From NCBI RefSeq assembly GCF_001556045.1, contig NZ_LSIC01000173.1:1-49316 (forward strand): DNA of 49,316 nucleotides, written 5' to 3'. Shown one piece after another: positions 1 through 49,316 of the stretch; the stretch's first letter is position 1, and the number at the start of each line of letters is the position of its first letter. Source of the stretch: Bradyrhizobium sp. CCH5-F6 (GTDB lineage Bacteria > Pseudomonadota > Alphaproteobacteria > Rhizobiales > Xanthobacteraceae). Below the pieces are notes generated by a model that searched no databases, had not been told where the DNA came from, and saw nothing but the letters and a program-made list of their open reading frames with translations. Made by a program: the position numbers and the translations under genes.

Positions 1-2
1 GA

Positions 3-416
3 ATCCCCGGGCGACTTCATATCGGTACACCCGGGCGACTTCGTCGGAATCCGCAGCTGCCCCGCGGCTTCGACACCATGCTCGAGGAAGACGCCTCGAA
101 CCTGTCCGGCGGCCAGAAGCAGCGGATTGCGATCGCGAGGGCCCTGATCGTCAATCCGCGGATCGTGATTTTCGATGAAGCGACGAGCGCGCTCGACTCC
201 GAAAGCGAAATGATCATCAGGCGCAATCTCCGCCGTTTGGCGGCAGGGCGTACCGTCATCATCGTCTCGCATCGGCTCTCGATGCTGACCGAAGCAAGCC
301 AGATCCTGGTGATGGACCGCGGGCGGATCGTCGACATGGACCGACACGACCACCTCCTGTCGAAATGCACGATCTACCGACATTTGTGGAACCAACAGAT
401 GAAGCAGACTGCATGA
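3..416 (+). CDS. ABC exporter ATP-binding domain, C-terminal part (HlyB-like, 5'-truncated by window edge)
   Basis: This is the last part of an ABC-transporter nucleotide-binding domain; the frame stays open to the window edge, so the gene starts outside. Visible motifs are the ABC signature LSGGQKQR, Walker B with its catalytic Glu (IVIFDEATSALD) and the H-loop His (IIVSHRLS). The tail, ending HLWNQQMKQTA, resembles HlyB/LapB-type exporters that carry an N-terminal peptidase-like domain, although that part is not visible. The stop overlaps the adaptor start (ATGA at 413-416), so the two are co-translated as a type I-like export pair at the inner membrane. The first 50 bases read oddly: the expected residues before LPRGFDT are seen better in frame 1, and a 13-bp repeat lies there, so a frameshift or assembly-edge error is possible. 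The family call is firm; integrity is unknown. Confidence 0.85.
   Translation: MPGRLHIGTPGRLRRNPQLPRGFDTMLEEDASNLSGGQKQRIAIARALIVNPRIVIFDEATSALDSESEMIIRRNLRRLAAGRTVIIVSHRLSMLTEASQILVMDRGRIVDMDRHDHLLSKCTIYRHLWNQQMKQTA
6..42. repeat. 13-bp direct repeat at the window edge
   Basis: CCCGGGCGACTTC occurs at 6-18 and again at 30-42, a 24-bp period. It sits in the coding region of the truncated ABC ATPase, where the reading frame also appears disturbed. It may be a short in-frame duplication or an artefact of a contig end. Confidence 0.6.
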
Positions 417-1837
417 AGCAGACGAGGCAATCACGCGCGGATGCGAAACCGGACGGTCCGGTCGTGGCCAGAACGGTCGAGCGGCGGCGAAAGTTCAGGC
501 CGTTGCCGGGGCGAGCGCGGGTGATCGCCGAATTCCAGTGCGATGCCACGGAGGTGGAGCAGCAGGCGCCGCCGCGGCTGGCGCGTGTCACACTCTACGG
601 CATTCTTGCACTAATCGCCTTTGCGGTGACCTGGGCCTCCGTCTCGCAAGTGGAGATGATCGTTACGGCGCAGGGAAAATTGACCACGACACGCCCCAAC
701 CTCGTCGTGCAGCCGCTGGAGACGTCGGTCATCCGCGAGATCCACGTCAAGGCCGGTGATCGCGTCAACCGCGGCGACCTTCTGGCGACCCTCGATCCGA
801 CTTTCTCGCAGGCGGACTTCGATCAACTGCGCGGGAGGCTGGCTGGATTCGAAGCATCGATCAACCGCCTGGGCGCCGAACTGAACGGAACCGAGTATAC
901 GGTCAAGGATCTCACGAACGCGGACCAGATCCTGCAGGGCAAGATGTTCCTGCAGAGGAGGGCCGCCTATGAAGCGCAGATCCAGAACTACGACACGCAG
1001 ATCGCCTCCGCTCAAGCCAATCTCAAGACGGCGCAGAACGAAGAGGCAGTTCTTCTGCAGCGGCTCGAAACGATGCGTTCAATAGAGGCCATGCGATCCG
1101 CACTGATGGACAAGGAGGTCGGTTCGAGGCTGAACTTCCTGCTATCTCGCGATGCACGGCTCGAGGTCGAGAGCAATTTGGCGCGTGTCCGTGGAAGTAT
1201 CGCCGACAGTGCGCATCGGGTGGACAAGGCCAACGCTGATCAGAAGGTCTTCGCCGAGGAATTTCGTCGTACCAGCTATCAGGAGCTGGTGGAGACGCTG
1301 CCGAAGCGAAATAGCGCGGCAGAGGAATTGAAGAAAGCCGAGCTTCGTCGACAGTTGATCGTCCTGCAGGCGCCGGCTGATGCCGTAGTGCTGGAAATTG
1401 CAAACCGCACCGTTGGTTCAGTGGTTCGTGAAGCGGAGACACTGTTCGTGCTGGTTCCGCGCGACGTGCCTCTTCAGGCGGAGGTCAATGTCGAGGGGCG
1501 GGATATCGGTCAGGTGTCGCTTGGACAACCGGTCCGCATCAAGTTCGAAGCGTTTCCCTTCCAGAAGTACGGAACCGCCACGGGAGAAGTCCGGGTCATC
1601 AGTCAGGACACGTTCTCTCCAGATCCGAAAGCCGAAGGTGCGCGCCGTGTGCCAGCTCCCTATTACCGCGTACTGGTCGATTTGTCCGACACGCACCTTC
1701 GGCTGCCGCCTGAGCGCACTCAGCTGATCCCGGGCATGGCGGTGACGGCCGAACTGAAGGTCGGCAAGCGTACGGTGATTTCCTACTTCCTCTATCCATT
1801 GCTGCGCGGACTGGATGAAGGCATCCGAGAATATTGA
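413..1837 (+). CDS. HlyD-family membrane fusion protein (type I secretion adaptor)
   Basis: A 474-residue periplasmic adaptor that would link the upstream ABC exporter to an outer-membrane channel. After a basic cytoplasmic head of about 60 residues there is one membrane segment (YGILALIAFAVTWASV). Then comes the first biotinyl-lipoyl half with the typical VKAGDRVNRGDLLATLDPT, a long coiled-coil hairpin, the second lipoyl half (LQAPADAVVLEI), and a beta-barrel/membrane-proximal part with GQPVRIKFEAFPF and IPGMAVTAEL. The ATG at 413 overlaps the ABC stop and is preferred over an in-frame start at 365 inside the upstream gene. The length fits the family. No TolC-like partner is in the local operon. 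The cargo is unknown; a peptide or protein tied to the polysaccharide locus is possible. Confidence 0.9.
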   Translation: MKQTRQSRADAKPDGPVVARTVERRRKFRPLPGRARVIAEFQCDATEVEQQAPPRLARVTLYGILALIAFAVTWASVSQVEMIVTAQGKLTTTRPNLVVQPLETSVIREIHVKAGDRVNRGDLLATLDPTFSQADFDQLRGRLAGFEASINRLGAELNGTEYTVKDLTNADQILQGKMFLQRRAAYEAQIQNYDTQIASAQANLKTAQNEEAVLLQRLETMRSIEAMRSALMDKEVGSRLNFLLSRDARLEVESNLARVRGSIADSAHRVDKANADQKVFAEEFRRTSYQELVETLPKRNSAAEELKKAELRRQLIVLQAPADAVVLEIANRTVGSVVREAETLFVLVPRDVPLQAEVNVEGRDIGQVSLGQPVRIKFEAFPFQKYGTATGEVRVISQDTFSPDPKAEGARRVPAPYYRVLVDLSDTHLRLPPERTQLIPGMAVTAELKVGKRTVISYFLYPLLRGLDEGIREY

Positions 1838-1861
1838 CCCGGCTTGAGATGGCGATTGATC

Positions 1862-3034
1862 ATGATCATTAGTTCGAATCTTGGGGTGAAGCTCGTGGTG
1901 CCGACGGCTGCGAGCAAGCTCTCGCAAAATGCTCCATTGGTGAATTACGCGCTCAACGGGCTGGAACGTTGTTGGTTGCCTGAGCACCGCCGGTGGTCGC
2001 ACATTTACCATCTCGATGGACGTTCTTCGCCTAACGAGTCGGTACCGAGCAGCGACGTATTCTACACCCTCAACGTTCTTCTCGGGATGTCCCGCGTTGC
2101 CGAAATTCCGGATGGCATCGATATCCCCGAGATATTCCGTCGCAACGTCCTGCAACTCACGAAGCTTCCCGTACGCAAATATGCCTTTGGTATGGCGCTA
2201 TGGAGTGCCGCCGAGCTGGGGTTGGAGATACCGGACCCGGTCAAATGCGAGCTGAGAGCCATTCTTGCCGATGAGAGCCAATGGAAGAGCTTCCGTGCGC
2301 AGGATCTTGGCATGCTGCTCACGGGAGTCGTTGCCCAGGCGAGGGCAGGGGAGAAAGAGTGGTTGCACTACGCGAGGCCGCTCTATCGTTTCCTGAAGGA
2401 ACGCTTTCACAGCGAATCGGGATTGTTCTTCGACGCGCCGTTTGGCCTTCGTCGCCGTTTCTCGTCCTTTGCGACGCAGACCTATCTCTCGATCGCCTGT
2501 TATCAATATGGCGAATTCGCCAGCGACGCGTCCGCGCTCGTCATGGCCGATACATGCGTGCGCAATCTGATCGCGCTTCAAGGCCCGCAAGGCGAATGGC
2601 CATGGTTCTTCGATGCGTCGAGCGGCCGCGTCGTTGATTTCTACGAAGTCTATTCGGTCCATCAGTATGGAATGGCCCCGGCGCTGCTGGAATGGGCCGA
2701 GCGCTTCGGGCAGAGACAGTCGCGGGACGCCTTGATCAGGGGATTCAACTGGGTCCTCGGCCACAACCAGCTGGGCCGGACCATGCTGGTACCTGAACTG
2801 AGTCTGACCCTCCGCTCGCAGGTTCGAAAGGGTGAACTCGCAACAAGGGCTCCGCGCGTATTGCGCGCGGTCAAGAACGCTTGGCTGAGCAGAGGGGAGC
2901 GGCTGATCGATGGCGCCAATGTGGAGCTGCGGCTCGAGTGCCGCAGCTACGAACTGGGCTGGATCCTGTGGTCGTTCGGCCGGCGTACCGACTTGCCGGA
3001 GTTGACCCACAATGCTGCCTTCTGCCCCGTCTGA
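1862..3034 (+). CDS. Unrecognised protein, possibly alpha/alpha-toroid fold, linked to the HlyB/HlyD pair
   Basis: A soluble-looking protein of 390 residues, with no signal peptide or membrane segment. I do not recognise its family with certainty. It is rich in amphipathic helices and aromatic residues and contains GEWPWFFDASSGRVVDFYEV near the middle followed by VHQYGMAPALLEW. That pattern recalls alpha/alpha-barrel proteins such as six-hairpin glycosidases, C5-epimerase C-domains or terpene-cyclase-like toroids. It follows the adaptor gene by 24 bp on the same strand and is convergent with the next gene. An upstream in-frame TTG at 1844 would add six residues; ATG 1862 is chosen, although no strong ribosome-binding site marks either. 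A role in modifying or sensing polysaccharide is only an inference from context. Confidence 0.75.
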   Translation: MIISSNLGVKLVVPTAASKLSQNAPLVNYALNGLERCWLPEHRRWSHIYHLDGRSSPNESVPSSDVFYTLNVLLGMSRVAEIPDGIDIPEIFRRNVLQLTKLPVRKYAFGMALWSAAELGLEIPDPVKCELRAILADESQWKSFRAQDLGMLLTGVVAQARAGEKEWLHYARPLYRFLKERFHSESGLFFDAPFGLRRRFSSFATQTYLSIACYQYGEFASDASALVMADTCVRNLIALQGPQGEWPWFFDASSGRVVDFYEVYSVHQYGMAPALLEWAERFGQRQSRDALIRGFNWVLGHNQLGRTMLVPELSLTLRSQVRKGELATRAPRVLRAVKNAWLSRGERLIDGANVELRLECRSYELGWILWSFGRRTDLPELTHNAAFCPV

Positions 3035-3050
3035 CGGAATCCTCGTTTCG

Positions 3051-3938
3051 CTACCGATTCCAGGCGACCGCTCGCTGGCCTCGCAGGTGCGAGAGCATCG
3101 TCAATGCACGGTGCGTTCGGATGGCACACAAGACCGCAATAGCCTTGAGGCGGACGCGGGTACCATGCAGGCGCTCGCTGCTCAGCACAGTCACGGCGTT
3201 CGGCACGAGCGATGCGAAAACCAGCAACGCCTGGGCGGTCCAGCGCAACTGCCAGGCAGGTCGACCTTCCGCCATCTTGCGATAATGCGCGATGTGCCGA
3301 TCCCATTTGGCGTAGAGCTCCTGGAGAGAGCCCCGAGCCGGATGGAAGACGACCATTTCAGGTGCGTACCGAAATCGAAGTCCGGCGCGCAGCGCACGCT
3401 GTCCCCACTCCATGTCTTCGGCTACGTCAATGCCGGCAAAAGGGCCGACGCGATCGAAGTCTCGGCGAAACACCGCCATATTGCCGGTGCCTGAATAGCC
3501 GTGACGCTCGATATAGAGCTTGAAGCGGTAAGCGAACACGCTCTCGTAAGCCGCGATGGCGTCCAGCTCTGTATTGTCCGGTTGCCAAATGCGGACGTCG
3601 CCCCCGAGAACCGTGCCAGCCGGCGACGAGTAGCACCGCTCCATCACGCTGCTCAACCAGTCCGGATGAGCTCTGCAATCGGCGTCGATGAAGGCGAGGA
3701 TCTCGCCTTTGGCAGCGGCAACACCTGCGTTTCGCGCCGGCCCCGGACCGGGACGCGGTTCGTATTTCAGACTTACGTCAGGATGGCCGGCAACGACGTC
3801 GATCGGGGAAACGGCGGAGCCGTTGTCCACCACGATGACCTCGAACAAGTCCCGGGCGAGGGTCTGTGCATCCAGACTTTTCAAACAGGCCTCCAGCGCA
3901 CCGGCCTGGTTGAGGTGGGGAATAATGACCGAAATCAT
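3051..3938 (-). CDS. Glycosyltransferase family 2
   Basis: A 295-residue GT2-type (GT-A fold) enzyme that would add one sugar to a lipid-linked repeat unit at the inner-membrane cytoplasmic face. It begins MISVIIPHLNQAGALEACLK, and has the nucleotide-binding VIVVDNGS, the conserved GPARNAG and the metal-binding FIDADCRAHPDW. The later acidic motif EDMEWGQRALRAG matches the catalytic base region of ExoA/ExoM-like enzymes. It is the only reverse-strand gene in the first 30 kb with firm support, and its start faces the AT-rich gap at 3939-4116 shared with the divergent sugar-nucleotide operon. The donor and acceptor cannot be read from sequence. Confidence 0.92.
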   Translation of the reverse strand: MISVIIPHLNQAGALEACLKSLDAQTLARDLFEVIVVDNGSAVSPIDVVAGHPDVSLKYEPRPGPGPARNAGVAAAKGEILAFIDADCRAHPDWLSSVMERCYSSPAGTVLGGDVRIWQPDNTELDAIAAYESVFAYRFKLYIERHGYSGTGNMAVFRRDFDRVGPFAGIDVAEDMEWGQRALRAGLRFRYAPEMVVFHPARGSLQELYAKWDRHIAHYRKMAEGRPAWQLRWTAQALLVFASLVPNAVTVLSSERLHGTRVRLKAIAVLCAIRTHRALTMLSHLRGQRAVAWNR

Positions 3939-4116
3939 TCGACATGATCCTATTTAATTCAGGTTGGTGTGCTGCGTAGCACAAGCGCGGCGCTACCTGT
4001 TTTGGCCTTGCCAGAAGTTCAATTTAATCCTTGCAATTAAATATTCGATGATTATTATCTCTATTATAATCTTAAATGCAACTTAAACCAAATTGCATTT
4101 TCGGAGTTCGTTTCAA
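3939..4116. promoter_or_regulatory. AT-rich divergent promoter region
   Basis: This gap separates the reverse-strand GT2 from the forward sugar-nucleotide operon and becomes strikingly AT-rich at about 4018-4092, in an otherwise GC-rich region. It holds many TpA steps (ATTAAATATTCG, CTATTATAATC). Its GCAACTTAAA (4078-4087) recurs as the reverse complement at 34407-34416. It probably carries divergent promoters and may be a target of an H-NS- or MucR-type silencer; no exact -35/-10 pair is claimed. Confidence 0.55.
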
Positions 4117-4911
4117 ATGCGTGCATCGTTCCTGGCGTGCCCTATCGACCTGCTGACGATGGCAGAGACGGTCGAGTTGGCGCGAAGCGCCATACGTAGC
4201 CGCCGACGGCTGCAGCATGTCGCGTTAAACGTCGCCAAGTTCGTCAATATGCGATCCGATCCCGTGCTCGCCGCCGATGTCGCCAACAGTGACATTGTCG
4301 GCATCGACGGCATGGGGATTCTTTGGGGCGCTCGAGCGCTGGGGCTTCCAGCGACCTCGCGAGTGGCCGGCGTCGATCTTCTGGTGGAGTTGCTCGCGGT
4401 ATGTGCGCAGGAAGGCTTCAAGCCCTATTTCCTGGGCGCCACCCCCGCCGTACTGCAGCAGGCCATGCAACGCGCGCGCGAGCGGCATCCCTCACTGGTC
4501 TTCGCGGGCTGGCACGACGGCTACTTCAAACCCGAGCAGGAGAATGACGTCGTTCGGGACATCCAGTCCAGCGCGGCCGATTGTCTCTTCATCGGCATGC
4601 CGACACCACGGAAGGAGCGCTTTCTCGCCGCTCATCGTGACGATCTCGGCGTACCGTTCATCATGGGTGTGGGTGGCGCGTTCGATGTTCTTGCAGGCAC
4701 CGTTCGGCGCGCACCGGATCGGATTCAGAGGCTGGGCCTCGAATGGCTGTACCGCATTTATCAGGAGCCCCGGCGGATGTGGCGGCGATACGCCGCGACC
4801 AACGCGCTGTTCGCTGGCATCCTGGCGCAAGCGCTCGTCAAGCAGGCGGTTCATCACACGCTTCGTGGACCCGGCACTGTGCCGCCGGGCCCGCGTCGGA
4901 TTGGAGGGTGA
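4117..4911 (+). CDS. WecG/TagA/CpsF-family glycosyltransferase (GT26)
   Basis: A 264-residue GT26 enzyme; family members transfer N-acetylmannosamine or a derived uronic acid (WecG: ManNAcA) to an undecaprenyl-linked acceptor. Diagnostic features are the early NVAKFVNMRSDP, the GIDGMGILWGARALG motif, and the signature FIGMPTPRKERFL followed by MGVGGAFDVLAGTVRRAP. A basic amphipathic C-terminus (LGLEWLYRIYQEPRRMWRRY) probably docks to the membrane. ATG 4117 has a GGAG ten bases upstream; an in-frame TTG at 4093 lies in the AT-rich leader and is less likely. It is directly followed by the 2-epimerase and dehydrogenase, so a ManNAc-type uronic acid is the natural donor guess. Confidence 0.92.
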   Translation: MRASFLACPIDLLTMAETVELARSAIRSRRRLQHVALNVAKFVNMRSDPVLAADVANSDIVGIDGMGILWGARALGLPATSRVAGVDLLVELLAVCAQEGFKPYFLGATPAVLQQAMQRARERHPSLVFAGWHDGYFKPEQENDVVRDIQSSAADCLFIGMPTPRKERFLAAHRDDLGVPFIMGVGGAFDVLAGTVRRAPDRIQRLGLEWLYRIYQEPRRMWRRYAATNALFAGILAQALVKQAVHHTLRGPGTVPPGPRRIGG

Positions 4912-4914
4912 GAC

Positions 4915-6039
4915 GTGCACAAGCATTTCTTCATCCTTCTGGGGACCCGGCCCGAAGCAATCAAGCTCTTCCCTGTCATCAACCGCCTCAAGGCCGAGAA
5001 GGGCAAGGACATCTCCATCACGATTTGCGCGACGGCACAGCATCGACAGTTGCTTGATCAGGTCCTCAAGCTCGCCAAGGTGGTTCCTGATTTCGATCTG
5101 AACGTCATGACGGCCAATCAGACGCTGGATGATCTGACCGCTCGGCTGCTCGGACAAATTGGTGAGCTCCTCGAGAAAGTGAAGCCGACAAGGGTCATCG
5201 TCCAGGGCGATACAGCGACCGCAATGGCGGGAGCATTGGCGTCCTACTATCACCGGATACCGGTCTCCCACATCGAGGCGGGGCTGCGCAGCGGCGATAT
5301 CTTTTCCCCATGGCCCGAAGAGGTGAACCGCAAGATCGTCGGCTCGATCGCCGATCAGCATTTTGCCCCGACCGAGCGCGCTGCACGCGCGTTGCGTTCG
5401 GAGAACGTCTCGAATGACCGCATCCACGTCACGGGAAACACGGTTGTGGACGCTCTCATCCTCGCGAAAGCGATGGTCGAATCCGATCCCGGACTCTCGT
5501 GCCGCTGGGACGGCATCAAGAAGCGCCATGGTAACCGGCGCATCATCCTGGTGACCTGCCACCGTCGGGAGAATTTCGGCGGTGGCGTCATCAACATCGT
5601 GAACGCGCTGGAAACGATCCTGCGCAGGGAAGACGTTGCCGTGGTGCTCCCTGTGCATCCGAATCCGAATGTCCGCGACTTGTTTGCGTCCCGCTTGTCC
5701 GATCACCCGAGGGTCGTCCTCATCTCCCCCCAGGAATACACCGACTTCGTGAGCCTGCTCTCGCTATCGCATCTGGTTCTGACCGACTCGGGTGGCGTCC
5801 AGGAGGAGGCCCCCACTTTCGGCAAACCAGTCCTGGTGATGCGCGATACGACCGAGCGCCCCGAGGGGGTGGAAGCCGGGACGGCGCGCCTCGTCGGCTC
5901 GAACCACGACAAGATCGTTGCCGAGACATTTCGCCTGCTCGACGATGACGAGACCTATGCGGCCATGGCCCGCTCGCACAACCCGTTTGGTGACGGGCAC
6001 GCGAGCGAGCGTATCGTGAAGGTTCTTCTCGATGCCTGA
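4915..6039 (+). CDS. wecB: Non-hydrolysing UDP-GlcNAc 2-epimerase (WecB/WbpI family)
   Basis: A 374-residue cytosolic enzyme that inverts C2 of a UDP-N-acetylated hexosamine or its uronic acid. Family motifs are complete: GTRPEAIKLFPV at the N-terminus, VQGDTATAMAGALASY, HIEAGLRSGD, VTCHRRENFGGG and the UDP-binding DSGGVQEEAP. GTG at 4915 is the start, set by GGAGGG just upstream and by the N-terminal alignment; it lies three bases after the previous stop. Because WbpB-, WbpD- and WbpE-like genes follow, the substrate may be UDP-GlcNAc(3NAc)A, as for WbpI, rather than UDP-GlcNAc as for WecB. The two subfamilies cannot be told apart by eye. Confidence 0.93.
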   Translation: MHKHFFILLGTRPEAIKLFPVINRLKAEKGKDISITICATAQHRQLLDQVLKLAKVVPDFDLNVMTANQTLDDLTARLLGQIGELLEKVKPTRVIVQGDTATAMAGALASYYHRIPVSHIEAGLRSGDIFSPWPEEVNRKIVGSIADQHFAPTERAARALRSENVSNDRIHVTGNTVVDALILAKAMVESDPGLSCRWDGIKKRHGNRRIILVTCHRRENFGGGVINIVNALETILRREDVAVVLPVHPNPNVRDLFASRLSDHPRVVLISPQEYTDFVSLLSLSHLVLTDSGGVQEEAPTFGKPVLVMRDTTERPEGVEAGTARLVGSNHDKIVAETFRLLDDDETYAAMARSHNPFGDGHASERIVKVLLDA

Positions 6040-7294
6040 ATTCCAAAAGATCAACGTCATTGGACTTGGCTATATCGGACTGCCGACCGCGGCGCTGATT
6101 GCGAGCCGGGGCCTTCAGGTGCTCGGTATCGACACCAACGAGCGCATCGTCGATACGGTTGCATCCGGAAAAATCCACATTGCGGAGCCCGATCTCGATG
6201 GCCTCGTGTCCAAGGTCGTGTCGAGCGGTGCCTTGACGACGTCGACCAAACCACAGCCGGCCGACGTCTTCATCATTGCAGTGCCGACGCCGATCGATCG
6301 CGAAAACCATCCAGATCTGTCGAGCGTGAATGCGGCAGTCGACCATATCGTCGATATCCTTGCGCCGGGCAATCTCGTCATCCTCGAATCGACGTCGCCG
6401 ATCGGGACCACCGAGGCCATCGCAAAGCGGATCATTGAGCGCAGGCCGGATCTGCACATAGGCGTCAACGGCAAGGAAGACGGCGCGATCTACGTTGCCT
6501 ATTGCCCGGAACGCGTTTTGCCGGGCCGCATCCTCACCGAGCTCATCAACAACGACAGGTGCATCGGGGGAATTACGCCCACCTGCACGCGGCGCGCTCA
6601 ACGTTTCTACAAGATGTTCGTTCGCGGCGCTTGCGTCGGCACGACGGCGCGCGCAGCCGAATTGGTCAAGCTGACGGAAAACGCGTTCCGCGATACCAAC
6701 ATTGCGTTTGCAAACGAGCTCTCGCTGATCTGCGATAGGTTCGACATCAACGTATGGGAAGTGATCGATATCGCCAACCGCCACCCTCGCGTAAACGTGT
6801 TGCGGCCGGGACCGGGAGTAGGCGGGCACTGCATCGCGGTCGATCCCTGGTTCATCATCGACTCCGCGCCGGATCTCGCGCGCGTGATGCGGATGAGCCG
6901 GGAAGTCAATAATGCCAAGACGCAGAAGATCATCGAGCGCACGGAGGCGCTGATCGACGATCATCCCTATGCAAGCATCGCTTGTTGCGGATTGACCTTC
7001 AAGGCCAACGTCGACGACCTGCGTGAAAGCCCGGCCATGGAGATAGCCACGCATCTCGCGGCGAAATACGGAGAGCGGATCAAGGTCGTTGAGCCGAATC
7101 TGCGCCGTCTACCGCCTCAGTTGGCCGATCATCGCGTCGCATTCGTGAGCATTGATGAAGCTCTGCGCAGTTGCGAAATCGCGATTCTCCTCGTCGATCA
7201 TGATGAGTTCAAGATGGTGCCCCTCTCGGATCGTCGGCATCTCGACGTCATTGATACACGGGGCATATGGCAGGACATGCCGGCACGAACCTGA
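6032..7294 (+). CDS. wecC: UDP-N-acetyl-hexosamine 6-dehydrogenase (WecC/WbpA family)
   Basis: A 420-residue NAD-dependent four-electron dehydrogenase that oxidises C6 of a UDP-HexNAc to the uronic acid. The Rossmann motif is GLGYIGLPTAALIA. The central domain has LVILESTSPIGTTE and YCPERVLPG. The catalytic Cys is in GVGGHCIAVDPWF, and the C-terminal UDP-binding domain has GLTFKANVDDLRESPAMEI. Its ATG overlaps the end of the epimerase gene by 8 bp, giving translational coupling. Substrate could be UDP-ManNAc (WecC) or UDP-GlcNAc (WbpA); the downstream genes favour a route through UDP-GlcNAcA. An AT-poor 71-bp gap follows. Confidence 0.93.
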   Translation: MPEFQKINVIGLGYIGLPTAALIASRGLQVLGIDTNERIVDTVASGKIHIAEPDLDGLVSKVVSSGALTTSTKPQPADVFIIAVPTPIDRENHPDLSSVNAAVDHIVDILAPGNLVILESTSPIGTTEAIAKRIIERRPDLHIGVNGKEDGAIYVAYCPERVLPGRILTELINNDRCIGGITPTCTRRAQRFYKMFVRGACVGTTARAAELVKLTENAFRDTNIAFANELSLICDRFDINVWEVIDIANRHPRVNVLRPGPGVGGHCIAVDPWFIIDSAPDLARVMRMSREVNNAKTQKIIERTEALIDDHPYASIACCGLTFKANVDDLRESPAMEIATHLAAKYGERIKVVEPNLRRLPPQLADHRVAFVSIDEALRSCEIAILLVDHDEFKMVPLSDRRHLDVIDTRGIWQDMPART

Positions 7295-7365
7295 TACCCG
7301 GCGTGCAGTGATCGTCGGCGACGGGATGATTGGAAGCGTTCTCTCTGGATTGCATCGAGGTCAGC

Positions 7366-8427
7366 ATGCGCGATAGTCAACTGGGAATCGGGGTCGTGGG
7401 CTACGGTTATTGGGGCCCCAATCTCGTTCGCAATTTCTCGGTCAATCCTGCCACTCGCGTCGTCAGCGTCAGCGACCTGAGCCCAGGCAGGCTCGGGGCG
7501 ATGAAGCAGCTTTACCCGGCGGTGGAAACGACCACTCGCTACGAAGATCTGCTGAAGGACGGCAGCATCGATGCAATCGCCATCGCTACGCCGGTGCATA
7601 CGCACTACGAGCTGGCGATGGCAGCACTGAGAGCCGGCAAGCATGTGCTGGTGGAGAAGCCCCTTGCGGCGAGTGCCGAGCTCGTGACCCGCCTGATTGA
7701 CGAGGCGGACCGGCGCGGACTGACGCTCATGGTCGATCATACCTTCCTCTACACGCCGGCGGTCCAGAAGATCCGGGAGCTCCTGCTCAACCGGGAACTC
7801 GGCGACATCTACTATTACGACAGCACACGCGCGAGTCTCGGGTTGTTCCAGAAGGACGTCAATGTGATCTGGGACCTGGCCGTGCACGACATCTCGATCA
7901 TCCACCATATCCTCGATGAAGCGCCGGTTGCCGTCTCGGCAACCGGATCGTGCCATGTCGCCGGCTCGCCGGAGAATATGGCCCACATCACCTTGTTTTT
8001 CGCCAACGCGTGCGTGGCCCATGTCAGCGTCAACTGGCTTTCGCCCGTCAAGGTGCGCCAGACGTTCATCGGTGGCAGCAAGAAGATGATCGTCTACGAC
8101 GATCTCGAGCCGACCGAAAAGATCAAGCTCTACGACAAGGGAATTACGCTCGACGGGCCTCCCGAGGATGCACATCAATTTCGGATCGGATACCGCGCGG
8201 GCGACATGTGGGCCCCGCATATCGCCCCCACGGAGGCGCTGCAGACGGAGGTGGAGCATTTCGTCGATTGCGTACGCACCGGAAGCCAGCCGATTTCCGG
8301 CGGCATCTCCGCATTGCGCGTGGTTGAAGTGCTGGAGGCGGCGTCGCGCTCGATAGCCGCGCAGGGGAAGCCGGTCCTCCTCAAGCAACCGCATCCGGTC
8401 CGGGAACGCGCCCGGGCCACGGCCTAG
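7366..8427 (+). CDS. Gfo/Idh/MocA oxidoreductase, WbpB/WlbA-like
   Basis: A 353-residue NAD(P)-dependent sugar oxidoreductase. It begins with the Rossmann motif VVGYGYWGPNLVRNF and has the family's EKP motif (HVLVEKPLAA, Lys 98) and the VDHTFLYTPAVQ stretch. WlbA/WbpB enzymes oxidise C3 of UDP-GlcNAcA to the 3-keto sugar for the following aminotransferase, and the YGYWGPN variant is typical of that subgroup. ATG 7366 is chosen, with GAGG upstream; a TTG at 7330 would add twelve poorly conserved residues. Its position after the dehydrogenase and ahead of an N-acetyltransferase and a DegT aminotransferase supports the assignment. Confidence 0.9.
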   Translation: MRDSQLGIGVVGYGYWGPNLVRNFSVNPATRVVSVSDLSPGRLGAMKQLYPAVETTTRYEDLLKDGSIDAIAIATPVHTHYELAMAALRAGKHVLVEKPLAASAELVTRLIDEADRRGLTLMVDHTFLYTPAVQKIRELLLNRELGDIYYYDSTRASLGLFQKDVNVIWDLAVHDISIIHHILDEAPVAVSATGSCHVAGSPENMAHITLFFANACVAHVSVNWLSPVKVRQTFIGGSKKMIVYDDLEPTEKIKLYDKGITLDGPPEDAHQFRIGYRAGDMWAPHIAPTEALQTEVEHFVDCVRTGSQPISGGISALRVVEVLEAASRSIAAQGKPVLLKQPHPVRERARATA

Positions 8428-8476
8428 ATGTGATGTCGGCGGGCATTGCTAGCAGCCGAAAGGCGACGGTTTCGCG

Positions 8477-9952
8477 ATGAATTCGGTCGAACGTTCCATT
8501 CTTTTCTCGGCGGCCGACCGCTATGGCAGTCTCGTCCTGTTCTTTGTCGCCACCGCTGTGCTTTCTCGTTTGTTGTCGCCGGCGGAATTTGGAGTCTTTG
8601 CGGTCGTCAACGCCATCTCGCTCGTCATTGCGTCCTCCTTTCAGGAGTTCGGGGGCGGAAACTATCTGATCCAGAAGCGTGATTTGTCGGCCGAGGATGT
8701 CCGCTCGGCCTTCACCTTGACGTTCGGCATTTCGGGCGCGATTGCCGCTCTTCTGTTCGTCTTCGCTGACAGTCTGTCGCACTTGTTTGCGCAGGACAGC
8801 TTGAAGCGAGCCATCGAGGCCTCGGCCCTGAATTTTCTGCTCCTGCCGATCTCCGGAACGATATCTGCCTTGCTGCGGAGGGACATGAAGTTCGGAACGC
8901 TGGCCGTGTGCAACTTTGCGTCTGGTGTGGCGGTCGCTCTGGTCTCCATCGGGCTTGCGATGGCAGGATGGAGCTATATGGCCCCGATCTGGGGGGGACT
9001 GGCAGGAAACGTGATCCTGACCCTGGCGCTGCTGATGGGCCATCGAAATCCCGGCGTTCTGCGTCCTTCGCTTTCGGCATGCCGCGACATCGTGAGCTTT
9101 GGCCTTTATTCAAGCGGGGTCAGCGTCATCAATGTCTTCTACAATTTGGCGCCCCAGCTGTTTCTGGCCAGAATTCTCGACTTGGCGTCCGTCGGTCTGT
9201 ATAGCCGCGCGATCAATTTGACGCAGGTTTTTGACAGGCTTGTCACCCAGGTCCTGAACCCCGTCATCATGCCGGCGATCGTCGCAAAGCGCCAAGCCGG
9301 GGACGACCTGAAGGCCGTTTACCTCGACGCGATCCAACTGCTTTCCGTGGCCCAATGGCCTTTCCTGGTGTTCGTGGCCTTGATGGCCCAGCCGATCATT
9401 GCGATCTGGCTCGGTCCGACCTGGCTGGAGATCGTTCCACTCGTGCGCCTGTTGTGCATCGCGAACATGGCGCTCTTTGCGGCGTGCCTGAGTTTTCCGG
9501 TACTCGTAGCCGTTGGAAGCGTCCGGGATGCACTGATCTCCTCCTTCATCTCGCTACCGCCGTCGCTTCTCATCATTCTAGGCGCATCCTTCTTCGGTGT
9601 GCAGGCCGTCGCCGCATCCGCACTCTTGACGCTGCCCTTTCAGGCTGCGGTCGCGATCTACTTCATCGGACGGCACCTCCGCTTCGGGCCGAGGGATCTC
9701 GTACGAGCGCTCATGAGGAGCGTACTCGTGACGGCGACAACTGGATTGGGCGTCGCAAGCTGCGTGGCGTTGATGGAAGCCGGATTGCTGACGCCCCTCG
9801 CCGGGCTCGCCCTGGCGACGTGTGCTGCGGCCATTTGCTGGTGGCTGGGGCTGCTGCTGACCGGCCACCCCTTGCTCCATCACCTTCATCAGGCGATAGC
9901 CGGTCTTGCCCGCATTGCGCCAAGGTTTCGACTGTCGCGCACGGCCCTGTAG
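8477..9952 (+). CDS. Wzx-type lipopolysaccharide/exopolysaccharide flippase (MOP superfamily)
   Basis: A 491-residue integral membrane protein with about 12-14 hydrophobic segments, of the polysaccharide_synt/MatE-like group that moves undecaprenyl-linked repeat units across the inner membrane. The N-terminus (NSVERSILFSAADRYGSLVL followed by a membrane segment and RLLSPAEFGVFAVV) is typical of Wzx/RfbX proteins, including the conserved LSPAEFG turn. It lies inside the sugar-nucleotide operon, which implies Wzx/Wzy-dependent assembly; a polymerase-like gene follows at 17.6 kb. An ABC-type export of the glycan is less likely given this gene. Confidence 0.9.
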   Translation: MNSVERSILFSAADRYGSLVLFFVATAVLSRLLSPAEFGVFAVVNAISLVIASSFQEFGGGNYLIQKRDLSAEDVRSAFTLTFGISGAIAALLFVFADSLSHLFAQDSLKRAIEASALNFLLLPISGTISALLRRDMKFGTLAVCNFASGVAVALVSIGLAMAGWSYMAPIWGGLAGNVILTLALLMGHRNPGVLRPSLSACRDIVSFGLYSSGVSVINVFYNLAPQLFLARILDLASVGLYSRAINLTQVFDRLVTQVLNPVIMPAIVAKRQAGDDLKAVYLDAIQLLSVAQWPFLVFVALMAQPIIAIWLGPTWLEIVPLVRLLCIANMALFAACLSFPVLVAVGSVRDALISSFISLPPSLLIILGASFFGVQAVAASALLTLPFQAAVAIYFIGRHLRFGPRDLVRALMRSVLVTATTGLGVASCVALMEAGLLTPLAGLALATCAAAICWWLGLLLTGHPLLHHLHQAIAGLARIAPRFRLSRTAL

Positions 9953-9979
9953 AGCCTCGCGGTTACTGTGGAGACGAAG

Positions 9980-10489
9980 ATGCCGATTACAAGTGACGTA
10001 CGGCTTGGCCGCGATGTCAGAATCTTCCACCCGGAGCTGGTCAATCTCTATGGCTGCACGGTGGGCGACGAGACCCGGATCGGCACTTTCGTCGAAATCC
10101 AGGCGGGCGCCACGATCGGCGCACGCTGCAAGATCTCCTCCCATAGCTTCATCTGCGAGGGCGTCACGATTGAGGACGAGGTGTTCGTCGGCCATGGGGT
10201 CATGTTCACGAACGACAAGCATCCGCGCGCAACCACGGCGGATGGCCGGCCTCAAGGCGCCTCGGATTGGACGTTGCAGCGCACCCGTGTCGGCAGAGGA
10301 GCGTCCATCGGCTCGAATGCAACCGTTCTGTGCGGTGTGACAATAGGCGCTGGCGCCTCAGTTGGCGCCGGGGCGGTGGTGACCAGGGACGTGCCGCCGG
10401 GCGCGGTCGTGGCGGGAGTGCCGGCGCGATGTTTGTTCGCTGAAGAACAGCCGGCCTTGCGACGTGAGCGCGGGGCGGGAACGCCATAA
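9980..10489 (+). CDS. Left-handed beta-helix N-acetyltransferase, WbpD/WlbB-like
   Basis: A 169-residue trimeric hexapeptide-repeat acetyltransferase. Imperfect hexapeptides run from about residue 8 to 150 (VNLYGCTVGDETRIGTFVEI, GATIGARCKIS, VGRGASIGSNATVLCGVTIG, GAGASVGAGAVV). The loop GHGVMFTNDKHPRA is the hallmark of WbpD/WlbB, which acetylates the 3-amino group of UDP-GlcNAc3NA uronic acid with acetyl-CoA. ATG 9980 has GGAG seven bases upstream; a GTG at 9968 is the alternative. It is 27 bp after the flippase and completes the 3-acetamido branch with the neighbouring aminotransferase. Confidence 0.9.
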   Translation: MPITSDVRLGRDVRIFHPELVNLYGCTVGDETRIGTFVEIQAGATIGARCKISSHSFICEGVTIEDEVFVGHGVMFTNDKHPRATTADGRPQGASDWTLQRTRVGRGASIGSNATVLCGVTIGAGASVGAGAVVTRDVPPGAVVAGVPARCLFAEEQPALRRERGAGTP

Positions 10490-10588
10490 ACCATTTAAAC
10501 GATCGAATGCATATTTACTCTTGAATTAATCTGATAATGATCTTTTAATATTTAAATCATAACGCCGGCCACCCGAAGGTTTTTCACC
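10490..10588. promoter_or_regulatory. AT-rich intergenic promoter region
   Basis: A 99-bp gap with an abrupt AT-rich block at about 10490-10562 (CCATTTAAACGATC, CTTTTAATATTTAAATCAT). It separates the acetyltransferase from the aminotransferase and probably starts a second transcript. It resembles the islands at 3939-4116, 17390-17475, 34338-34430 and 36385-36430. Confidence 0.5.
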
Positions 10589-11758
10589 TTGATACCTTTC
10601 CTGGATTTGAAAGCCCAATACAGCCAGATCAAGCCGGAGATCGACGCAGCGGTGGCGCGAGTCATCGGAAGCGCGAATTTTATCCTCGGCCCCGAGGTGA
10701 CGGCGTTCGAGCAACGCTTTGCCGAGTATTGCCGCACCGCTCACTGCCGCGCGGTTAACAGCGGCACGTCGGCGCTTCACCTCGCGCTGCTCGCGGCCGG
10801 TATCGGCCCGGGCGATGAGGTCATCACGGTCTCGATGACGTTCGTTGCGACGACGGCGGCCATTCTCTACAGCGGCGCCAAGCCGGTGTTCGTCGACGTC
10901 GATCCCGTTACATGGACGATGAATCCCTCCTTGATCGAGGCTGCGATCACGCCGCGGACGAAGGCGATCATGCCGGTTCACCTGCATGGACTGATGGCCG
11001 ACATGGATCCGATCATGTCGATTGCCCGCCGTCACGGTCTGATCGTCATCGAGGATGCCGCGCAGGCCCACGGGGCGGAATACAAGGGCCGCCGCGCCGG
11101 CTCGATCGGCGATCTCGGGTGCTTCAGCTTCTATCCCGGCAAGAATCTCGGCGCGTTTGGCGAGGGTGGGGCAGTCGTAACCGACCGACCGGACCTCGCG
11201 CGCCGCGTGTCGCTGCTGCGGGACTGGGGGCAGGAGGCCAAGTACAAGCACGTTGTCGCTGGATACAATTACCGCATGGACGGCATCCAGGGTGCGGTGC
11301 TGAACGTCAAGATGAATCATATTGAGTCCTGGACGGAGGCGCGCCGGTCGCTCGCCGGGCGATACGATCAATTGTTGTCGGATCTTCAATTGGCTTGCCC
11401 TCGGCCGCCCTGGTACAGCCGCCACGTCTATCACGTGTATGCCGTCAGGTTATCGCGGCGCGACGAGGCGCTCAGATCGCTGAGGGATGCCGGCATCGAC
11501 ACCGGGATTCACTATCCGGTTCCGGTCCATCTGCAAAAGGCTTACGCGGAGCTTGGTTATCGACCTGGCGATCTCCCCGTCACGGAGATGCTCGCCGACG
11601 AGTTTCTCTCGCTTCCCATTTATCCGGAGCTGTTGCCGGAGCAGGTGGCCGAAGTCGTCTCCACGTTGAAGACGGCCGCGCCGCTGGAGTTCTCTCGGGC
11701 TATTGGCCGCGAAGAGGATCATGTTTCAGCAGAGCCCAACAATAGGAGGGCGTCTTGA
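10589..11758 (+). CDS. DegT/DnrJ/EryC1 PLP aminotransferase, WbpE-like
   Basis: A 389-residue PLP-dependent sugar aminotransferase. Key features are NSGTSALHLALLAAGI (phosphate pocket), VVTV-type strand residues around DEVITVSMTFVATTAA, VIEDAAQAHGAEYKG (Asp-Ala-Ala-Gln contacts PLP) and the Schiff-base Lys 185 in FYPGKNLGAFGEGGA. This subgroup (WbpE/WlbC) aminates the 3-keto uronic acid made by the Gfo/Idh enzyme. The start is TTG at 10589: the protein then begins MIPFLDLKAQY as in homologues, and no ATG fits. The stop TGA overlaps the next TTG start, so the following SDR is co-translated. Confidence 0.92.
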   Translation: MIPFLDLKAQYSQIKPEIDAAVARVIGSANFILGPEVTAFEQRFAEYCRTAHCRAVNSGTSALHLALLAAGIGPGDEVITVSMTFVATTAAILYSGAKPVFVDVDPVTWTMNPSLIEAAITPRTKAIMPVHLHGLMADMDPIMSIARRHGLIVIEDAAQAHGAEYKGRRAGSIGDLGCFSFYPGKNLGAFGEGGAVVTDRPDLARRVSLLRDWGQEAKYKHVVAGYNYRMDGIQGAVLNVKMNHIESWTEARRSLAGRYDQLLSDLQLACPRPPWYSRHVYHVYAVRLSRRDEALRSLRDAGIDTGIHYPVPVHLQKAYAELGYRPGDLPVTEMLADEFLSLPIYPELLPEQVAEVVSTLKTAAPLEFSRAIGREEDHVSAEPNNRRAS

Positions 11759-12756
11759 TCGATCTCAAGGGCAAACGCATCTTGGTTACGGGCGGAGCGG
11801 GGTTCATCGGCTCCCATATCATCGACCTCTTGTGCGACGAAGGCTGCATCGAGATCGTGGCCCTCGACAACATGGTGCGAGGACGACCGGCGAATCTCCG
11901 GCGAGCGCTGGGGCGCGGCCCGGTGCGGCTGGTCCACGGCGACATTCGCGACGGCAAGCTGATGGGAGCGCTGGTCAAGGCGGCCGATATCGTGTTTCAC
12001 CAGGCCGCGCTGCGTATCACGCACTGCGCCGCTGAGCCACGCCTGGCCAAGGAAGTCATGGTGGACGCCACGTACGACCTGCTCGAGCTCTGCGTCAGGC
12101 ACGACGTCGAGAAGGTGATCGCAGCATCTTCCGCATCCGTGTACGGCATGGCGGAGGAGTTTCCCACCACTGAGCGACAGAATCCCTACGACAACCGAAC
12201 TCTCTATGGTGCCGCAAAGGCGTTCAACGAAGGTCTGTTTCGCACCTTCAACGACATGTACGGTCTCGACTACGTGGCGTTCCGTTACTTCAACGTCTAC
12301 GGCAGCCGCATGGACATTCACGGGCGTTACACCGAGGTGCTGATCCGCTGGATGGAGCGGCTCGAAGCCGGTCTGCCACCGGTCATTTTCGGCGATGGCC
12401 AGCAGACCATGGATTTCGTGCATGTGCGCGACGTCGCCCGTGCAAACATACTGGCAGCTCGGGCCAAGGTGACCGACGAAGTGTTCAACGTGGGGAGCGG
12501 TACCGAAACGAGCCTGGTGCAGCTTGCTCAAGTCCTTGCCTCCGTGATGGGTCACCCCAAAATGGCGCCCGAGTTCGCGCCGGAGCGCTCGGTCAACCCG
12601 GTGCCGCGCCGCCTGGCTTCGACCGGAAAGGCCGAACGTCTGCTGGGGTTCCGCACCTCCGTCTCGCTCGAGCAGGGACTTGCAGATCTCGTGAAGTGGT
12701 GGCTCGCCGAACGCGAGCTCAGTGCGGTCGGTCAGGGCCAGGCGGCGGCATCATGA
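11755..12756 (+). CDS. NAD-dependent epimerase/dehydratase (extended SDR)
   Basis: A 333-residue nucleotide-sugar SDR. It has the NAD motif TGGAGFIGSH (residues 12-21), DNMVRG after the second strand, the SSASVYG catalytic Ser region and the YxxxK pair Tyr 151/Lys 155 in LYGAAKAFNE. The C-terminal RYFNVYGSRMD and FGDGQQTMDFVHVRDVA are like those of WbpP/GalE-type 4-epimerases and 4,6-dehydratases. Start is TTG 11755, preceded by GGAGGG and overlapping the aminotransferase stop. With the next gene, another aminotransferase, it may make a second amino sugar, either as a 4-keto intermediate for amination or as a C4 epimer. The exact substrate is unknown. Confidence 0.88.
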   Translation: MIDLKGKRILVTGGAGFIGSHIIDLLCDEGCIEIVALDNMVRGRPANLRRALGRGPVRLVHGDIRDGKLMGALVKAADIVFHQAALRITHCAAEPRLAKEVMVDATYDLLELCVRHDVEKVIAASSASVYGMAEEFPTTERQNPYDNRTLYGAAKAFNEGLFRTFNDMYGLDYVAFRYFNVYGSRMDIHGRYTEVLIRWMERLEAGLPPVIFGDGQQTMDFVHVRDVARANILAARAKVTDEVFNVGSGTETSLVQLAQVLASVMGHPKMAPEFAPERSVNPVPRRLASTGKAERLLGFRTSVSLEQGLADLVKWWLAERELSAVGQGQAAAS

Positions 12757-13895
12757 TCCCGATCGCAATGCCGGTCCTTGCCGAGGAAGAGGCCGACGCG
12801 GCGCGAGCGGCCGTCCTCTCCGGCTGGGTTTCGCAGGGACCGCAGGTGGCCGCCTTCGAGCGTGAATTCGCCGCTTTCGTCGGGGCGCCTTTTGCGTGCG
12901 CCGTGTCCAATTGCACGACGGCCCTGCAACTCGCTCTGACGGCCCTCGACATCGGACCAGGTGACGAGGTCATCACGGCCAGTCATTCGTTCATTGCAAC
13001 GGCCAATTCGATCCGAAATCAAGGCGCCGTTCCCGTTTTCGTAGACGTCGATCCGGAGACCTACAACATAGACCCCGGCCGACTGGCGGATGCGATGACT
13101 CCGCGCACCCGCGCGATCATCGCGGTTCACCAGATGGGCATGCCCTGCGATCTGGAAGCCCTGACCATGCTGGCGGATCGCCATGGTATTCCCCTGATCG
13201 AGGACGCAGCCTGCGCGGCCGGCAGCGAGATCCTGATCAAGGAGAACTGGGAACGGATCGGCAGGCCGCACGGTCGAATCGCCTGCTTTTCCTTTCACCC
13301 CCGCAAGGTGATCACGACCGGCGAGGGTGGAATGCTTACCACTGCTGATGCCGGGCTCGACCGCAAGTTCAAGCTCCTGCGCCAACACGGGATGAGCGTT
13401 CCCGACACGGTGCGGCATGGTTCTGCCCAGGTGATCTTCGAAGAGTACCTTGTTTCCGGCTACAACTATCGGATGACCGACATGCAGGCCGCGATCGGGC
13501 GCAAGCAGCTTGAGCGGCTTCCGGACCTCGTGGCCCGCCGCCGCGCCGTGGCGGCCAGATACACTGAACTGCTTGGCAACCTCGAAGGTTTGCGGCTGCC
13601 GGCAGAGCCCGAATGGGCCAGGTCCAACTGGCAAAGCTATTGCGTCCGCCTTGCCAACCGTTTCGATCAGCGCTCGGTCATGCAAAGTCTGCTTGACAAG
13701 GGGATCGCGACGCGTCGCGGCATCATGTGCTCGCATCGCGAACCGCCTTACGCGAAGGCGGAGCAGCGGCATGACCTTCGCCACTCGGAACTCGCACAGG
13801 ATCGTTCGATCCTGTTGCCGATCTATGCGCAGATGAGCGAGACAGAGCAGCTTCGCGTCGCAGAGTGTCTTAGAGCGGAACTGGCGCGAGGATAG
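12753..13895 (+). CDS. Second DegT/DnrJ/EryC1 PLP aminotransferase
   Basis: A 380-residue sugar aminotransferase, distinct from the WbpE-like one. Motifs are SNCTTALQLALTAL, DEVITASHSFIATANS, PLIEDAACAAGSE and the PLP Lys 185 within SFHPRKVITTGEGGML. The HPRK variant and the MGMPCDLEAL stretch put it in a PglE/Per/LegC-like subgroup that often aminates 4-keto sugars. ATG 12753 overlaps the SDR stop (ATGA), so the pair is translationally coupled and probably consecutive in one pathway. The product could be an amino-dideoxy sugar that the formyltransferase at 31.9 kb might modify, which is inference only. Confidence 0.9.
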   Translation: MIPIAMPVLAEEEADAARAAVLSGWVSQGPQVAAFEREFAAFVGAPFACAVSNCTTALQLALTALDIGPGDEVITASHSFIATANSIRNQGAVPVFVDVDPETYNIDPGRLADAMTPRTRAIIAVHQMGMPCDLEALTMLADRHGIPLIEDAACAAGSEILIKENWERIGRPHGRIACFSFHPRKVITTGEGGMLTTADAGLDRKFKLLRQHGMSVPDTVRHGSAQVIFEEYLVSGYNYRMTDMQAAIGRKQLERLPDLVARRRAVAARYTELLGNLEGLRLPAEPEWARSNWQSYCVRLANRFDQRSVMQSLLDKGIATRRGIMCSHREPPYAKAEQRHDLRHSELAQDRSILLPIYAQMSETEQLRVAECLRAELARG

Positions 13896-14073
13896 CCATT
13901 GCAAGGCCGAGAGCCGGCGGACACTTGCTCGCTTCACGCGGTCTCGCTTTCGCCGGCCGCAGATGGACGCCGATGACCGGGAAAGCGTAGTCGAGTTGTC
14001 GAGACGCAGCAGGCGCCGGTCGCCGCAGTCGCCTCTTGTTGCGAGAGGCCGCCACCACGGGAGAATCTGAGCG

Positions 14074-15111
14074 ATGGCCAAGTTCGACATCGTCGTCCCC
14101 TGCCACAACTACGGGCGCTTCCTGACGGACTGCGTGCGAAGCGTCCTTTATCAATCCATCTCGGACGTTCGGGTCCTCATCATCGATGACGCATCCTCGG
14201 ATTCCTCTGTCGAAATCGCGCGCGGCCTCGCGGCTAGCGATTCGCGTGTCCAGGTTGTGGCCCACGCAGCCAACAAGGGACATATTGCAACATACAACGA
14301 GGGGATCGCGTGGGCGGACAGCGATTACTTTCTGCTGCTGTCCGCGGACGACCTGCTGGTGCCGGGGGCGCTCGAACGTGCGGCGGAAGTCATGGATTCC
14401 TGCCCTGAAGTCGGCCTGACTTATGGCGAATGCCCGGTGTGGCGTCGGGACACTCCTCGGCCGGTCGTCAGCCCTGTCCAGGAGTTGCGATGGACCAGGC
14501 AGGACCTGGTGGCGGACATGTGCCGGACCGGCTCCTGCTTCGTGGCCGTGGCGACAGCGATTGCGCGAACGTCCGTCCAGAAGGCTGTCGGCGGCTATCG
14601 ACCATCGCTTCCTCACAGCGGCGATCTCGAGATGTGGCTCCGGTTTGGGGCGCACACGGAGGTCGCCAGAATCGATGCAGTGCAGGGGATCTATCGAAAG
14701 CACGATTCCGCCATGTCGAACGCCTATCTCGCGGAAATGATGGCGGAGTATGGACAGAGAAAAGCGGCGTTCGACAGCTTCTTCGAGACCTGTCGCGACC
14801 TGCGCCGGGACATACCGCTGTTGCAGCGGCAGGTGGCGCGTTCGCTCGCCGATCAGGCCTTCGACAGCGGGATCAACTACATCCGACAGGGCCGCATCGA
14901 GAGCGGCTTGGAGCTCCTGCGCTGGGCCATGAGCCTCGACTCGCGAATGCGCTATCTTCCGCCGATATGGCGGCTTCTGCGGATGCCTGGGTCAAAGGGG
15001 CGCCAAAGGCTCCTGTCCCTGGTGGGCAAGTCGAACGCGCCATGGCGGAAGGCGTTGCAGGCTTCAGCAGCCATTCCCTTTCTGCGCGCCGACGAGGATC
15101 GGCAGAGCTAG
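14074..15111 (+). CDS. Glycosyltransferase family 2
   Basis: A 345-residue GT2 enzyme. It starts with FDIVVPCHNYGRFLTDCVRS, followed by LIIDDASSDSSVE and the metal-binding LLLSADDLLVPGAL, all in the first 110 residues. PHSGDLEMWLRFG supplies the acidic catalytic region near residue 190. The last 120 residues are helical and basic, as in membrane-associated repeat-unit transferases. A 178-bp gap before it (13896-14073) shows no gene or clear signal. The next glycosyltransferase starts two bases after its stop, so they form an operon. Sugar specificity is not readable. Confidence 0.92.
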   Translation: MAKFDIVVPCHNYGRFLTDCVRSVLYQSISDVRVLIIDDASSDSSVEIARGLAASDSRVQVVAHAANKGHIATYNEGIAWADSDYFLLLSADDLLVPGALERAAEVMDSCPEVGLTYGECPVWRRDTPRPVVSPVQELRWTRQDLVADMCRTGSCFVAVATAIARTSVQKAVGGYRPSLPHSGDLEMWLRFGAHTEVARIDAVQGIYRKHDSAMSNAYLAEMMAEYGQRKAAFDSFFETCRDLRRDIPLLQRQVARSLADQAFDSGINYIRQGRIESGLELLRWAMSLDSRMRYLPPIWRLLRMPGSKGRQRLLSLVGKSNAPWRKALQASAAIPFLRADEDRQS

Positions 15112-15113
15112 AT

Positions 15114-16328
15114 ATGACGAACAGGGTGCTCTTCCTCAGCCATGAGGCGTCGCGGACGGGAGCGCCAATCATGCTCCTCAGCGTACAACGCTGGCTTCGT
15201 CGCAACGATTCCGTTTCCTTCCGTACGGTGACAGCCAGTCCGGGCGAACTCACCGGTGAATTCGCCATGCTTGGCAGGGTCGACTCCGCCGAACCCGGCG
15301 ACGTGCTTTATCGTGTCACAAGACGCGTCGGTATGCACCGTTTCTTGCGGTCCATTCATCTGGCCCATTTGCAGGAGAGTCTTTCGAGGGAGCGTTTCGG
15401 TCTCGTTTACGTCAATTCGATCGCTTCCGGGCGGCTGCTCGAACGATTGCCTGTCGGGGATTGCGAAGTCATCTGTCACGTCCACGAACTGGCAGGAGCC
15501 ATTCGAAGCGTCGGATTGAAGAATCTCGCAGCGCTTGAACGGCGGCGGCCCCGATACATTGCGGTGTCCGACGCCGTGCGGGATTGCCTGATCGGGGAAT
15601 TCGACATCGCACCGCACAGGATCCACGTTGTCGAGCCGTTCATTCCCGAGCTCGAAGACGGTTGCGCTGACGCAGAGGATGCGCGTATCAGCCTCGCGCA
15701 TGAGTTGAATATCTCGCCGGACGTGAGCATCGTGTGCGGTTGCGGCACGATCGAGGCGCGAAAGGGCACGGACCTGTTCATAGAGGTCGCGCGGCAGGTC
15801 GCCGGCGGCGTCAATGGGCGGAATGTCCAGTTCTTGTGGGTTGGCGGCGCGTCGGACAAAGTCAAAAGCATGCAGGACAGGCTCAAAAGTGAGGCGCCGA
15901 CCGCACCGGTGCGCTTCGTCGGGCGAAAGGCCGACGTCGATAGATATTTCGCTGCATCGGACGTCTTTCTCCTGACCTCACGGGAGGAGGCGTTCGGCCT
16001 CGTGGTTCTGGAAGCTGCCCGACGCAGCAAGCCGACCATCTGCTTCGACGCGAGCGATGCAGCGCGGAGATTTGTCGAGCCGGACGCGGGCTTCAGCGTA
16101 GCGAGATTCGATGTCGGGGAGATGAGCAGGAGGGTGATGGAGTTCCTCTCGTCCCCTTCGCTGAGGGAACAAATGGGACGTGCGGCGAGACGCAAATTTG
16201 AGACGCGTCACACTCCTGCGCAGGGCGGACGAGCGATAGCAACGCTCATCCAGGAGGCGATGGGACGAAGGAGTGGCGCAACTTCAGTGAATGCACCGCC
16301 TGGCAAGCGCGAAGTGAGAGCGGAGTAA
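15114..16328 (+). CDS. Glycosyltransferase family 4
   Basis: A 404-residue GT-B enzyme. The N-domain begins RVLFLSHEASRTGAPIML, a typical GT4 opening. The C-domain carries GCGTIEARKGTDLFIEVA, VGGASDKVKSMQDR, FVGRKADVDRYFAASDVFLL and the EX7E retaining-transferase signature in SREEAFGLVVLEA. It follows the GT2 gene by two bases. It may share the polymer's repeat unit as acceptor; donor unknown. An overlapping earlier in-frame extension inside the previous gene was not used because ATG 15114 begins the conserved first strand. Confidence 0.92.
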   Translation: MTNRVLFLSHEASRTGAPIMLLSVQRWLRRNDSVSFRTVTASPGELTGEFAMLGRVDSAEPGDVLYRVTRRVGMHRFLRSIHLAHLQESLSRERFGLVYVNSIASGRLLERLPVGDCEVICHVHELAGAIRSVGLKNLAALERRRPRYIAVSDAVRDCLIGEFDIAPHRIHVVEPFIPELEDGCADAEDARISLAHELNISPDVSIVCGCGTIEARKGTDLFIEVARQVAGGVNGRNVQFLWVGGASDKVKSMQDRLKSEAPTAPVRFVGRKADVDRYFAASDVFLLTSREEAFGLVVLEAARRSKPTICFDASDAARRFVEPDAGFSVARFDVGEMSRRVMEFLSSPSLREQMGRAARRKFETRHTPAQGGRAIATLIQEAMGRRSGATSVNAPPGKREVRAE

Positions 16329-16439
16329 CAGCGGCGCCATGCCCGGACCGTCGATGTTCGGATTGTGCCAGCGGGAGACTGCCCCGGCCATTAGCTTTGT
16401 GCCGATACAATTATTTGTCGAGGCTTGATAGCGATCTGG

Positions 16440-16493
16440 CGCTCTGGTCAATATAAAGGTAGATTTAATTATTATAATGAGGCGGCAATCGTG
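16440..16493. promoter_or_regulatory. Short AT-rich leader before the GT2-like gene
   Basis: Within the 165-bp gap after the GT4 gene, 16450-16480 is AT-rich (GATTTAATTATTATAATGAG) and leads straight into a GAGG-type ribosome-binding site for ATG 16494. It may be a weak internal promoter, and it repeats the AT-island theme of this locus. Confidence 0.35.
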
Positions 16494-17351
16494 ATGTCTT
16501 CCGGCGCCAGTTTCCATGTGTATACCTGTGCTCGATCGACGGACGTCAGCACGCTCGATCGCGACCTTCGGCGTTCGCCGGCGATTGCCAGAGGTGACGT
16601 CAATCTCACGGTTCTGTGGAATCAGCCTAGCGCTTCCAGCGCCTATGCGCGGGCGATCGCAGATGCGAGAGAAGACATCCTCATCTTCGCCCATTGCGAT
16701 GTTTTCTTCCCCGAATACTGGTTTGAGCGGCTCGATTGGGAAATCCGACGGCTCACGCAGCAAGATGGCCGTTGGGCCGTCGCTGGAACGAGCAGCGTCA
16801 CGGCAGCGGGGGATGTGGTCGGTCGTGCGTGGGATCCCTCGCTCGCCCCATTGTTTCCGGAAACCGGAGGCATTCATGGAGGGGTACTGACGGTACCTGT
16901 ACCGGTGGTCAGCGTCGATGAATTGGCGATCATTGTTCGCCGCGACTCGGGCGTATCCTTCGATCCCTTGCTGCCGGAATTTCATCTCTACGGGGCCGAC
17001 ATCGTCCTCGAAGCACAGAGGCTCGGCAGGTCCTGCTACGGTCTGGACATGCCGTTGATCCACAACGCCAAGGCGCAGCTATCGCTGGGCCCCGACTATG
17101 TTCGATCCTATCGCTACATGGTGCGGAAATGGCGAGATCGCCTCCCTGTCCAGACCACGTGCGGTACCATCAGCCGAAATCCGCTGGTTTTGCCGATGCG
17201 GCGCCTGCGGATGCGCTATAAGGCGATTTTCCGACGGTCAACGTATTCGACTCAGCGGGCGTCAGATCCCGGCGCGAAGTCGAGGGAATTGGGAATGGAC
17301 CGGATGCTGGCTGCTTCCTTGCCGGAGATGCGCCGCCTGACGCCAGCGTGA
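16494..17351 (+). CDS. Glycosyltransferase-like protein (GT2-like, PF13712 type)
   Basis: A 285-residue putative GT-A enzyme. It lacks the usual N-terminal VIP opening but has NQPSASSAYARAIADARED followed by LIFAHCDVFFPEYWFERLD, the DxD-like metal site of the Glyco_tranf_2_5 group, and a later FHLYGADIVLEAQRLG with an Asp where GT2 enzymes place the catalytic base. Start ATG 16494 has GAGGCGG about twelve bases upstream; a TTG at 16425 would add 23 AT-encoded residues. The basic C-terminus suggests membrane contact. It could instead be a non-transferase member of the fold, but the context favours polysaccharide assembly. Confidence 0.8.
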   Translation: MSSGASFHVYTCARSTDVSTLDRDLRRSPAIARGDVNLTVLWNQPSASSAYARAIADAREDILIFAHCDVFFPEYWFERLDWEIRRLTQQDGRWAVAGTSSVTAAGDVVGRAWDPSLAPLFPETGGIHGGVLTVPVPVVSVDELAIIVRRDSGVSFDPLLPEFHLYGADIVLEAQRLGRSCYGLDMPLIHNAKAQLSLGPDYVRSYRYMVRKWRDRLPVQTTCGTISRNPLVLPMRRLRMRYKAIFRRSTYSTQRASDPGAKSRELGMDRMLAASLPEMRRLTPA

Positions 17352-17604
17352 TGCAGGTGGGGGTCTTGGGGCAGGTCAGTGACCTCCCGAGCGATCATTA
17401 ATCGTAAATTATCGCGATACATTTAATTGCTTGCCAAATATAATAATGCAGCGTATTAATATTTAATATTCGGATGGTCGCCCCAAGGGGCGGCGCGGCA
17501 CTTGAGGGCTGTCATTGATCATCTTTAATTCAATGGCTTCGGCATAGTGAAGGGCCCGCTCTCGGGCAGGCACTGTGAGCCCGTCGGTGCAACAGGTGGG
17601 GTTA
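17352..17604. promoter_or_regulatory. AT-rich promoter region with two inverted repeats
   Basis: This 253-bp gap precedes the polymerase gene. AGGTCAGTGACCT (17373-17385) is a perfect 6-bp inverted repeat around one base, operator-like. A dense AT block runs from about 17390 to 17472, with ATTTAATT and TATTAATATTTAATATT. CGCCCCAAGGGGCG (17479-17492) is a second perfect inverted repeat. The block probably contains a promoter; the binding proteins are unknown. Confidence 0.5.
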
Positions 17605-18966
17605 ATGTCGTCGAGGAACCGCCTCCCCAACGTTGCGGTAGCGAAGGGTCCAGCGGAGCTGGAGCCCAGGCTGATGGCGAGTGCCGGTGCAGCTCCGCAA
17701 CGCGCTCATCCATTCGCCATCTGGCTGTTCTTTCTCGGTGTCGTATTGCCCGGCGACATGAGCTTTCTGCTCGGGGGGGCAAAGTTTAATCCCGAACGGT
17801 TCGTTATCGCTCTGCTCCTGATTCCGGGCCTCTGTCTGTTGCTGCAGAAGGGGCGGCGGTTCGTTGCATGCGATCTGTTCGTCTTTCTGGCGTCAATGTG
17901 GATGCTGGGAGTATCCGCACAGGAGAGCCGTTCCGCCGAACTGTCGTCGGCTGGAGCGGTGACGCTCGAACTCCTCGGCGGCTATATTGTCGCGCGCGCA
18001 TACATTTTCGGGCACCTGGCCGTCGCCGAGTTCGTCAAGGCCTTGAAGGTCGCTGTAGCGTTGATCGTTGCAGTCGCGATGCTCGACCAGATGTCGGGAA
18101 AGCTCGTGGTCAACGGCTTTCTGGGGCTAAACAGCGATCCGGAGTACAGGAACGGACTGATGAGGGCGGCGTCCGTCTTTCCGCACGCGATTTCTTACGG
18201 GACATTCTGCACCGCTGCCGCAGCCGTATTTTTATACTCGGAGCAACGCCGATTGGCGCAAATAGGTTGGGTCGGCGTTGCGTTCGTCGGATGCTTCCTG
18301 GCGATGTCTTCAGCCCCCATGTTGATGTTCTTCGTAGTCCTGGCGGTCTATAGCTACGACCGGCTCATGAAATCGTCTCCATGGCGATGGAAGGCGCTGG
18401 CAGCGGTCATCGGAGCCGGGCTCGTCTTCATCTACGCGACTACCAACAATCCGACGTCTTGGATCGTCGCGCACCTCACTCTCGATCCCTCGACCGGCTA
18501 CTTTCGCCAGGCCACATGGGATCGAGCGTTCTACAACATCGGTTTCTCTCCCCTGGTGGGCTTTGGGTTCGGCGATATCGGCGAAGGCCAGGAATTCTTC
18601 GACAATGCCTCGGTGGACGCCGTCTGGCTGGTCATCGCGCTTCGGTTTGGTGTTCCAATCGTTGTCTTCATGCTGTTGGCCAATGTGACCTCCTTTTTCG
18701 TCGGGTTTGGACGAAAGACCGCTGGCCCGACGCTCGATCCCTACATGGACAGCGTGCGATCGGGCTTTACGCTTGCGGTGATGACGTTCGTGCTGGTCGG
18801 GCTGACCGTGCACTATTGGAACACCATGTGGATGCTCTGGGGCGCGTATATCGGAGTGCGAGCCTCTCTATACGAACACTTTCTGGGAACGAGACACATC
18901 AGTGAACTTTACTCCGCCTGGTACGCTCCGCCGGTCTATGTTCCAGCAACCGAGCGTCGGTGGTAG
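17605..18966 (+). CDS. O-antigen polymerase/ligase-like membrane protein (Wzy candidate)
   Basis: A protein of 453 residues with roughly ten hydrophobic segments, starting at FAIWLFFLGVVLPGDMSFLL and including IVAVAML, a long periplasmic stretch around residues 280-330 (STGYFRQATWDRAFYNIGFS) and the late FGFGDIGEGQEFFDNASVD. A large periplasmic loop with aromatic and Arg/His residues is characteristic of Wzy polymerases and WaaL-like ligases, and the sequence divergence is normal for Wzy. It is the only polymerase candidate near the Wzx flippase. The start is uncertain: ATG 17605 follows AGGTGGGG; GTG 17575 and ATG 17674 are alternatives. Next gene follows by six bases. Confidence 0.8.
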   Translation: MSSRNRLPNVAVAKGPAELEPRLMASAGAAPQRAHPFAIWLFFLGVVLPGDMSFLLGGAKFNPERFVIALLLIPGLCLLLQKGRRFVACDLFVFLASMWMLGVSAQESRSAELSSAGAVTLELLGGYIVARAYIFGHLAVAEFVKALKVAVALIVAVAMLDQMSGKLVVNGFLGLNSDPEYRNGLMRAASVFPHAISYGTFCTAAAAVFLYSEQRRLAQIGWVGVAFVGCFLAMSSAPMLMFFVVLAVYSYDRLMKSSPWRWKALAAVIGAGLVFIYATTNNPTSWIVAHLTLDPSTGYFRQATWDRAFYNIGFSPLVGFGFGDIGEGQEFFDNASVDAVWLVIALRFGVPIVVFMLLANVTSFFVGFGRKTAGPTLDPYMDSVRSGFTLAVMTFVLVGLTVHYWNTMWMLWGAYIGVRASLYEHFLGTRHISELYSAWYAPPVYVPATERRW

Positions 18967-18972
18967 GTACCC

Positions 18973-20067
18973 ATGCAGTCGTCTTTGAGAGCTGCCGTTC
19001 GGAGTTTCCTTGCCTGCTCATTTGCTGCGGGGTTGGCGTTCCACGCAGCTCACTCTTTCGCTAGGGCGGCCAACGACACGGGGGCGCCGCAGGCATCCAG
19101 CGAGCAAGGCGACGGGGCGTCCGGCGCGCCCCGTTGCGACATTCAGTATCCCGAACTGCTGAGCCGATATCGCGCTCGTCCTTCCTGGTCTGTTGCCGGG
19201 GTCGACTATTGCGTGGGCCGCCCAACGGCGATCGAGCTCAAGGACCCTGCCGCGATCTCGATGAGCGGGGTATCGGTGGATCGCAAGATGCGCATCGTCA
19301 CCGTAACGGGAAACGGCATCACGCTGGATGGCTATGACTTCTCTCTCGATGGCGGCTGGGGCGTCGTTGTCCAGGGTGAGGATACGAAGATTCAGAACTC
19401 CAACTTCATTGTTGGCTCCAACGGCAACAAGCCCGTCCTTGCGGCCGTGTCGTCGTCGAACGTGACGGTCGCCTACAGCACGATTGACGGCCGCAACAAC
19501 CCCGACGTCAGCGGCCTTATCGAGAGTCGTGGTTCAGGATCGTTGACGGTGCAGTATTGCTGGCTGAAGAACGCCGGCGGCGACATGGTTCAAATGCACA
19601 ATGGCGGCCGGGCGGCAGGTCTCGTTCTGCGATACAACCTCATTCAGAATGCCGGCATGGCGCCTGGCGCGCACGGCGACTACACCGAGTTCATCGATGG
19701 ACCGTTCACGGTGACCATCGCGTATAACACGACCGCCCAGAATGGAGGTGCGAGCCAGGGGTTCATGGTGGAGCCTGACATTGGCTCCAACCCCGGCAGG
19801 ATCATCTCGGGCGAAATCGGCAACAATACGTTCACCGGCACGGTCAACGCATTCACTGGCATCACCGTCGCCGACATCGTGAACACGTTTACGGTGCACG
19901 ACAACTATTTCGATCCGTCGAGGACCTCGTCGGGACTGGCATTTGGCGGTCCGATCCGCGGCGGACCCAACGACAACAGCGTCAAGTCGATCTATCTGCG
20001 CAACGTGAACATGCTCACGGGCGCCATCGTGCAGGATGCCAAGGCAGGTGGGCTATCTCATCGCTGA
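18973..20067 (+). CDS. Sec-exported right-handed beta-helix protein, paralogue of the type I secretion substrate
   Basis: A 364-residue protein with a signal peptide (Arg-containing n-region, FLACSFAAGLAFHAAHSF core, probable cleavage after FARA) and a mature parallel beta-helix. Short beta-turn repeats such as NGITLDGYDFSLDGGWGVVV, SNVTVAYSTIDGR and LTVQYCWLKNAGG stack along the chain. It is clearly paralogous to residues 1-314 of the 917-residue protein at 24.3 kb, with long identical blocks such as GDYTEFIDGPF and GASQGFMVEPDIGS. Beta-helix proteins in polysaccharide loci are often lyases, C5-epimerases or depolymerases, but no catalytic triad is assigned here. It sits six bases after the Wzy-like gene, so it is probably co-expressed and acts in the periplasm or beyond. 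Confidence 0.88.
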   Translation: MQSSLRAAVRSFLACSFAAGLAFHAAHSFARAANDTGAPQASSEQGDGASGAPRCDIQYPELLSRYRARPSWSVAGVDYCVGRPTAIELKDPAAISMSGVSVDRKMRIVTVTGNGITLDGYDFSLDGGWGVVVQGEDTKIQNSNFIVGSNGNKPVLAAVSSSNVTVAYSTIDGRNNPDVSGLIESRGSGSLTVQYCWLKNAGGDMVQMHNGGRAAGLVLRYNLIQNAGMAPGAHGDYTEFIDGPFTVTIAYNTTAQNGGASQGFMVEPDIGSNPGRIISGEIGNNTFTGTVNAFTGITVADIVNTFTVHDNYFDPSRTSSGLAFGGPIRGGPNDNSVKSIYLRNVNMLTGAIVQDAKAGGLSHR

Positions 20068-20155
20068 TCGCGCGCGGCCCTGTATCGGCCTGGCTTCACC
20101 CGCGTCGGGCAGGGTCAGGAAAGAGAGCCAAGGGAGTTTTCGTCAGGTCAACGCC

Positions 20156-21346
20156 ATGAATGAAACCACTGCGCGCCGTCAAATCAGGGTTCTCAGAACG
20201 AGCTCCGAGATCGAGCCGCTTCGAGATTTCTGGAATTCGTGCAATCCGCCTCGAGACGCGGATATCGACTTTTTCCTGTTCATCCTGGACACATATCCGC
20301 AGGTTCAACGGCCGCACGTCGTGGTCCTCTACGAAGGAGGGCTTCCCAGCGCGCTTCTCGTCGGTCGATTGGAGGTGAGCCATGTGCCGGTCAAGCTCGG
20401 GTATTTTGCTCTCCCCGTTCCCGAGTTGAGAGTGCTGCAGATCGTGCACGGCGGCTGGTTGGGCGAGATCTCCGAGCAAAACGCCAGGATGCTGCTCGAG
20501 AGCATCATGGAGTCGCTGGCAGCCGGGGAGGCCGATGCAGCCTCGTTTCATTCTCCGGAGATCAGCTCCCCCCTCGTCAAACATGCCTGCGGTCTTCCGA
20601 CCTGGTGGTGCGCCGATCATCTGATCAGCCCGCAAGCTCACCGGTTGCGTGCACTTCCGGAGAAAGCTGGTTCGTTCCTGGCTGGCCTTCCGAAGAAGGG
20701 ACGATACAACCAGCGCAAGCGCATCGAAGATATCGCCTGCGCTTTTGCGGAAAGCAGGATCGAGCGATTTGGCTCGTCGGCCGACCTGGATCAGTTGATG
20801 CGTGACGCGGAGACCATCGCGGCCAAGTCCTATCAGCGGGGGCTGGGTGTCGGGTTCTCGGAAACGCCGATCATCCGATCGCGCCTCCGTTTCGAGGCAA
20901 GCAAGGGCTGGCTGCGAGGATACATTCTTTACCTCGACGGCCAGCCGGCCGCTCTCTGGATCGGCTCGCTGCGCAATGGAGTCTTTCTCAGCGAGTATGT
21001 GTCCTACGATCCTGCCTACGCGAAGTATGGCCCCGGTCTCCACCTGATTCTAAGCGTACTGGAAGAGCTGCAGGCGTCGTCGAGCCGGCCGGCACGGCTG
21101 ATAGACTTTGGCATCGGCGATGCCACCTACAAGGAGATGCTGGCCAACCTCTCGAGACAGGAGTCGACGGTTTACATCTTTGCCCCGCGCTTGAAGGCGG
21201 TCTGCATCAACCTCCTGCGCACCGGCGTTGGTAAGATGAATCGTCTGGCCAAGAGTTTTCTGGGGCGATCATGGCTTGCCGGAATTAAGCGAAAGTGGCG
21301 TACCGGGGTTAGCGGCCAACCGTCCTATCGGGTTCCGCCGTCATGA
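20156..21346 (+). CDS. GNAT-type/FemAB-like acyltransferase (Acetyltransf_6)
   Basis: A 396-residue soluble protein of the double-GNAT, FemAB-related group (PF13480 type), often found in exopolysaccharide loci. The first half carries DIDFFLFILDTYPQVQRPHV and VVLYEGGLPSALLVGRLE. The central SFLAGLPKKGRYNQRKRIED is the usual Lys/Arg-rich link, and the second half has RGYILYLDGQPAALWIGSL and the conserved EYVSYDPAYAKYGPGLHLIL followed by DFGIGDATYKEML. Members are thought to transfer acyl or aminoacyl groups; the target here may be an amino sugar of the repeat unit. ATG 20156 is chosen; an earlier in-frame start lies inside the previous gene. Confidence 0.85.
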   Translation: MNETTARRQIRVLRTSSEIEPLRDFWNSCNPPRDADIDFFLFILDTYPQVQRPHVVVLYEGGLPSALLVGRLEVSHVPVKLGYFALPVPELRVLQIVHGGWLGEISEQNARMLLESIMESLAAGEADAASFHSPEISSPLVKHACGLPTWWCADHLISPQAHRLRALPEKAGSFLAGLPKKGRYNQRKRIEDIACAFAESRIERFGSSADLDQLMRDAETIAAKSYQRGLGVGFSETPIIRSRLRFEASKGWLRGYILYLDGQPAALWIGSLRNGVFLSEYVSYDPAYAKYGPGLHLILSVLEELQASSSRPARLIDFGIGDATYKEMLANLSRQESTVYIFAPRLKAVCINLLRTGVGKMNRLAKSFLGRSWLAGIKRKWRTGVSGQPSYRVPPS

Positions 21347-21458
21347 CTTTGAAGCCCGCCGCAACAGGCCTGTGGCGAGGGAAGCTCCGCGGAGTCATGG
21401 CGGGAGATCCTGGATGTGTTGGTCACAGGAGGATCGAGCTTTTGAGCGCGAGGTCGCA

Positions 21459-22607
21459 ATGAGCGTCTCACTCGGCGTGCTCATGCCGCTGCCACTCAAC
21501 GGAATGGGAGTCGGTTATACCTGCGGTTCCCTCGCGAAGGGGATGGCGGGCGAGAATTTCGACGTGACGCTCGTGACGCCGCGGGCGCAGTGGGCGTTGC
21601 CATCGGTAAAGCTCGTCCAGGTCCTGCCGAACTGGGCGCGATACATCCCGTACCGGTACGTGCGAGGCTGGGTCGGCCGCAAAATCGAGGGTGTATTTCT
21701 CTCTTCCATTGATGAATCGCAATCGAACAGGGCTGCAGCCTATCTTTGGCCCGATGCAAGCCTGGATACGATCCAGGAGTTGAAACGGCGCGGCGTCACC
21801 GTCTTTCGTGAACAGTTCAATTGCCACACCGGGACCGCAAAGAGGATTCTTGATCAGGCGTACGAGCGGCTCGGGGTCGGTGCGGCGCATGGGATCACGT
21901 CCGAGAAGGTCGATCGTGAGGCACAAGTCCTGGCGGCGGTGGATCACGTGTTTTGTCCCAGTCCGCTGGTCGAGGCCTCATTGTTGGAGAACGGCGTACC
22001 TCGATCCAAGTTCTTGAACGCGAGCTATGGTTGGGAGCCGGCACGGCTTTCCGGAAGGCGGCCGTTACTCGCACCGCATGATGGCGTCACAGCGGTGTTC
22101 GTCGGTGCTATTTGTGTGAGGAAAGGGGCGCATCTGCTTCTGGATTACTGGGCCCGGAGCGGGGTGAAGGGAAGGCTCGTGCTTGCAGGGGAGATGGAGC
22201 CTGCCATCAAGGAGAAGTGCGCCGGCCTTCTTGCCAGGGATGATGTGATCGTATTCGACTACCTCAGAGACGTTGGCGCGCTTTATCGATCGGCCGACCT
22301 GTTCATATTCCCTTCGCTGGAGGAGGGGAGTCCCTTGGTCATGTACGAAGCGTGCGGCTCCGGACTTCCGGTCATCACGACGGAGATGGGGGCAGGACGC
22401 TTCGTGCGCGACGGTCGTGAAGGTTTTGTGCTCGATCCTTACGATGCGCCGCGTTGGGTCGAGGCCATTCGTTCGCTGGCCGGCGACCTCGAGCTTCGAC
22501 GAACAATGTCCGAGGCCGCTGTCGCGCGCGCAGAACGTTTCGTCTGGGCCGAGGTCGCCAGCCAGCGCCGTCAGCAGATCAAGGAATGTCTTGGCAATGG
22601 CCTCTGA
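21459..22607 (+). CDS. Glycosyltransferase family 4
   Basis: A 382-residue GT-B enzyme. It opens MSVSLGVLMPLPLNGMGVGY. The linker region carries EREAQ-like KVDREAQVLAAVDHVFCPSP, a typical GT4 boundary. The C-domain has AVFVGAICVRKGAHLLLDYW, LVLAGEM, FDYLRDVGALYRSADLFIFP and the EX7E signature in SLEEGSPLVMYEACGSGLPV. ATG 21459 follows GAGGTCGCA; the 112-bp gap upstream shows no gene. Its stop overlaps the next glycosyltransferase start by 11 bp. Confidence 0.92.
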   Translation: MSVSLGVLMPLPLNGMGVGYTCGSLAKGMAGENFDVTLVTPRAQWALPSVKLVQVLPNWARYIPYRYVRGWVGRKIEGVFLSSIDESQSNRAAAYLWPDASLDTIQELKRRGVTVFREQFNCHTGTAKRILDQAYERLGVGAAHGITSEKVDREAQVLAAVDHVFCPSPLVEASLLENGVPRSKFLNASYGWEPARLSGRRPLLAPHDGVTAVFVGAICVRKGAHLLLDYWARSGVKGRLVLAGEMEPAIKEKCAGLLARDDVIVFDYLRDVGALYRSADLFIFPSLEEGSPLVMYEACGSGLPVITTEMGAGRFVRDGREGFVLDPYDAPRWVEAIRSLAGDLELRRTMSEAAVARAERFVWAEVASQRRQQIKECLGNGL

Positions 22608-23634
22608 TCGCGCAAAGCTTGCGGTGCTGATCGTCGGGTACCGCAATCCCGACGACATTCAGCGCTGCTTGAGGTCGCTCGCAGCGTCCGATTGGCAGGA
22701 GTTTGAAGTCTTCGTTTGCGAGAACGGTGGACGGGAAGCTTTCGAGGCCCTGGTAGATGCGCTTATCGGTCAGGAGCGAATGCTGCCATGCATTCAAGAT
22801 GAAGATGATGCCGTGGATACACCCGGCGGACGGTTTGGCTCCGTCGTCAAATGCCGTTTCCAGGACCGGCCTATCATCGTTCGAATTGGACTCGCGACGG
22901 ATAATCTCGGTTATGGCGGCGGGGTAAACGCCTGGCTCGAACGCCTGCTCGGCACGCGCGGCTGGGAAGCTGTGCTCGTTCTCAATCCCGATACCGAGGT
23001 CCACGATAACTGCCTGACGGAATTGATGGCCAAGGCAGATCAGGGCTTCGGAATGATTGGTGGCACCCTGGTTTTCGATCATGCGCCGGACAAGATCATC
23101 AACTATGGACTTCAATGGTCGCCCGTCACAGGCCGGGTTCTCGCCGTCGGCAGGAATTTGGCGGCGGGCACATCTCCCGCGCCTGAGGTGCTTTCACGGA
23201 TCGATTCGATTAGTGGCGCCTGCGTGCTGGTCACGCGTGCGTTTATCGAGGACGTCGGATTGATGGCCGAGGACTATTTTCTCTACATGGAGGATGTGGA
23301 CTGGGGGCGACGCCGCGGCAAGCACAGGATCGGCTTCGCGGAACGGGCGGTCATACGCCACGTTGGCGGCACCGCTATCGGGTCTGCGACTGATTTCAGA
23401 AAGCAGTCATTCCTTTCGGTCTATCTGTCCGCGCGCAACAGTATCCTGTTCGCGCGCCGGTGGGCCGGACGCCGGTGGGTGCTTCACCTTGGATGGGGTT
23501 TGCTGCACGCCGTCAGGTACGCTGCTATCGGCGCCCCCCTGGCCGGCAAGATTACCCTGGTCGGCCTCATGGACGGGGTACGAGGAAAGTCCGGGAAGCC
23601 CGACGCATTCATGCGATTGCCGCGGTCCATATAG
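22597..23634 (+). CDS. Glycosyltransferase family 2 (rhamnosyltransferase-like)
   Basis: A 345-residue GT2 enzyme of the WbbL/RfbF-like type. LAVLIVGYRNPDDIQRCLRS opens the fold; TDNLGYGGGVNAWLE and LVLNPDTEVHDN are the sugar-nucleotide and metal motifs; SGACVLVTRAFIEDVGLMAE and YFLYMEDVDWGRR are the acceptor and catalytic-base region, all typical of rhamnosyltransferase-like GT2 proteins. An insertion of about 20 acidic residues (DEDDAVDTPGG) near residue 68 is unusual. The C-terminus is basic and hydrophobic. Start ATG 22597 overlaps the previous gene. It is the last gene before a 657-bp gap. Confidence 0.92.
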   Translation: MASDRAKLAVLIVGYRNPDDIQRCLRSLAASDWQEFEVFVCENGGREAFEALVDALIGQERMLPCIQDEDDAVDTPGGRFGSVVKCRFQDRPIIVRIGLATDNLGYGGGVNAWLERLLGTRGWEAVLVLNPDTEVHDNCLTELMAKADQGFGMIGGTLVFDHAPDKIINYGLQWSPVTGRVLAVGRNLAAGTSPAPEVLSRIDSISGACVLVTRAFIEDVGLMAEDYFLYMEDVDWGRRRGKHRIGFAERAVIRHVGGTAIGSATDFRKQSFLSVYLSARNSILFARRWAGRRWVLHLGWGLLHAVRYAAIGAPLAGKITLVGLMDGVRGKSGKPDAFMRLPRSI

Positions 23635-24291
23635 GCGCTGCGTATTTCCAGCTTCGATATCTTGGGGCGAGGCTCACGCCTGCATGTTCTGCGCGGGCGG
23701 GCAACCTCAAATTGGGCGGCGCCGCGCAGGACGGGGCCGCGTGTGAGTCCGAGTAGTCCGGGGAGCGATCCGCGCTTTGCAGTCTTCGGCCCCGAACAGT
23801 CCGGTGGAATTGGTCGAACTCGCTCAAATATTCCAAATATTGTGGCGTTGGCTTGGCGTCGTGGCTTTGGTTAGGGCGGCCGGTCTACTTTGTCGCAATG
23901 ACCCCTGTTATTTATTGCCATTAAGTTCATTATCGCGAAGCGAGTATTGATTCGCGGCGCAAGTTCGCTGGGCCTCCTCAGGCCATTCGATCATTGGCAA
24001 ATTTGGCCGCCGGTGTCTGTGTGCCCGGTAATAATACGAGTTTCGTCCGACGCTTGCGGTGCGGTATAAATGCGTTTGGACAAACCGCGTATTTAATTCC
24101 TGTCGCGTGAGTGTGGCGGTCTGAGCCAAACATGACCCCAGCACAGCCTCGTTGTAGTCCAAAAAAAGTCCGTGGTGCTCGGTCAAGAGTCGCCTGAGCC
24201 GAGGCAATCGGCTTCTGAGGATAGCGTGCCGCTCGGGGGACCTCGTGGTTGAGCGCACGCTGTCGGATATTAAATCAGGAGAACAGGGTAG
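23635..24291. other. 657-bp gap upstream of the secreted beta-helix gene
   Basis: No convincing gene was found. AT-rich stretches lie at about 23825-23850 and 23905-23935 (TTATTTATTGCCATTAAG) and near 24269 (ATATTAAATC). An AGGAG ribosome-binding site at about 24280 serves ATG 24292. A reverse frame across about 23908-24245 is open and could be a decayed or orphan tail, but it has no start of its own or recognised motif. The size fits a regulated promoter for a secreted protein. Confidence 0.4.
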
Positions 24292-27045
24292 ATGGCAATT
24301 AACGACGGCTCCGCAAATGCTCCAATTGGAACGCCGCAGCTTCCGAGCTTGCTCGATTCCTACGGTGCGAACCGGCCCGGATGGAATGTCGCAGGTGTGG
24401 ATTACTACGTGGGGGTACCTCAGGGATTGACGCTGAAAAATCCGGCGACGATCTCGATGGCCGGGGTATCGGTGGATACGGCTAACCACATCGTCACGGT
24501 GACGGGCAGCAACGTCACGCTGTCCGGCTATGACTTCTCGCTCAACGGCGGGTGGGGCGTCGTTGTCCAGGGCGCCAATACGAAGATTCTTGATTCCAAC
24601 TTCAAGGTCGGGTCCAACGGCAACATGCCGATTTTGGCGACGGCGTCGTCTTCGAATCTGACGGTCATGTCCGTCACGATTGACGGCAGCAACAGCGGCA
24701 GCGTCAGTGGCCTCATTGAAAATCGTGGTTCGGGCACGCTGACCGTGGAGTATTCCTGGCTCAAGAATGCCGGGGGCGACATGGTTCAAATGCACAATGG
24801 CGGCAAGTCGGCCGGCCTTGTCCTGGAATATAACCTGATTCAGAACGCCGGAATGGCTCCTGGTGCGCACGGCGACTACACCGAGTTCATCGATGGACCG
24901 TTTACCGCCACCATCATGTACAACACCACCACCCAGAACGGGGGCGCGAGCCAGGGCTTCATGGTGGAGCCGGACATCGGCAGCAGCGCCGGCACCATCG
25001 TCTCGGGTGAAATCGGCAACAATACACTCACCGGCAGCGTCAACGCATTCACCGGCGTCACGGTGGCGGACATCCAGAATACGTTCACCATCCACGACAA
25101 CTACTTCGATCCGTCCAGCTCGTCCTCGGGACTGGCGTTCGGCGGTGTCCGGGGCGGTCCCAACGACTCCAGCGCCAAGTCGATCTATATCCACAACGTC
25201 AACATGAAGAACGGTGCCGTCCTTCAGGATGCAAATGCGCCGACATCGCCGACACCCACACCCCCGTCCGGCTCGGCTGCACCCACTATCGCCTCCTTCT
25301 CGAACGATAGCGGCATCGCTGGCGACGGCATCACGAACGACAGCACCCTCGAGCTGAAGGGCAAGGCGGCTGCCGGAAGCACGGTCAAGGTCTATGACGG
25401 CGGGACCCAGATCGGCTCGACGACTGCGGATTCGAGCGGGAATTGGGACTACATCACGAAGGTCCTGACTGACGCCAAGCATACGCTCACCGCAACGGCG
25501 ACCAATTCGTCCGGGCAGACCAGCGCGGCGTCGGCTGCGTTGGCAGTCACCATTGACACCAAGGCGCCGACTGCACCGACCATTGCCAGCAACAAGGTGA
25601 ACAGCGCCAATCAGGTGGTGATGTCGGGCAATGCGGAAGCGAGCAGCGTCGTAAAGGTGTTCGACGGCGCGACCCAGATCGGGACTGCGACCGCCAACAG
25701 CAGCGGCGTGTGGGCCTATACGTCCGCAGCCCTTGCGGTCGGTGCGCACAGCCTCACGGCAAAGGCAACGGACGCGGCAGGCAACACCAGCGTGGCGTCA
25801 ACCGTTGTCACGGCCAGCGTCACCTCGACGTCCCCCACCACGCCGACGTCGCCCACCACCCCGACGTCGCCCACTGCCGGCACGGTGATCGAGTCGGCCG
25901 GTGCGACGCGCCTCGTCGAGAGCGGCGACAAATACTACCTCAACAGCAGCACCGGGACGGGCCCGACGCTGAAGTACAAAGGCGTGGAGTTTGTCGAGGG
26001 GTCGGATCACACCTGGGCGCCGATCGGTGCGGAGAAGACAGCCACGGGCTATCAGGTCGTCTGGAAGGAGGCGAGCACGGGTCGATACACGGCGTGGAAC
26101 ACCGACAACAACGGCAACTACCTCTCCCACGTGGCCTTGAGCGGCGCGGTAGGCGGCACCGTGTCAGGTACGAGCTCTGCCCTCAAATCGCTGGAGACGA
26201 CCTTCCATCAGGACTTCAACGGCGACGGGCAGATCGGTGGGTCCACTACGTCCACTCCGACCACGCCAACCTCGCCGACCTCGCCAACCACACCGACGTC
26301 GCCGACTGCCGGCACGGTGATCGAATCGGCCGGTGCGACGCGCCTCGTTGAGAGTGGGGACAAATACTACCTCAACAGCAGCACCGGGACGGGCCCGACG
26401 CTGAAGTATAAGGGCGTGGAGTTTGTCGAAGGGTCAGATCACACCTGGGCCCCGATTGGTGCGGAGAAGACGGCCACCGGCTATCAGGTCGTCTGGAAGG
26501 AGGCGAGCACGGGTCAGTACACGGCGTGGAACACCGACAACAACGGAAACTACGTTTCCCACGTCAGCAGCCTCACCGGCTCCACGTCGGGCGGCACCGT
26601 GTCGGGCACGAGCTCGGGCCTCAAATCGCTCGAGACGAGCTTCCAGCAGGATCTGAACGGTGATGGACAGGTCGGCACTTCCAGCGTAACTGCCAGCGCG
26701 ACCGCGTTGTCCACGACCAGCACTCAGGTCGTCGCGACGTCGAGCCCGACCGGCAACGTACAGACGAGCACGTCGAAAGACGAAGTCTTCGTTGCCAGCA
26801 GCAAGGCCGATACGTTCTCGTTTGCTGCGAATTTCGGCAATGACGTCATCAAGGGCTTCGCTGCCAGCGGACCTGCTCACGACACGATCGAGTTCAGCAA
26901 GGGCGTGTTCGACAGCTTTGCGAGCGTTCTCTCCCACGCGGCCCAATCGGGCCAGGACGTCGTCATCGCGACGGGGAGTGATACCCTCACGCTGAAGAAC
27001 ACCAAGCTCGATTCCTTGAGCAGCCAGGACTTCCACTTCGCGTAG
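24292..27045 (+). CDS. Multidomain type I secretion substrate: beta-helix, Ig-like, two Trp-rich repeats, secretion tail
   Basis: A 917-residue protein without an N-terminal signal peptide. Residues 1-314 form a right-handed beta-helix, closely paralogous to the Sec-type protein at 19 kb. A Pro/Thr linker (315-326) leads to two bacterial Ig-like domains (about 327-512; APTIASFSNDSGIAG, then DTKAPTAPTIAS). Next come a TSPTTP-rich linker and two near-identical Trp-rich units (from 531 and 675) like PF07483 domains, each ending with an EF-hand-like DFNGDGQIG or DLNGDGQVG. The last 120 residues (FGNDVIKGF, then HDTIEFSKGVF, ending SSQDFHFA) look like the C-terminal signal region of type I substrates. 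AGGAG precedes ATG 24292. The genes for a PrtD-type transporter and adaptor follow, which fits. Likely a surface-acting enzyme or matrix protein. Confidence 0.9.
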   Translation: MAINDGSANAPIGTPQLPSLLDSYGANRPGWNVAGVDYYVGVPQGLTLKNPATISMAGVSVDTANHIVTVTGSNVTLSGYDFSLNGGWGVVVQGANTKILDSNFKVGSNGNMPILATASSSNLTVMSVTIDGSNSGSVSGLIENRGSGTLTVEYSWLKNAGGDMVQMHNGGKSAGLVLEYNLIQNAGMAPGAHGDYTEFIDGPFTATIMYNTTTQNGGASQGFMVEPDIGSSAGTIVSGEIGNNTLTGSVNAFTGVTVADIQNTFTIHDNYFDPSSSSSGLAFGGVRGGPNDSSAKSIYIHNVNMKNGAVLQDANAPTSPTPTPPSGSAAPTIASFSNDSGIAGDGITNDSTLELKGKAAAGSTVKVYDGGTQIGSTTADSSGNWDYITKVLTDAKHTLTATATNSSGQTSAASAALAVTIDTKAPTAPTIASNKVNSANQVVMSGNAEASSVVKVFDGATQIGTATANSSGVWAYTSAALAVGAHSLTAKATDAAGNTSVASTVVTASVTSTSPTTPTSPTTPTSPTAGTVIESAGATRLVESGDKYYLNSSTGTGPTLKYKGVEFVEGSDHTWAPIGAEKTATGYQVVWKEASTGRYTAWNTDNNGNYLSHVALSGAVGGTVSGTSSALKSLETTFHQDFNGDGQIGGSTTSTPTTPTSPTSPTTPTSPTAGTVIESAGATRLVESGDKYYLNSSTGTGPTLKYKGVEFVEGSDHTWAPIGAEKTATGYQVVWKEASTGQYTAWNTDNNGNYVSHVSSLTGSTSGGTVSGTSSGLKSLETSFQQDLNGDGQVGTSSVTASATALSTTSTQVVATSSPTGNVQTSTSKDEVFVASSKADTFSFAANFGNDVIKGFAASGPAHDTIEFSKGVFDSFASVLSHAAQSGQDVVIATGSDTLTLKNTKLDSLSSQDFHFA
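25861..26235 (+). repeat. Trp-rich coding repeat, copy 1
   Basis: A unit of about 375 bp in the type I substrate gene, offset 432 bp from copy 2. It encodes the stretch from TVIESAGATRLVESGDKYYL to DFNGDGQIGG. Base identity with copy 2 is high and many stretches are exactly identical, so this is a recent or homogenised in-frame duplication. Confidence 0.85.
26293..26667 (+). repeat. Trp-rich coding repeat, copy 2
   Basis: Second copy of the Trp-rich unit. Differences cluster near the end of the unit (NGNYVSHVSSLTGSTSGG against NGNYLSHVALSGAVGG). The intervening linkers (about 25828-25875 and 26250-26305) are short tandem Pro-Thr-Ser coding units that could vary in number between strains. Confidence 0.85.
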
Positions 27046-27139
27046 GAGTCGGGCGAACCACACAGGCTAGTATTCAACAACTGCCTCGGAGGGCTCTTGG
27101 GGGAGTCCCCGGCGCAGGCGGGATTGAAGGGCGGGTGTC

Positions 27140-29077
27140 ATGACTGACGTTGGACGGCGGGGGGTGATCCCCCCGCCTGCGAATCTTTATCGAATCCCAC
27201 TTATTGTGCATTTGTCAGGACTATGGTCGGCCGGACGGCAGTGGGCCGGCGACGCGGAATTGCCGACGGGGCGGCTGGCCGGTTGGGCGAGGCGTTTGGT
27301 TGAAGCCCTCCGGCAGAAGATATTCGCTGATCGCCTGCGGGCGACGGAGGATTATGAGGGGCCGCAGTCGGAGATGTCGGCATTCCTGCGGTCTTGCCGC
27401 AGGATATTCTGGGCTCTCGCGGCCTTCAGCGGAATGAGCAATCTGCTCATGCTCACCGGTTCGTTCTTCATGCTGCAGGTCTATGATCGGGTGCTGCCCG
27501 GGCGCAGCATACCGACCTTGGTGGCCTTGATGGTTCTGGCCACGGTCCTTTACCTGTTTCAGGGTGGGCTCGATTTGGTCCGAAGCAGGATCTGCGTGCG
27601 GGTCGGCCGGTACTTTGATGAAAGGCTCGGCATTCGCATATTCGACGCGCTCGTTCGCCTGCCTTTGAAGACCAGGGCCGATGGCGACGGCCTGCAGCCG
27701 GTGCGGGACCTCGACCAGGTCCGCAGCTTCCTGTCGAGCGGCGGGCCGACTGCGCTGTTCGATCTGCCCTGGATGCCGATCTATCTGGGCGTTTGCTTTC
27801 TCTTCCACTTCTGGATCGGCGTCACTGCGCTGGCCGGCGCGCTGGTGCTCGTCGGCATTACGATCCTCACGGAAGCCCGGACGCGCGGACCGGCGAAGGC
27901 GTCCTCGCGTCTCGCAGTCTCGCGAACGGCACTGGCGCTCGAAGGCCGACGAAATGCCGAGGTTCTGCAAGCCATGGGCATGCGGCAGCAGGCGGCGTTG
28001 CGTTGGCGGGATGTCAACGCGAAGTATCTCGCGGCCCATGAGCGAGCCAGCGATGTCGCGAGCGGGCTCGGGGGCGCCTCCAAGATCTTCCGGGCGATCC
28101 TGCAATCGCTGGTTCTTGCCGTTGGCGCAGTCCTCGTCATCAACCAGGAATCGACGGCCGGCATCATCATTGCCGGATCGATCCTGACCGCGCGGGCCTT
28201 GGCGCCCGTCGAAATGGCGATTGCGAACTGGAAAGGGTTCGTTGCTGCGCGGCAATCGGGACAACGGCTCGATTCGTTGCTGAAGCTCCTGCCCGGCGAG
28301 GAGGAGCGGTTGGCATTGCCGCCTCCTGTTGAAACTCTCACGGTCGAGAATCTCTATATTGGCGCTCCAAACTCGGAGAGGCCCACCGTCAGTGACGTCT
28401 CGTTCCAGCTGCGGAGCGGGCAGGCGGTCGGCATCATTGGACCGAGCGGATCCGGCAAATCGACGCTGGCACGCGCGCTGGTGGGGGTGTGGCCGGGCAT
28501 TCGAGGCCGGATCCGGCTGGACAATGCCGCGCTCGATCACTGGTCTTCCGACGCCCTCGGCAAGCACATTGGCTATCTTCCCCAGGACGTCGAATTGTTC
28601 GACGGCAGCATCGCGATGAACATTGCGAGATTCGACCCGCAGGCAACCGCCGCCGTCGTCCTGGAGGCCGCGCGTGCCGCCGGCGCGCACGACCTCGTCC
28701 TCTCCCTTCCGGACGGCTACAGCACGAAGATCGGCGAGGGTGGGCTGGCGCTGTCGGCAGGGCAGCGGCAGCGTATCGGGCTCGCGCGTGCCTTCTACGG
28801 CAAACCGTTCCTGGTCGTGCTCGATGAGCCCTCCTCCAATCTCGACGCCGACGGCGAGGAGGCGTTGACAGAGGCGATCCTGAACGTGCGTCGCCGCGGC
28901 GGGATCGTCGTCGTTGTCGCCCATCGCCCGAAGGCGCTTGAAGCCGTCGATCATGTCCTGTGCCTCGGGGAAGGCAAGGTTCAGTCTTTCGGCAAGAGAG
29001 AGGAGGTCCTCAGGAAGGTCTTGCGGAATCCCGTACCGCTCAAGGTCGTGGCGGAAGCCCATGGAGGCGGCCGATGA
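27140..29077 (+). CDS. Type I secretion ABC transporter/permease, PrtD family
   Basis: A 645-residue inner-membrane exporter. Transmembrane segments begin at FWALAAFSGMSNLLMLTGSF with the family's FMLQVYDRVLPGRSIPTLVA, then six helices to about residue 370. The ATPase domain has Walker A GPSGSGKST (434-442), signature LSAGQRQR (from about 538) and Walker B FLVVLDEPSSNLD. It would power export of the adjacent 917-residue protein. Start is uncertain: ATG 27140 follows AAGGGCGGG, but a strong hairpin lies just inside, and ATG 27374 begins nearer the usual PrtD N-terminus. Codon use between the two still looks coding. The stop overlaps the adaptor start (ATGA). Confidence 0.92.
   Translation: MTDVGRRGVIPPPANLYRIPLIVHLSGLWSAGRQWAGDAELPTGRLAGWARRLVEALRQKIFADRLRATEDYEGPQSEMSAFLRSCRRIFWALAAFSGMSNLLMLTGSFFMLQVYDRVLPGRSIPTLVALMVLATVLYLFQGGLDLVRSRICVRVGRYFDERLGIRIFDALVRLPLKTRADGDGLQPVRDLDQVRSFLSSGGPTALFDLPWMPIYLGVCFLFHFWIGVTALAGALVLVGITILTEARTRGPAKASSRLAVSRTALALEGRRNAEVLQAMGMRQQAALRWRDVNAKYLAAHERASDVASGLGGASKIFRAILQSLVLAVGAVLVINQESTAGIIIAGSILTARALAPVEMAIANWKGFVAARQSGQRLDSLLKLLPGEEERLALPPPVETLTVENLYIGAPNSERPTVSDVSFQLRSGQAVGIIGPSGSGKSTLARALVGVWPGIRGRIRLDNAALDHWSSDALGKHIGYLPQDVELFDGSIAMNIARFDPQATAAVVLEAARAAGAHDLVLSLPDGYSTKIGEGGLALSAGQRQRIGLARAFYGKPFLVVLDEPSSNLDADGEEALTEAILNVRRRGGIVVVVAHRPKALEAVDHVLCLGEGKVQSFGKREEVLRKVLRNPVPLKVVAEAHGGGR
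27156..27177 (+). terminator. Strong GC hairpin between substrate and transporter genes
   Basis: GGCGGGGGG (27156-27164), loop TGAT, then CCCCCCGCC (27169-27177): a perfect 9-bp stem. It is followed only loosely by T-rich sequence, so it may be a weak terminator or attenuator, or a structure limiting translation. It lies between the substrate gene and most of the transporter gene, which would keep transporter levels low, as is known between hlyA and hlyB. Confidence 0.5.
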
Positions 29078-30387
29078 GCAGCCAGGTGTCACCGGCGATG
29101 CAATCCATCCAGCGTTACATGCTCGTCGGTATGATCATGTTCGGTGTGGTGACGTTCGGGATCGGCGGTTGGGCGACGACGAGCCAATTGTCCGGCGCGG
29201 TGATCGCCCAAGGCGTGGTCGTGGTGGATTCGAGCGTCAAGAAGGTCCAGCACGCCACCGGTGGGATCGTGGGCGAGTTGCGCGTGCGCCAGGGCGATCG
29301 GGTCAATGCAGGCGACGTCTTGATCCGCCTCGACGAGACCCAGACGCTCGCGAATGCGACGATCGTCACCAATAGCATCGATGAGCTGCTCGCGCGGCAG
29401 GCTCGGCTCGAGGCCGAGCGCGATGGTGCCGAGCAGGTCGTGTTTCCCAAGGTGCTGCTCGACCGCGCCAGGGAGAACAACTCCGAGGCGAGCCGTGCGA
29501 TGACGGCGGAGCGGAAGCTGTTCGACCTTCGTCGTCAGGCGAGGAGCGGCCAGAAGGCGCAGTTGCAGGAGAAGAGCGCGCAGCTGGAAAACGAGATCAA
29601 GGGCTATACGGGGCAGACCGAGGCAAAGCAGAAGGAAGTCGAATTCATTCGGCAGGAGCTGGAGGGCGTGCGCAGCCTCTGGCAGAAGAATCTGGTGCCG
29701 ATCACGCGGCTCAACTCCCTCGAGCGCGACTCCGCCCGCATCGAAGGCGAGCGCAGCCAGCTCGCAGGAATGATCGCGCAGTCCAAGGGCAAGATCTCCG
29801 AAATCGGGCTTCAGATCATTCAGATCGACCAGGATCTGCGGACGGAGGTCGGCAAGGACCTGATAGAAACGCGGTCGAAACTCTCCGAGCTGGGCGAACG
29901 CAAAACCGCGGCGGTCGATCAGCTGAACCGAATCGATATCAGGGCACCGCAATCCGGCCGCGTCCACGAGCTTAGCGTCCACACCGTCGGGGGGGTCATC
30001 TCGCCCGGCGAGCAGATCATGCTGATCGTGCCTGACGCGGACTCGCTCGCGGTCGAGGTCAAGATCGCACCGCGCGACATCGATCAGGTCTATGTCGGGC
30101 AGACAGCGACCATGCGGTTCGCAGCGTTCAACCAGAAGACCACGCCCGAAATCGACGGGGAGGTCAGCATGGTCTCGGCAGACATCACGCAGGATCAGCG
30201 CGCCGGCACCAGTTACTACACGGGCCGCGTCCTGCTGAAGCCGGAAGAGCTGGCGAAACTCGGCTCGGCCAAGCTGCTGCCCGGCATGCCGGTCGAGGTC
30301 TTCATCAAGACGGCAGGTCGGACCGCGCTCTCATACTTGCTCAAGCCGCTGCAGGATCAGGCGGGGCGCGCGTTCAAGGAGCGTTGA
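29074..30387 (+). CDS. HlyD-family type I secretion periplasmic adaptor
   Basis: A 437-residue adaptor for the PrtD-type transporter. One membrane segment near residues 16-36 (MLVGMIMFGVVTFGIGGWAT), then AQGVVVVDSSVKKVQHATGG and VRQGDRVNAGDVLIRLDETQ as the lipoyl half. A long coiled-coil hairpin follows (about 100-290), with the second lipoyl half IDIRAPQSGRVHELSVHTVG and the C-terminal LPGMPVEVFIKTAGRTALSY and LKPL tail typical of PrtE/HlyD. GGAGGCGG precedes ATG 29074, which overlaps the transporter stop. No outer-membrane TolC-like gene follows; the NodT-like protein at 47.4 kb belongs to another operon. Confidence 0.94.
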   Translation: MSSQVSPAMQSIQRYMLVGMIMFGVVTFGIGGWATTSQLSGAVIAQGVVVVDSSVKKVQHATGGIVGELRVRQGDRVNAGDVLIRLDETQTLANATIVTNSIDELLARQARLEAERDGAEQVVFPKVLLDRARENNSEASRAMTAERKLFDLRRQARSGQKAQLQEKSAQLENEIKGYTGQTEAKQKEVEFIRQELEGVRSLWQKNLVPITRLNSLERDSARIEGERSQLAGMIAQSKGKISEIGLQIIQIDQDLRTEVGKDLIETRSKLSELGERKTAAVDQLNRIDIRAPQSGRVHELSVHTVGGVISPGEQIMLIVPDADSLAVEVKIAPRDIDQVYVGQTATMRFAAFNQKTTPEIDGEVSMVSADITQDQRAGTSYYTGRVLLKPEELAKLGSAKLLPGMPVEVFIKTAGRTALSYLLKPLQDQAGRAFKER

Positions 30388-30841
30388 GTTGGTGCAGGAT
30401 GGCTGCAGCGCTCGACTGCATGTGTTCGGGACCGGCGCCTTTCCCCTGGGCGTCGGTGTTGCGACCAGGCCCTGACGGCTCGGCCGGGCGGTCGCAGGCA
30501 AAGGGCGTGGGCCTGCCGGTCCGACTGGGGCCTGTCTCAACCCGGGCCGGTGTCTGCGATCTGGTTTGAAGGATTGGCCGCAGCATGCTGGTCATCAACG
30601 GGCCGCTGGAAATCGGGTGGAAGGAACGTGATGAGATCGTCCTCCCGATCAACTGTAGTAGATCGCGCGCCCTTCGATGGCTCGACCGCGCTGGATGCTC
30701 GTTGCCGGCAGGAGAGACGATGGGATGCTCGAACGATCGTCCGCTCAGGACATCCATGCGCCTGGCGTGAAGGCTCATTGCGACCACGAAGCCGAGTATC
30801 GAAGCTTCAGCTCCCAGAATGACGAGTAGCTCGACTGGCAT
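30374..30841 (-). CDS. Possible small membrane-anchored hypothetical protein
   Basis: A 155-residue reverse-strand frame not recognised as a known family. It opens MPVELLVILGAEASILGFVV, a credible membrane helix followed by basic residues, and the rest is hydrophilic. An AT-rich block upstream on its strand (about 30885-30935) could be its promoter. It overlaps the adaptor gene's last codons by 14 bp in convergence. The tail shows GC-rich, low-complexity composition, so either a shorter gene or no gene is possible. Confidence 0.35.
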   Translation of the reverse strand: MPVELLVILGAEASILGFVVAMSLHARRMDVLSGRSFEHPIVSPAGNEHPARSSHRRARDLLQLIGRTISSRSFHPISSGPLMTSMLRPILQTRSQTPARVETGPSRTGRPTPFACDRPAEPSGPGRNTDAQGKGAGPEHMQSSAAAILHQLNAP

Positions 30842-31213
30842 GTGATCGGTCCTGCCCGAGAAAGCCCGCTGGCGCTTTCTCGCTCCAGTAAATTATTAAA
30901 TCAACGATAAATTATACGCGCATAGAATAATCATCCGCCACTCCGCGGCGCGAGGCCTGTGCCCCGCCGCGTTTCGACGCACCTCCACATCAGAAGCAAG
31001 CGGCGCCGATCGCGGTTTCGCTGCATCCATCCTTCCCCATTCGTGTCTGCAAGGCGCTACCGGCGTGACTGCCGTGTCTCCAGCGATGGCCTATTTAATG
31101 GCGTTGCCATTTAAATAAAACAGAGTTAAATAAATTAAATGGTTTTGTGGGCTGGCGGGCGCGCCCGCGCCGGGCCGGCCGACACTGTGTGGCGTTCGAA
31201 GGGGGATCGGCAG
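30842..31213. promoter_or_regulatory. AT-rich control region of the cysteine peptidase gene, with inverted repeat
   Basis: This 372-bp gap has two AT islands (about 30888-30935 and 31090-31141). The second contains a near-perfect inverted repeat: TATTTAATGGC (31092-31102), loop GTT, GCCATTTAAATA (31106-31117), with one extra A in the right arm. It is followed by AGTTAAATAAATTAAAT. This looks like an operator or promoter for the gene at 31214. Between the islands the sequence is GC-rich without a gene I can support. Confidence 0.5.
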
Positions 31214-31828
31214 ATGCAGCGAACCTCGGGCCCGGCGATTGCGGTAGCCATGTTGATCGTGATCGGGGGCGTTCAGTGGGCGCGAGCGGCATTGCTCCCC
31301 ATGGCAAGGGGGCCCCAAGCGAACCTTGCACGCATCGAGCTCGGGCGCCCGGTTCTTCCACCCCTTACTTACACGATGTTCTGCCTGCGCTATGAGGCCG
31401 AATGTCGCCCGCGGGGCTCCTTCCGCGGCGGGCCGATACGGCTGACCGAAAAGCGATGGACAGACCTGCGGGAGATCAATCGCACCGTCAATCTGGCGAT
31501 AGAGCCGGCTCGCAACGAGCACGGTCTAGAGGGGGAGGCATGGACCATCAATCCCGCTCGTGGCGATTGCAACGATTACGCCGTGAGCAAGCGCCACGAA
31601 TTGCTCCGGCGCGGCTGGCCGTCCCGCGTCCTCCTGTTGAGCGAAGTGGCTATTGGTTCCGGCGAACATCATCTGGTGCTGCTCGTGCGCACGAGTAGCG
31701 GCGACTTCGTGCTCGACAATCTCACGCCACAAGTCAAGCCGTGGTCGCGGACGCCCTATCGCTGGCTTCGCGTGCAAAGCCCGGGTCGTGGCGGGCTCTG
31801 GGCCACGGTTGGGCGCGAAGGGGTGTAA
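31214..31828 (+). CDS. Transglutaminase-like cysteine peptidase (BTLCP, LapG-like)
   Basis: A 204-residue periplasmic protease of the bacterial transglutaminase-like cysteine peptidase family (PF06035). A signal peptide/anchor spans about residues 8-26. The catalytic triad is visible: Cys 119 in GDCNDYAVSKRHELL, His 153 in EHHLVLLV and Asp 168 in FVLDNL. The TMFCLRYEAEC stretch is typical of rhizobial members. LapG, the best-known relative, cleaves type I-secreted adhesins from the cell surface, so its place after a type I module is suggestive. No LapD-like receptor is in the window. ATG 31214 is preferred over a start at 31139 because it begins the signal peptide. Confidence 0.88.
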   Translation: MQRTSGPAIAVAMLIVIGGVQWARAALLPMARGPQANLARIELGRPVLPPLTYTMFCLRYEAECRPRGSFRGGPIRLTEKRWTDLREINRTVNLAIEPARNEHGLEGEAWTINPARGDCNDYAVSKRHELLRRGWPSRVLLLSEVAIGSGEHHLVLLVRTSSGDFVLDNLTPQVKPWSRTPYRWLRVQSPGRGGLWATVGREGV

Positions 31829-31888
31829 CGTATCAGGGCTGGTGTGTTGAGCCTTGGCTTGCCGGAAGGCTTGCGCCTACTCATGAGC

Positions 31889-32878
31889 TTATTTGAGCCG
31901 CTCGAGCGAAGCTATCCTGTCTTCAAGCGCGACGATCCGGCGAAGAAGGTCGAGGCGCGACAGCCCGAGGGTCGCACGTGTCGATCCGATGACGGAAGCG
32001 GCAGCACACGGCCGCCCGGAGTCGGGAGCAAGGACGCTGAAGATGCGCAGGACGCCGTCGCCGGTCAACACATCCACCCAGCCCTCGGAAGGTGACCGCC
32101 CTGCGATCCGGCCTGGTACGCGGCCGATAAAGCGGGGAGCGTCAAGCCGCGGCGACGCGTTGGCGATGGTGAGCCGCTGTCCGTCAAGGTGGGTGAAGGC
32201 GCCGGGAAATGGTGGCGTCAGGGCGCGGATCAGCCGATCGATGATATCGGTCGGCTGCCGCCAGTCTATCTCTCCATCGTCCGGAACACGAGCGCAGCCG
32301 TAGGAGGTGTGGTCGGCATTCTGAGACGTCCCCTGGTAGCCGGCAATCGCTTCGATGACGACCCTGCCGAGCTCACGTTCCTGGATTGCGTTGAGGCGCT
32401 CGTAGAGCGAGGTCACCGTGTCGTTCGCGCCGATCGGGATCGCCTGCTGAAACAGCAGATTGCCGCCATCAAGATCCGGGATCACGAGGTGAATGCTGAT
32501 CCCGGCAGTCGTCTCGCCATTGATGAGTGCCCAGTTGACGTTGGCGCGACCGCGATATTGCGGCAGAAGCGAATAGTGCACGTTGACGAAGCGACACGAT
32601 GCAAGAATGTGCGGCGGGATGATCCGATCGAACGAGGAAATCACGACGGCCGCCGGGCGTGCGTCCGCGATGACGTTCTGAAGTTGGGCCAATTCCTGCA
32701 TTTCCGTGAGCGGGATGGCGCGGGCTTGCGCAAAAGCCCTCAACTCCTCCGTATCGGGCTGGCCCGGTTTTCGGAAGATCTGGACCACGCGGCACCGCGC
32801 TGCCAACGAGCGAAGCGCCGTGAAGCCCGTCGGTCCGTCCGCGAGGAGCACGACATCGGGCTGCGGCCGCTCTGTCAT
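31889..32878 (-). CDS. Formyltransferase (methionyl-tRNA formyltransferase fold, probable sugar N-formyltransferase)
   Basis: A 329-residue formyltransferase using N10-formyl-tetrahydrofolate. Catalytic residues are visible as Asn 99 and His 101 in FVNVHYSLLPQYRG and Asp 137 in IPDLDGGNLL. A C-terminal formyl_trans_C-like part (from about 200) ends in a coiled-coil-like SRLDLLRRIVALEDRIASLE, which is not usual for Fmt. A housekeeping Fmt would normally sit beside the peptide deformylase gene, which is absent here. With amino-sugar genes in the locus, N-formylation of an amino sugar in the glycan is the better guess. It begins one base after the upstream gene's stop, in one reverse-strand operon. 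Confidence 0.82.
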   Translation of the reverse strand: MTERPQPDVVLLADGPTGFTALRSLAARCRVVQIFRKPGQPDTEELRAFAQARAIPLTEMQELAQLQNVIADARPAAVVISSFDRIIPPHILASCRFVNVHYSLLPQYRGRANVNWALINGETTAGISIHLVIPDLDGGNLLFQQAIPIGANDTVTSLYERLNAIQERELGRVVIEAIAGYQGTSQNADHTSYGCARVPDDGEIDWRQPTDIIDRLIRALTPPFPGAFTHLDGQRLTIANASPRLDAPRFIGRVPGRIAGRSPSEGWVDVLTGDGVLRIFSVLAPDSGRPCAAASVIGSTRATLGLSRLDLLRRIVALEDRIASLERLK

Positions 32879-32879
32879 G

Positions 32880-34100
32880 TCACCCCTGCCATGGTACGAG
32901 CTGGGCGAAACCATCCCGCGCAATGGCACCGCCGCGGCGCACCCATTCGGCCGCGCGCAACCCGCCAGTCTGCAATCGTACGATCGCCTCGGGACCAATC
33001 TCCGACAGCAGAATGCCCATATGGCCCTGTCCGACGGATAGTGTGGGCCAGACCGCAAGTTCATTCACGGCCAGCGCCGCTCGATCGATGTCGCCCCAGA
33101 ACTGCACGACGACGGTGCCGGCTGACGCGCATGCGGCCAGATGGGCAGCCTCCGCCTGGCCGACGCGCGGCGCGTCCGCTGGTTGCAAGGCGACGACGAA
33201 GGCATCCCATTCGCCTGGATGAACCGCCGCAACGCTGTTGAACGTCTCGACGTTTGCCCCAAGGCTTGCCAACCCGGCGTGCAGCGGAGCAAGAAAGTCA
33301 TTGTCGCAGAGCAGGGCGATCCTGTTGCCGAGGACGGCCAGACCGCAGTCGTGCAACTGCTTCACGGCGAGCGGGCCGAGGAACGAGAAGACATTGACGG
33401 CGGGGTGCCGCTCGTTGACGCCGACCACCGGGATCTTGCGCCGTGCGCACGCTTCGATATCCAGGTCCTCACGACGAAATTCCCAGGCCTCGAACATCAA
33501 GGCGATCGCGCAGTCGTCGCGCAGCTGGGCGATCAGCGCAGCTGTAAGAGGCCGAAGATGGCCACTGTTGGTGACGATGTCGACCTCGTGAAGCACCTCT
33601 GGACCGATCTTCTCCACGATCTCGATACGATCAGCGACGCCCAGGGGGATTGCCAACTCCAAAGTCTCCCTCTTGGCGTCGGACACTGTCCCGTGGCGGC
33701 TCGGTTTCGCGAACGCGTAGACGTGCTTGGCTCCGGCCATTGCAGCGAGGACTGGGGTCACGGCATAAGCACCGGTCGCGGCTTCGGTCAGCACAGTCAT
33801 TCCCGACATGTCCAATCCCGTCTCCGCGACGGCGAGCTTCATCAGCGCTCGCAACCGAACAGACGAGAAGCCTGGCTTGCGGGGAGCTCTCGTATCCGCG
33901 TCGCCGGATCGCAATTGCGCGACGGTTGTTCCGCTCCCGGTCATTGATTGATCCCGTTGTTGTCGCTGGAAGACGCCGGCTTCATGAGGCTTTCGACCGC
34001 TGGGCTCCGGATATCCGATCATGCGTTGCCGGAGCACGTTGCGGAGCGGGCCGGGTCTGAGTGCACGAAGACGATCCTGCCAGCTCATTCGCCGATCCAT
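32880..34100 (-). CDS. Unrecognised Rossmann-like protein, operon partner of the formyltransferase
   Basis: A protein of about 406 residues from the chosen start. It has no signal peptide or membrane helix and I cannot name the family. Residues with TVLTEAATGAYAVTPVLAAM then AGAKHVYAFAKPSRHGTVSD look like a Rossmann nucleotide-binding fold (methyltransferase- or dehydrogenase-like). A second, similar half begins near LAVLGNRIALLCDNDFLAPL. ATG 34100 has a GAGGGCGG-type ribosome-binding site; ATG 33944 is an alternative that drops a basic head. Translational linkage to the formyltransferase suggests it supplies or recognises that enzyme's substrate. Confidence 0.72.
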   Translation of the reverse strand: MDRRMSWQDRLRALRPGPLRNVLRQRMIGYPEPSGRKPHEAGVFQRQQRDQSMTGSGTTVAQLRSGDADTRAPRKPGFSSVRLRALMKLAVAETGLDMSGMTVLTEAATGAYAVTPVLAAMAGAKHVYAFAKPSRHGTVSDAKRETLELAIPLGVADRIEIVEKIGPEVLHEVDIVTNSGHLRPLTAALIAQLRDDCAIALMFEAWEFRREDLDIEACARRKIPVVGVNERHPAVNVFSFLGPLAVKQLHDCGLAVLGNRIALLCDNDFLAPLHAGLASLGANVETFNSVAAVHPGEWDAFVVALQPADAPRVGQAEAAHLAACASAGTVVVQFWGDIDRAALAVNELAVWPTLSVGQGHMGILLSEIGPEAIVRLQTGGLRAAEWVRRGGAIARDGFAQLVPWQG

Positions 34101-34337
34101 GAGCTTGCCGCCCTCGCGGCCCAATAGCCCACACCGCGGCGCGTCGTCGTGTCGTAAATTGGATGCAAGGAAGGCGCGAGCAGGCGGCAGGTGCCCGGAT
34201 TCCACTGTCATATTCGTTGCGCACTGCGCCGCCTCGGTAAGGCCGCCGCGCGACGAGTGAAGCTGGAAATCGACGCAATTCCGCGGACTCCGATTGCCGC
34301 GGCTTGTGCTGCTTTTCGCCCCAAGCCACCGGCCCTC

Positions 34338-34430
34338 TCATTGAATGTCATATTAAATTCTGGAGCTAAAATGTCAAATTAAATAACTTGGGTAAAAATT
34401 AACCAATTTAAGTTGCGCGACGCGCTGGCG
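34338..34430. promoter_or_regulatory. AT-rich divergent promoter region before the first leader-peptide gene
   Basis: This is the AT-rich core of a gap of about 370 bp between the reverse-strand Rossmann gene and the short exported protein at 34473. It contains CATATTAAATTC, TCAAATTAAATAACTTGG and CCAATTTAAGTTGC. TTTAAGTTGC (34407-34416) matches the reverse complement of a decamer at 4078-4087. The rest of the gap shows no gene. It probably includes the promoter for 34473 and maybe for the reverse operon. Confidence 0.5.
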
Positions 34431-34472
34431 CGCGTTAACATGAAAATGGCTGGATCATGGAGGGTGATGTCG

Positions 34473-34694
34473 ATGGCTCAGCTCGATACCGAGAATGAAG
34501 ATCGGCGTGAATTCCTGAAGAGCTGCGGAAAGTTCGCAGCCGTAACCCCTCCGGCGATGACGCTGTTGCTTTCCACCTCGTTGACCTCTGCGGCCATTGC
34601 CGGTTCCGGCGGACGGTCTGTGCGGGGCAACAATGGCTTCGGCAACCGGGGAAATGACGGCAGCCCTAACGGGAAACAGGACGTTAGCCGTTAA
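34473..34694 (+). CDS. Short exported protein with twin-arginine-like leader, paralogue 1
   Basis: A 73-residue protein. The leader has Arg 11-Arg 12 in EDRREFLKSCGKF, a hydrophobic core VTPPAMTLLLSTSLTS, and an AIA cleavage-like motif at 41-43, leaving a mature peptide of about 30 residues rich in Gly, Asn and Arg (GNNGFGNRGNDG). The same leader occurs in the protein at 36444. RRxFLK fits the Tat consensus, so Tat export is likely. GGAGGG at 34459-34464 gives ideal spacing to ATG 34473; an in-frame ATG at 34467 is close. I cannot assign a function. Confidence 0.72.
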   Translation: MAQLDTENEDRREFLKSCGKFAAVTPPAMTLLLSTSLTSAAIAGSGGRSVRGNNGFGNRGNDGSPNGKQDVSR

Positions 34695-34778
34695 AGGTCG
34701 AGCCTGGAGGCAAAGGAAGAGCCTGCCCGCTGGCGACGAACGCCGGTCGGTCAATGCAGGCTTAGGTCAATTGCAGGC

Positions 34779-35123
34779 TCAGCCGGTTCGGCGGCGCCTT
34801 TGTCCTGATGCGCGGTCAATCAGGAGATCGTTCAGCTTCTTGCCGGCTCGAAGCTGAGCCTTCAGCCATCGCGGCTGCTTGCCGCGCCCCGACCAAGTTT
34901 CGGACGGATTCTTGGGGTTCTGGTATTTAGGTAGTACCGGGGGGTAGGGGCGGCGCGGACGTTCCTGGGTCTGGGCCGGAGCGGCCGTTCCCTCGATCCT
35001 GCGAAGCCTCTCTTCGAGCTTGGCTTTTTCCGCAGTCATCCTTCGACTAAGAACAGCCGTGACCTCATCGTAAAGTCCCCACAGCTCGGCTGTGGTCATG
35101 GATGCCCAGTCGTCGTTCCCCAT
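34779..35123 (-). CDS. H-NS-family DNA-binding protein
   Basis: A 114-residue nucleoid-associated protein. An N-terminal helical oligomerisation part (MTTAELWGLYDEVTAVLSRR) is followed by a basic linker and the C-terminal H-NS DNA-binding core, YQNPKNPSETWSGRGKQPRW (about 67-86), with the TWSGRG loop that inserts into AT-rich minor grooves. The basic tail ends RRRRTG. ATG 35123 is likely; ATG 35099 starts at MTTAEL. It lies between the two leader-peptide genes and next to strongly AT-rich promoters, so local silencing is a natural guess, though relatives are often encoded elsewhere. Confidence 0.9.
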   Translation of the reverse strand: MGNDDWASMTTAELWGLYDEVTAVLSRRMTAEKAKLEERLRRIEGTAAPAQTQERPRRPYPPVLPKYQNPKNPSETWSGRGKQPRWLKAQLRAGKKLNDLLIDRASGQRRRRTG

Positions 35124-35240
35124 CGAAGCCGTCCCAACTCCCCCCAACCAAAACAGCAGGGGGATTATCAGGTCGAGCCCGGGTCCGGCAAGCACGATCC
35201 ACTCGCGCGGCGGCGCCAGTGTGCAATGCGGTGCTCGGTG

Positions 35241-35426
35241 TTAACGGATCATCCCGTGCCTCCGATCGGGCGGTCGATTCCCTGGCGCTCTCCGCCTGTG
35301 GGCTCGTCGCCTGGGCGAAAGCAATCGCTGCTCGGCCTTCAACACGCGACTACGCAAGTTCTGCAATTCGGCAAATTGAACGATCAGAGCCTGATGAGTT
35401 TCACGCAAAACAATCGAAGAATACAT
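35241..35426 (-). CDS. Possible small coiled-coil protein upstream of the H-NS gene
   Basis: A 61-residue reverse-strand frame starting MYSSIVLRETHQALIVQFAE, with a heptad-like LQNLRSRVLKAEQRLL and a very basic tail. A GTAGGTGG-type ribosome-binding site lies upstream of the ATG. It is 117 bp ahead of the H-NS gene on the same strand. There is no recognised family. Codon use is plausible for a gene but the length gives little evidence. Confidence 0.35.
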   Translation of the reverse strand: MYSSIVLRETHQALIVQFAELQNLRSRVLKAEQRLLSPRRRAHRRRAPGNRPPDRRHGMIR

Positions 35427-36443
35427 GTGACCACCTACTCATTGCCAACGATGCCTCCCGTGACCGCGCATTGAAGTTGCTGAATTGACGAAGATGCAGC
35501 TCCAACCTGGGTGACCGGTTTTCATCGGCGCTACAGGACTGCGAAACGCAGCCATTCTCGTGCTGGAATCCCAGCTTCGCTTCGATGGATAGTATTACCT
35601 TTGTCCTCCCTCTCGGAGGCGAACTCTTATGATGGCCTCCCTTTCACCGAAATTCCGTCGAATGTTAGATTTAAATCGTGAGCGTCCAATATATCGTTCG
35701 TGATGGAGACGGCAACGATTTAATTCGCTGTCGACCATAATATCAAGGTCGGAGATCGGGGCGTCGATGACGTTTCCCTGAGGAAATTGGCCGATCCAAT
35801 CCATCGGGCGCTCTCGCAAGAAGGTTCCATTCTCGGAACTCGCGGTCTTGGATTTTACGCGGGAACCCGCATTTCCGCAGTGCGGCGCGGCCTCGCAAAG
35901 TCCTCGCGGCATTGGCGATTTTGCAGGCCGAGTTTGCATGCGGTGTCTCGCGAGCCGGGGTTCAATCGGGCAGCATCGGTATCCAGCCGGCTGAATTGAC
36001 GACGCTTTCGCGCCTTCCGGAGCACGCAAGCACGGTCGCTCGGGTGCCAGATGCTCAACCATGTCGCGTCAGGCATGTTGCGTCAGGCCCCGTTCGACCT
36101 CGGCAAACCTCGAGAGGTTGAGCCGCCCACCTTGACGGCTTGGCTGTTGTGGCGGCCGCCAACTCGTCCTGATCGGGGCTGGATGCCCTGAGGTCGGGCT
36201 TTCACGGACGCAACCGAGCCTGCGCTTGTCCGGATTAAGTATGGATTGAACGCGTCAGGTTGCGGATCGTCACTCAAATCCGGGCGGCAACGTTCGGAAG
36301 TCGAGGAAAGGGCAGGGAAATTGCGCGCGAGCCGTCGCCGCGCGCGTTCCGGAATTTCCCGCCGGGGTGAAGAAAATTCTTGGCTGAAAGCCTATTTAAT
36401 ATATAATGCTGGAAATTAAATTTTAAATCCAGGAGAGCGCATC
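35427..36443. other. About 1 kb without a supported gene, with AT-rich blocks and a tandem repeat
   Basis: AT-rich patches occur at about 35660-35750 and 36388-36430 (CTATTTAATATATAATGC, GGAAATTAAATTTTAAATCC). GCTGGAATCCCAGC (35562-35575) is a small hairpin. A 14-bp tandem repeat, CATGTCGCGTCAGG then CATGTTGCGTCAGG, lies at 36060-36087. AGGAGAGC at 36431 serves the GTG start at 36444. No reading frame here resembles a known protein; decayed DNA or an unseen RNA is possible. Confidence 0.4.
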
Positions 36444-36944
36444 GTGACCCGGGACGGCAACGAAGACGACGACCGGCGGGCGTTTTTGAAAACATGCGGA
36501 AGATTTGCGGTCGTAACACCCCCCGCGATGACCCTGCTTCTATCCACGTCCCTGACTTCAACAGCCATCGCAAGTTCGGGCGGCCTGCATGCAAGGTCGC
36601 AGAGCGACAATGGGCGGTCGTTCTTCGATAACGATCGGTCTTCCGAGGCAGGGCCGGGAGGCTCCAGCGGCGGGGCGTCAGGCGGTGGTGGGGGGGCGCC
36701 CGGCGGTCGCCCCGCTACGTCATCCCGTCCCGCAGGGACCTCCGGCGGCGGATCCGGCGGTAGCATCGGGCCCCGAGGTGGCGGAGGAAGCGCCAACGGG
36801 CCTTCCGCAACCGGTGGCAGCTCTGGAATTCCAAGCGCCAATGGCGGGGTCGATTGTGCGGATGAAGAGAACGAGGAAAAGCGCAGGGCCGATTGCCCCC
36901 GCGTCAGCACTCGGATTTCGAGCGCAACCGACACCGGCCGGTAG
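36444..36944 (+). CDS. Exported glycine-rich protein with twin-arginine-like leader, paralogue 2
   Basis: A 166-residue protein whose first 47 residues closely match the protein at 34473: Arg 11-Arg 12 in DDRRAFLKTCGRF, then VTPPAMTLLLSTSLTS and AIA at 41-43. The remaining 123 residues are unrelated to the short paralogue. They hold a Gly/Ser/Pro-rich disordered stretch (GGSSGGASGGGGGAPGG) and end with two Cys in VDCADEENEEKRRADCPR, which might form a disulfide. The start is GTG 36444 after AGGAGAGC. Promoter AT island at 36385-36430. Function unknown; a secreted matrix or surface peptide is one possibility. Confidence 0.8.
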   Translation: MTRDGNEDDDRRAFLKTCGRFAVVTPPAMTLLLSTSLTSTAIASSGGLHARSQSDNGRSFFDNDRSSEAGPGGSSGGASGGGGGAPGGRPATSSRPAGTSGGGSGGSIGPRGGGGSANGPSATGGSSGIPSANGGVDCADEENEEKRRADCPRVSTRISSATDTGR

Positions 36945-37190
36945 TGGTCTTCTCGGTCCATGATCGGACCTCGTAGGCTGCTGCACCGGTAACGTCAGGC
37001 ACTATGCGGTTGTCCCGGTTCACGAGACCGAGCTTCGGGACCTTATCATCTTGTCAGTGGTGCTCGAGCTAAACTTCCTTGCCCGTCACCGGCGGCAAGC
37101 CGTTCATCTGATCGAACGTTTCCGTTCGCGATGCAAATGAGAACCTGGAGGCGCCGCGAGCGAGCCGCCAGGTCTCAAGCAGAGTCTCGA

Positions 37191-37706
37191 TCACGCCGCG
37201 GTCGACGCCTTGGCGTTGACGCCCTTGCGCAGCGCCACCGTGTTCAGCTTGGTGTTGGCGGCCTTCTCTTCGTTCAGGTTGGTGGTGAGGAAGCGCACGA
37301 TGTCGTCGTGGCCGAGCTCCTCGGCCCAGGCGATCAGCGTGCCGTAGCGGCAAATTTCGTAGTGCTCCACGGCCTGTGCGTTCGCCACGATCGCGGCATC
37401 CAGCACGGCCTTGTCCTCGATCTCGCCGGCGGTCTCGTCGGCTTCCTTGATGAGGCCGTCGATGGCCGGACAATGAGTGCCGCTCGGCTCCTTGCCGAGT
37501 TTCGCGAACACCTTGTCGAGGCGCTCGACCTGCTTGGTGGTCTCTTCCAGATGGGCTTTCAGCCCGGCGACGAGGTCCCTGTTGGTCGCCTTATCGATCA
37601 TCTTCGGCAGCGCCTTCAGGATCTGCTGCTCCGCGTAATAGATGTCCTGGAGCCCGTGCAGCAGCAGGTCTTCCATCGATTTGATGTCCTTGGTGAAGAA
37701 TCCCAT
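37191..37706 (-). CDS. DUF892 ferritin-like protein (YciE/YciF family)
   Basis: A 171-residue four-helix-bundle protein. It begins FTKDIKSMEDLLLHGLQDIY, continues with YAEQQILKALPKMI and LKAHLEETTKQVERLDKVFA, and has the later EHYEICRYGTLIAWAEELG. Glu and His residues at ferritin-like metal positions are conserved (DIYYAEQ, HLEET, EHYEI). Members are stress-linked, often in osmotic or oxidative responses. GGAGA precedes ATG 37706. It is divergent from the small gene at 37793 across an 86-bp promoter gap. The 246 bp between it and the previous gene show no gene. Confidence 0.93.
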   Translation of the reverse strand: MGFFTKDIKSMEDLLLHGLQDIYYAEQQILKALPKMIDKATNRDLVAGLKAHLEETTKQVERLDKVFAKLGKEPSGTHCPAIDGLIKEADETAGEIEDKAVLDAAIVANAQAVEHYEICRYGTLIAWAEELGHDDIVRFLTTNLNEEKAANTKLNTVALRKGVNAKASTAA

Positions 37707-37792
37707 AAAAGCCGTCTCCTTTTCACTATGATGGCGGTGGAACGCCGTGCGGCCGTGGCTGTTCCATCCTGTGTGCAGATCGGGAGAGCCGA

Positions 37793-37987
37793 ATGAGCGA
37801 TGGAGTGGATCATCTTGCGGGGCTGCTCGGACGTGCGGCGATGGACGTGTGGGGCGACATGCCCCGCGACATCCAGGAAGCGTTGTTCGAGACCGCCATG
37901 AAGGGGCGCCCGACGGAGCGTGAGGAGCTCGCCCGGTTGCTGCACGAGCGGCACCCGCGCACGCTTCATCCGGCCCCGCCAGCCTGA
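37793..37987 (+). CDS. Small conserved-type hypothetical protein
   Basis: A 64-residue acidic-to-basic protein, starting MSDGVDHLAGLLGRAAMDVW and ending in a Pro/His-rich tail (HERHPRTLHPAPPA). GGGAGAG lies upstream of the ATG. It has the composition and codon pattern of a real gene and resembles unnamed short proteins common in rhizobial chromosomes. No function can be assigned. Possible co-regulation with the divergent DUF892 gene. Confidence 0.65.
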   Translation: MSDGVDHLAGLLGRAAMDVWGDMPRDIQEALFETAMKGRPTEREELARLLHERHPRTLHPAPPA

Positions 37988-38123
37988 CGCAGCATCGCAG
38001 GAACGATCGCGCGAGCTCCTGATTGGTGAAATGGGTCGCACGCCTCCGAGCGGCCTCGAATGAAGCTCCGGGAGGCGCATTGCCCAACCGTGTCCGATTT
38101 GTGAGCCGACCGACGTGACTGAG

Positions 38124-38297
38124 ATGAACATCGGAAAGTGGTACGACCCGCTCACGGAGCGCTGGATCGTGCCTCGCCAAACCCACAACATCGCCGCTCT
38201 TGAGCGGTCGAGCGCAGAGAAGGTGCCCGGAGCCCACAAGAGAGCAGAGACGCAGCGGATCTGGGACCTGCTGGTCGATTGCTGCGCACGTGGATGA
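38124..38297 (+). CDS. Possible small hypothetical protein
   Basis: A 57-residue frame, MNIGKWYDPLTERWIVPRQT at its start, hydrophilic and mixed in charge, ending LLVDCCARG. A GTG at 38115 would add three residues. No clear ribosome-binding site or family match. It sits alone between the 64-residue gene and the molybdoenzyme; the following 230 bp contain nothing recognisable. Confidence 0.4.
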   Translation: MNIGKWYDPLTERWIVPRQTHNIAALERSSAEKVPGAHKRAETQRIWDLLVDCCARG

Positions 38298-38527
38298 TGC
38301 CGATCCCGGCGGCCTGACGCCTTGGTTCAGCCGAGCGCAGGTGCGCGGCGGGTATCGAGCTGGATTGCCGTTCGGCGTGCTCCCGTCGTCGATGCGGTGA
38401 AGCAGTCCGCGGCTCCTCGTGCGCAAGGCAGGTCGGCGTTTACGTCAACCCTGATCTCGACGACGTCCGCAGCGGATCGGTGTATTACCGCCCGACTCCA
38501 GAGCGGCGCCGGAACGAGGATCAGACG

Positions 38528-40849
38528 ATGGACGATACGATTGGCTTCCCCGACCCCGGTCTCGACCTGTCGGACGGCTTCAAGCCGCACACCTCGCATT
38601 GGGGGGTGTTCTCCGCGCGTCAGGGTGCGGCCGGGCTGGAGGTCAGGGCCTATGCGGGCGATCCCGATCCGAACGGCATCATAGACAATTTCCCCGGCGC
38701 GCTCCGCCACCAGGCGCGCATCGCCCAGCCCGCGATCCGCCGCGGCTGGCTGGAGCGGGGGCCCGGCCCGGACGATCGCCGCGGCCGCGACGAGTTCGTC
38801 TCCGTCAGCTGGGAGAAGGCGCTCGATCTCCTGGGGGACGAACTGACGCGCATCCGCGACACGCGCGGGCCGGGCGCCGTGTTCGGCGGCTCCTATGGCT
38901 GGTCGAGTGCCGGTCGCTTTCATCACGCCCAGAGCCAGGTGCATCGCTTCCTCAACATCGCGATGGGCGGCTATGTGCGTTCGGTCAACACCTATTCCTC
39001 CGGTGCGTCCTCGGTGCTGTTGCCGCAGATCCTCGCCGGCTATGAGGACATCACCAGGCGCAACGTCACCTGGGAGCAGATCGCCGGCAGCACCGAGATC
39101 GTGCTGGCGTTCGGCGGCATGGCGTTGAAGAACTCCATGGTCGCCGGCGGCTCGATCAGCAAGCATGTCGAGCGCGGCGCGATGGCGGCGGCGCGCCGGC
39201 GCGGCTGCGAGTTCGTCCTGGTCAGCCCGCTCCGCGACGACCTGCCGGTCGAGGCCGGCGCCGAATGGATGACCTGCCTGCCCGGCACCGACACGGCGCT
39301 GATGCTGGGCATCGTCCACACGCTCGTCGCGGAAAACCTCCACGACCAGGCCTTCCTCGATCGTTACACCGAGGGCTGGCCGGTCTTCCTGCGCTATCTC
39401 ACCGGCGAGAGCGACGGGCAGGCCAAGCACGCCGAATGGGCCGCCGCGATCTGCGGGCTCGAGGCGGACACGATCCGCAAGCTGGCGCGGCGTCTTGCCG
39501 GCAAGCGCGCGCTCATCACCGTCTCCCATTCGCTCCAGCGTGCCGAGCATGGCGAGCAGCCGGTGTGGATGGGCATGGTGCTGGCGGCGGCGCTCGGACA
39601 GATCGGTCTTGCCGGCGGCGGCTACGCCTATTCGCTGGGCGCGATCGGCTATTACGGCCGCCGCGTCAACGACGTGCCGGCTCCGACGCTGGGCCAGGGC
39701 CGCAATGGCGTTTCCGATTTCATCCCGGTGGCGCGCATCGCCGACATGCTGCTCAATCCGGGCACGACGTATCGCTACAATGGCGAGACGCGCACCTATC
39801 CGGACATTCGCCTCGTCTACTGGGCCGGCGGCAACCCGTTCCATCATCATCAGGACCTCAACCGCCTGCGCAAGGCGTTTGCGAAAGTCGACACGCTGGT
39901 CGTGCACGAACTCGCCTGGACCGCCACCGCCCGTCACGCCGACATCGTGCTGCCGGCGACGATGACGCTGGAGCGCGAAGACATCGGCTATTCCACCAAC
40001 GATCCCCTGATGGTGGCCATGCACCGGATCGCCGAGCCGTTTGGCCTTTCGCGCGACGACTACGACATCTTTGCCGACCTCGCCGAGCGTCTCGGGGCGC
40101 GCGAGCCATTTACGGAAGGCCGCACCTCACGCCAGTGGCTCGAACATCTCTATGAGCCGACCCGCGCCTCGCTTGCCAGGCGTGGCCTGGAGGCGCCCGG
40201 CTTCGACGAGTTCTGGCGACGCGGCAGCCTGGTCGTGCCGCAGCAGCCCGACGACGGCGGCAGGCTGCGCCGCTTCCGGGAGGATCCCGTCAATCACGCG
40301 CTGCCGACGCCGAGCGGACGCATCGAGATATATTCGGCGAAGATTGCGGCCCATGGCGATCCGGATTGTCCCGGCCATCCGGTCTGGCTCGACAAGACCG
40401 ATCTGCCCAGGCCGGGAGCGCCGTGCTTCCTCGTCGCCAACCAGCCGGTGACGCGCCTGCACAGCCAGCTCGATTTCGGCGGGCATTCGCTCGCCGCCAA
40501 GCACCGCGGCCGCGAGGTCGCGCGCATGAACCCGGTCGATGCGGATGCACGCGGCATCGAGGACGGCGACATCATCCGCCTGTTCAACGAGCGCGGCGCA
40601 TGCCTCGCCGCGGTCCACGTCACCGACGGCATCGCGCCCGGCGTGGTCCAGCTGCCCACGGGCGCCTGGTACGATCCGATGGATCCCGAAGACGAGGCGC
40701 CGCTCTGCGTTCACGGCAATCCGAACGTGCTCACCCGCGATATCGGCACCTCATCCCTGGCGCAGGGCTGCACCGGTCAGTTGACGACCGTCGAGGTGGA
40801 GAAGTTCACGGGCAATCTGCCGCCGATCCGCGCGTTCGATCCGGTGTAG
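38528..40849 (+). CDS. bisC: Molybdopterin oxidoreductase, BisC/DMSO-reductase type
   Basis: A 773-residue bis-MGD enzyme without a Tat signal or N-terminal Fe-S Cys motif, as in cytoplasmic biotin sulfoxide or methionine sulfoxide reductases. HTSHWGVFSARQG opens the protein; the probable molybdenum ligand is Ser 157 in NTYSSGASSVLL. Cofactor-binding motifs include FGGMALKNSMVAGG, YWAGGNPFHHHQDLNRL and the C-terminal domain with LPTGAWYDP and CVHGNPNVLTRDIGTSSLAQ. Length fits BisC (about 740-780). ATG 38528 has GAGG upstream; a GTG at 38480 is an alternative. A stand-alone gene; the substrate is probably an S- or N-oxide. Confidence 0.92.
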   Translation: MDDTIGFPDPGLDLSDGFKPHTSHWGVFSARQGAAGLEVRAYAGDPDPNGIIDNFPGALRHQARIAQPAIRRGWLERGPGPDDRRGRDEFVSVSWEKALDLLGDELTRIRDTRGPGAVFGGSYGWSSAGRFHHAQSQVHRFLNIAMGGYVRSVNTYSSGASSVLLPQILAGYEDITRRNVTWEQIAGSTEIVLAFGGMALKNSMVAGGSISKHVERGAMAAARRRGCEFVLVSPLRDDLPVEAGAEWMTCLPGTDTALMLGIVHTLVAENLHDQAFLDRYTEGWPVFLRYLTGESDGQAKHAEWAAAICGLEADTIRKLARRLAGKRALITVSHSLQRAEHGEQPVWMGMVLAAALGQIGLAGGGYAYSLGAIGYYGRRVNDVPAPTLGQGRNGVSDFIPVARIADMLLNPGTTYRYNGETRTYPDIRLVYWAGGNPFHHHQDLNRLRKAFAKVDTLVVHELAWTATARHADIVLPATMTLEREDIGYSTNDPLMVAMHRIAEPFGLSRDDYDIFADLAERLGAREPFTEGRTSRQWLEHLYEPTRASLARRGLEAPGFDEFWRRGSLVVPQQPDDGGRLRRFREDPVNHALPTPSGRIEIYSAKIAAHGDPDCPGHPVWLDKTDLPRPGAPCFLVANQPVTRLHSQLDFGGHSLAAKHRGREVARMNPVDADARGIEDGDIIRLFNERGACLAAVHVTDGIAPGVVQLPTGAWYDPMDPEDEAPLCVHGNPNVLTRDIGTSSLAQGCTGQLTTVEVEKFTGNLPPIRAFDPV

Positions 40850-40866
40850 GCGGCGGCAAGGCCCGC

Positions 40867-42027
40867 TCACGCATCGACACGCGATCCCTCGCGCTGCTCG
40901 GCCGTGACGATCCGCGCCGACAACGTGACGAGGCCCATCAATGCGGCCAGCAGCCAGAACGCCAATGGCAATCCGCCAAGCCGTGCGACGAAGCCGACGC
41001 CGGCAGGGCCGATCAGGATCCCTGCATAGCCCGCAGTGGTGATCGCGGCGACCGCAAGCCCGGTCGGCATCACCGTCTGCCGCGCCGCCCGGCGAAACAG
41101 CACCGGCACGAGGTTCGACGCGCCGAGGCCGATCAGCAGGAATCCGCCGATGGCGACCGCGGCAACGGGCGCGGTGAGCAGGACCACGAAGCCCGCGATC
41201 GCGATGAGGCTGCCCCAGAGCAACGTCGCGCGGTCCCCGATGCGCGCCACCACCGCGTCGCCGCCGAGCCGGCCGATCGTCATCGCGATCGAGAACACGA
41301 TGTAGCCGGCTCCGCCTTGCGCTTCGGTAACGAGCCCCGCGCCGATCACCAGCAGCGCGCCCCAATCGAGCATCGCGCCTTCGACGAGGAAGGTGATGGC
41401 GCCGAGCAGCGCAAGCAGCAGCACCGATCCGTGCGGCAGCACGAACAATGGCCCCTCCTGCACCTGAACGGAGCGAAGCAGGCGCGGCCAGGTGACGAAC
41501 ATCGCGATCAGAATCAGGACGGAGCAGATCAGCGTGCAGGCGAGCGCGCCGAGTTGCAGCGACAGCAGCGCCGTCATCAGCGCGGATCCGGCGAAGCCGC
41601 CGATGCTGAACAATGCGTGGAAGCCGGACATCAGCGGGCGTGCCGCGGCCCGCTCCACCTCCACGGCATGGATGTTCATGGCGACGTCGATCGAGCCGAG
41701 CGCGGCGCCGAACGCAAACAGCGCCATTGCCAGCGACATGGGAGAGCTTGCGATCGCGAGCAGCGGCAGCACGAGCGCGAGACCGAACCCGCCCGCAACG
41801 ACGACCGGCCTGCTGCCGTAGCGGGCGCTGACGACGCCGGTCAGCAGCATCGCGAGGACCGAGCCGACGCCGAGGCTGAGCAGCAGCAGTCCGAGCACGC
41901 CGTCGTCGACCGCGAGCCGCGTTTTCGCGAACGGCACCAGCGGCGCCCAGCACGCGATGCCGAAGCCGGCGACGAGGAAGGCGAGCCGGGTCGCAAGGCG
42001 CGTGGCCGGCCGGTCGGCAGAGGACAT
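40867..42027 (-). CDS. MFS transporter
   Basis: A 386-residue transporter with about 12 hydrophobic helices. The first is FLVAGFGIACWAPLVPFAKT, and the loop after helix 2 has the MFS-like TGVVSARYGSRPVV. It resembles the YbjJ/FucP-like group of drug or sugar permeases. GGAG lies six bases before ATG 42027; a TTG at 42048 is less likely. It is convergent with the molybdoenzyme and 60 bp downstream of the sensor kinase on the same strand, possibly in that operon. Substrate unknown. Confidence 0.9.
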   Translation of the reverse strand: MSSADRPATRLATRLAFLVAGFGIACWAPLVPFAKTRLAVDDGVLGLLLLSLGVGSVLAMLLTGVVSARYGSRPVVVAGGFGLALVLPLLAIASSPMSLAMALFAFGAALGSIDVAMNIHAVEVERAAARPLMSGFHALFSIGGFAGSALMTALLSLQLGALACTLICSVLILIAMFVTWPRLLRSVQVQEGPLFVLPHGSVLLLALLGAITFLVEGAMLDWGALLVIGAGLVTEAQGGAGYIVFSIAMTIGRLGGDAVVARIGDRATLLWGSLIAIAGFVVLLTAPVAAVAIGGFLLIGLGASNLVPVLFRRAARQTVMPTGLAVAAITTAGYAGILIGPAGVGFVARLGGLPLAFWLLAALMGLVTLSARIVTAEQREGSRVDA

Positions 42028-42087
42028 GAGAACTCCAGGGGAAAGCAATGGCGGGGCGGGAGGAGTAACCCGACGAATGCCGCGGCT

Positions 42088-43419
42088 TTATGGCCGGGCG
42101 GGACTCGGATCGTCGCGGGCGGCCCTCGAAAGCTGCAAGCGGACGCGCAGGCCCTTCGGCTCGTTGTCGAGCAGTTGAAGCGTTCCATCATGCGCGGTCA
42201 CGATCGCCTGGGCGATCGAGAGGCCGAGGCCAAATCCCGCCGTCTCGTCCATGGTCCGGGCGTCCTCGCCGCGTACGAAGGGCTCCAGCATCGCCGCCTT
42301 CCTCTCGTCGGGAATGCCAGGTCCATTGTCGCAGACGTCGATCACGAGCCGGTTCCCCGACGTCAACAATGTGACCTCGACTTCGGTTCCGAAGCGCGTC
42401 GCGTTCTGCACGAGGTTGGTGACCGCGCGGATGATTTCGTCCGGCCGCAGGACGAACGCCGCCCGGTCGGGGCCCGAATAGCTCACCGCATAGCCGCAAT
42501 CGGAGAACTGCTCGCAGACCATCTGCAGCAGCGCGGCGACGTCCACCAGCGTCGGCTTGACCGGACTTTCACTGCGCAACAAGGAGAGCACCGACTCCAG
42601 CATCGACTGCATCTGGTCGAGATCGCGCACGGTCTGCATGCGCTGGGCCGCGTCCTCGATATATTCCGAGCGCAGCCGCAACCGCGTGATCGGCGTGCGC
42701 AGGTCATGGCTGATGGCGGCGAGCATGCGGTTTCGCTCGTTCATCAGCGCCGTGATGCGCTCGCGCATCCGGTTCAGCGCCCTGGCCGCGGACTTGATCT
42801 CCTCCGGCCCGTTTTCCGGCAACGGCGGCGAGGACCGGTTCAGGCTGAAATTCTCCGCCGCGCGCGCGAAAGCCAACAGAGGCGAGGACAGGGCGCGGCC
42901 GGCCCATATGCCGAGCAGCGTGACGCTCGCCACCAGGAACAGCAGCGTGGAGGTCCAGAGGCCGCTGACGAAGGCCGGCATCTTGGACCATCCGATCGTT
43001 GCCTCGAGCACGTCGTCGCCCGCGAGGTAGAACCAGACCCGGTCCTGCTGCGCGCCGGTGCCGGGAATGAATTCGGCCCGGCCGCCAAGCGCTGACGGGA
43101 TGGCCATGGGTGTCCGTGCCGGCAGCGGAGTAACGGAAGTAGAAACGTCTTCCCGCAATTGCAGCTTGAGCGCCGGAAAGGTCCGGCTGATGCTATCGAG
43201 GACGACCGCGCGCTCAGCCTTGGGCGTATTGCCGATGATCTGGGCGATCAGCTCGAATTGCTCGACCGGCGCATCGGTCAAGAGCTTCGGACGGCTGAGC
43301 AGGAAATACCCGGCGATCAGGACGTGGATCAGGACCAGCGAGACCAGGACCAGGGCCGCGATCTGGCCGCTGATCCGCCTGAAGCTGAACAGCGCCAGGA
43401 TGCCGGCGGTGCGGCTCAT
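42088..43419 (-). CDS. EnvZ-like sensor histidine kinase
   Basis: A 443-residue inner-membrane kinase. Two membrane segments (about 19-41 and 155-173) flank a periplasmic sensor of roughly 110 residues. A HAMP domain follows (SPLLAFARAAENFSLN), then the H-box with phospho-acceptor His 238 in AAISHDLRTPITRLRLRSEY, N-box NLVQNATRFG, and ATP-binding DVCDNGPGIP and GFGLGLSIAQ. Its start overlaps the regulator stop (ATGA). The sensed signal is unknown; efflux-related stress is suggested by the nearby MacAB-NodT operon. Confidence 0.94.
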   Translation of the reverse strand: MSRTAGILALFSFRRISGQIAALVLVSLVLIHVLIAGYFLLSRPKLLTDAPVEQFELIAQIIGNTPKAERAVVLDSISRTFPALKLQLREDVSTSVTPLPARTPMAIPSALGGRAEFIPGTGAQQDRVWFYLAGDDVLEATIGWSKMPAFVSGLWTSTLLFLVASVTLLGIWAGRALSSPLLAFARAAENFSLNRSSPPLPENGPEEIKSAARALNRMRERITALMNERNRMLAAISHDLRTPITRLRLRSEYIEDAAQRMQTVRDLDQMQSMLESVLSLLRSESPVKPTLVDVAALLQMVCEQFSDCGYAVSYSGPDRAAFVLRPDEIIRAVTNLVQNATRFGTEVEVTLLTSGNRLVIDVCDNGPGIPDERKAAMLEPFVRGEDARTMDETAGFGLGLSIAQAIVTAHDGTLQLLDNEPKGLRVRLQLSRAARDDPSPARP

Positions 43420-44129
43420 GCTTCCTCCACCACCGGCGTGAAGACGTAGCCGCCGGTGCGGACGGTCTTGATGATGGACGTCTCCTCCGTGCGGTCGAGC
43501 TTGCGGCGCAGTCGGCTGACCAGCACGTCGATGCTGCGGCCAAAGCTGCCGCCGGGACGGCCGCGCGTCATGCTCAGGAGATTGTCACGGGTCAGGATGC
43601 GGCCGGCCCGTTCGCAGAAAGCCTGCAGCAGATCGAACTCGGCGCTGGTCAGCGGCACCTGCGCGCCCTCGGGGTCGCGCAATTCCCGCAGGCGAAGATC
43701 GATCGTCCACCCCTGGAATTTGAGCCGCGTCGCCGTGGAGCTGGTCGCACGCTCGCTCGATTGCCGGCGCAGCACGGCGTTGATCCTGGCAACCAGCTCG
43801 CGCGGGTTGAACGGTTTCGGCAGATAGTCGTCGGCACCCATCTCGAGGCCGAGGATCCGGTCGAGGTCCTCGCCCTTCGCCGTGAGGATGATGATCGGCG
43901 TCATGGATTCCATGCGCACGCGGCGGCACAGGCTGAGGCCGTCCTCTCCCGGCAGCATCAGGTCGAGCACGATCAAATCGACCTTGTTCTGCGAGAGGTA
44001 GCGGTCCATCTCCTTGCCGTTGGTGACCGCGCCGGCCGAGAACGAATGCTCGCTCAGATAGCGCGAGATGAGGTCACGGGTTTGCCGGTCGTCTTCGACG
44101 ATCAGGATGTTCTGCGTGCCGTTGGTCAT
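43416..44129 (-). CDS. OmpR-family response regulator
   Basis: A 237-residue DNA-binding regulator. The receiver has acidic VEDD (11-14), phospho-acceptor Asp 56 in DLIVLDLMLPGEDG, and the conserved Lys in IIILTAKG. The OmpR/PhoB winged-helix domain covers about 135-235 (PLTSAEFDLLQAFCERAGRI, then DVLVSRLRRKLD and IIKTVRTGGYVF). ATG 44129 matches the start of the receiver; an in-frame start at 44204 is poorer. It lies 90 bp downstream of the MacB gene on the same strand and is coupled to the kinase. Confidence 0.94.
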   Translation of the reverse strand: MTNGTQNILIVEDDRQTRDLISRYLSEHSFSAGAVTNGKEMDRYLSQNKVDLIVLDLMLPGEDGLSLCRRVRMESMTPIIILTAKGEDLDRILGLEMGADDYLPKPFNPRELVARINAVLRRQSSERATSSTATRLKFQGWTIDLRLRELRDPEGAQVPLTSAEFDLLQAFCERAGRILTRDNLLSMTRGRPGGSFGRSIDVLVSRLRRKLDRTEETSIIKTVRTGGYVFTPVVEEA

Positions 44130-44219
44130 GGCTGATATCGCATCGGGGGTACCGATCGTTGGTCGATTTGCGGACGATTGTCTCGTCCGAAGAACTACGG
44201 TCATGGTGCAATCCTAGAA

Positions 44220-46181
44220 TTAGTCACGGCTCAAAGCCACTACGGGGTCGAGGAAAGCGGCGCGGCGCGCGGGGAAGAAACCGAAGGCGACCCCGATACC
44301 CGTCGAGGTCAGGAACGCCGCCCCGATCGAGAACATCGAATAGGTGACCTGAAACCCCGGGATCGCGAAATTGATCGCCGTGCCGAGCAGGAGCGCGATC
44401 AGGATGCCGGCGATGCCGCCGATCGACGAGATCAGCGTCGCCTCCACCAGGAACTGCTGGAGAATGTCGCTGCGCCTTGCGCCCACCGCCATGCGCACGC
44501 CGATCTCGCCGATCCGCTCGGAGACCGACACCAGCATGATGTTCATCACGCCGATGCCGCCGACGACCAGCGAGATCACCGCGATCGCGGCCACGAGGAA
44601 GGCCAGGGTCTGTGTCGTGCTGGTGATGGTGCGGCGGATGTCGTCGGTGTTGAGGATGACGAAATCCCTCGTATTGTGCCGCTGCGTCAAGAGCGTGGTG
44701 ACCGCATCCTGGGCCAGCGTGGTCGAGATCTCGTCGCTGATCCGGAGCAGGATGCTGCGCAGCGCGCGGTCGCCGGTGAACTGGGCCTGTACGGTGGTGT
44801 AGGGAAGATACACAGAGAGGTTCTGGTTCGAGCCGAACCCGCCCTGCTGCTGGGCAATGACGCCGACGATGCGGCAGGGCACCTTGCCGAGCCAGATGAC
44901 GCGACCTATCCCTGCGGTCTGGTCGTCGGCGAAGAAGGTCTTGCGGGTGTTGTCGTCGATGACGACCTGCCGCTCGATGTTGCGAACCGCATCGGCGTCG
45001 AACAGCCGCCCTTTCGCGAGCTTGGCGCCCTTGACCAGAAAGTAGCTCTCGCCGACGCCGTTGACCAGCACGTTCGATTCGTTGCCGCGGTAGCGGACCG
45101 TCGTGCTGGTCGAGACCGTCGGTGTGACCCCGGCAATGAAACTCTGCTGGCCGAGCGCGCGGGCATCGCCGAGGACGAGCGTCTTGATCTTGCCGGCGCG
45201 CGCATCGCCGAAGTCCCTTCCCGGAAACACCTCGATCGTGTTGGTGCCGAGGTTCGATATGTCGGACAGCACCTTGCGCTGGGAGGCGTTGCCGAGCGCG
45301 ACCACGGACGACACCGCGGCGATGCCGATGATGATTCCGAGCATGGTCAGGAACGCGCGCAGCCGGTGTGCGGCCATCGCCACCAGCGCCATCCGCGAGG
45401 CTTCCCGCAGGCGCCGCAATGCACCCGGCCAGCCGTGACCGCTCTCCCGCGAACTCCGCGAGACCGGAGGCGGCGGTTCGGACCTGTCCGCGGTCTCGGT
45501 TCGGCGGTCGGCTGCGATCCTGCCGTCCCGCAGTTCGATGATGCGCTCCGCCCTTGCCGCGACGTCGGCATCATGGGTGACGATGATGATCGTCCGCCCC
45601 TCGCGGTGCAGCTCCTTCAGAATCTTGAGGACTTCCTCGCCGCTGCGGCGGTCGAGCGCGCCGGTCGGCTCGTCTGCCAGGATGACCTCCGCGCCGTTGA
45701 TCAGCGCGCGTGCGATCGAGACGCGCTGCTGCTGGCCGCCCGACAGCTGGTTCGGGCGATGGCCGCGCCGGTCGTTCACGCCCAACCTCGCCAGCAGCTT
45801 TTCGGCGCGCGCGCGGCGCTCCCTGGCCTTCATCCCGGCATAGATGGCGGGGATCTCGACGTTCTCGGCAGCCGAGAGGTCGCCGAGCAGATGATAGCGC
45901 TGGAAGATGAAGCCGAAATGCTCGCGGCGCAGCGCTGCCAGCGCGTCCGCATCGAGCTCGGAGACGGTCTTGCCGGCGACGCGATAGGTGCCGGAGGTCG
46001 GGCGGTCGAGGCAGCCGAGGATGTTGAGCAGCGTCGATTTGCCGGAGCCCGACGAGCCGATGATCGCCACCATCTCGCCGGGCTGGATGCTCAGCGAGAG
46101 ATCGTCGAGCGCGACCACGCTGCTGTCGCCGGCCCTGAACTCACGCCGGACGTTCTCGAGCGCAATGATGGGGTCGGCCAT
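44220..46181 (-). CDS. macB: MacB-type ABC transporter ATPase/permease
   Basis: A 653-residue tripartite-efflux ABC protein. The N-terminal ATPase has Walker A GSSGSGKST (42-50), signature LSGGQQQR and Walker B VILADEPTGALD. A linker leads to helix 1 (FLTMLGIIIGIAAVSSVVAL), a large periplasmic MacB_PCD domain (about 300-520) and three C-terminal FtsX helices ending in GVAFGFFPARRAAFLDPVVA. GGAGG is eight bases before ATG 46181. It works with MacA and a TolC-like protein to expel macrolides, peptides or siderophores. It follows MacA by one base. Confidence 0.95.
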   Translation of the reverse strand: MADPIIALENVRREFRAGDSSVVALDDLSLSIQPGEMVAIIGSSGSGKSTLLNILGCLDRPTSGTYRVAGKTVSELDADALAALRREHFGFIFQRYHLLGDLSAAENVEIPAIYAGMKARERRARAEKLLARLGVNDRRGHRPNQLSGGQQQRVSIARALINGAEVILADEPTGALDRRSGEEVLKILKELHREGRTIIIVTHDADVAARAERIIELRDGRIAADRRTETADRSEPPPPVSRSSRESGHGWPGALRRLREASRMALVAMAAHRLRAFLTMLGIIIGIAAVSSVVALGNASQRKVLSDISNLGTNTIEVFPGRDFGDARAGKIKTLVLGDARALGQQSFIAGVTPTVSTSTTVRYRGNESNVLVNGVGESYFLVKGAKLAKGRLFDADAVRNIERQVVIDDNTRKTFFADDQTAGIGRVIWLGKVPCRIVGVIAQQQGGFGSNQNLSVYLPYTTVQAQFTGDRALRSILLRISDEISTTLAQDAVTTLLTQRHNTRDFVILNTDDIRRTITSTTQTLAFLVAAIAVISLVVGGIGVMNIMLVSVSERIGEIGVRMAVGARRSDILQQFLVEATLISSIGGIAGILIALLLGTAINFAIPGFQVTYSMFSIGAAFLTSTGIGVAFGFFPARRAAFLDPVVALSRD

Positions 46182-46182
46182 C

Positions 46183-47409
46183 TCAGGGACCTCCGGGCGG
46201 GCCGCCGGGCATGCCGCGCGATGCGGTCTGCTCGCTGGCTTCTCCGGTGACGACCCGGTCGCCCTCATCGAGGCCGGACCTGATCTCGACCGTAGTGCGG
46301 TCATTAAGTCCGGTCTTGACCTCGCGCTCGTGCACGTCACCCGACGCGTCGAGGGTGCGGACGGTGCTGCGGCCGTCGGATTTCCGCATCAGCGCGAGCG
46401 CGGGGATGACCTTCACGCGCTTGGCCTCACCGGTGATGATGTGCACCTCGGCGGTCATGTAAGTCCGCAGCGAAAGATCCTTGTTGGGGACGTTGAAGAC
46501 GCCGATGTAGTAGATGGCAGTGCTGGTGGAGCTCGATGAACTCGAGCTCGAGCTCGACGTGGTGGTCGAGGAGAAGCTGGCGTCGCTCTTGATCGATTCG
46601 GGGGCCGGCTCGATCTGCTCCAGCCTGGCCTCGTAGCGGTGATCCTGGTCGCCGAGGATGGTGAAGTAGAGCGGTTGTCCCGGCTTGACCTTGACGATGT
46701 CGGCCTCGGAGATCTCCGCCCGCACCGTCATGGTCTCGAGTTGGCCAAGCACGACGATGGTCGGGGCGGACTGCACCGCATTGACCGTCTGTCCCTCCTG
46801 TACCACGGTGGCGAGCACCGTGCCGTCGATGGGTGCGGTGATCCTGGTGTAGTCGAGGTTGACGCGCGCCGTCTCGACGCTGGCTTCGGCTCCCACGATC
46901 AGGGCTTCGAGCGCGGCAATCTGGGCACGGGTCTGCCGCACCGTCGAATCCGCGCTGTCGAAATCGCTGCGCGAGGTGGCACGCTGCGCCAGCGTCGCCT
47001 GCTGGCGCGCGAGGTTGGCTTCCGCCAGCACCAACGCGGCTTCCTTCTCGAGTTTCTGAGCGCGGTAGTTCTTGAGCGAAGCTTCCGAATTGCGCAGATC
47101 GTTCTGCTTGGTGACAGGGTCGATCTGGGCGATGACGTCGCCGGCCTTGACCGTGTCGCCGACGCGGACATTGAGGGCGGTGATCCGGCCCGATACCTGC
47201 GCGCCGACGGCGGTCAGGCGCGTCGGCTTGAGCGTGCCGCTGGCGAGCACCTCCTCGCGCAGATCGCTGACGGTGACCGGCGCAGTGATGTAGGACTGCG
47301 CCTTGCTCGACGTCGCCGGAAAGCGCATGGCGGCGACCACCCCGGTTGCCACGACGGCAACCACCGCGGCGGCAATCTTCACGCGCTTGGCGGTGATGAT
47401 ATCAGTCAC
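46183..47409 (-). CDS. macA: MacA-type periplasmic adaptor
   Basis: A 408-residue HlyD/MacA adaptor. N-terminal anchor IAAAVVAVVATGVVAA, then SGTLKPTRLTAVGAQVSGRI and VGDTVKAGDVIAQIDP (lipoyl domain), a coiled-coil hairpin, VNLDYTRITAPIDGTVLATV, and the beta-barrel and membrane-proximal domains. An odd Ser/Thr tract (ten Ser in a row within a longer run) replaces a short loop near residue 285. ATG 47409 overlaps the NodT stop. The tail is Gly/Pro-rich (RGMPGGPPGGP). Confidence 0.95.
   Translation of the reverse strand: MTDIITAKRVKIAAAVVAVVATGVVAAMRFPATSSKAQSYITAPVTVSDLREEVLASGTLKPTRLTAVGAQVSGRITALNVRVGDTVKAGDVIAQIDPVTKQNDLRNSEASLKNYRAQKLEKEAALVLAEANLARQQATLAQRATSRSDFDSADSTVRQTRAQIAALEALIVGAEASVETARVNLDYTRITAPIDGTVLATVVQEGQTVNAVQSAPTIVVLGQLETMTVRAEISEADIVKVKPGQPLYFTILGDQDHRYEARLEQIEPAPESIKSDASFSSTTTSSSSSSSSSSTSTAIYYIGVFNVPNKDLSLRTYMTAEVHIITGEAKRVKVIPALALMRKSDGRSTVRTLDASGDVHEREVKTGLNDRTTVEIRSGLDEGDRVVTGEASEQTASRGMPGGPPGGP
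46519..46572 (-). repeat. Serine/threonine codon tract in macA
   Basis: Ten consecutive Ser codons (46528-46557) flanked by Thr and Ser codons, built mainly of alternating TCG and AGC, giving CGAGCTCGAGCTCGA on the top strand. Such a simple repeat could change length in-frame. Confidence 0.75.
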
Positions 47410-48965
47410 TTCACCGTCTCCCGGAAGTGTGGTCCTGTATTGGTGTCCACGATGATCGGCGTCGATATGTCGACCGGATCGGACCAGCCGCCGCCGAGCG
47501 CCTTCGCGAGGGAAATGTAGTCCTTGGCCGCGGACACCTTGCTCTGGATCAGCGAATCCTCAGCCGAATAAAGCGAGCGTTCGGCGTCCAGCACGTCGAT
47601 GAAGCTCGCGCTGCCGGTCTCGAACAGCGATCGCGACAGCCGGGCGGCCTCGCGATAGTTCTTCGCCGCCTCGGCCAACTTGACCCCGCGAACACGCTCC
47701 TGCGAAATCGACACCAGCGCGTTCTCGACGTCTTCAAGCGCGGTGAGCAGGGTCGAGTGGAACGTCGCGAACGCCTGGTCGCGTTGCGCCTCCGCGATCT
47801 TGACCGTCGCCAGGCGCTTGCCCGCGTCGAACACCGGCACCGTGACCGAGGGCCCCACCGACCAGCTCACGCTGGAATATTTTGCGAGGTCGCCGGCGCG
47901 CAGCGCAGAGGTGCCGACCGAGCCGGTCAGCGACACCGCGGGATAGCGGTCGGCCTCGGCGGCGCCGATCTTGGCGGTGGCCTGGGCGAGCTTGCGCTCG
48001 GCGCTGGCGACGTCGGGGCGGCTCATGAGGAGATCGGCGGGCAGGCCCGTGGGCAACGGCATGCGCGGTGCGGGCACGGGCGCGGACGTTGCCATCAGCG
48101 AAGCGACGCCATCGGGCGGCCGTCCGAGCAGGATGCCGAGCCGGTGAATGTCGGCCGCAAGCGCCGCCTGATAGGTCGGAACGTTCGCTTCCGTGCTCGC
48201 CGCTTGTGCCGTCGCCTTGGCGAGATCGACGGCGTTGCCGCTGCCGGCCTCGTATTTGCTGCGGGTGAGCTTTTCGGTGTCGCGCTGCGAGATCGATGTT
48301 CGCCGCGCCAGCGCGATCCGCGCCTGGTAGCCGCGCGCCTCCACGTAATAGGCGGCAACGTCGCCGATCAGCGTGACGAGGCTGTCGCGCAGATCTTCCT
48401 CTGCCGATTGCTGCCCACGCACCGCTGCTTCGATGCTCCGTTGCGTGCCGCCGAACAGGTCGAGCTCCCAGCTCGAATCGAAGCTCGCCTGGTGCAGCGT
48501 GTAGGGCGCTGTGTCGACGACGGCGGAGGCGGAGCCCGCGCTGGTCTTGTTGTCGGTCACCGAGGCCGAGCCGCTGACGGAGGGAAGCATGCCGGCGCCG
48601 GTCTGCTGCACCGTTGCGCGCGCCTCGCGCACGACCGCCTTGGCCTTGGCGACATCGGGGTTGGCTTCGACGGCCTGTTCGATCAGACGGTTGAGCAGGG
48701 GGTCACGCAGGCGCAGCCACCAGCGATCGAGCGTGCCGGTTTGCCGCCGGGACGTGGGTTGCGCGCTCCAGTGCGACGGCATGTCCAGCCTGGGAGGCCC
48801 GGCATAATCCGGCCCGACGGCGCAGCCGACCAATGTGGCACCCAACATCAGCGCGACGCAGGCCGATCCGGCGCGCGACAGGGCGGCGCGCAGTGGGGGC
48901 GGCGTCGGGTGATGGTTCTCCTCTGCGGGTGGCGTGGCAACTGCGACGAACAAGTGTGACGGCAT
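47406..48965 (-). CDS. NodT-family outer-membrane efflux lipoprotein (TolC-like)
   Basis: A 519-residue outer-membrane factor. The lipobox LVGC (45-48) in MLGATLVGCAVGPDY marks acylation, so the mature protein is a lipoprotein. Two OEP repeats follow: RWWLRLRDPLLNRLIEQAVE with helical PDVAKAKAVVREARAT, and the second half with LPTGLPADLLMSRPDVASAE and DVENALVSISQERVRG. ATG 48965 gives a long n-region before the lipobox; other starts further upstream are less likely. The order NodT-MacA-MacB makes a complete tripartite pump. Confidence 0.93.
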   Translation of the reverse strand: MPSHLFVAVATPPAEENHHPTPPPLRAALSRAGSACVALMLGATLVGCAVGPDYAGPPRLDMPSHWSAQPTSRRQTGTLDRWWLRLRDPLLNRLIEQAVEANPDVAKAKAVVREARATVQQTGAGMLPSVSGSASVTDNKTSAGSASAVVDTAPYTLHQASFDSSWELDLFGGTQRSIEAAVRGQQSAEEDLRDSLVTLIGDVAAYYVEARGYQARIALARRTSISQRDTEKLTRSKYEAGSGNAVDLAKATAQAASTEANVPTYQAALAADIHRLGILLGRPPDGVASLMATSAPVPAPRMPLPTGLPADLLMSRPDVASAERKLAQATAKIGAAEADRYPAVSLTGSVGTSALRAGDLAKYSSVSWSVGPSVTVPVFDAGKRLATVKIAEAQRDQAFATFHSTLLTALEDVENALVSISQERVRGVKLAEAAKNYREAARLSRSLFETGSASFIDVLDAERSLYSAEDSLIQSKVSAAKDYISLAKALGGGWSDPVDISTPIIVDTNTGPHFRETVK

Positions 48966-49316
48966 CAAATCGGCTGAGATCCATGAGCCTTGCCGCGGGG
49001 ACGTGCGGTGCCCATGGCCTTCGGAAGGGTACGACGAACAGGACCCACTAGCCGCGCGATCGTGGCCTTTCGGCAGCCGGAATGTTGCTGGATGTAAACA
49101 GATGTTGCGGGGCATCTCGCGCCTGCCGCCCGGCGCCTGCCAGGCAAGACATCGACCCTGTTTTGCCGCTGCGTCAAGCCCTTCTCGCGAAAATATTCCA
49201 CTTTACCGAAATTCGGAATTGACGTATGTGTCGGCCATCCCGGCTCATCCTTGAGGGGCGGTCGTGTGGTCGTCATGTTCGCGAGCCGGGCTTGCGGTGG
49301 ACGCGGCAGCGTCGGG
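48966..49316. repeat. Efflux operon upstream region with probable interspersed repeat
   Basis: No gene is supported in the last 351 bp. The first part should contain the efflux operon promoter, but I see no clear -35/-10. From about 49135 the sequence (TTTTGCCGCTGCGTCAAGCC, then CTTTACCGAAATTCGGAATT, and CTTGAGGGGCGGTCGTG leading to GCGGTGGACGCGG) resembles intergenic repeats I recall from Bradyrhizobium and Rhodopseudomonas chromosomes. This is from memory, not a search. Confidence 0.45.

What the first reader, a model, noticed from the sequence alone, without database searches (positions are those of the whole stretch)
18973..27045. One beta-helix protein exported by two routes: Sec copy and type I-secreted fusion copy
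The Sec-type protein (18973-20067) and residues 1-314 of the 917-residue type I substrate (24292-27045) share the same beta-helix through its whole length, with long identical blocks such as GDYTEFIDGPF and GASQGFMVEPDIGS. One copy has a signal peptide. The other has none but has gained Ig-like and Trp-rich domains and a C-terminal secretion region. A duplication followed by a swap of export route, inside a polysaccharide locus, suggests the same activity is needed in two compartments, for example periplasmic trimming and extracellular remodelling. Type I-secreted mannuronan C5-epimerases are a known parallel.
Basis: partly seen in the sequence, partly recalled or inferred. Interest (0 to 1): 0.75.

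Follow-up and report, generated by a model that had tools for sequence, protein, structure and literature searches.

The report
Twin sugar-polymer proteins, two export routes
In a Bradyrhizobium-type gene cluster for a cell-surface polysaccharide, two copies of one protein domain leave the cell by two different routes, and related genomes suggest that copying of DNA between the genes keeps the working part of the two copies alike, as if both must fit the same polymer.

Summary
The Sec copy (18973-20067) and residues 5-316 of the type I copy (24292-27045) are 74% identical, and the second sits directly before PrtD and HlyD genes. The pair recurs: 21 of 22 Bradyrhizobium genomes with a strong match (265 searched) carry a short and a long copy, 18 of them within 20 kb. 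"Duplication, then a swap of route" is too simple. In the window, shared residues use the same codon at 4 of 26 cap sites but 141 of 206 body sites. In two relatives the copies differ by 1 base in 874 and 2 in 987, although orthologues differ by 7-23%. That is gene conversion, seen in different locus types. The Sec body diverges with the neighbouring Wzy-like polymerase, not with the transporter PrtD. Most likely both copies act on their own locus's polymer, one in the periplasm and one outside, perhaps as lyases or depolymerases; no activity is shown.

The parts
17575..18966 (+). Wzy-like polysaccharide polymerase/ligase (463 aa), whose stop codon lies 6 bp before the Sec copy
   Evidence: Only a weak Pfam Wzy_C hit, E 0.0053, 17 bits against a cut-off of 31.7; AF2 model (pLDDT 69.8, 11 rows) best matches WaaL O-antigen ligase, Foldseek E 7.6e-4, prob 1.00; 8 hydrophobic segments
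18973..20067 (+). Sec-type beta-helix protein (S copy, 364 aa)
   Evidence: AF2 model pLDDT 88.1, right-handed parallel beta-helix by PDB comparison
18973..19062 (+). hydrophobic leader, likely signal peptide (end approximate)
   Evidence: sequence; hydropathy; no signal-peptide predictor was available
19111..19252 (+). S cap: route-specific N-terminal part of the core, with the Cys pair C55/C80
19253..20045 (+). S body: tract alike in DNA to the type I copy (79.6% over 793 bp)
   Evidence: BLASTN; codon contrast
24292..27045 (+). type I-secreted fusion copy (T copy, 917 aa, no cysteine)
24304..24448 (+). T cap (no Cys, YGANRP motif)
24449..25238 (+). T body: partner of 19253-20045
25285..25809 (+). 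two Ig-like domains (Big_13, Big_6) of the T copy
25912..26670 (+). two W_rich_C domains; the second placed from the 144-residue offset of the repeat
26779..27042 (+). C-terminal type I secretion region (start approximate)
   Evidence: motif D[ST]FAxxLxHAxQ near the end of 22 of 28 T frames, this one included
27140..29077 (+). PrtD-type type I secretion ABC transporter
   Evidence: TIGR01842, 718.8 bits over a cut-off of 510.15
28960..30387 (+). HlyD-type membrane fusion protein (true start probably near 29077)
   Evidence: TIGR01843, 399.6 bits over a cut-off of 208.65
4915..7294 (+). WecB (UDP-GlcNAc 2-epimerase) and WecC (UDP-ManNAc dehydrogenase): precursor of an aminouronic acid
   Evidence: wecB 465.6 over 210.15 bits; UDP-ManNAc dehydrogenase 565.6 over 459 bits
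8477..9952 (+). Wzx-type flippase
   Evidence: Polysacc_synt_3 E 2.5e-58

Best explanation
The pair is a matched set of polysaccharide-acting beta-helix proteins for one polymer, the one built by the Wzx/Wzy machinery of the same locus. The Sec copy works in the periplasm beside the Wzy-like polymerase on nascent chains (trimming, chain length, release). The type I copy carries the same groove outside the cell on matrix-binding domains and works on the finished polymer. Shown by sequence: the shared core, the co-occurrence, the linkage, and homogenisation of the body between the two genes by gene conversion, in the window type and some others with the cap left route-specific. Inferred: that the body is the part that meets the polymer, that the activity is cleavage (lyase or depolymerase; the sugar genes point to an aminouronic acid, which a lyase could cleave), and that selection for the same specificity retains the conversions.
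For: Identity 74%. Pair in 21 of 22 Bradyrhizobium genomes with a strong match (25 of 265 with any), 18 of the 21 on one contig with starts 1.6-19 kb apart. Tree of 59 cores from 27 loci: export route changes at least 13 times; in 10 of 12 locus types, grouped by me on that tree, the Sec copy groups with a type I core of its own type. Holding 14 Sec bodies as one group is rejected (p-AU 5e-6), while their caps form one group (SH-aLRT 97-99). Conversion tracts: G016 body dS 0 over 267 codons against 0.23-0.30 in six orthologue comparisons, G204 body 0.005 against 1.2 in two; 1 mismatch in 874 bp (G016, sharp at both ends) and 2 in 987 bp (G204). Window pair: codons 4/26 in cap, 141/206 in body, p 2e-7; 0 of 16 orthologue controls shows this contrast at p<0.05. 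Sec body diverges with Wzy (rho 0.76, p 0.001) and not with PrtD (0.20, p 0.20) over 13 loci. Of the 50 fold neighbours shown, nearly all are lyases, hydrolases, epimerases or phage tail proteins, RbmB and AlgE6 among them.
Against: No activity or localisation is shown. Foldseek gave no PDB hit at E<=0.001 (best 2.9e-3, a pectate lyase); the VIA matches fit right-handed beta-helices in general, with the adhesin PfbA at ranks 2 and 4. The codon contrast reaches p<0.01 (uncorrected) in only 8 of 32 S-T comparisons: window, G154, G046, G010, G016, G017, G055, and one non-partner domain of G018. In the window's own clade orthologues are closer than the pair (85-87% against 74%), so its conversion is old; in the body-only tree its S+T group has support 87, not starred, and the cap test for it is p 0.07. 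The cap tree of all 59 rows still needs 9 changes of route, since in several loci the caps are alike too. The T body follows Wzy less well (0.46, p 0.023), and the T cap follows Wzy too (0.59, p 0.005), which the simple reading does not predict. G003, G004, G005 and G120 do not show own-pair matching. In G001 the Wzy resembles the window's but the Sec copy does not. 13 of 27 Sec copies lack the cap Cys pair.
Confidence: 0.6

Rival explanations
1. The beta-helix is a binding module, not an enzyme: S is a periplasmic chain receptor or export partner of Wzy, and T is a matrix adhesin that carries the same binding groove outside.
For: T carries Ig-like and W_rich_C domains, as matrix adhesins may; the fold list includes the adhesin PfbA at ranks 2 and 4; no curated lyase or hydrolase family is hit by either copy.
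Against: Nearly all other fold neighbours shown are polysaccharide-active enzymes or phage tail proteins. H234 and D122 are present in 59 of 59 cores, as expected of a functional site, though this is not proof of catalysis.
Confidence: 0.22
2. The homogenisation is a neutral by-product of two similar genes lying a few kb apart; it says nothing of a shared function.
For: Conversion is expected between close repeats, and the pair lies within 20 kb in 18 of 21 genomes.
Against: The pair is kept in 21 of 22 genomes; the cap stays apart where the Sec copy carries the Cys pair (14 of 27 Sec caps; 0 of 32 T caps in the alignment); the Sec body tracks Wzy and not PrtD. None of these excludes neutrality of single tracts.
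Confidence: 0.15
3. Repeated independent duplications: the type I gene gave rise to a new Sec gene in each lineage, with no conversion.
For: 13 changes of route on the core tree; in several lineages (G001, G007, G014, G204) cap and body are both alike in the two copies, and in G163 nearly so.
Against: Cap and body trees conflict: Cys-type Sec caps group across loci. In G016 one 874-bp tract is almost identical inside two otherwise diverged genes that have orthologues of both kinds in neighbouring genomes.
Confidence: 0.12
4. The pair is a C5-epimerase pair, as AlgG and AlgE in Azotobacter.
Confidence: 0.1

Closest known systems
Sinorhizobium meliloti ExoK / ExsH (succinoglycan glycanases)
   Same: Two glycanases for one rhizobial polymer, ExsH secreted by the PrsDE system (PMC1403797 and PMC4916376, passages read); ExoK taken as Sec-exported (recalled).
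   Different: No glycosidase family was hit here; the ExoK/ExsH fold is GH16 (recalled), here it is a right-handed beta-helix. Conversion between exoK and exsH was not examined.
Azotobacter vinelandii AlgG / AlgE1-7
   Same: A periplasmic epimerase and type I-secreted epimerases for one polymer (PMC4432689, passages); beta-helix module (AlgE6).
   Different: No sequence-family link here; substrate and activity unknown; in this pair the cores are 74% identical.
Vibrio cholerae RbmB
   Different: The passages read mention no type I twin ('type I' had no occurrence in the text); no RbmB hit in the PDB sequence searches, though I did not check that it is in that sequence copy.
Pantoea stewartii WceF
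   Same: Beta-helix stewartan hydrolase in an EPS cluster; mutants make longer chains (PMC7949094, abstract and passages).
   Different: Tat-exported tailspike-like trimer; the passages read mention no second copy.
Long-lasting concerted evolution in prokaryotes (26 genes)
   Same: Paralogues homogenised within genomes (PMC6053082, abstract only).
   Different: Here part of a gene is homogenised between two proteins of different export route, and in some loci the route-specific end is spared.

Membership tests
Type I secretion substrate of the PrtD/HlyD class | no N-terminal signal peptide | tested here: met
   T copy starts MAINDGS, 4 residues before the core
Type I secretion substrate of the PrtD/HlyD class | adjacent ABC transporter and membrane fusion protein | tested here: met
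   PrtD 94 bp downstream, then HlyD; same order after the T copy in most related loci searched, not in L028
Type I secretion substrate of the PrtD/HlyD class | conserved C-terminal secretion region | tested here: met
   motif in 22 of 28 T frames, the window's included; of 6 misses 2 are cut by the fetched stretch, 1 is masked, 2 are near variants, 1 (G018) lacks it
RTX protein | glycine-rich nonapeptide repeats (PF00353) | tested here: not met
   no PF00353 hit for the T copy at E 1e-3
ExoK/ExsH-type GH16 glycanase | GH16 domain | tested here: not met
   no glycosidase domain among the Pfam hits of either copy at E 1e-3
Right-handed parallel beta-helix fold | coiled three-sheet solenoid | tested here: met
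PL6 / AlgE / RbmB polysaccharide lyase or epimerase | sequence-family membership | tested here: inconclusive
   no lyase or epimerase family in Pfam or NCBIfam; no credible PDB sequence hit; fold neighbours only
PL6 / AlgE / RbmB polysaccharide lyase or epimerase | catalytic residues in the groove | not testable with these tools
Concertedly evolving paralogue pair | paralogues in one genome closer than orthologues | tested here: inconclusive
   Met where close orthologues are in the set for G016, G204 and G014 over the whole core, and for G055 over the body; NOT met for the window type, the japonicum type, or the whole core of G015, G017 and G055. G001, G007, G163 have no close orthologue in the set.
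Concertedly evolving paralogue pair | conflict between gene regions | tested here: met
   cap against body trees and AU tests; the window-type cap test alone is p 0.07; codon contrast in the window pair p 2e-7

The most novel reading that the evidence does not exclude
The polymer-specific body of a beta-helix enzyme acts as an exchangeable cassette that gene conversion copies between a periplasmic and an exported gene, so that both compartments keep the same specificity as the locus's polymerase changes, while a short N-terminal cap resists conversion where it carries the export-route requirements (a Cys pair for the oxidising periplasm, none for the type I route).
Probability: 0.45. Interest if true: 0.78.

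Novelty: new variant of a known kind. Interest (0 to 1): 0.62.

Why it matters
Bacterial capsule and EPS loci swap sugar genes and polymerases often; how accessory proteins keep pace in two compartments is, to my knowledge, an open question. If the reading is right, gene conversion is the means, and the conversion tracts mark the specificity-bearing part of the protein. It also gives a testable matched set (Wzy, S, T) for many different polymers, hence a route to new specific depolymerases.

Tried and rejected
Whole genome of the window: none is held. Sequence-level link to solved structures: P0001 gave 3 hits up to E 1, the best E 0.0004 to a cadmium carbonic anhydrase over 76 residues; profile A3 gave 3, the best E 0.012 to an adenoviral fibre; I take these as chance. 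Foldseek against PDB gave no hit at E<=0.001, and against viral models none at E<=0.001; the VIA list shows the fold but not a family. Phage origin: no match in 50,697 annotated phage records; 27 IMG/VR contigs hold relatives, most of them distant. Of 10 neighbour genes from five of these contigs, 3 had PHROG hits: two beside the relative in L100 (major head, portal) and one in L103 (terminase large subunit). PHROGs knows none of the six relatives and window sequences given, nor the two neighbour genes there. Not followed further.

Direction of conversion: from the tree I first read S to T in G016 and T to S in G204; nucleotide distances do not settle G016 and lean only slightly to T in G204, so no direction is claimed. 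Independent duplication alone was put low on the cap/body conflict. UDP-ManNAc3NAcA as the precursor is only a guess: WecB and WecC pass their cut-offs, while the WlbA-like, acetyltransferase and DegT genes do not pass those of the named equivalogs.

Rows left out of the 59-core set: G006 (Sec copy interrupted by masked bases), G019 and G020 (broken or cut genes), G022 (one copy only), loci L029, L030, L033, L034, L035, the three weak genomes, and the third, unlinked copies of G011 and G012. The 13 loci of the correlation test were picked one to three per locus type out of 19; types G007, G018 and G021 are not in it. For loci with two T domains the first (T1) was used there. The 21 correlations of that call are not corrected for number.
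Full report
1. What is there. The Sec-type protein and the first 316 residues of the 917-residue protein are 74% identical over 313 residues. The long protein adds two Ig-like domains, two W_rich_C domains and a C-terminal region and lies 94 bp before a PrtD-type ABC transporter and a HlyD-type fusion protein, both above their curated cut-offs. It has no cysteine in 917 residues; the Sec copy has four, one in the leader and a pair in the cap, C55 and C80.

2. Surroundings. Upstream lie WecG, WecB, WecC, an oxidoreductase, a Wzx flippase, an acetyltransferase, two DegT aminotransferases, an epimerase/dehydratase and several glycosyltransferases. WecB and UDP-ManNAc dehydrogenase pass their cut-offs, so an N-acetylmannosaminuronic acid precursor is likely; further modification is a guess. 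The gene 6 bp before the Sec copy (17575-18966) has only a weak Wzy_C hit, but an AlphaFold model (pLDDT 69.8) matches the WaaL O-antigen ligase best (Foldseek E 7.6e-4, prob 1.00). I call it Wzy-like.

4. Co-occurrence. Of 265 Bradyrhizobium genomes, 25 match the core profile; 3 of these are weak partial hits (E 1e-6 to 8e-4). Of the other 22, 21 have one short open frame (366-595 aa) and one long (595-2639 aa); the exception, G019, has one gene in pieces near a contig end. In 18 of the 21 the two lie on one contig with starts 1.6-19 kb apart; in G009, G011 and G021 they are on separate contigs. A family-wide draw (391 genomes, partly the same) had 17 matches, 13 strong; 11 of those 13 have the pair (in G006 the short copy is interrupted by masked bases), and G019 and G020 hold broken copies. 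Pairs also occur in Telmatospirillum, Rhodoblastus, Rhodopila and a Hyphomicrobiales MAG, but that sample was chosen by having a match, and the Rhodopila long copy lacks the C-terminal motif and shows no PrtD in its stretch. In the 33 loci compared, the Wzy-like gene, glycosyltransferases and PrtD-HlyD recur around the pair.

5. Cap and body. On a tree of 59 cores (27 Sec, 32 type I) export route changes at least 13 times (the program warns of long branches, G120 and G021 above all). In 10 of 12 locus types the Sec copy groups with a type I core of its own type; the types are my own grouping, made on that tree. G003/G004/G005 and G120 are the exceptions. Yet the first ~48 residues partly follow route: 14 Sec caps with a Cys pair form one group (SH-aLRT 97 in the full set, 99 in the 35-row subset); the pair is in 14 of 27 Sec copies and in none of the 32 T rows of the alignment. 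In the other 13 loci the Sec cap has no such pair and in several is close to the T cap, so the full cap tree still needs 9 changes (body tree 17; 35-row subset 3 against 6). Holding the 14 Sec bodies together is rejected (p-AU 5.1e-6); holding the japonicum-type S and T caps together is rejected (0.0018); for the window type the same cap test gives 0.07, and its S+T group in the body tree has support 87 (99/98 in the full core tree). The cap has only 49 columns, so the DNA evidence matters more.

6. DNA evidence for conversion. In G016 the two genes share a tract with 1 mismatch in 874 bp, bounded by diverged sequence on both sides; body dS is 0 over 267 codons, against 0.34 in the cap and 0.23-0.30 in six orthologue comparisons. 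In G204 there are 2 mismatches in 987 bp (body dS 0.005, cap included in the tract) against about 1.2 between the G014 and G204 orthologues. G055 has body dS 0.046 and cap dS 0.58. In the window, where a residue is shared, the codon is the same at 4 of 26 cap sites and 141 of 206 body sites (Fisher p 2.4e-7); BLASTN finds only 19253-20045 against 24449-25238 (79.6%). The same test, one-sided, gave p<0.01 in 8 of 32 S-T comparisons (uncorrected; one of them, G018 T1, is not the matching domain) and p<0.05 in 0 of 16 orthologue controls. The other comparisons either show the whole core alike or are too diverged to tell. In the window's clade S-S identities (85-87%) exceed S-T (68-74%), so that event is older than the clade. 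Assembly error is possible for G016 (draft contig of 233 kb), less so for G204, where the pair lies in one 8.3-Mb contig.

7. What the body follows. Over 13 loci the Sec body identity rises with that of the Wzy-like protein (Mantel, Spearman 0.76, p 0.001), not with PrtD (0.20, p 0.20), weakly with HlyD (0.43, p 0.044). The T body follows Wzy at 0.46 (p 0.023) and PrtD at 0.07 (p 0.35). The Sec cap follows Wzy at 0.29 (p 0.11), but the T cap does so at 0.59 (p 0.005), which the simple reading does not predict (uncorrected). This is broadly what a protein matched to the polymer would do. Exchange of a whole biosynthesis block, with the transporter left in place, would give the same pattern. G001 is an exception: its Wzy resembles the window's (66%) but its Sec body does not (34%); its type I protein has two cores, one 93% identical to its Sec copy, the other of the window type.

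8. Mechanism. I take the pair to be a matched set for one polymer: S beside Wzy in the periplasm, T outside. Shown: the shared core, linkage, conversion, and route-specific caps in 14 loci. Inferred: polymer contact by the body, cleavage as the activity, and selection as the keeper of the pattern. A plausible reason why the cap is spared is that a Cys pair suits the periplasm and not a type I substrate; the sparing is seen, the reason is not tested, and type I copies elsewhere do carry 0 to 6 cysteines (11 of 28 frames none).

9. What is known. In S. meliloti low-molecular-weight succinoglycan depends on ExoK and ExsH under the conditions tested (PMC4916376, passages), and ExsH leaves by PrsDE (PMC1403797, passages). 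AlgG and AlgE1-7 divide one polymer between periplasm and outside, AlgE by type I secretion (PMC4432689, passages). RbmB and WceF are single beta-helix enzymes in EPS clusters (PMC11637428, PMC7949094, abstracts and passages). Long-lasting concerted evolution in prokaryotes is described as very rare (PMC6053082, abstract). Searches of the open library for conversion together with polysaccharide enzymes or type I secretion (10 of 10 papers listed, none holding 'gene conversion', 10 of 512 listed) and for Bradyrhizobium beta-helix type I proteins (15 of 52 listed, 1 of 1) showed nothing on this pair in the rows I saw; I read listings there, apart from the papers named, and subscription journals are mostly not held.

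10. Verdict. Not shown: any activity, localisation, or the reason for the spared cap.

Noticed in passing
31139-31828 (+): BTLCP (PF06035), a LapG-like cysteine protease, lies about 750 bp after the HlyD gene and keeps that place in L024, L025, L026, L079 and L080. Such proteases release type I-secreted adhesins in other bacteria (recalled).
   Followed up: partly
L001 8453-12931; L002; L028; L083: Some type I copies carry two beta-helix cores; in L001 one matches the Sec copy of its genome (93%) and the other groups near the window type.
   Followed up: partly
L085-L111, chiefly L100 and L103: Relatives of the core on 27 IMG/VR viral contigs, most of them distant; L100 has it near head and portal genes, L103 near a terminase gene.
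   Followed up: partly
L036 and L040 (Afipia birgiae): The type I copy is interrupted by a stop or frame change and the Sec copy is cut by a contig end: perhaps a decaying pair.
   Followed up: no
L038 (G021), L083 (G120): The short copies have twin-arginine-like leaders (RRREF, RR), so the periplasmic route may be Tat in these.
   Followed up: no
1844-3034 (+): A 396-aa protein in the polysaccharide locus with no Pfam hit even at E 10.
   Followed up: no
G011 and G012, elsewhere in the genome: A third, more distant copy (568 and 590 aa frames) away from the pair.
   Followed up: no
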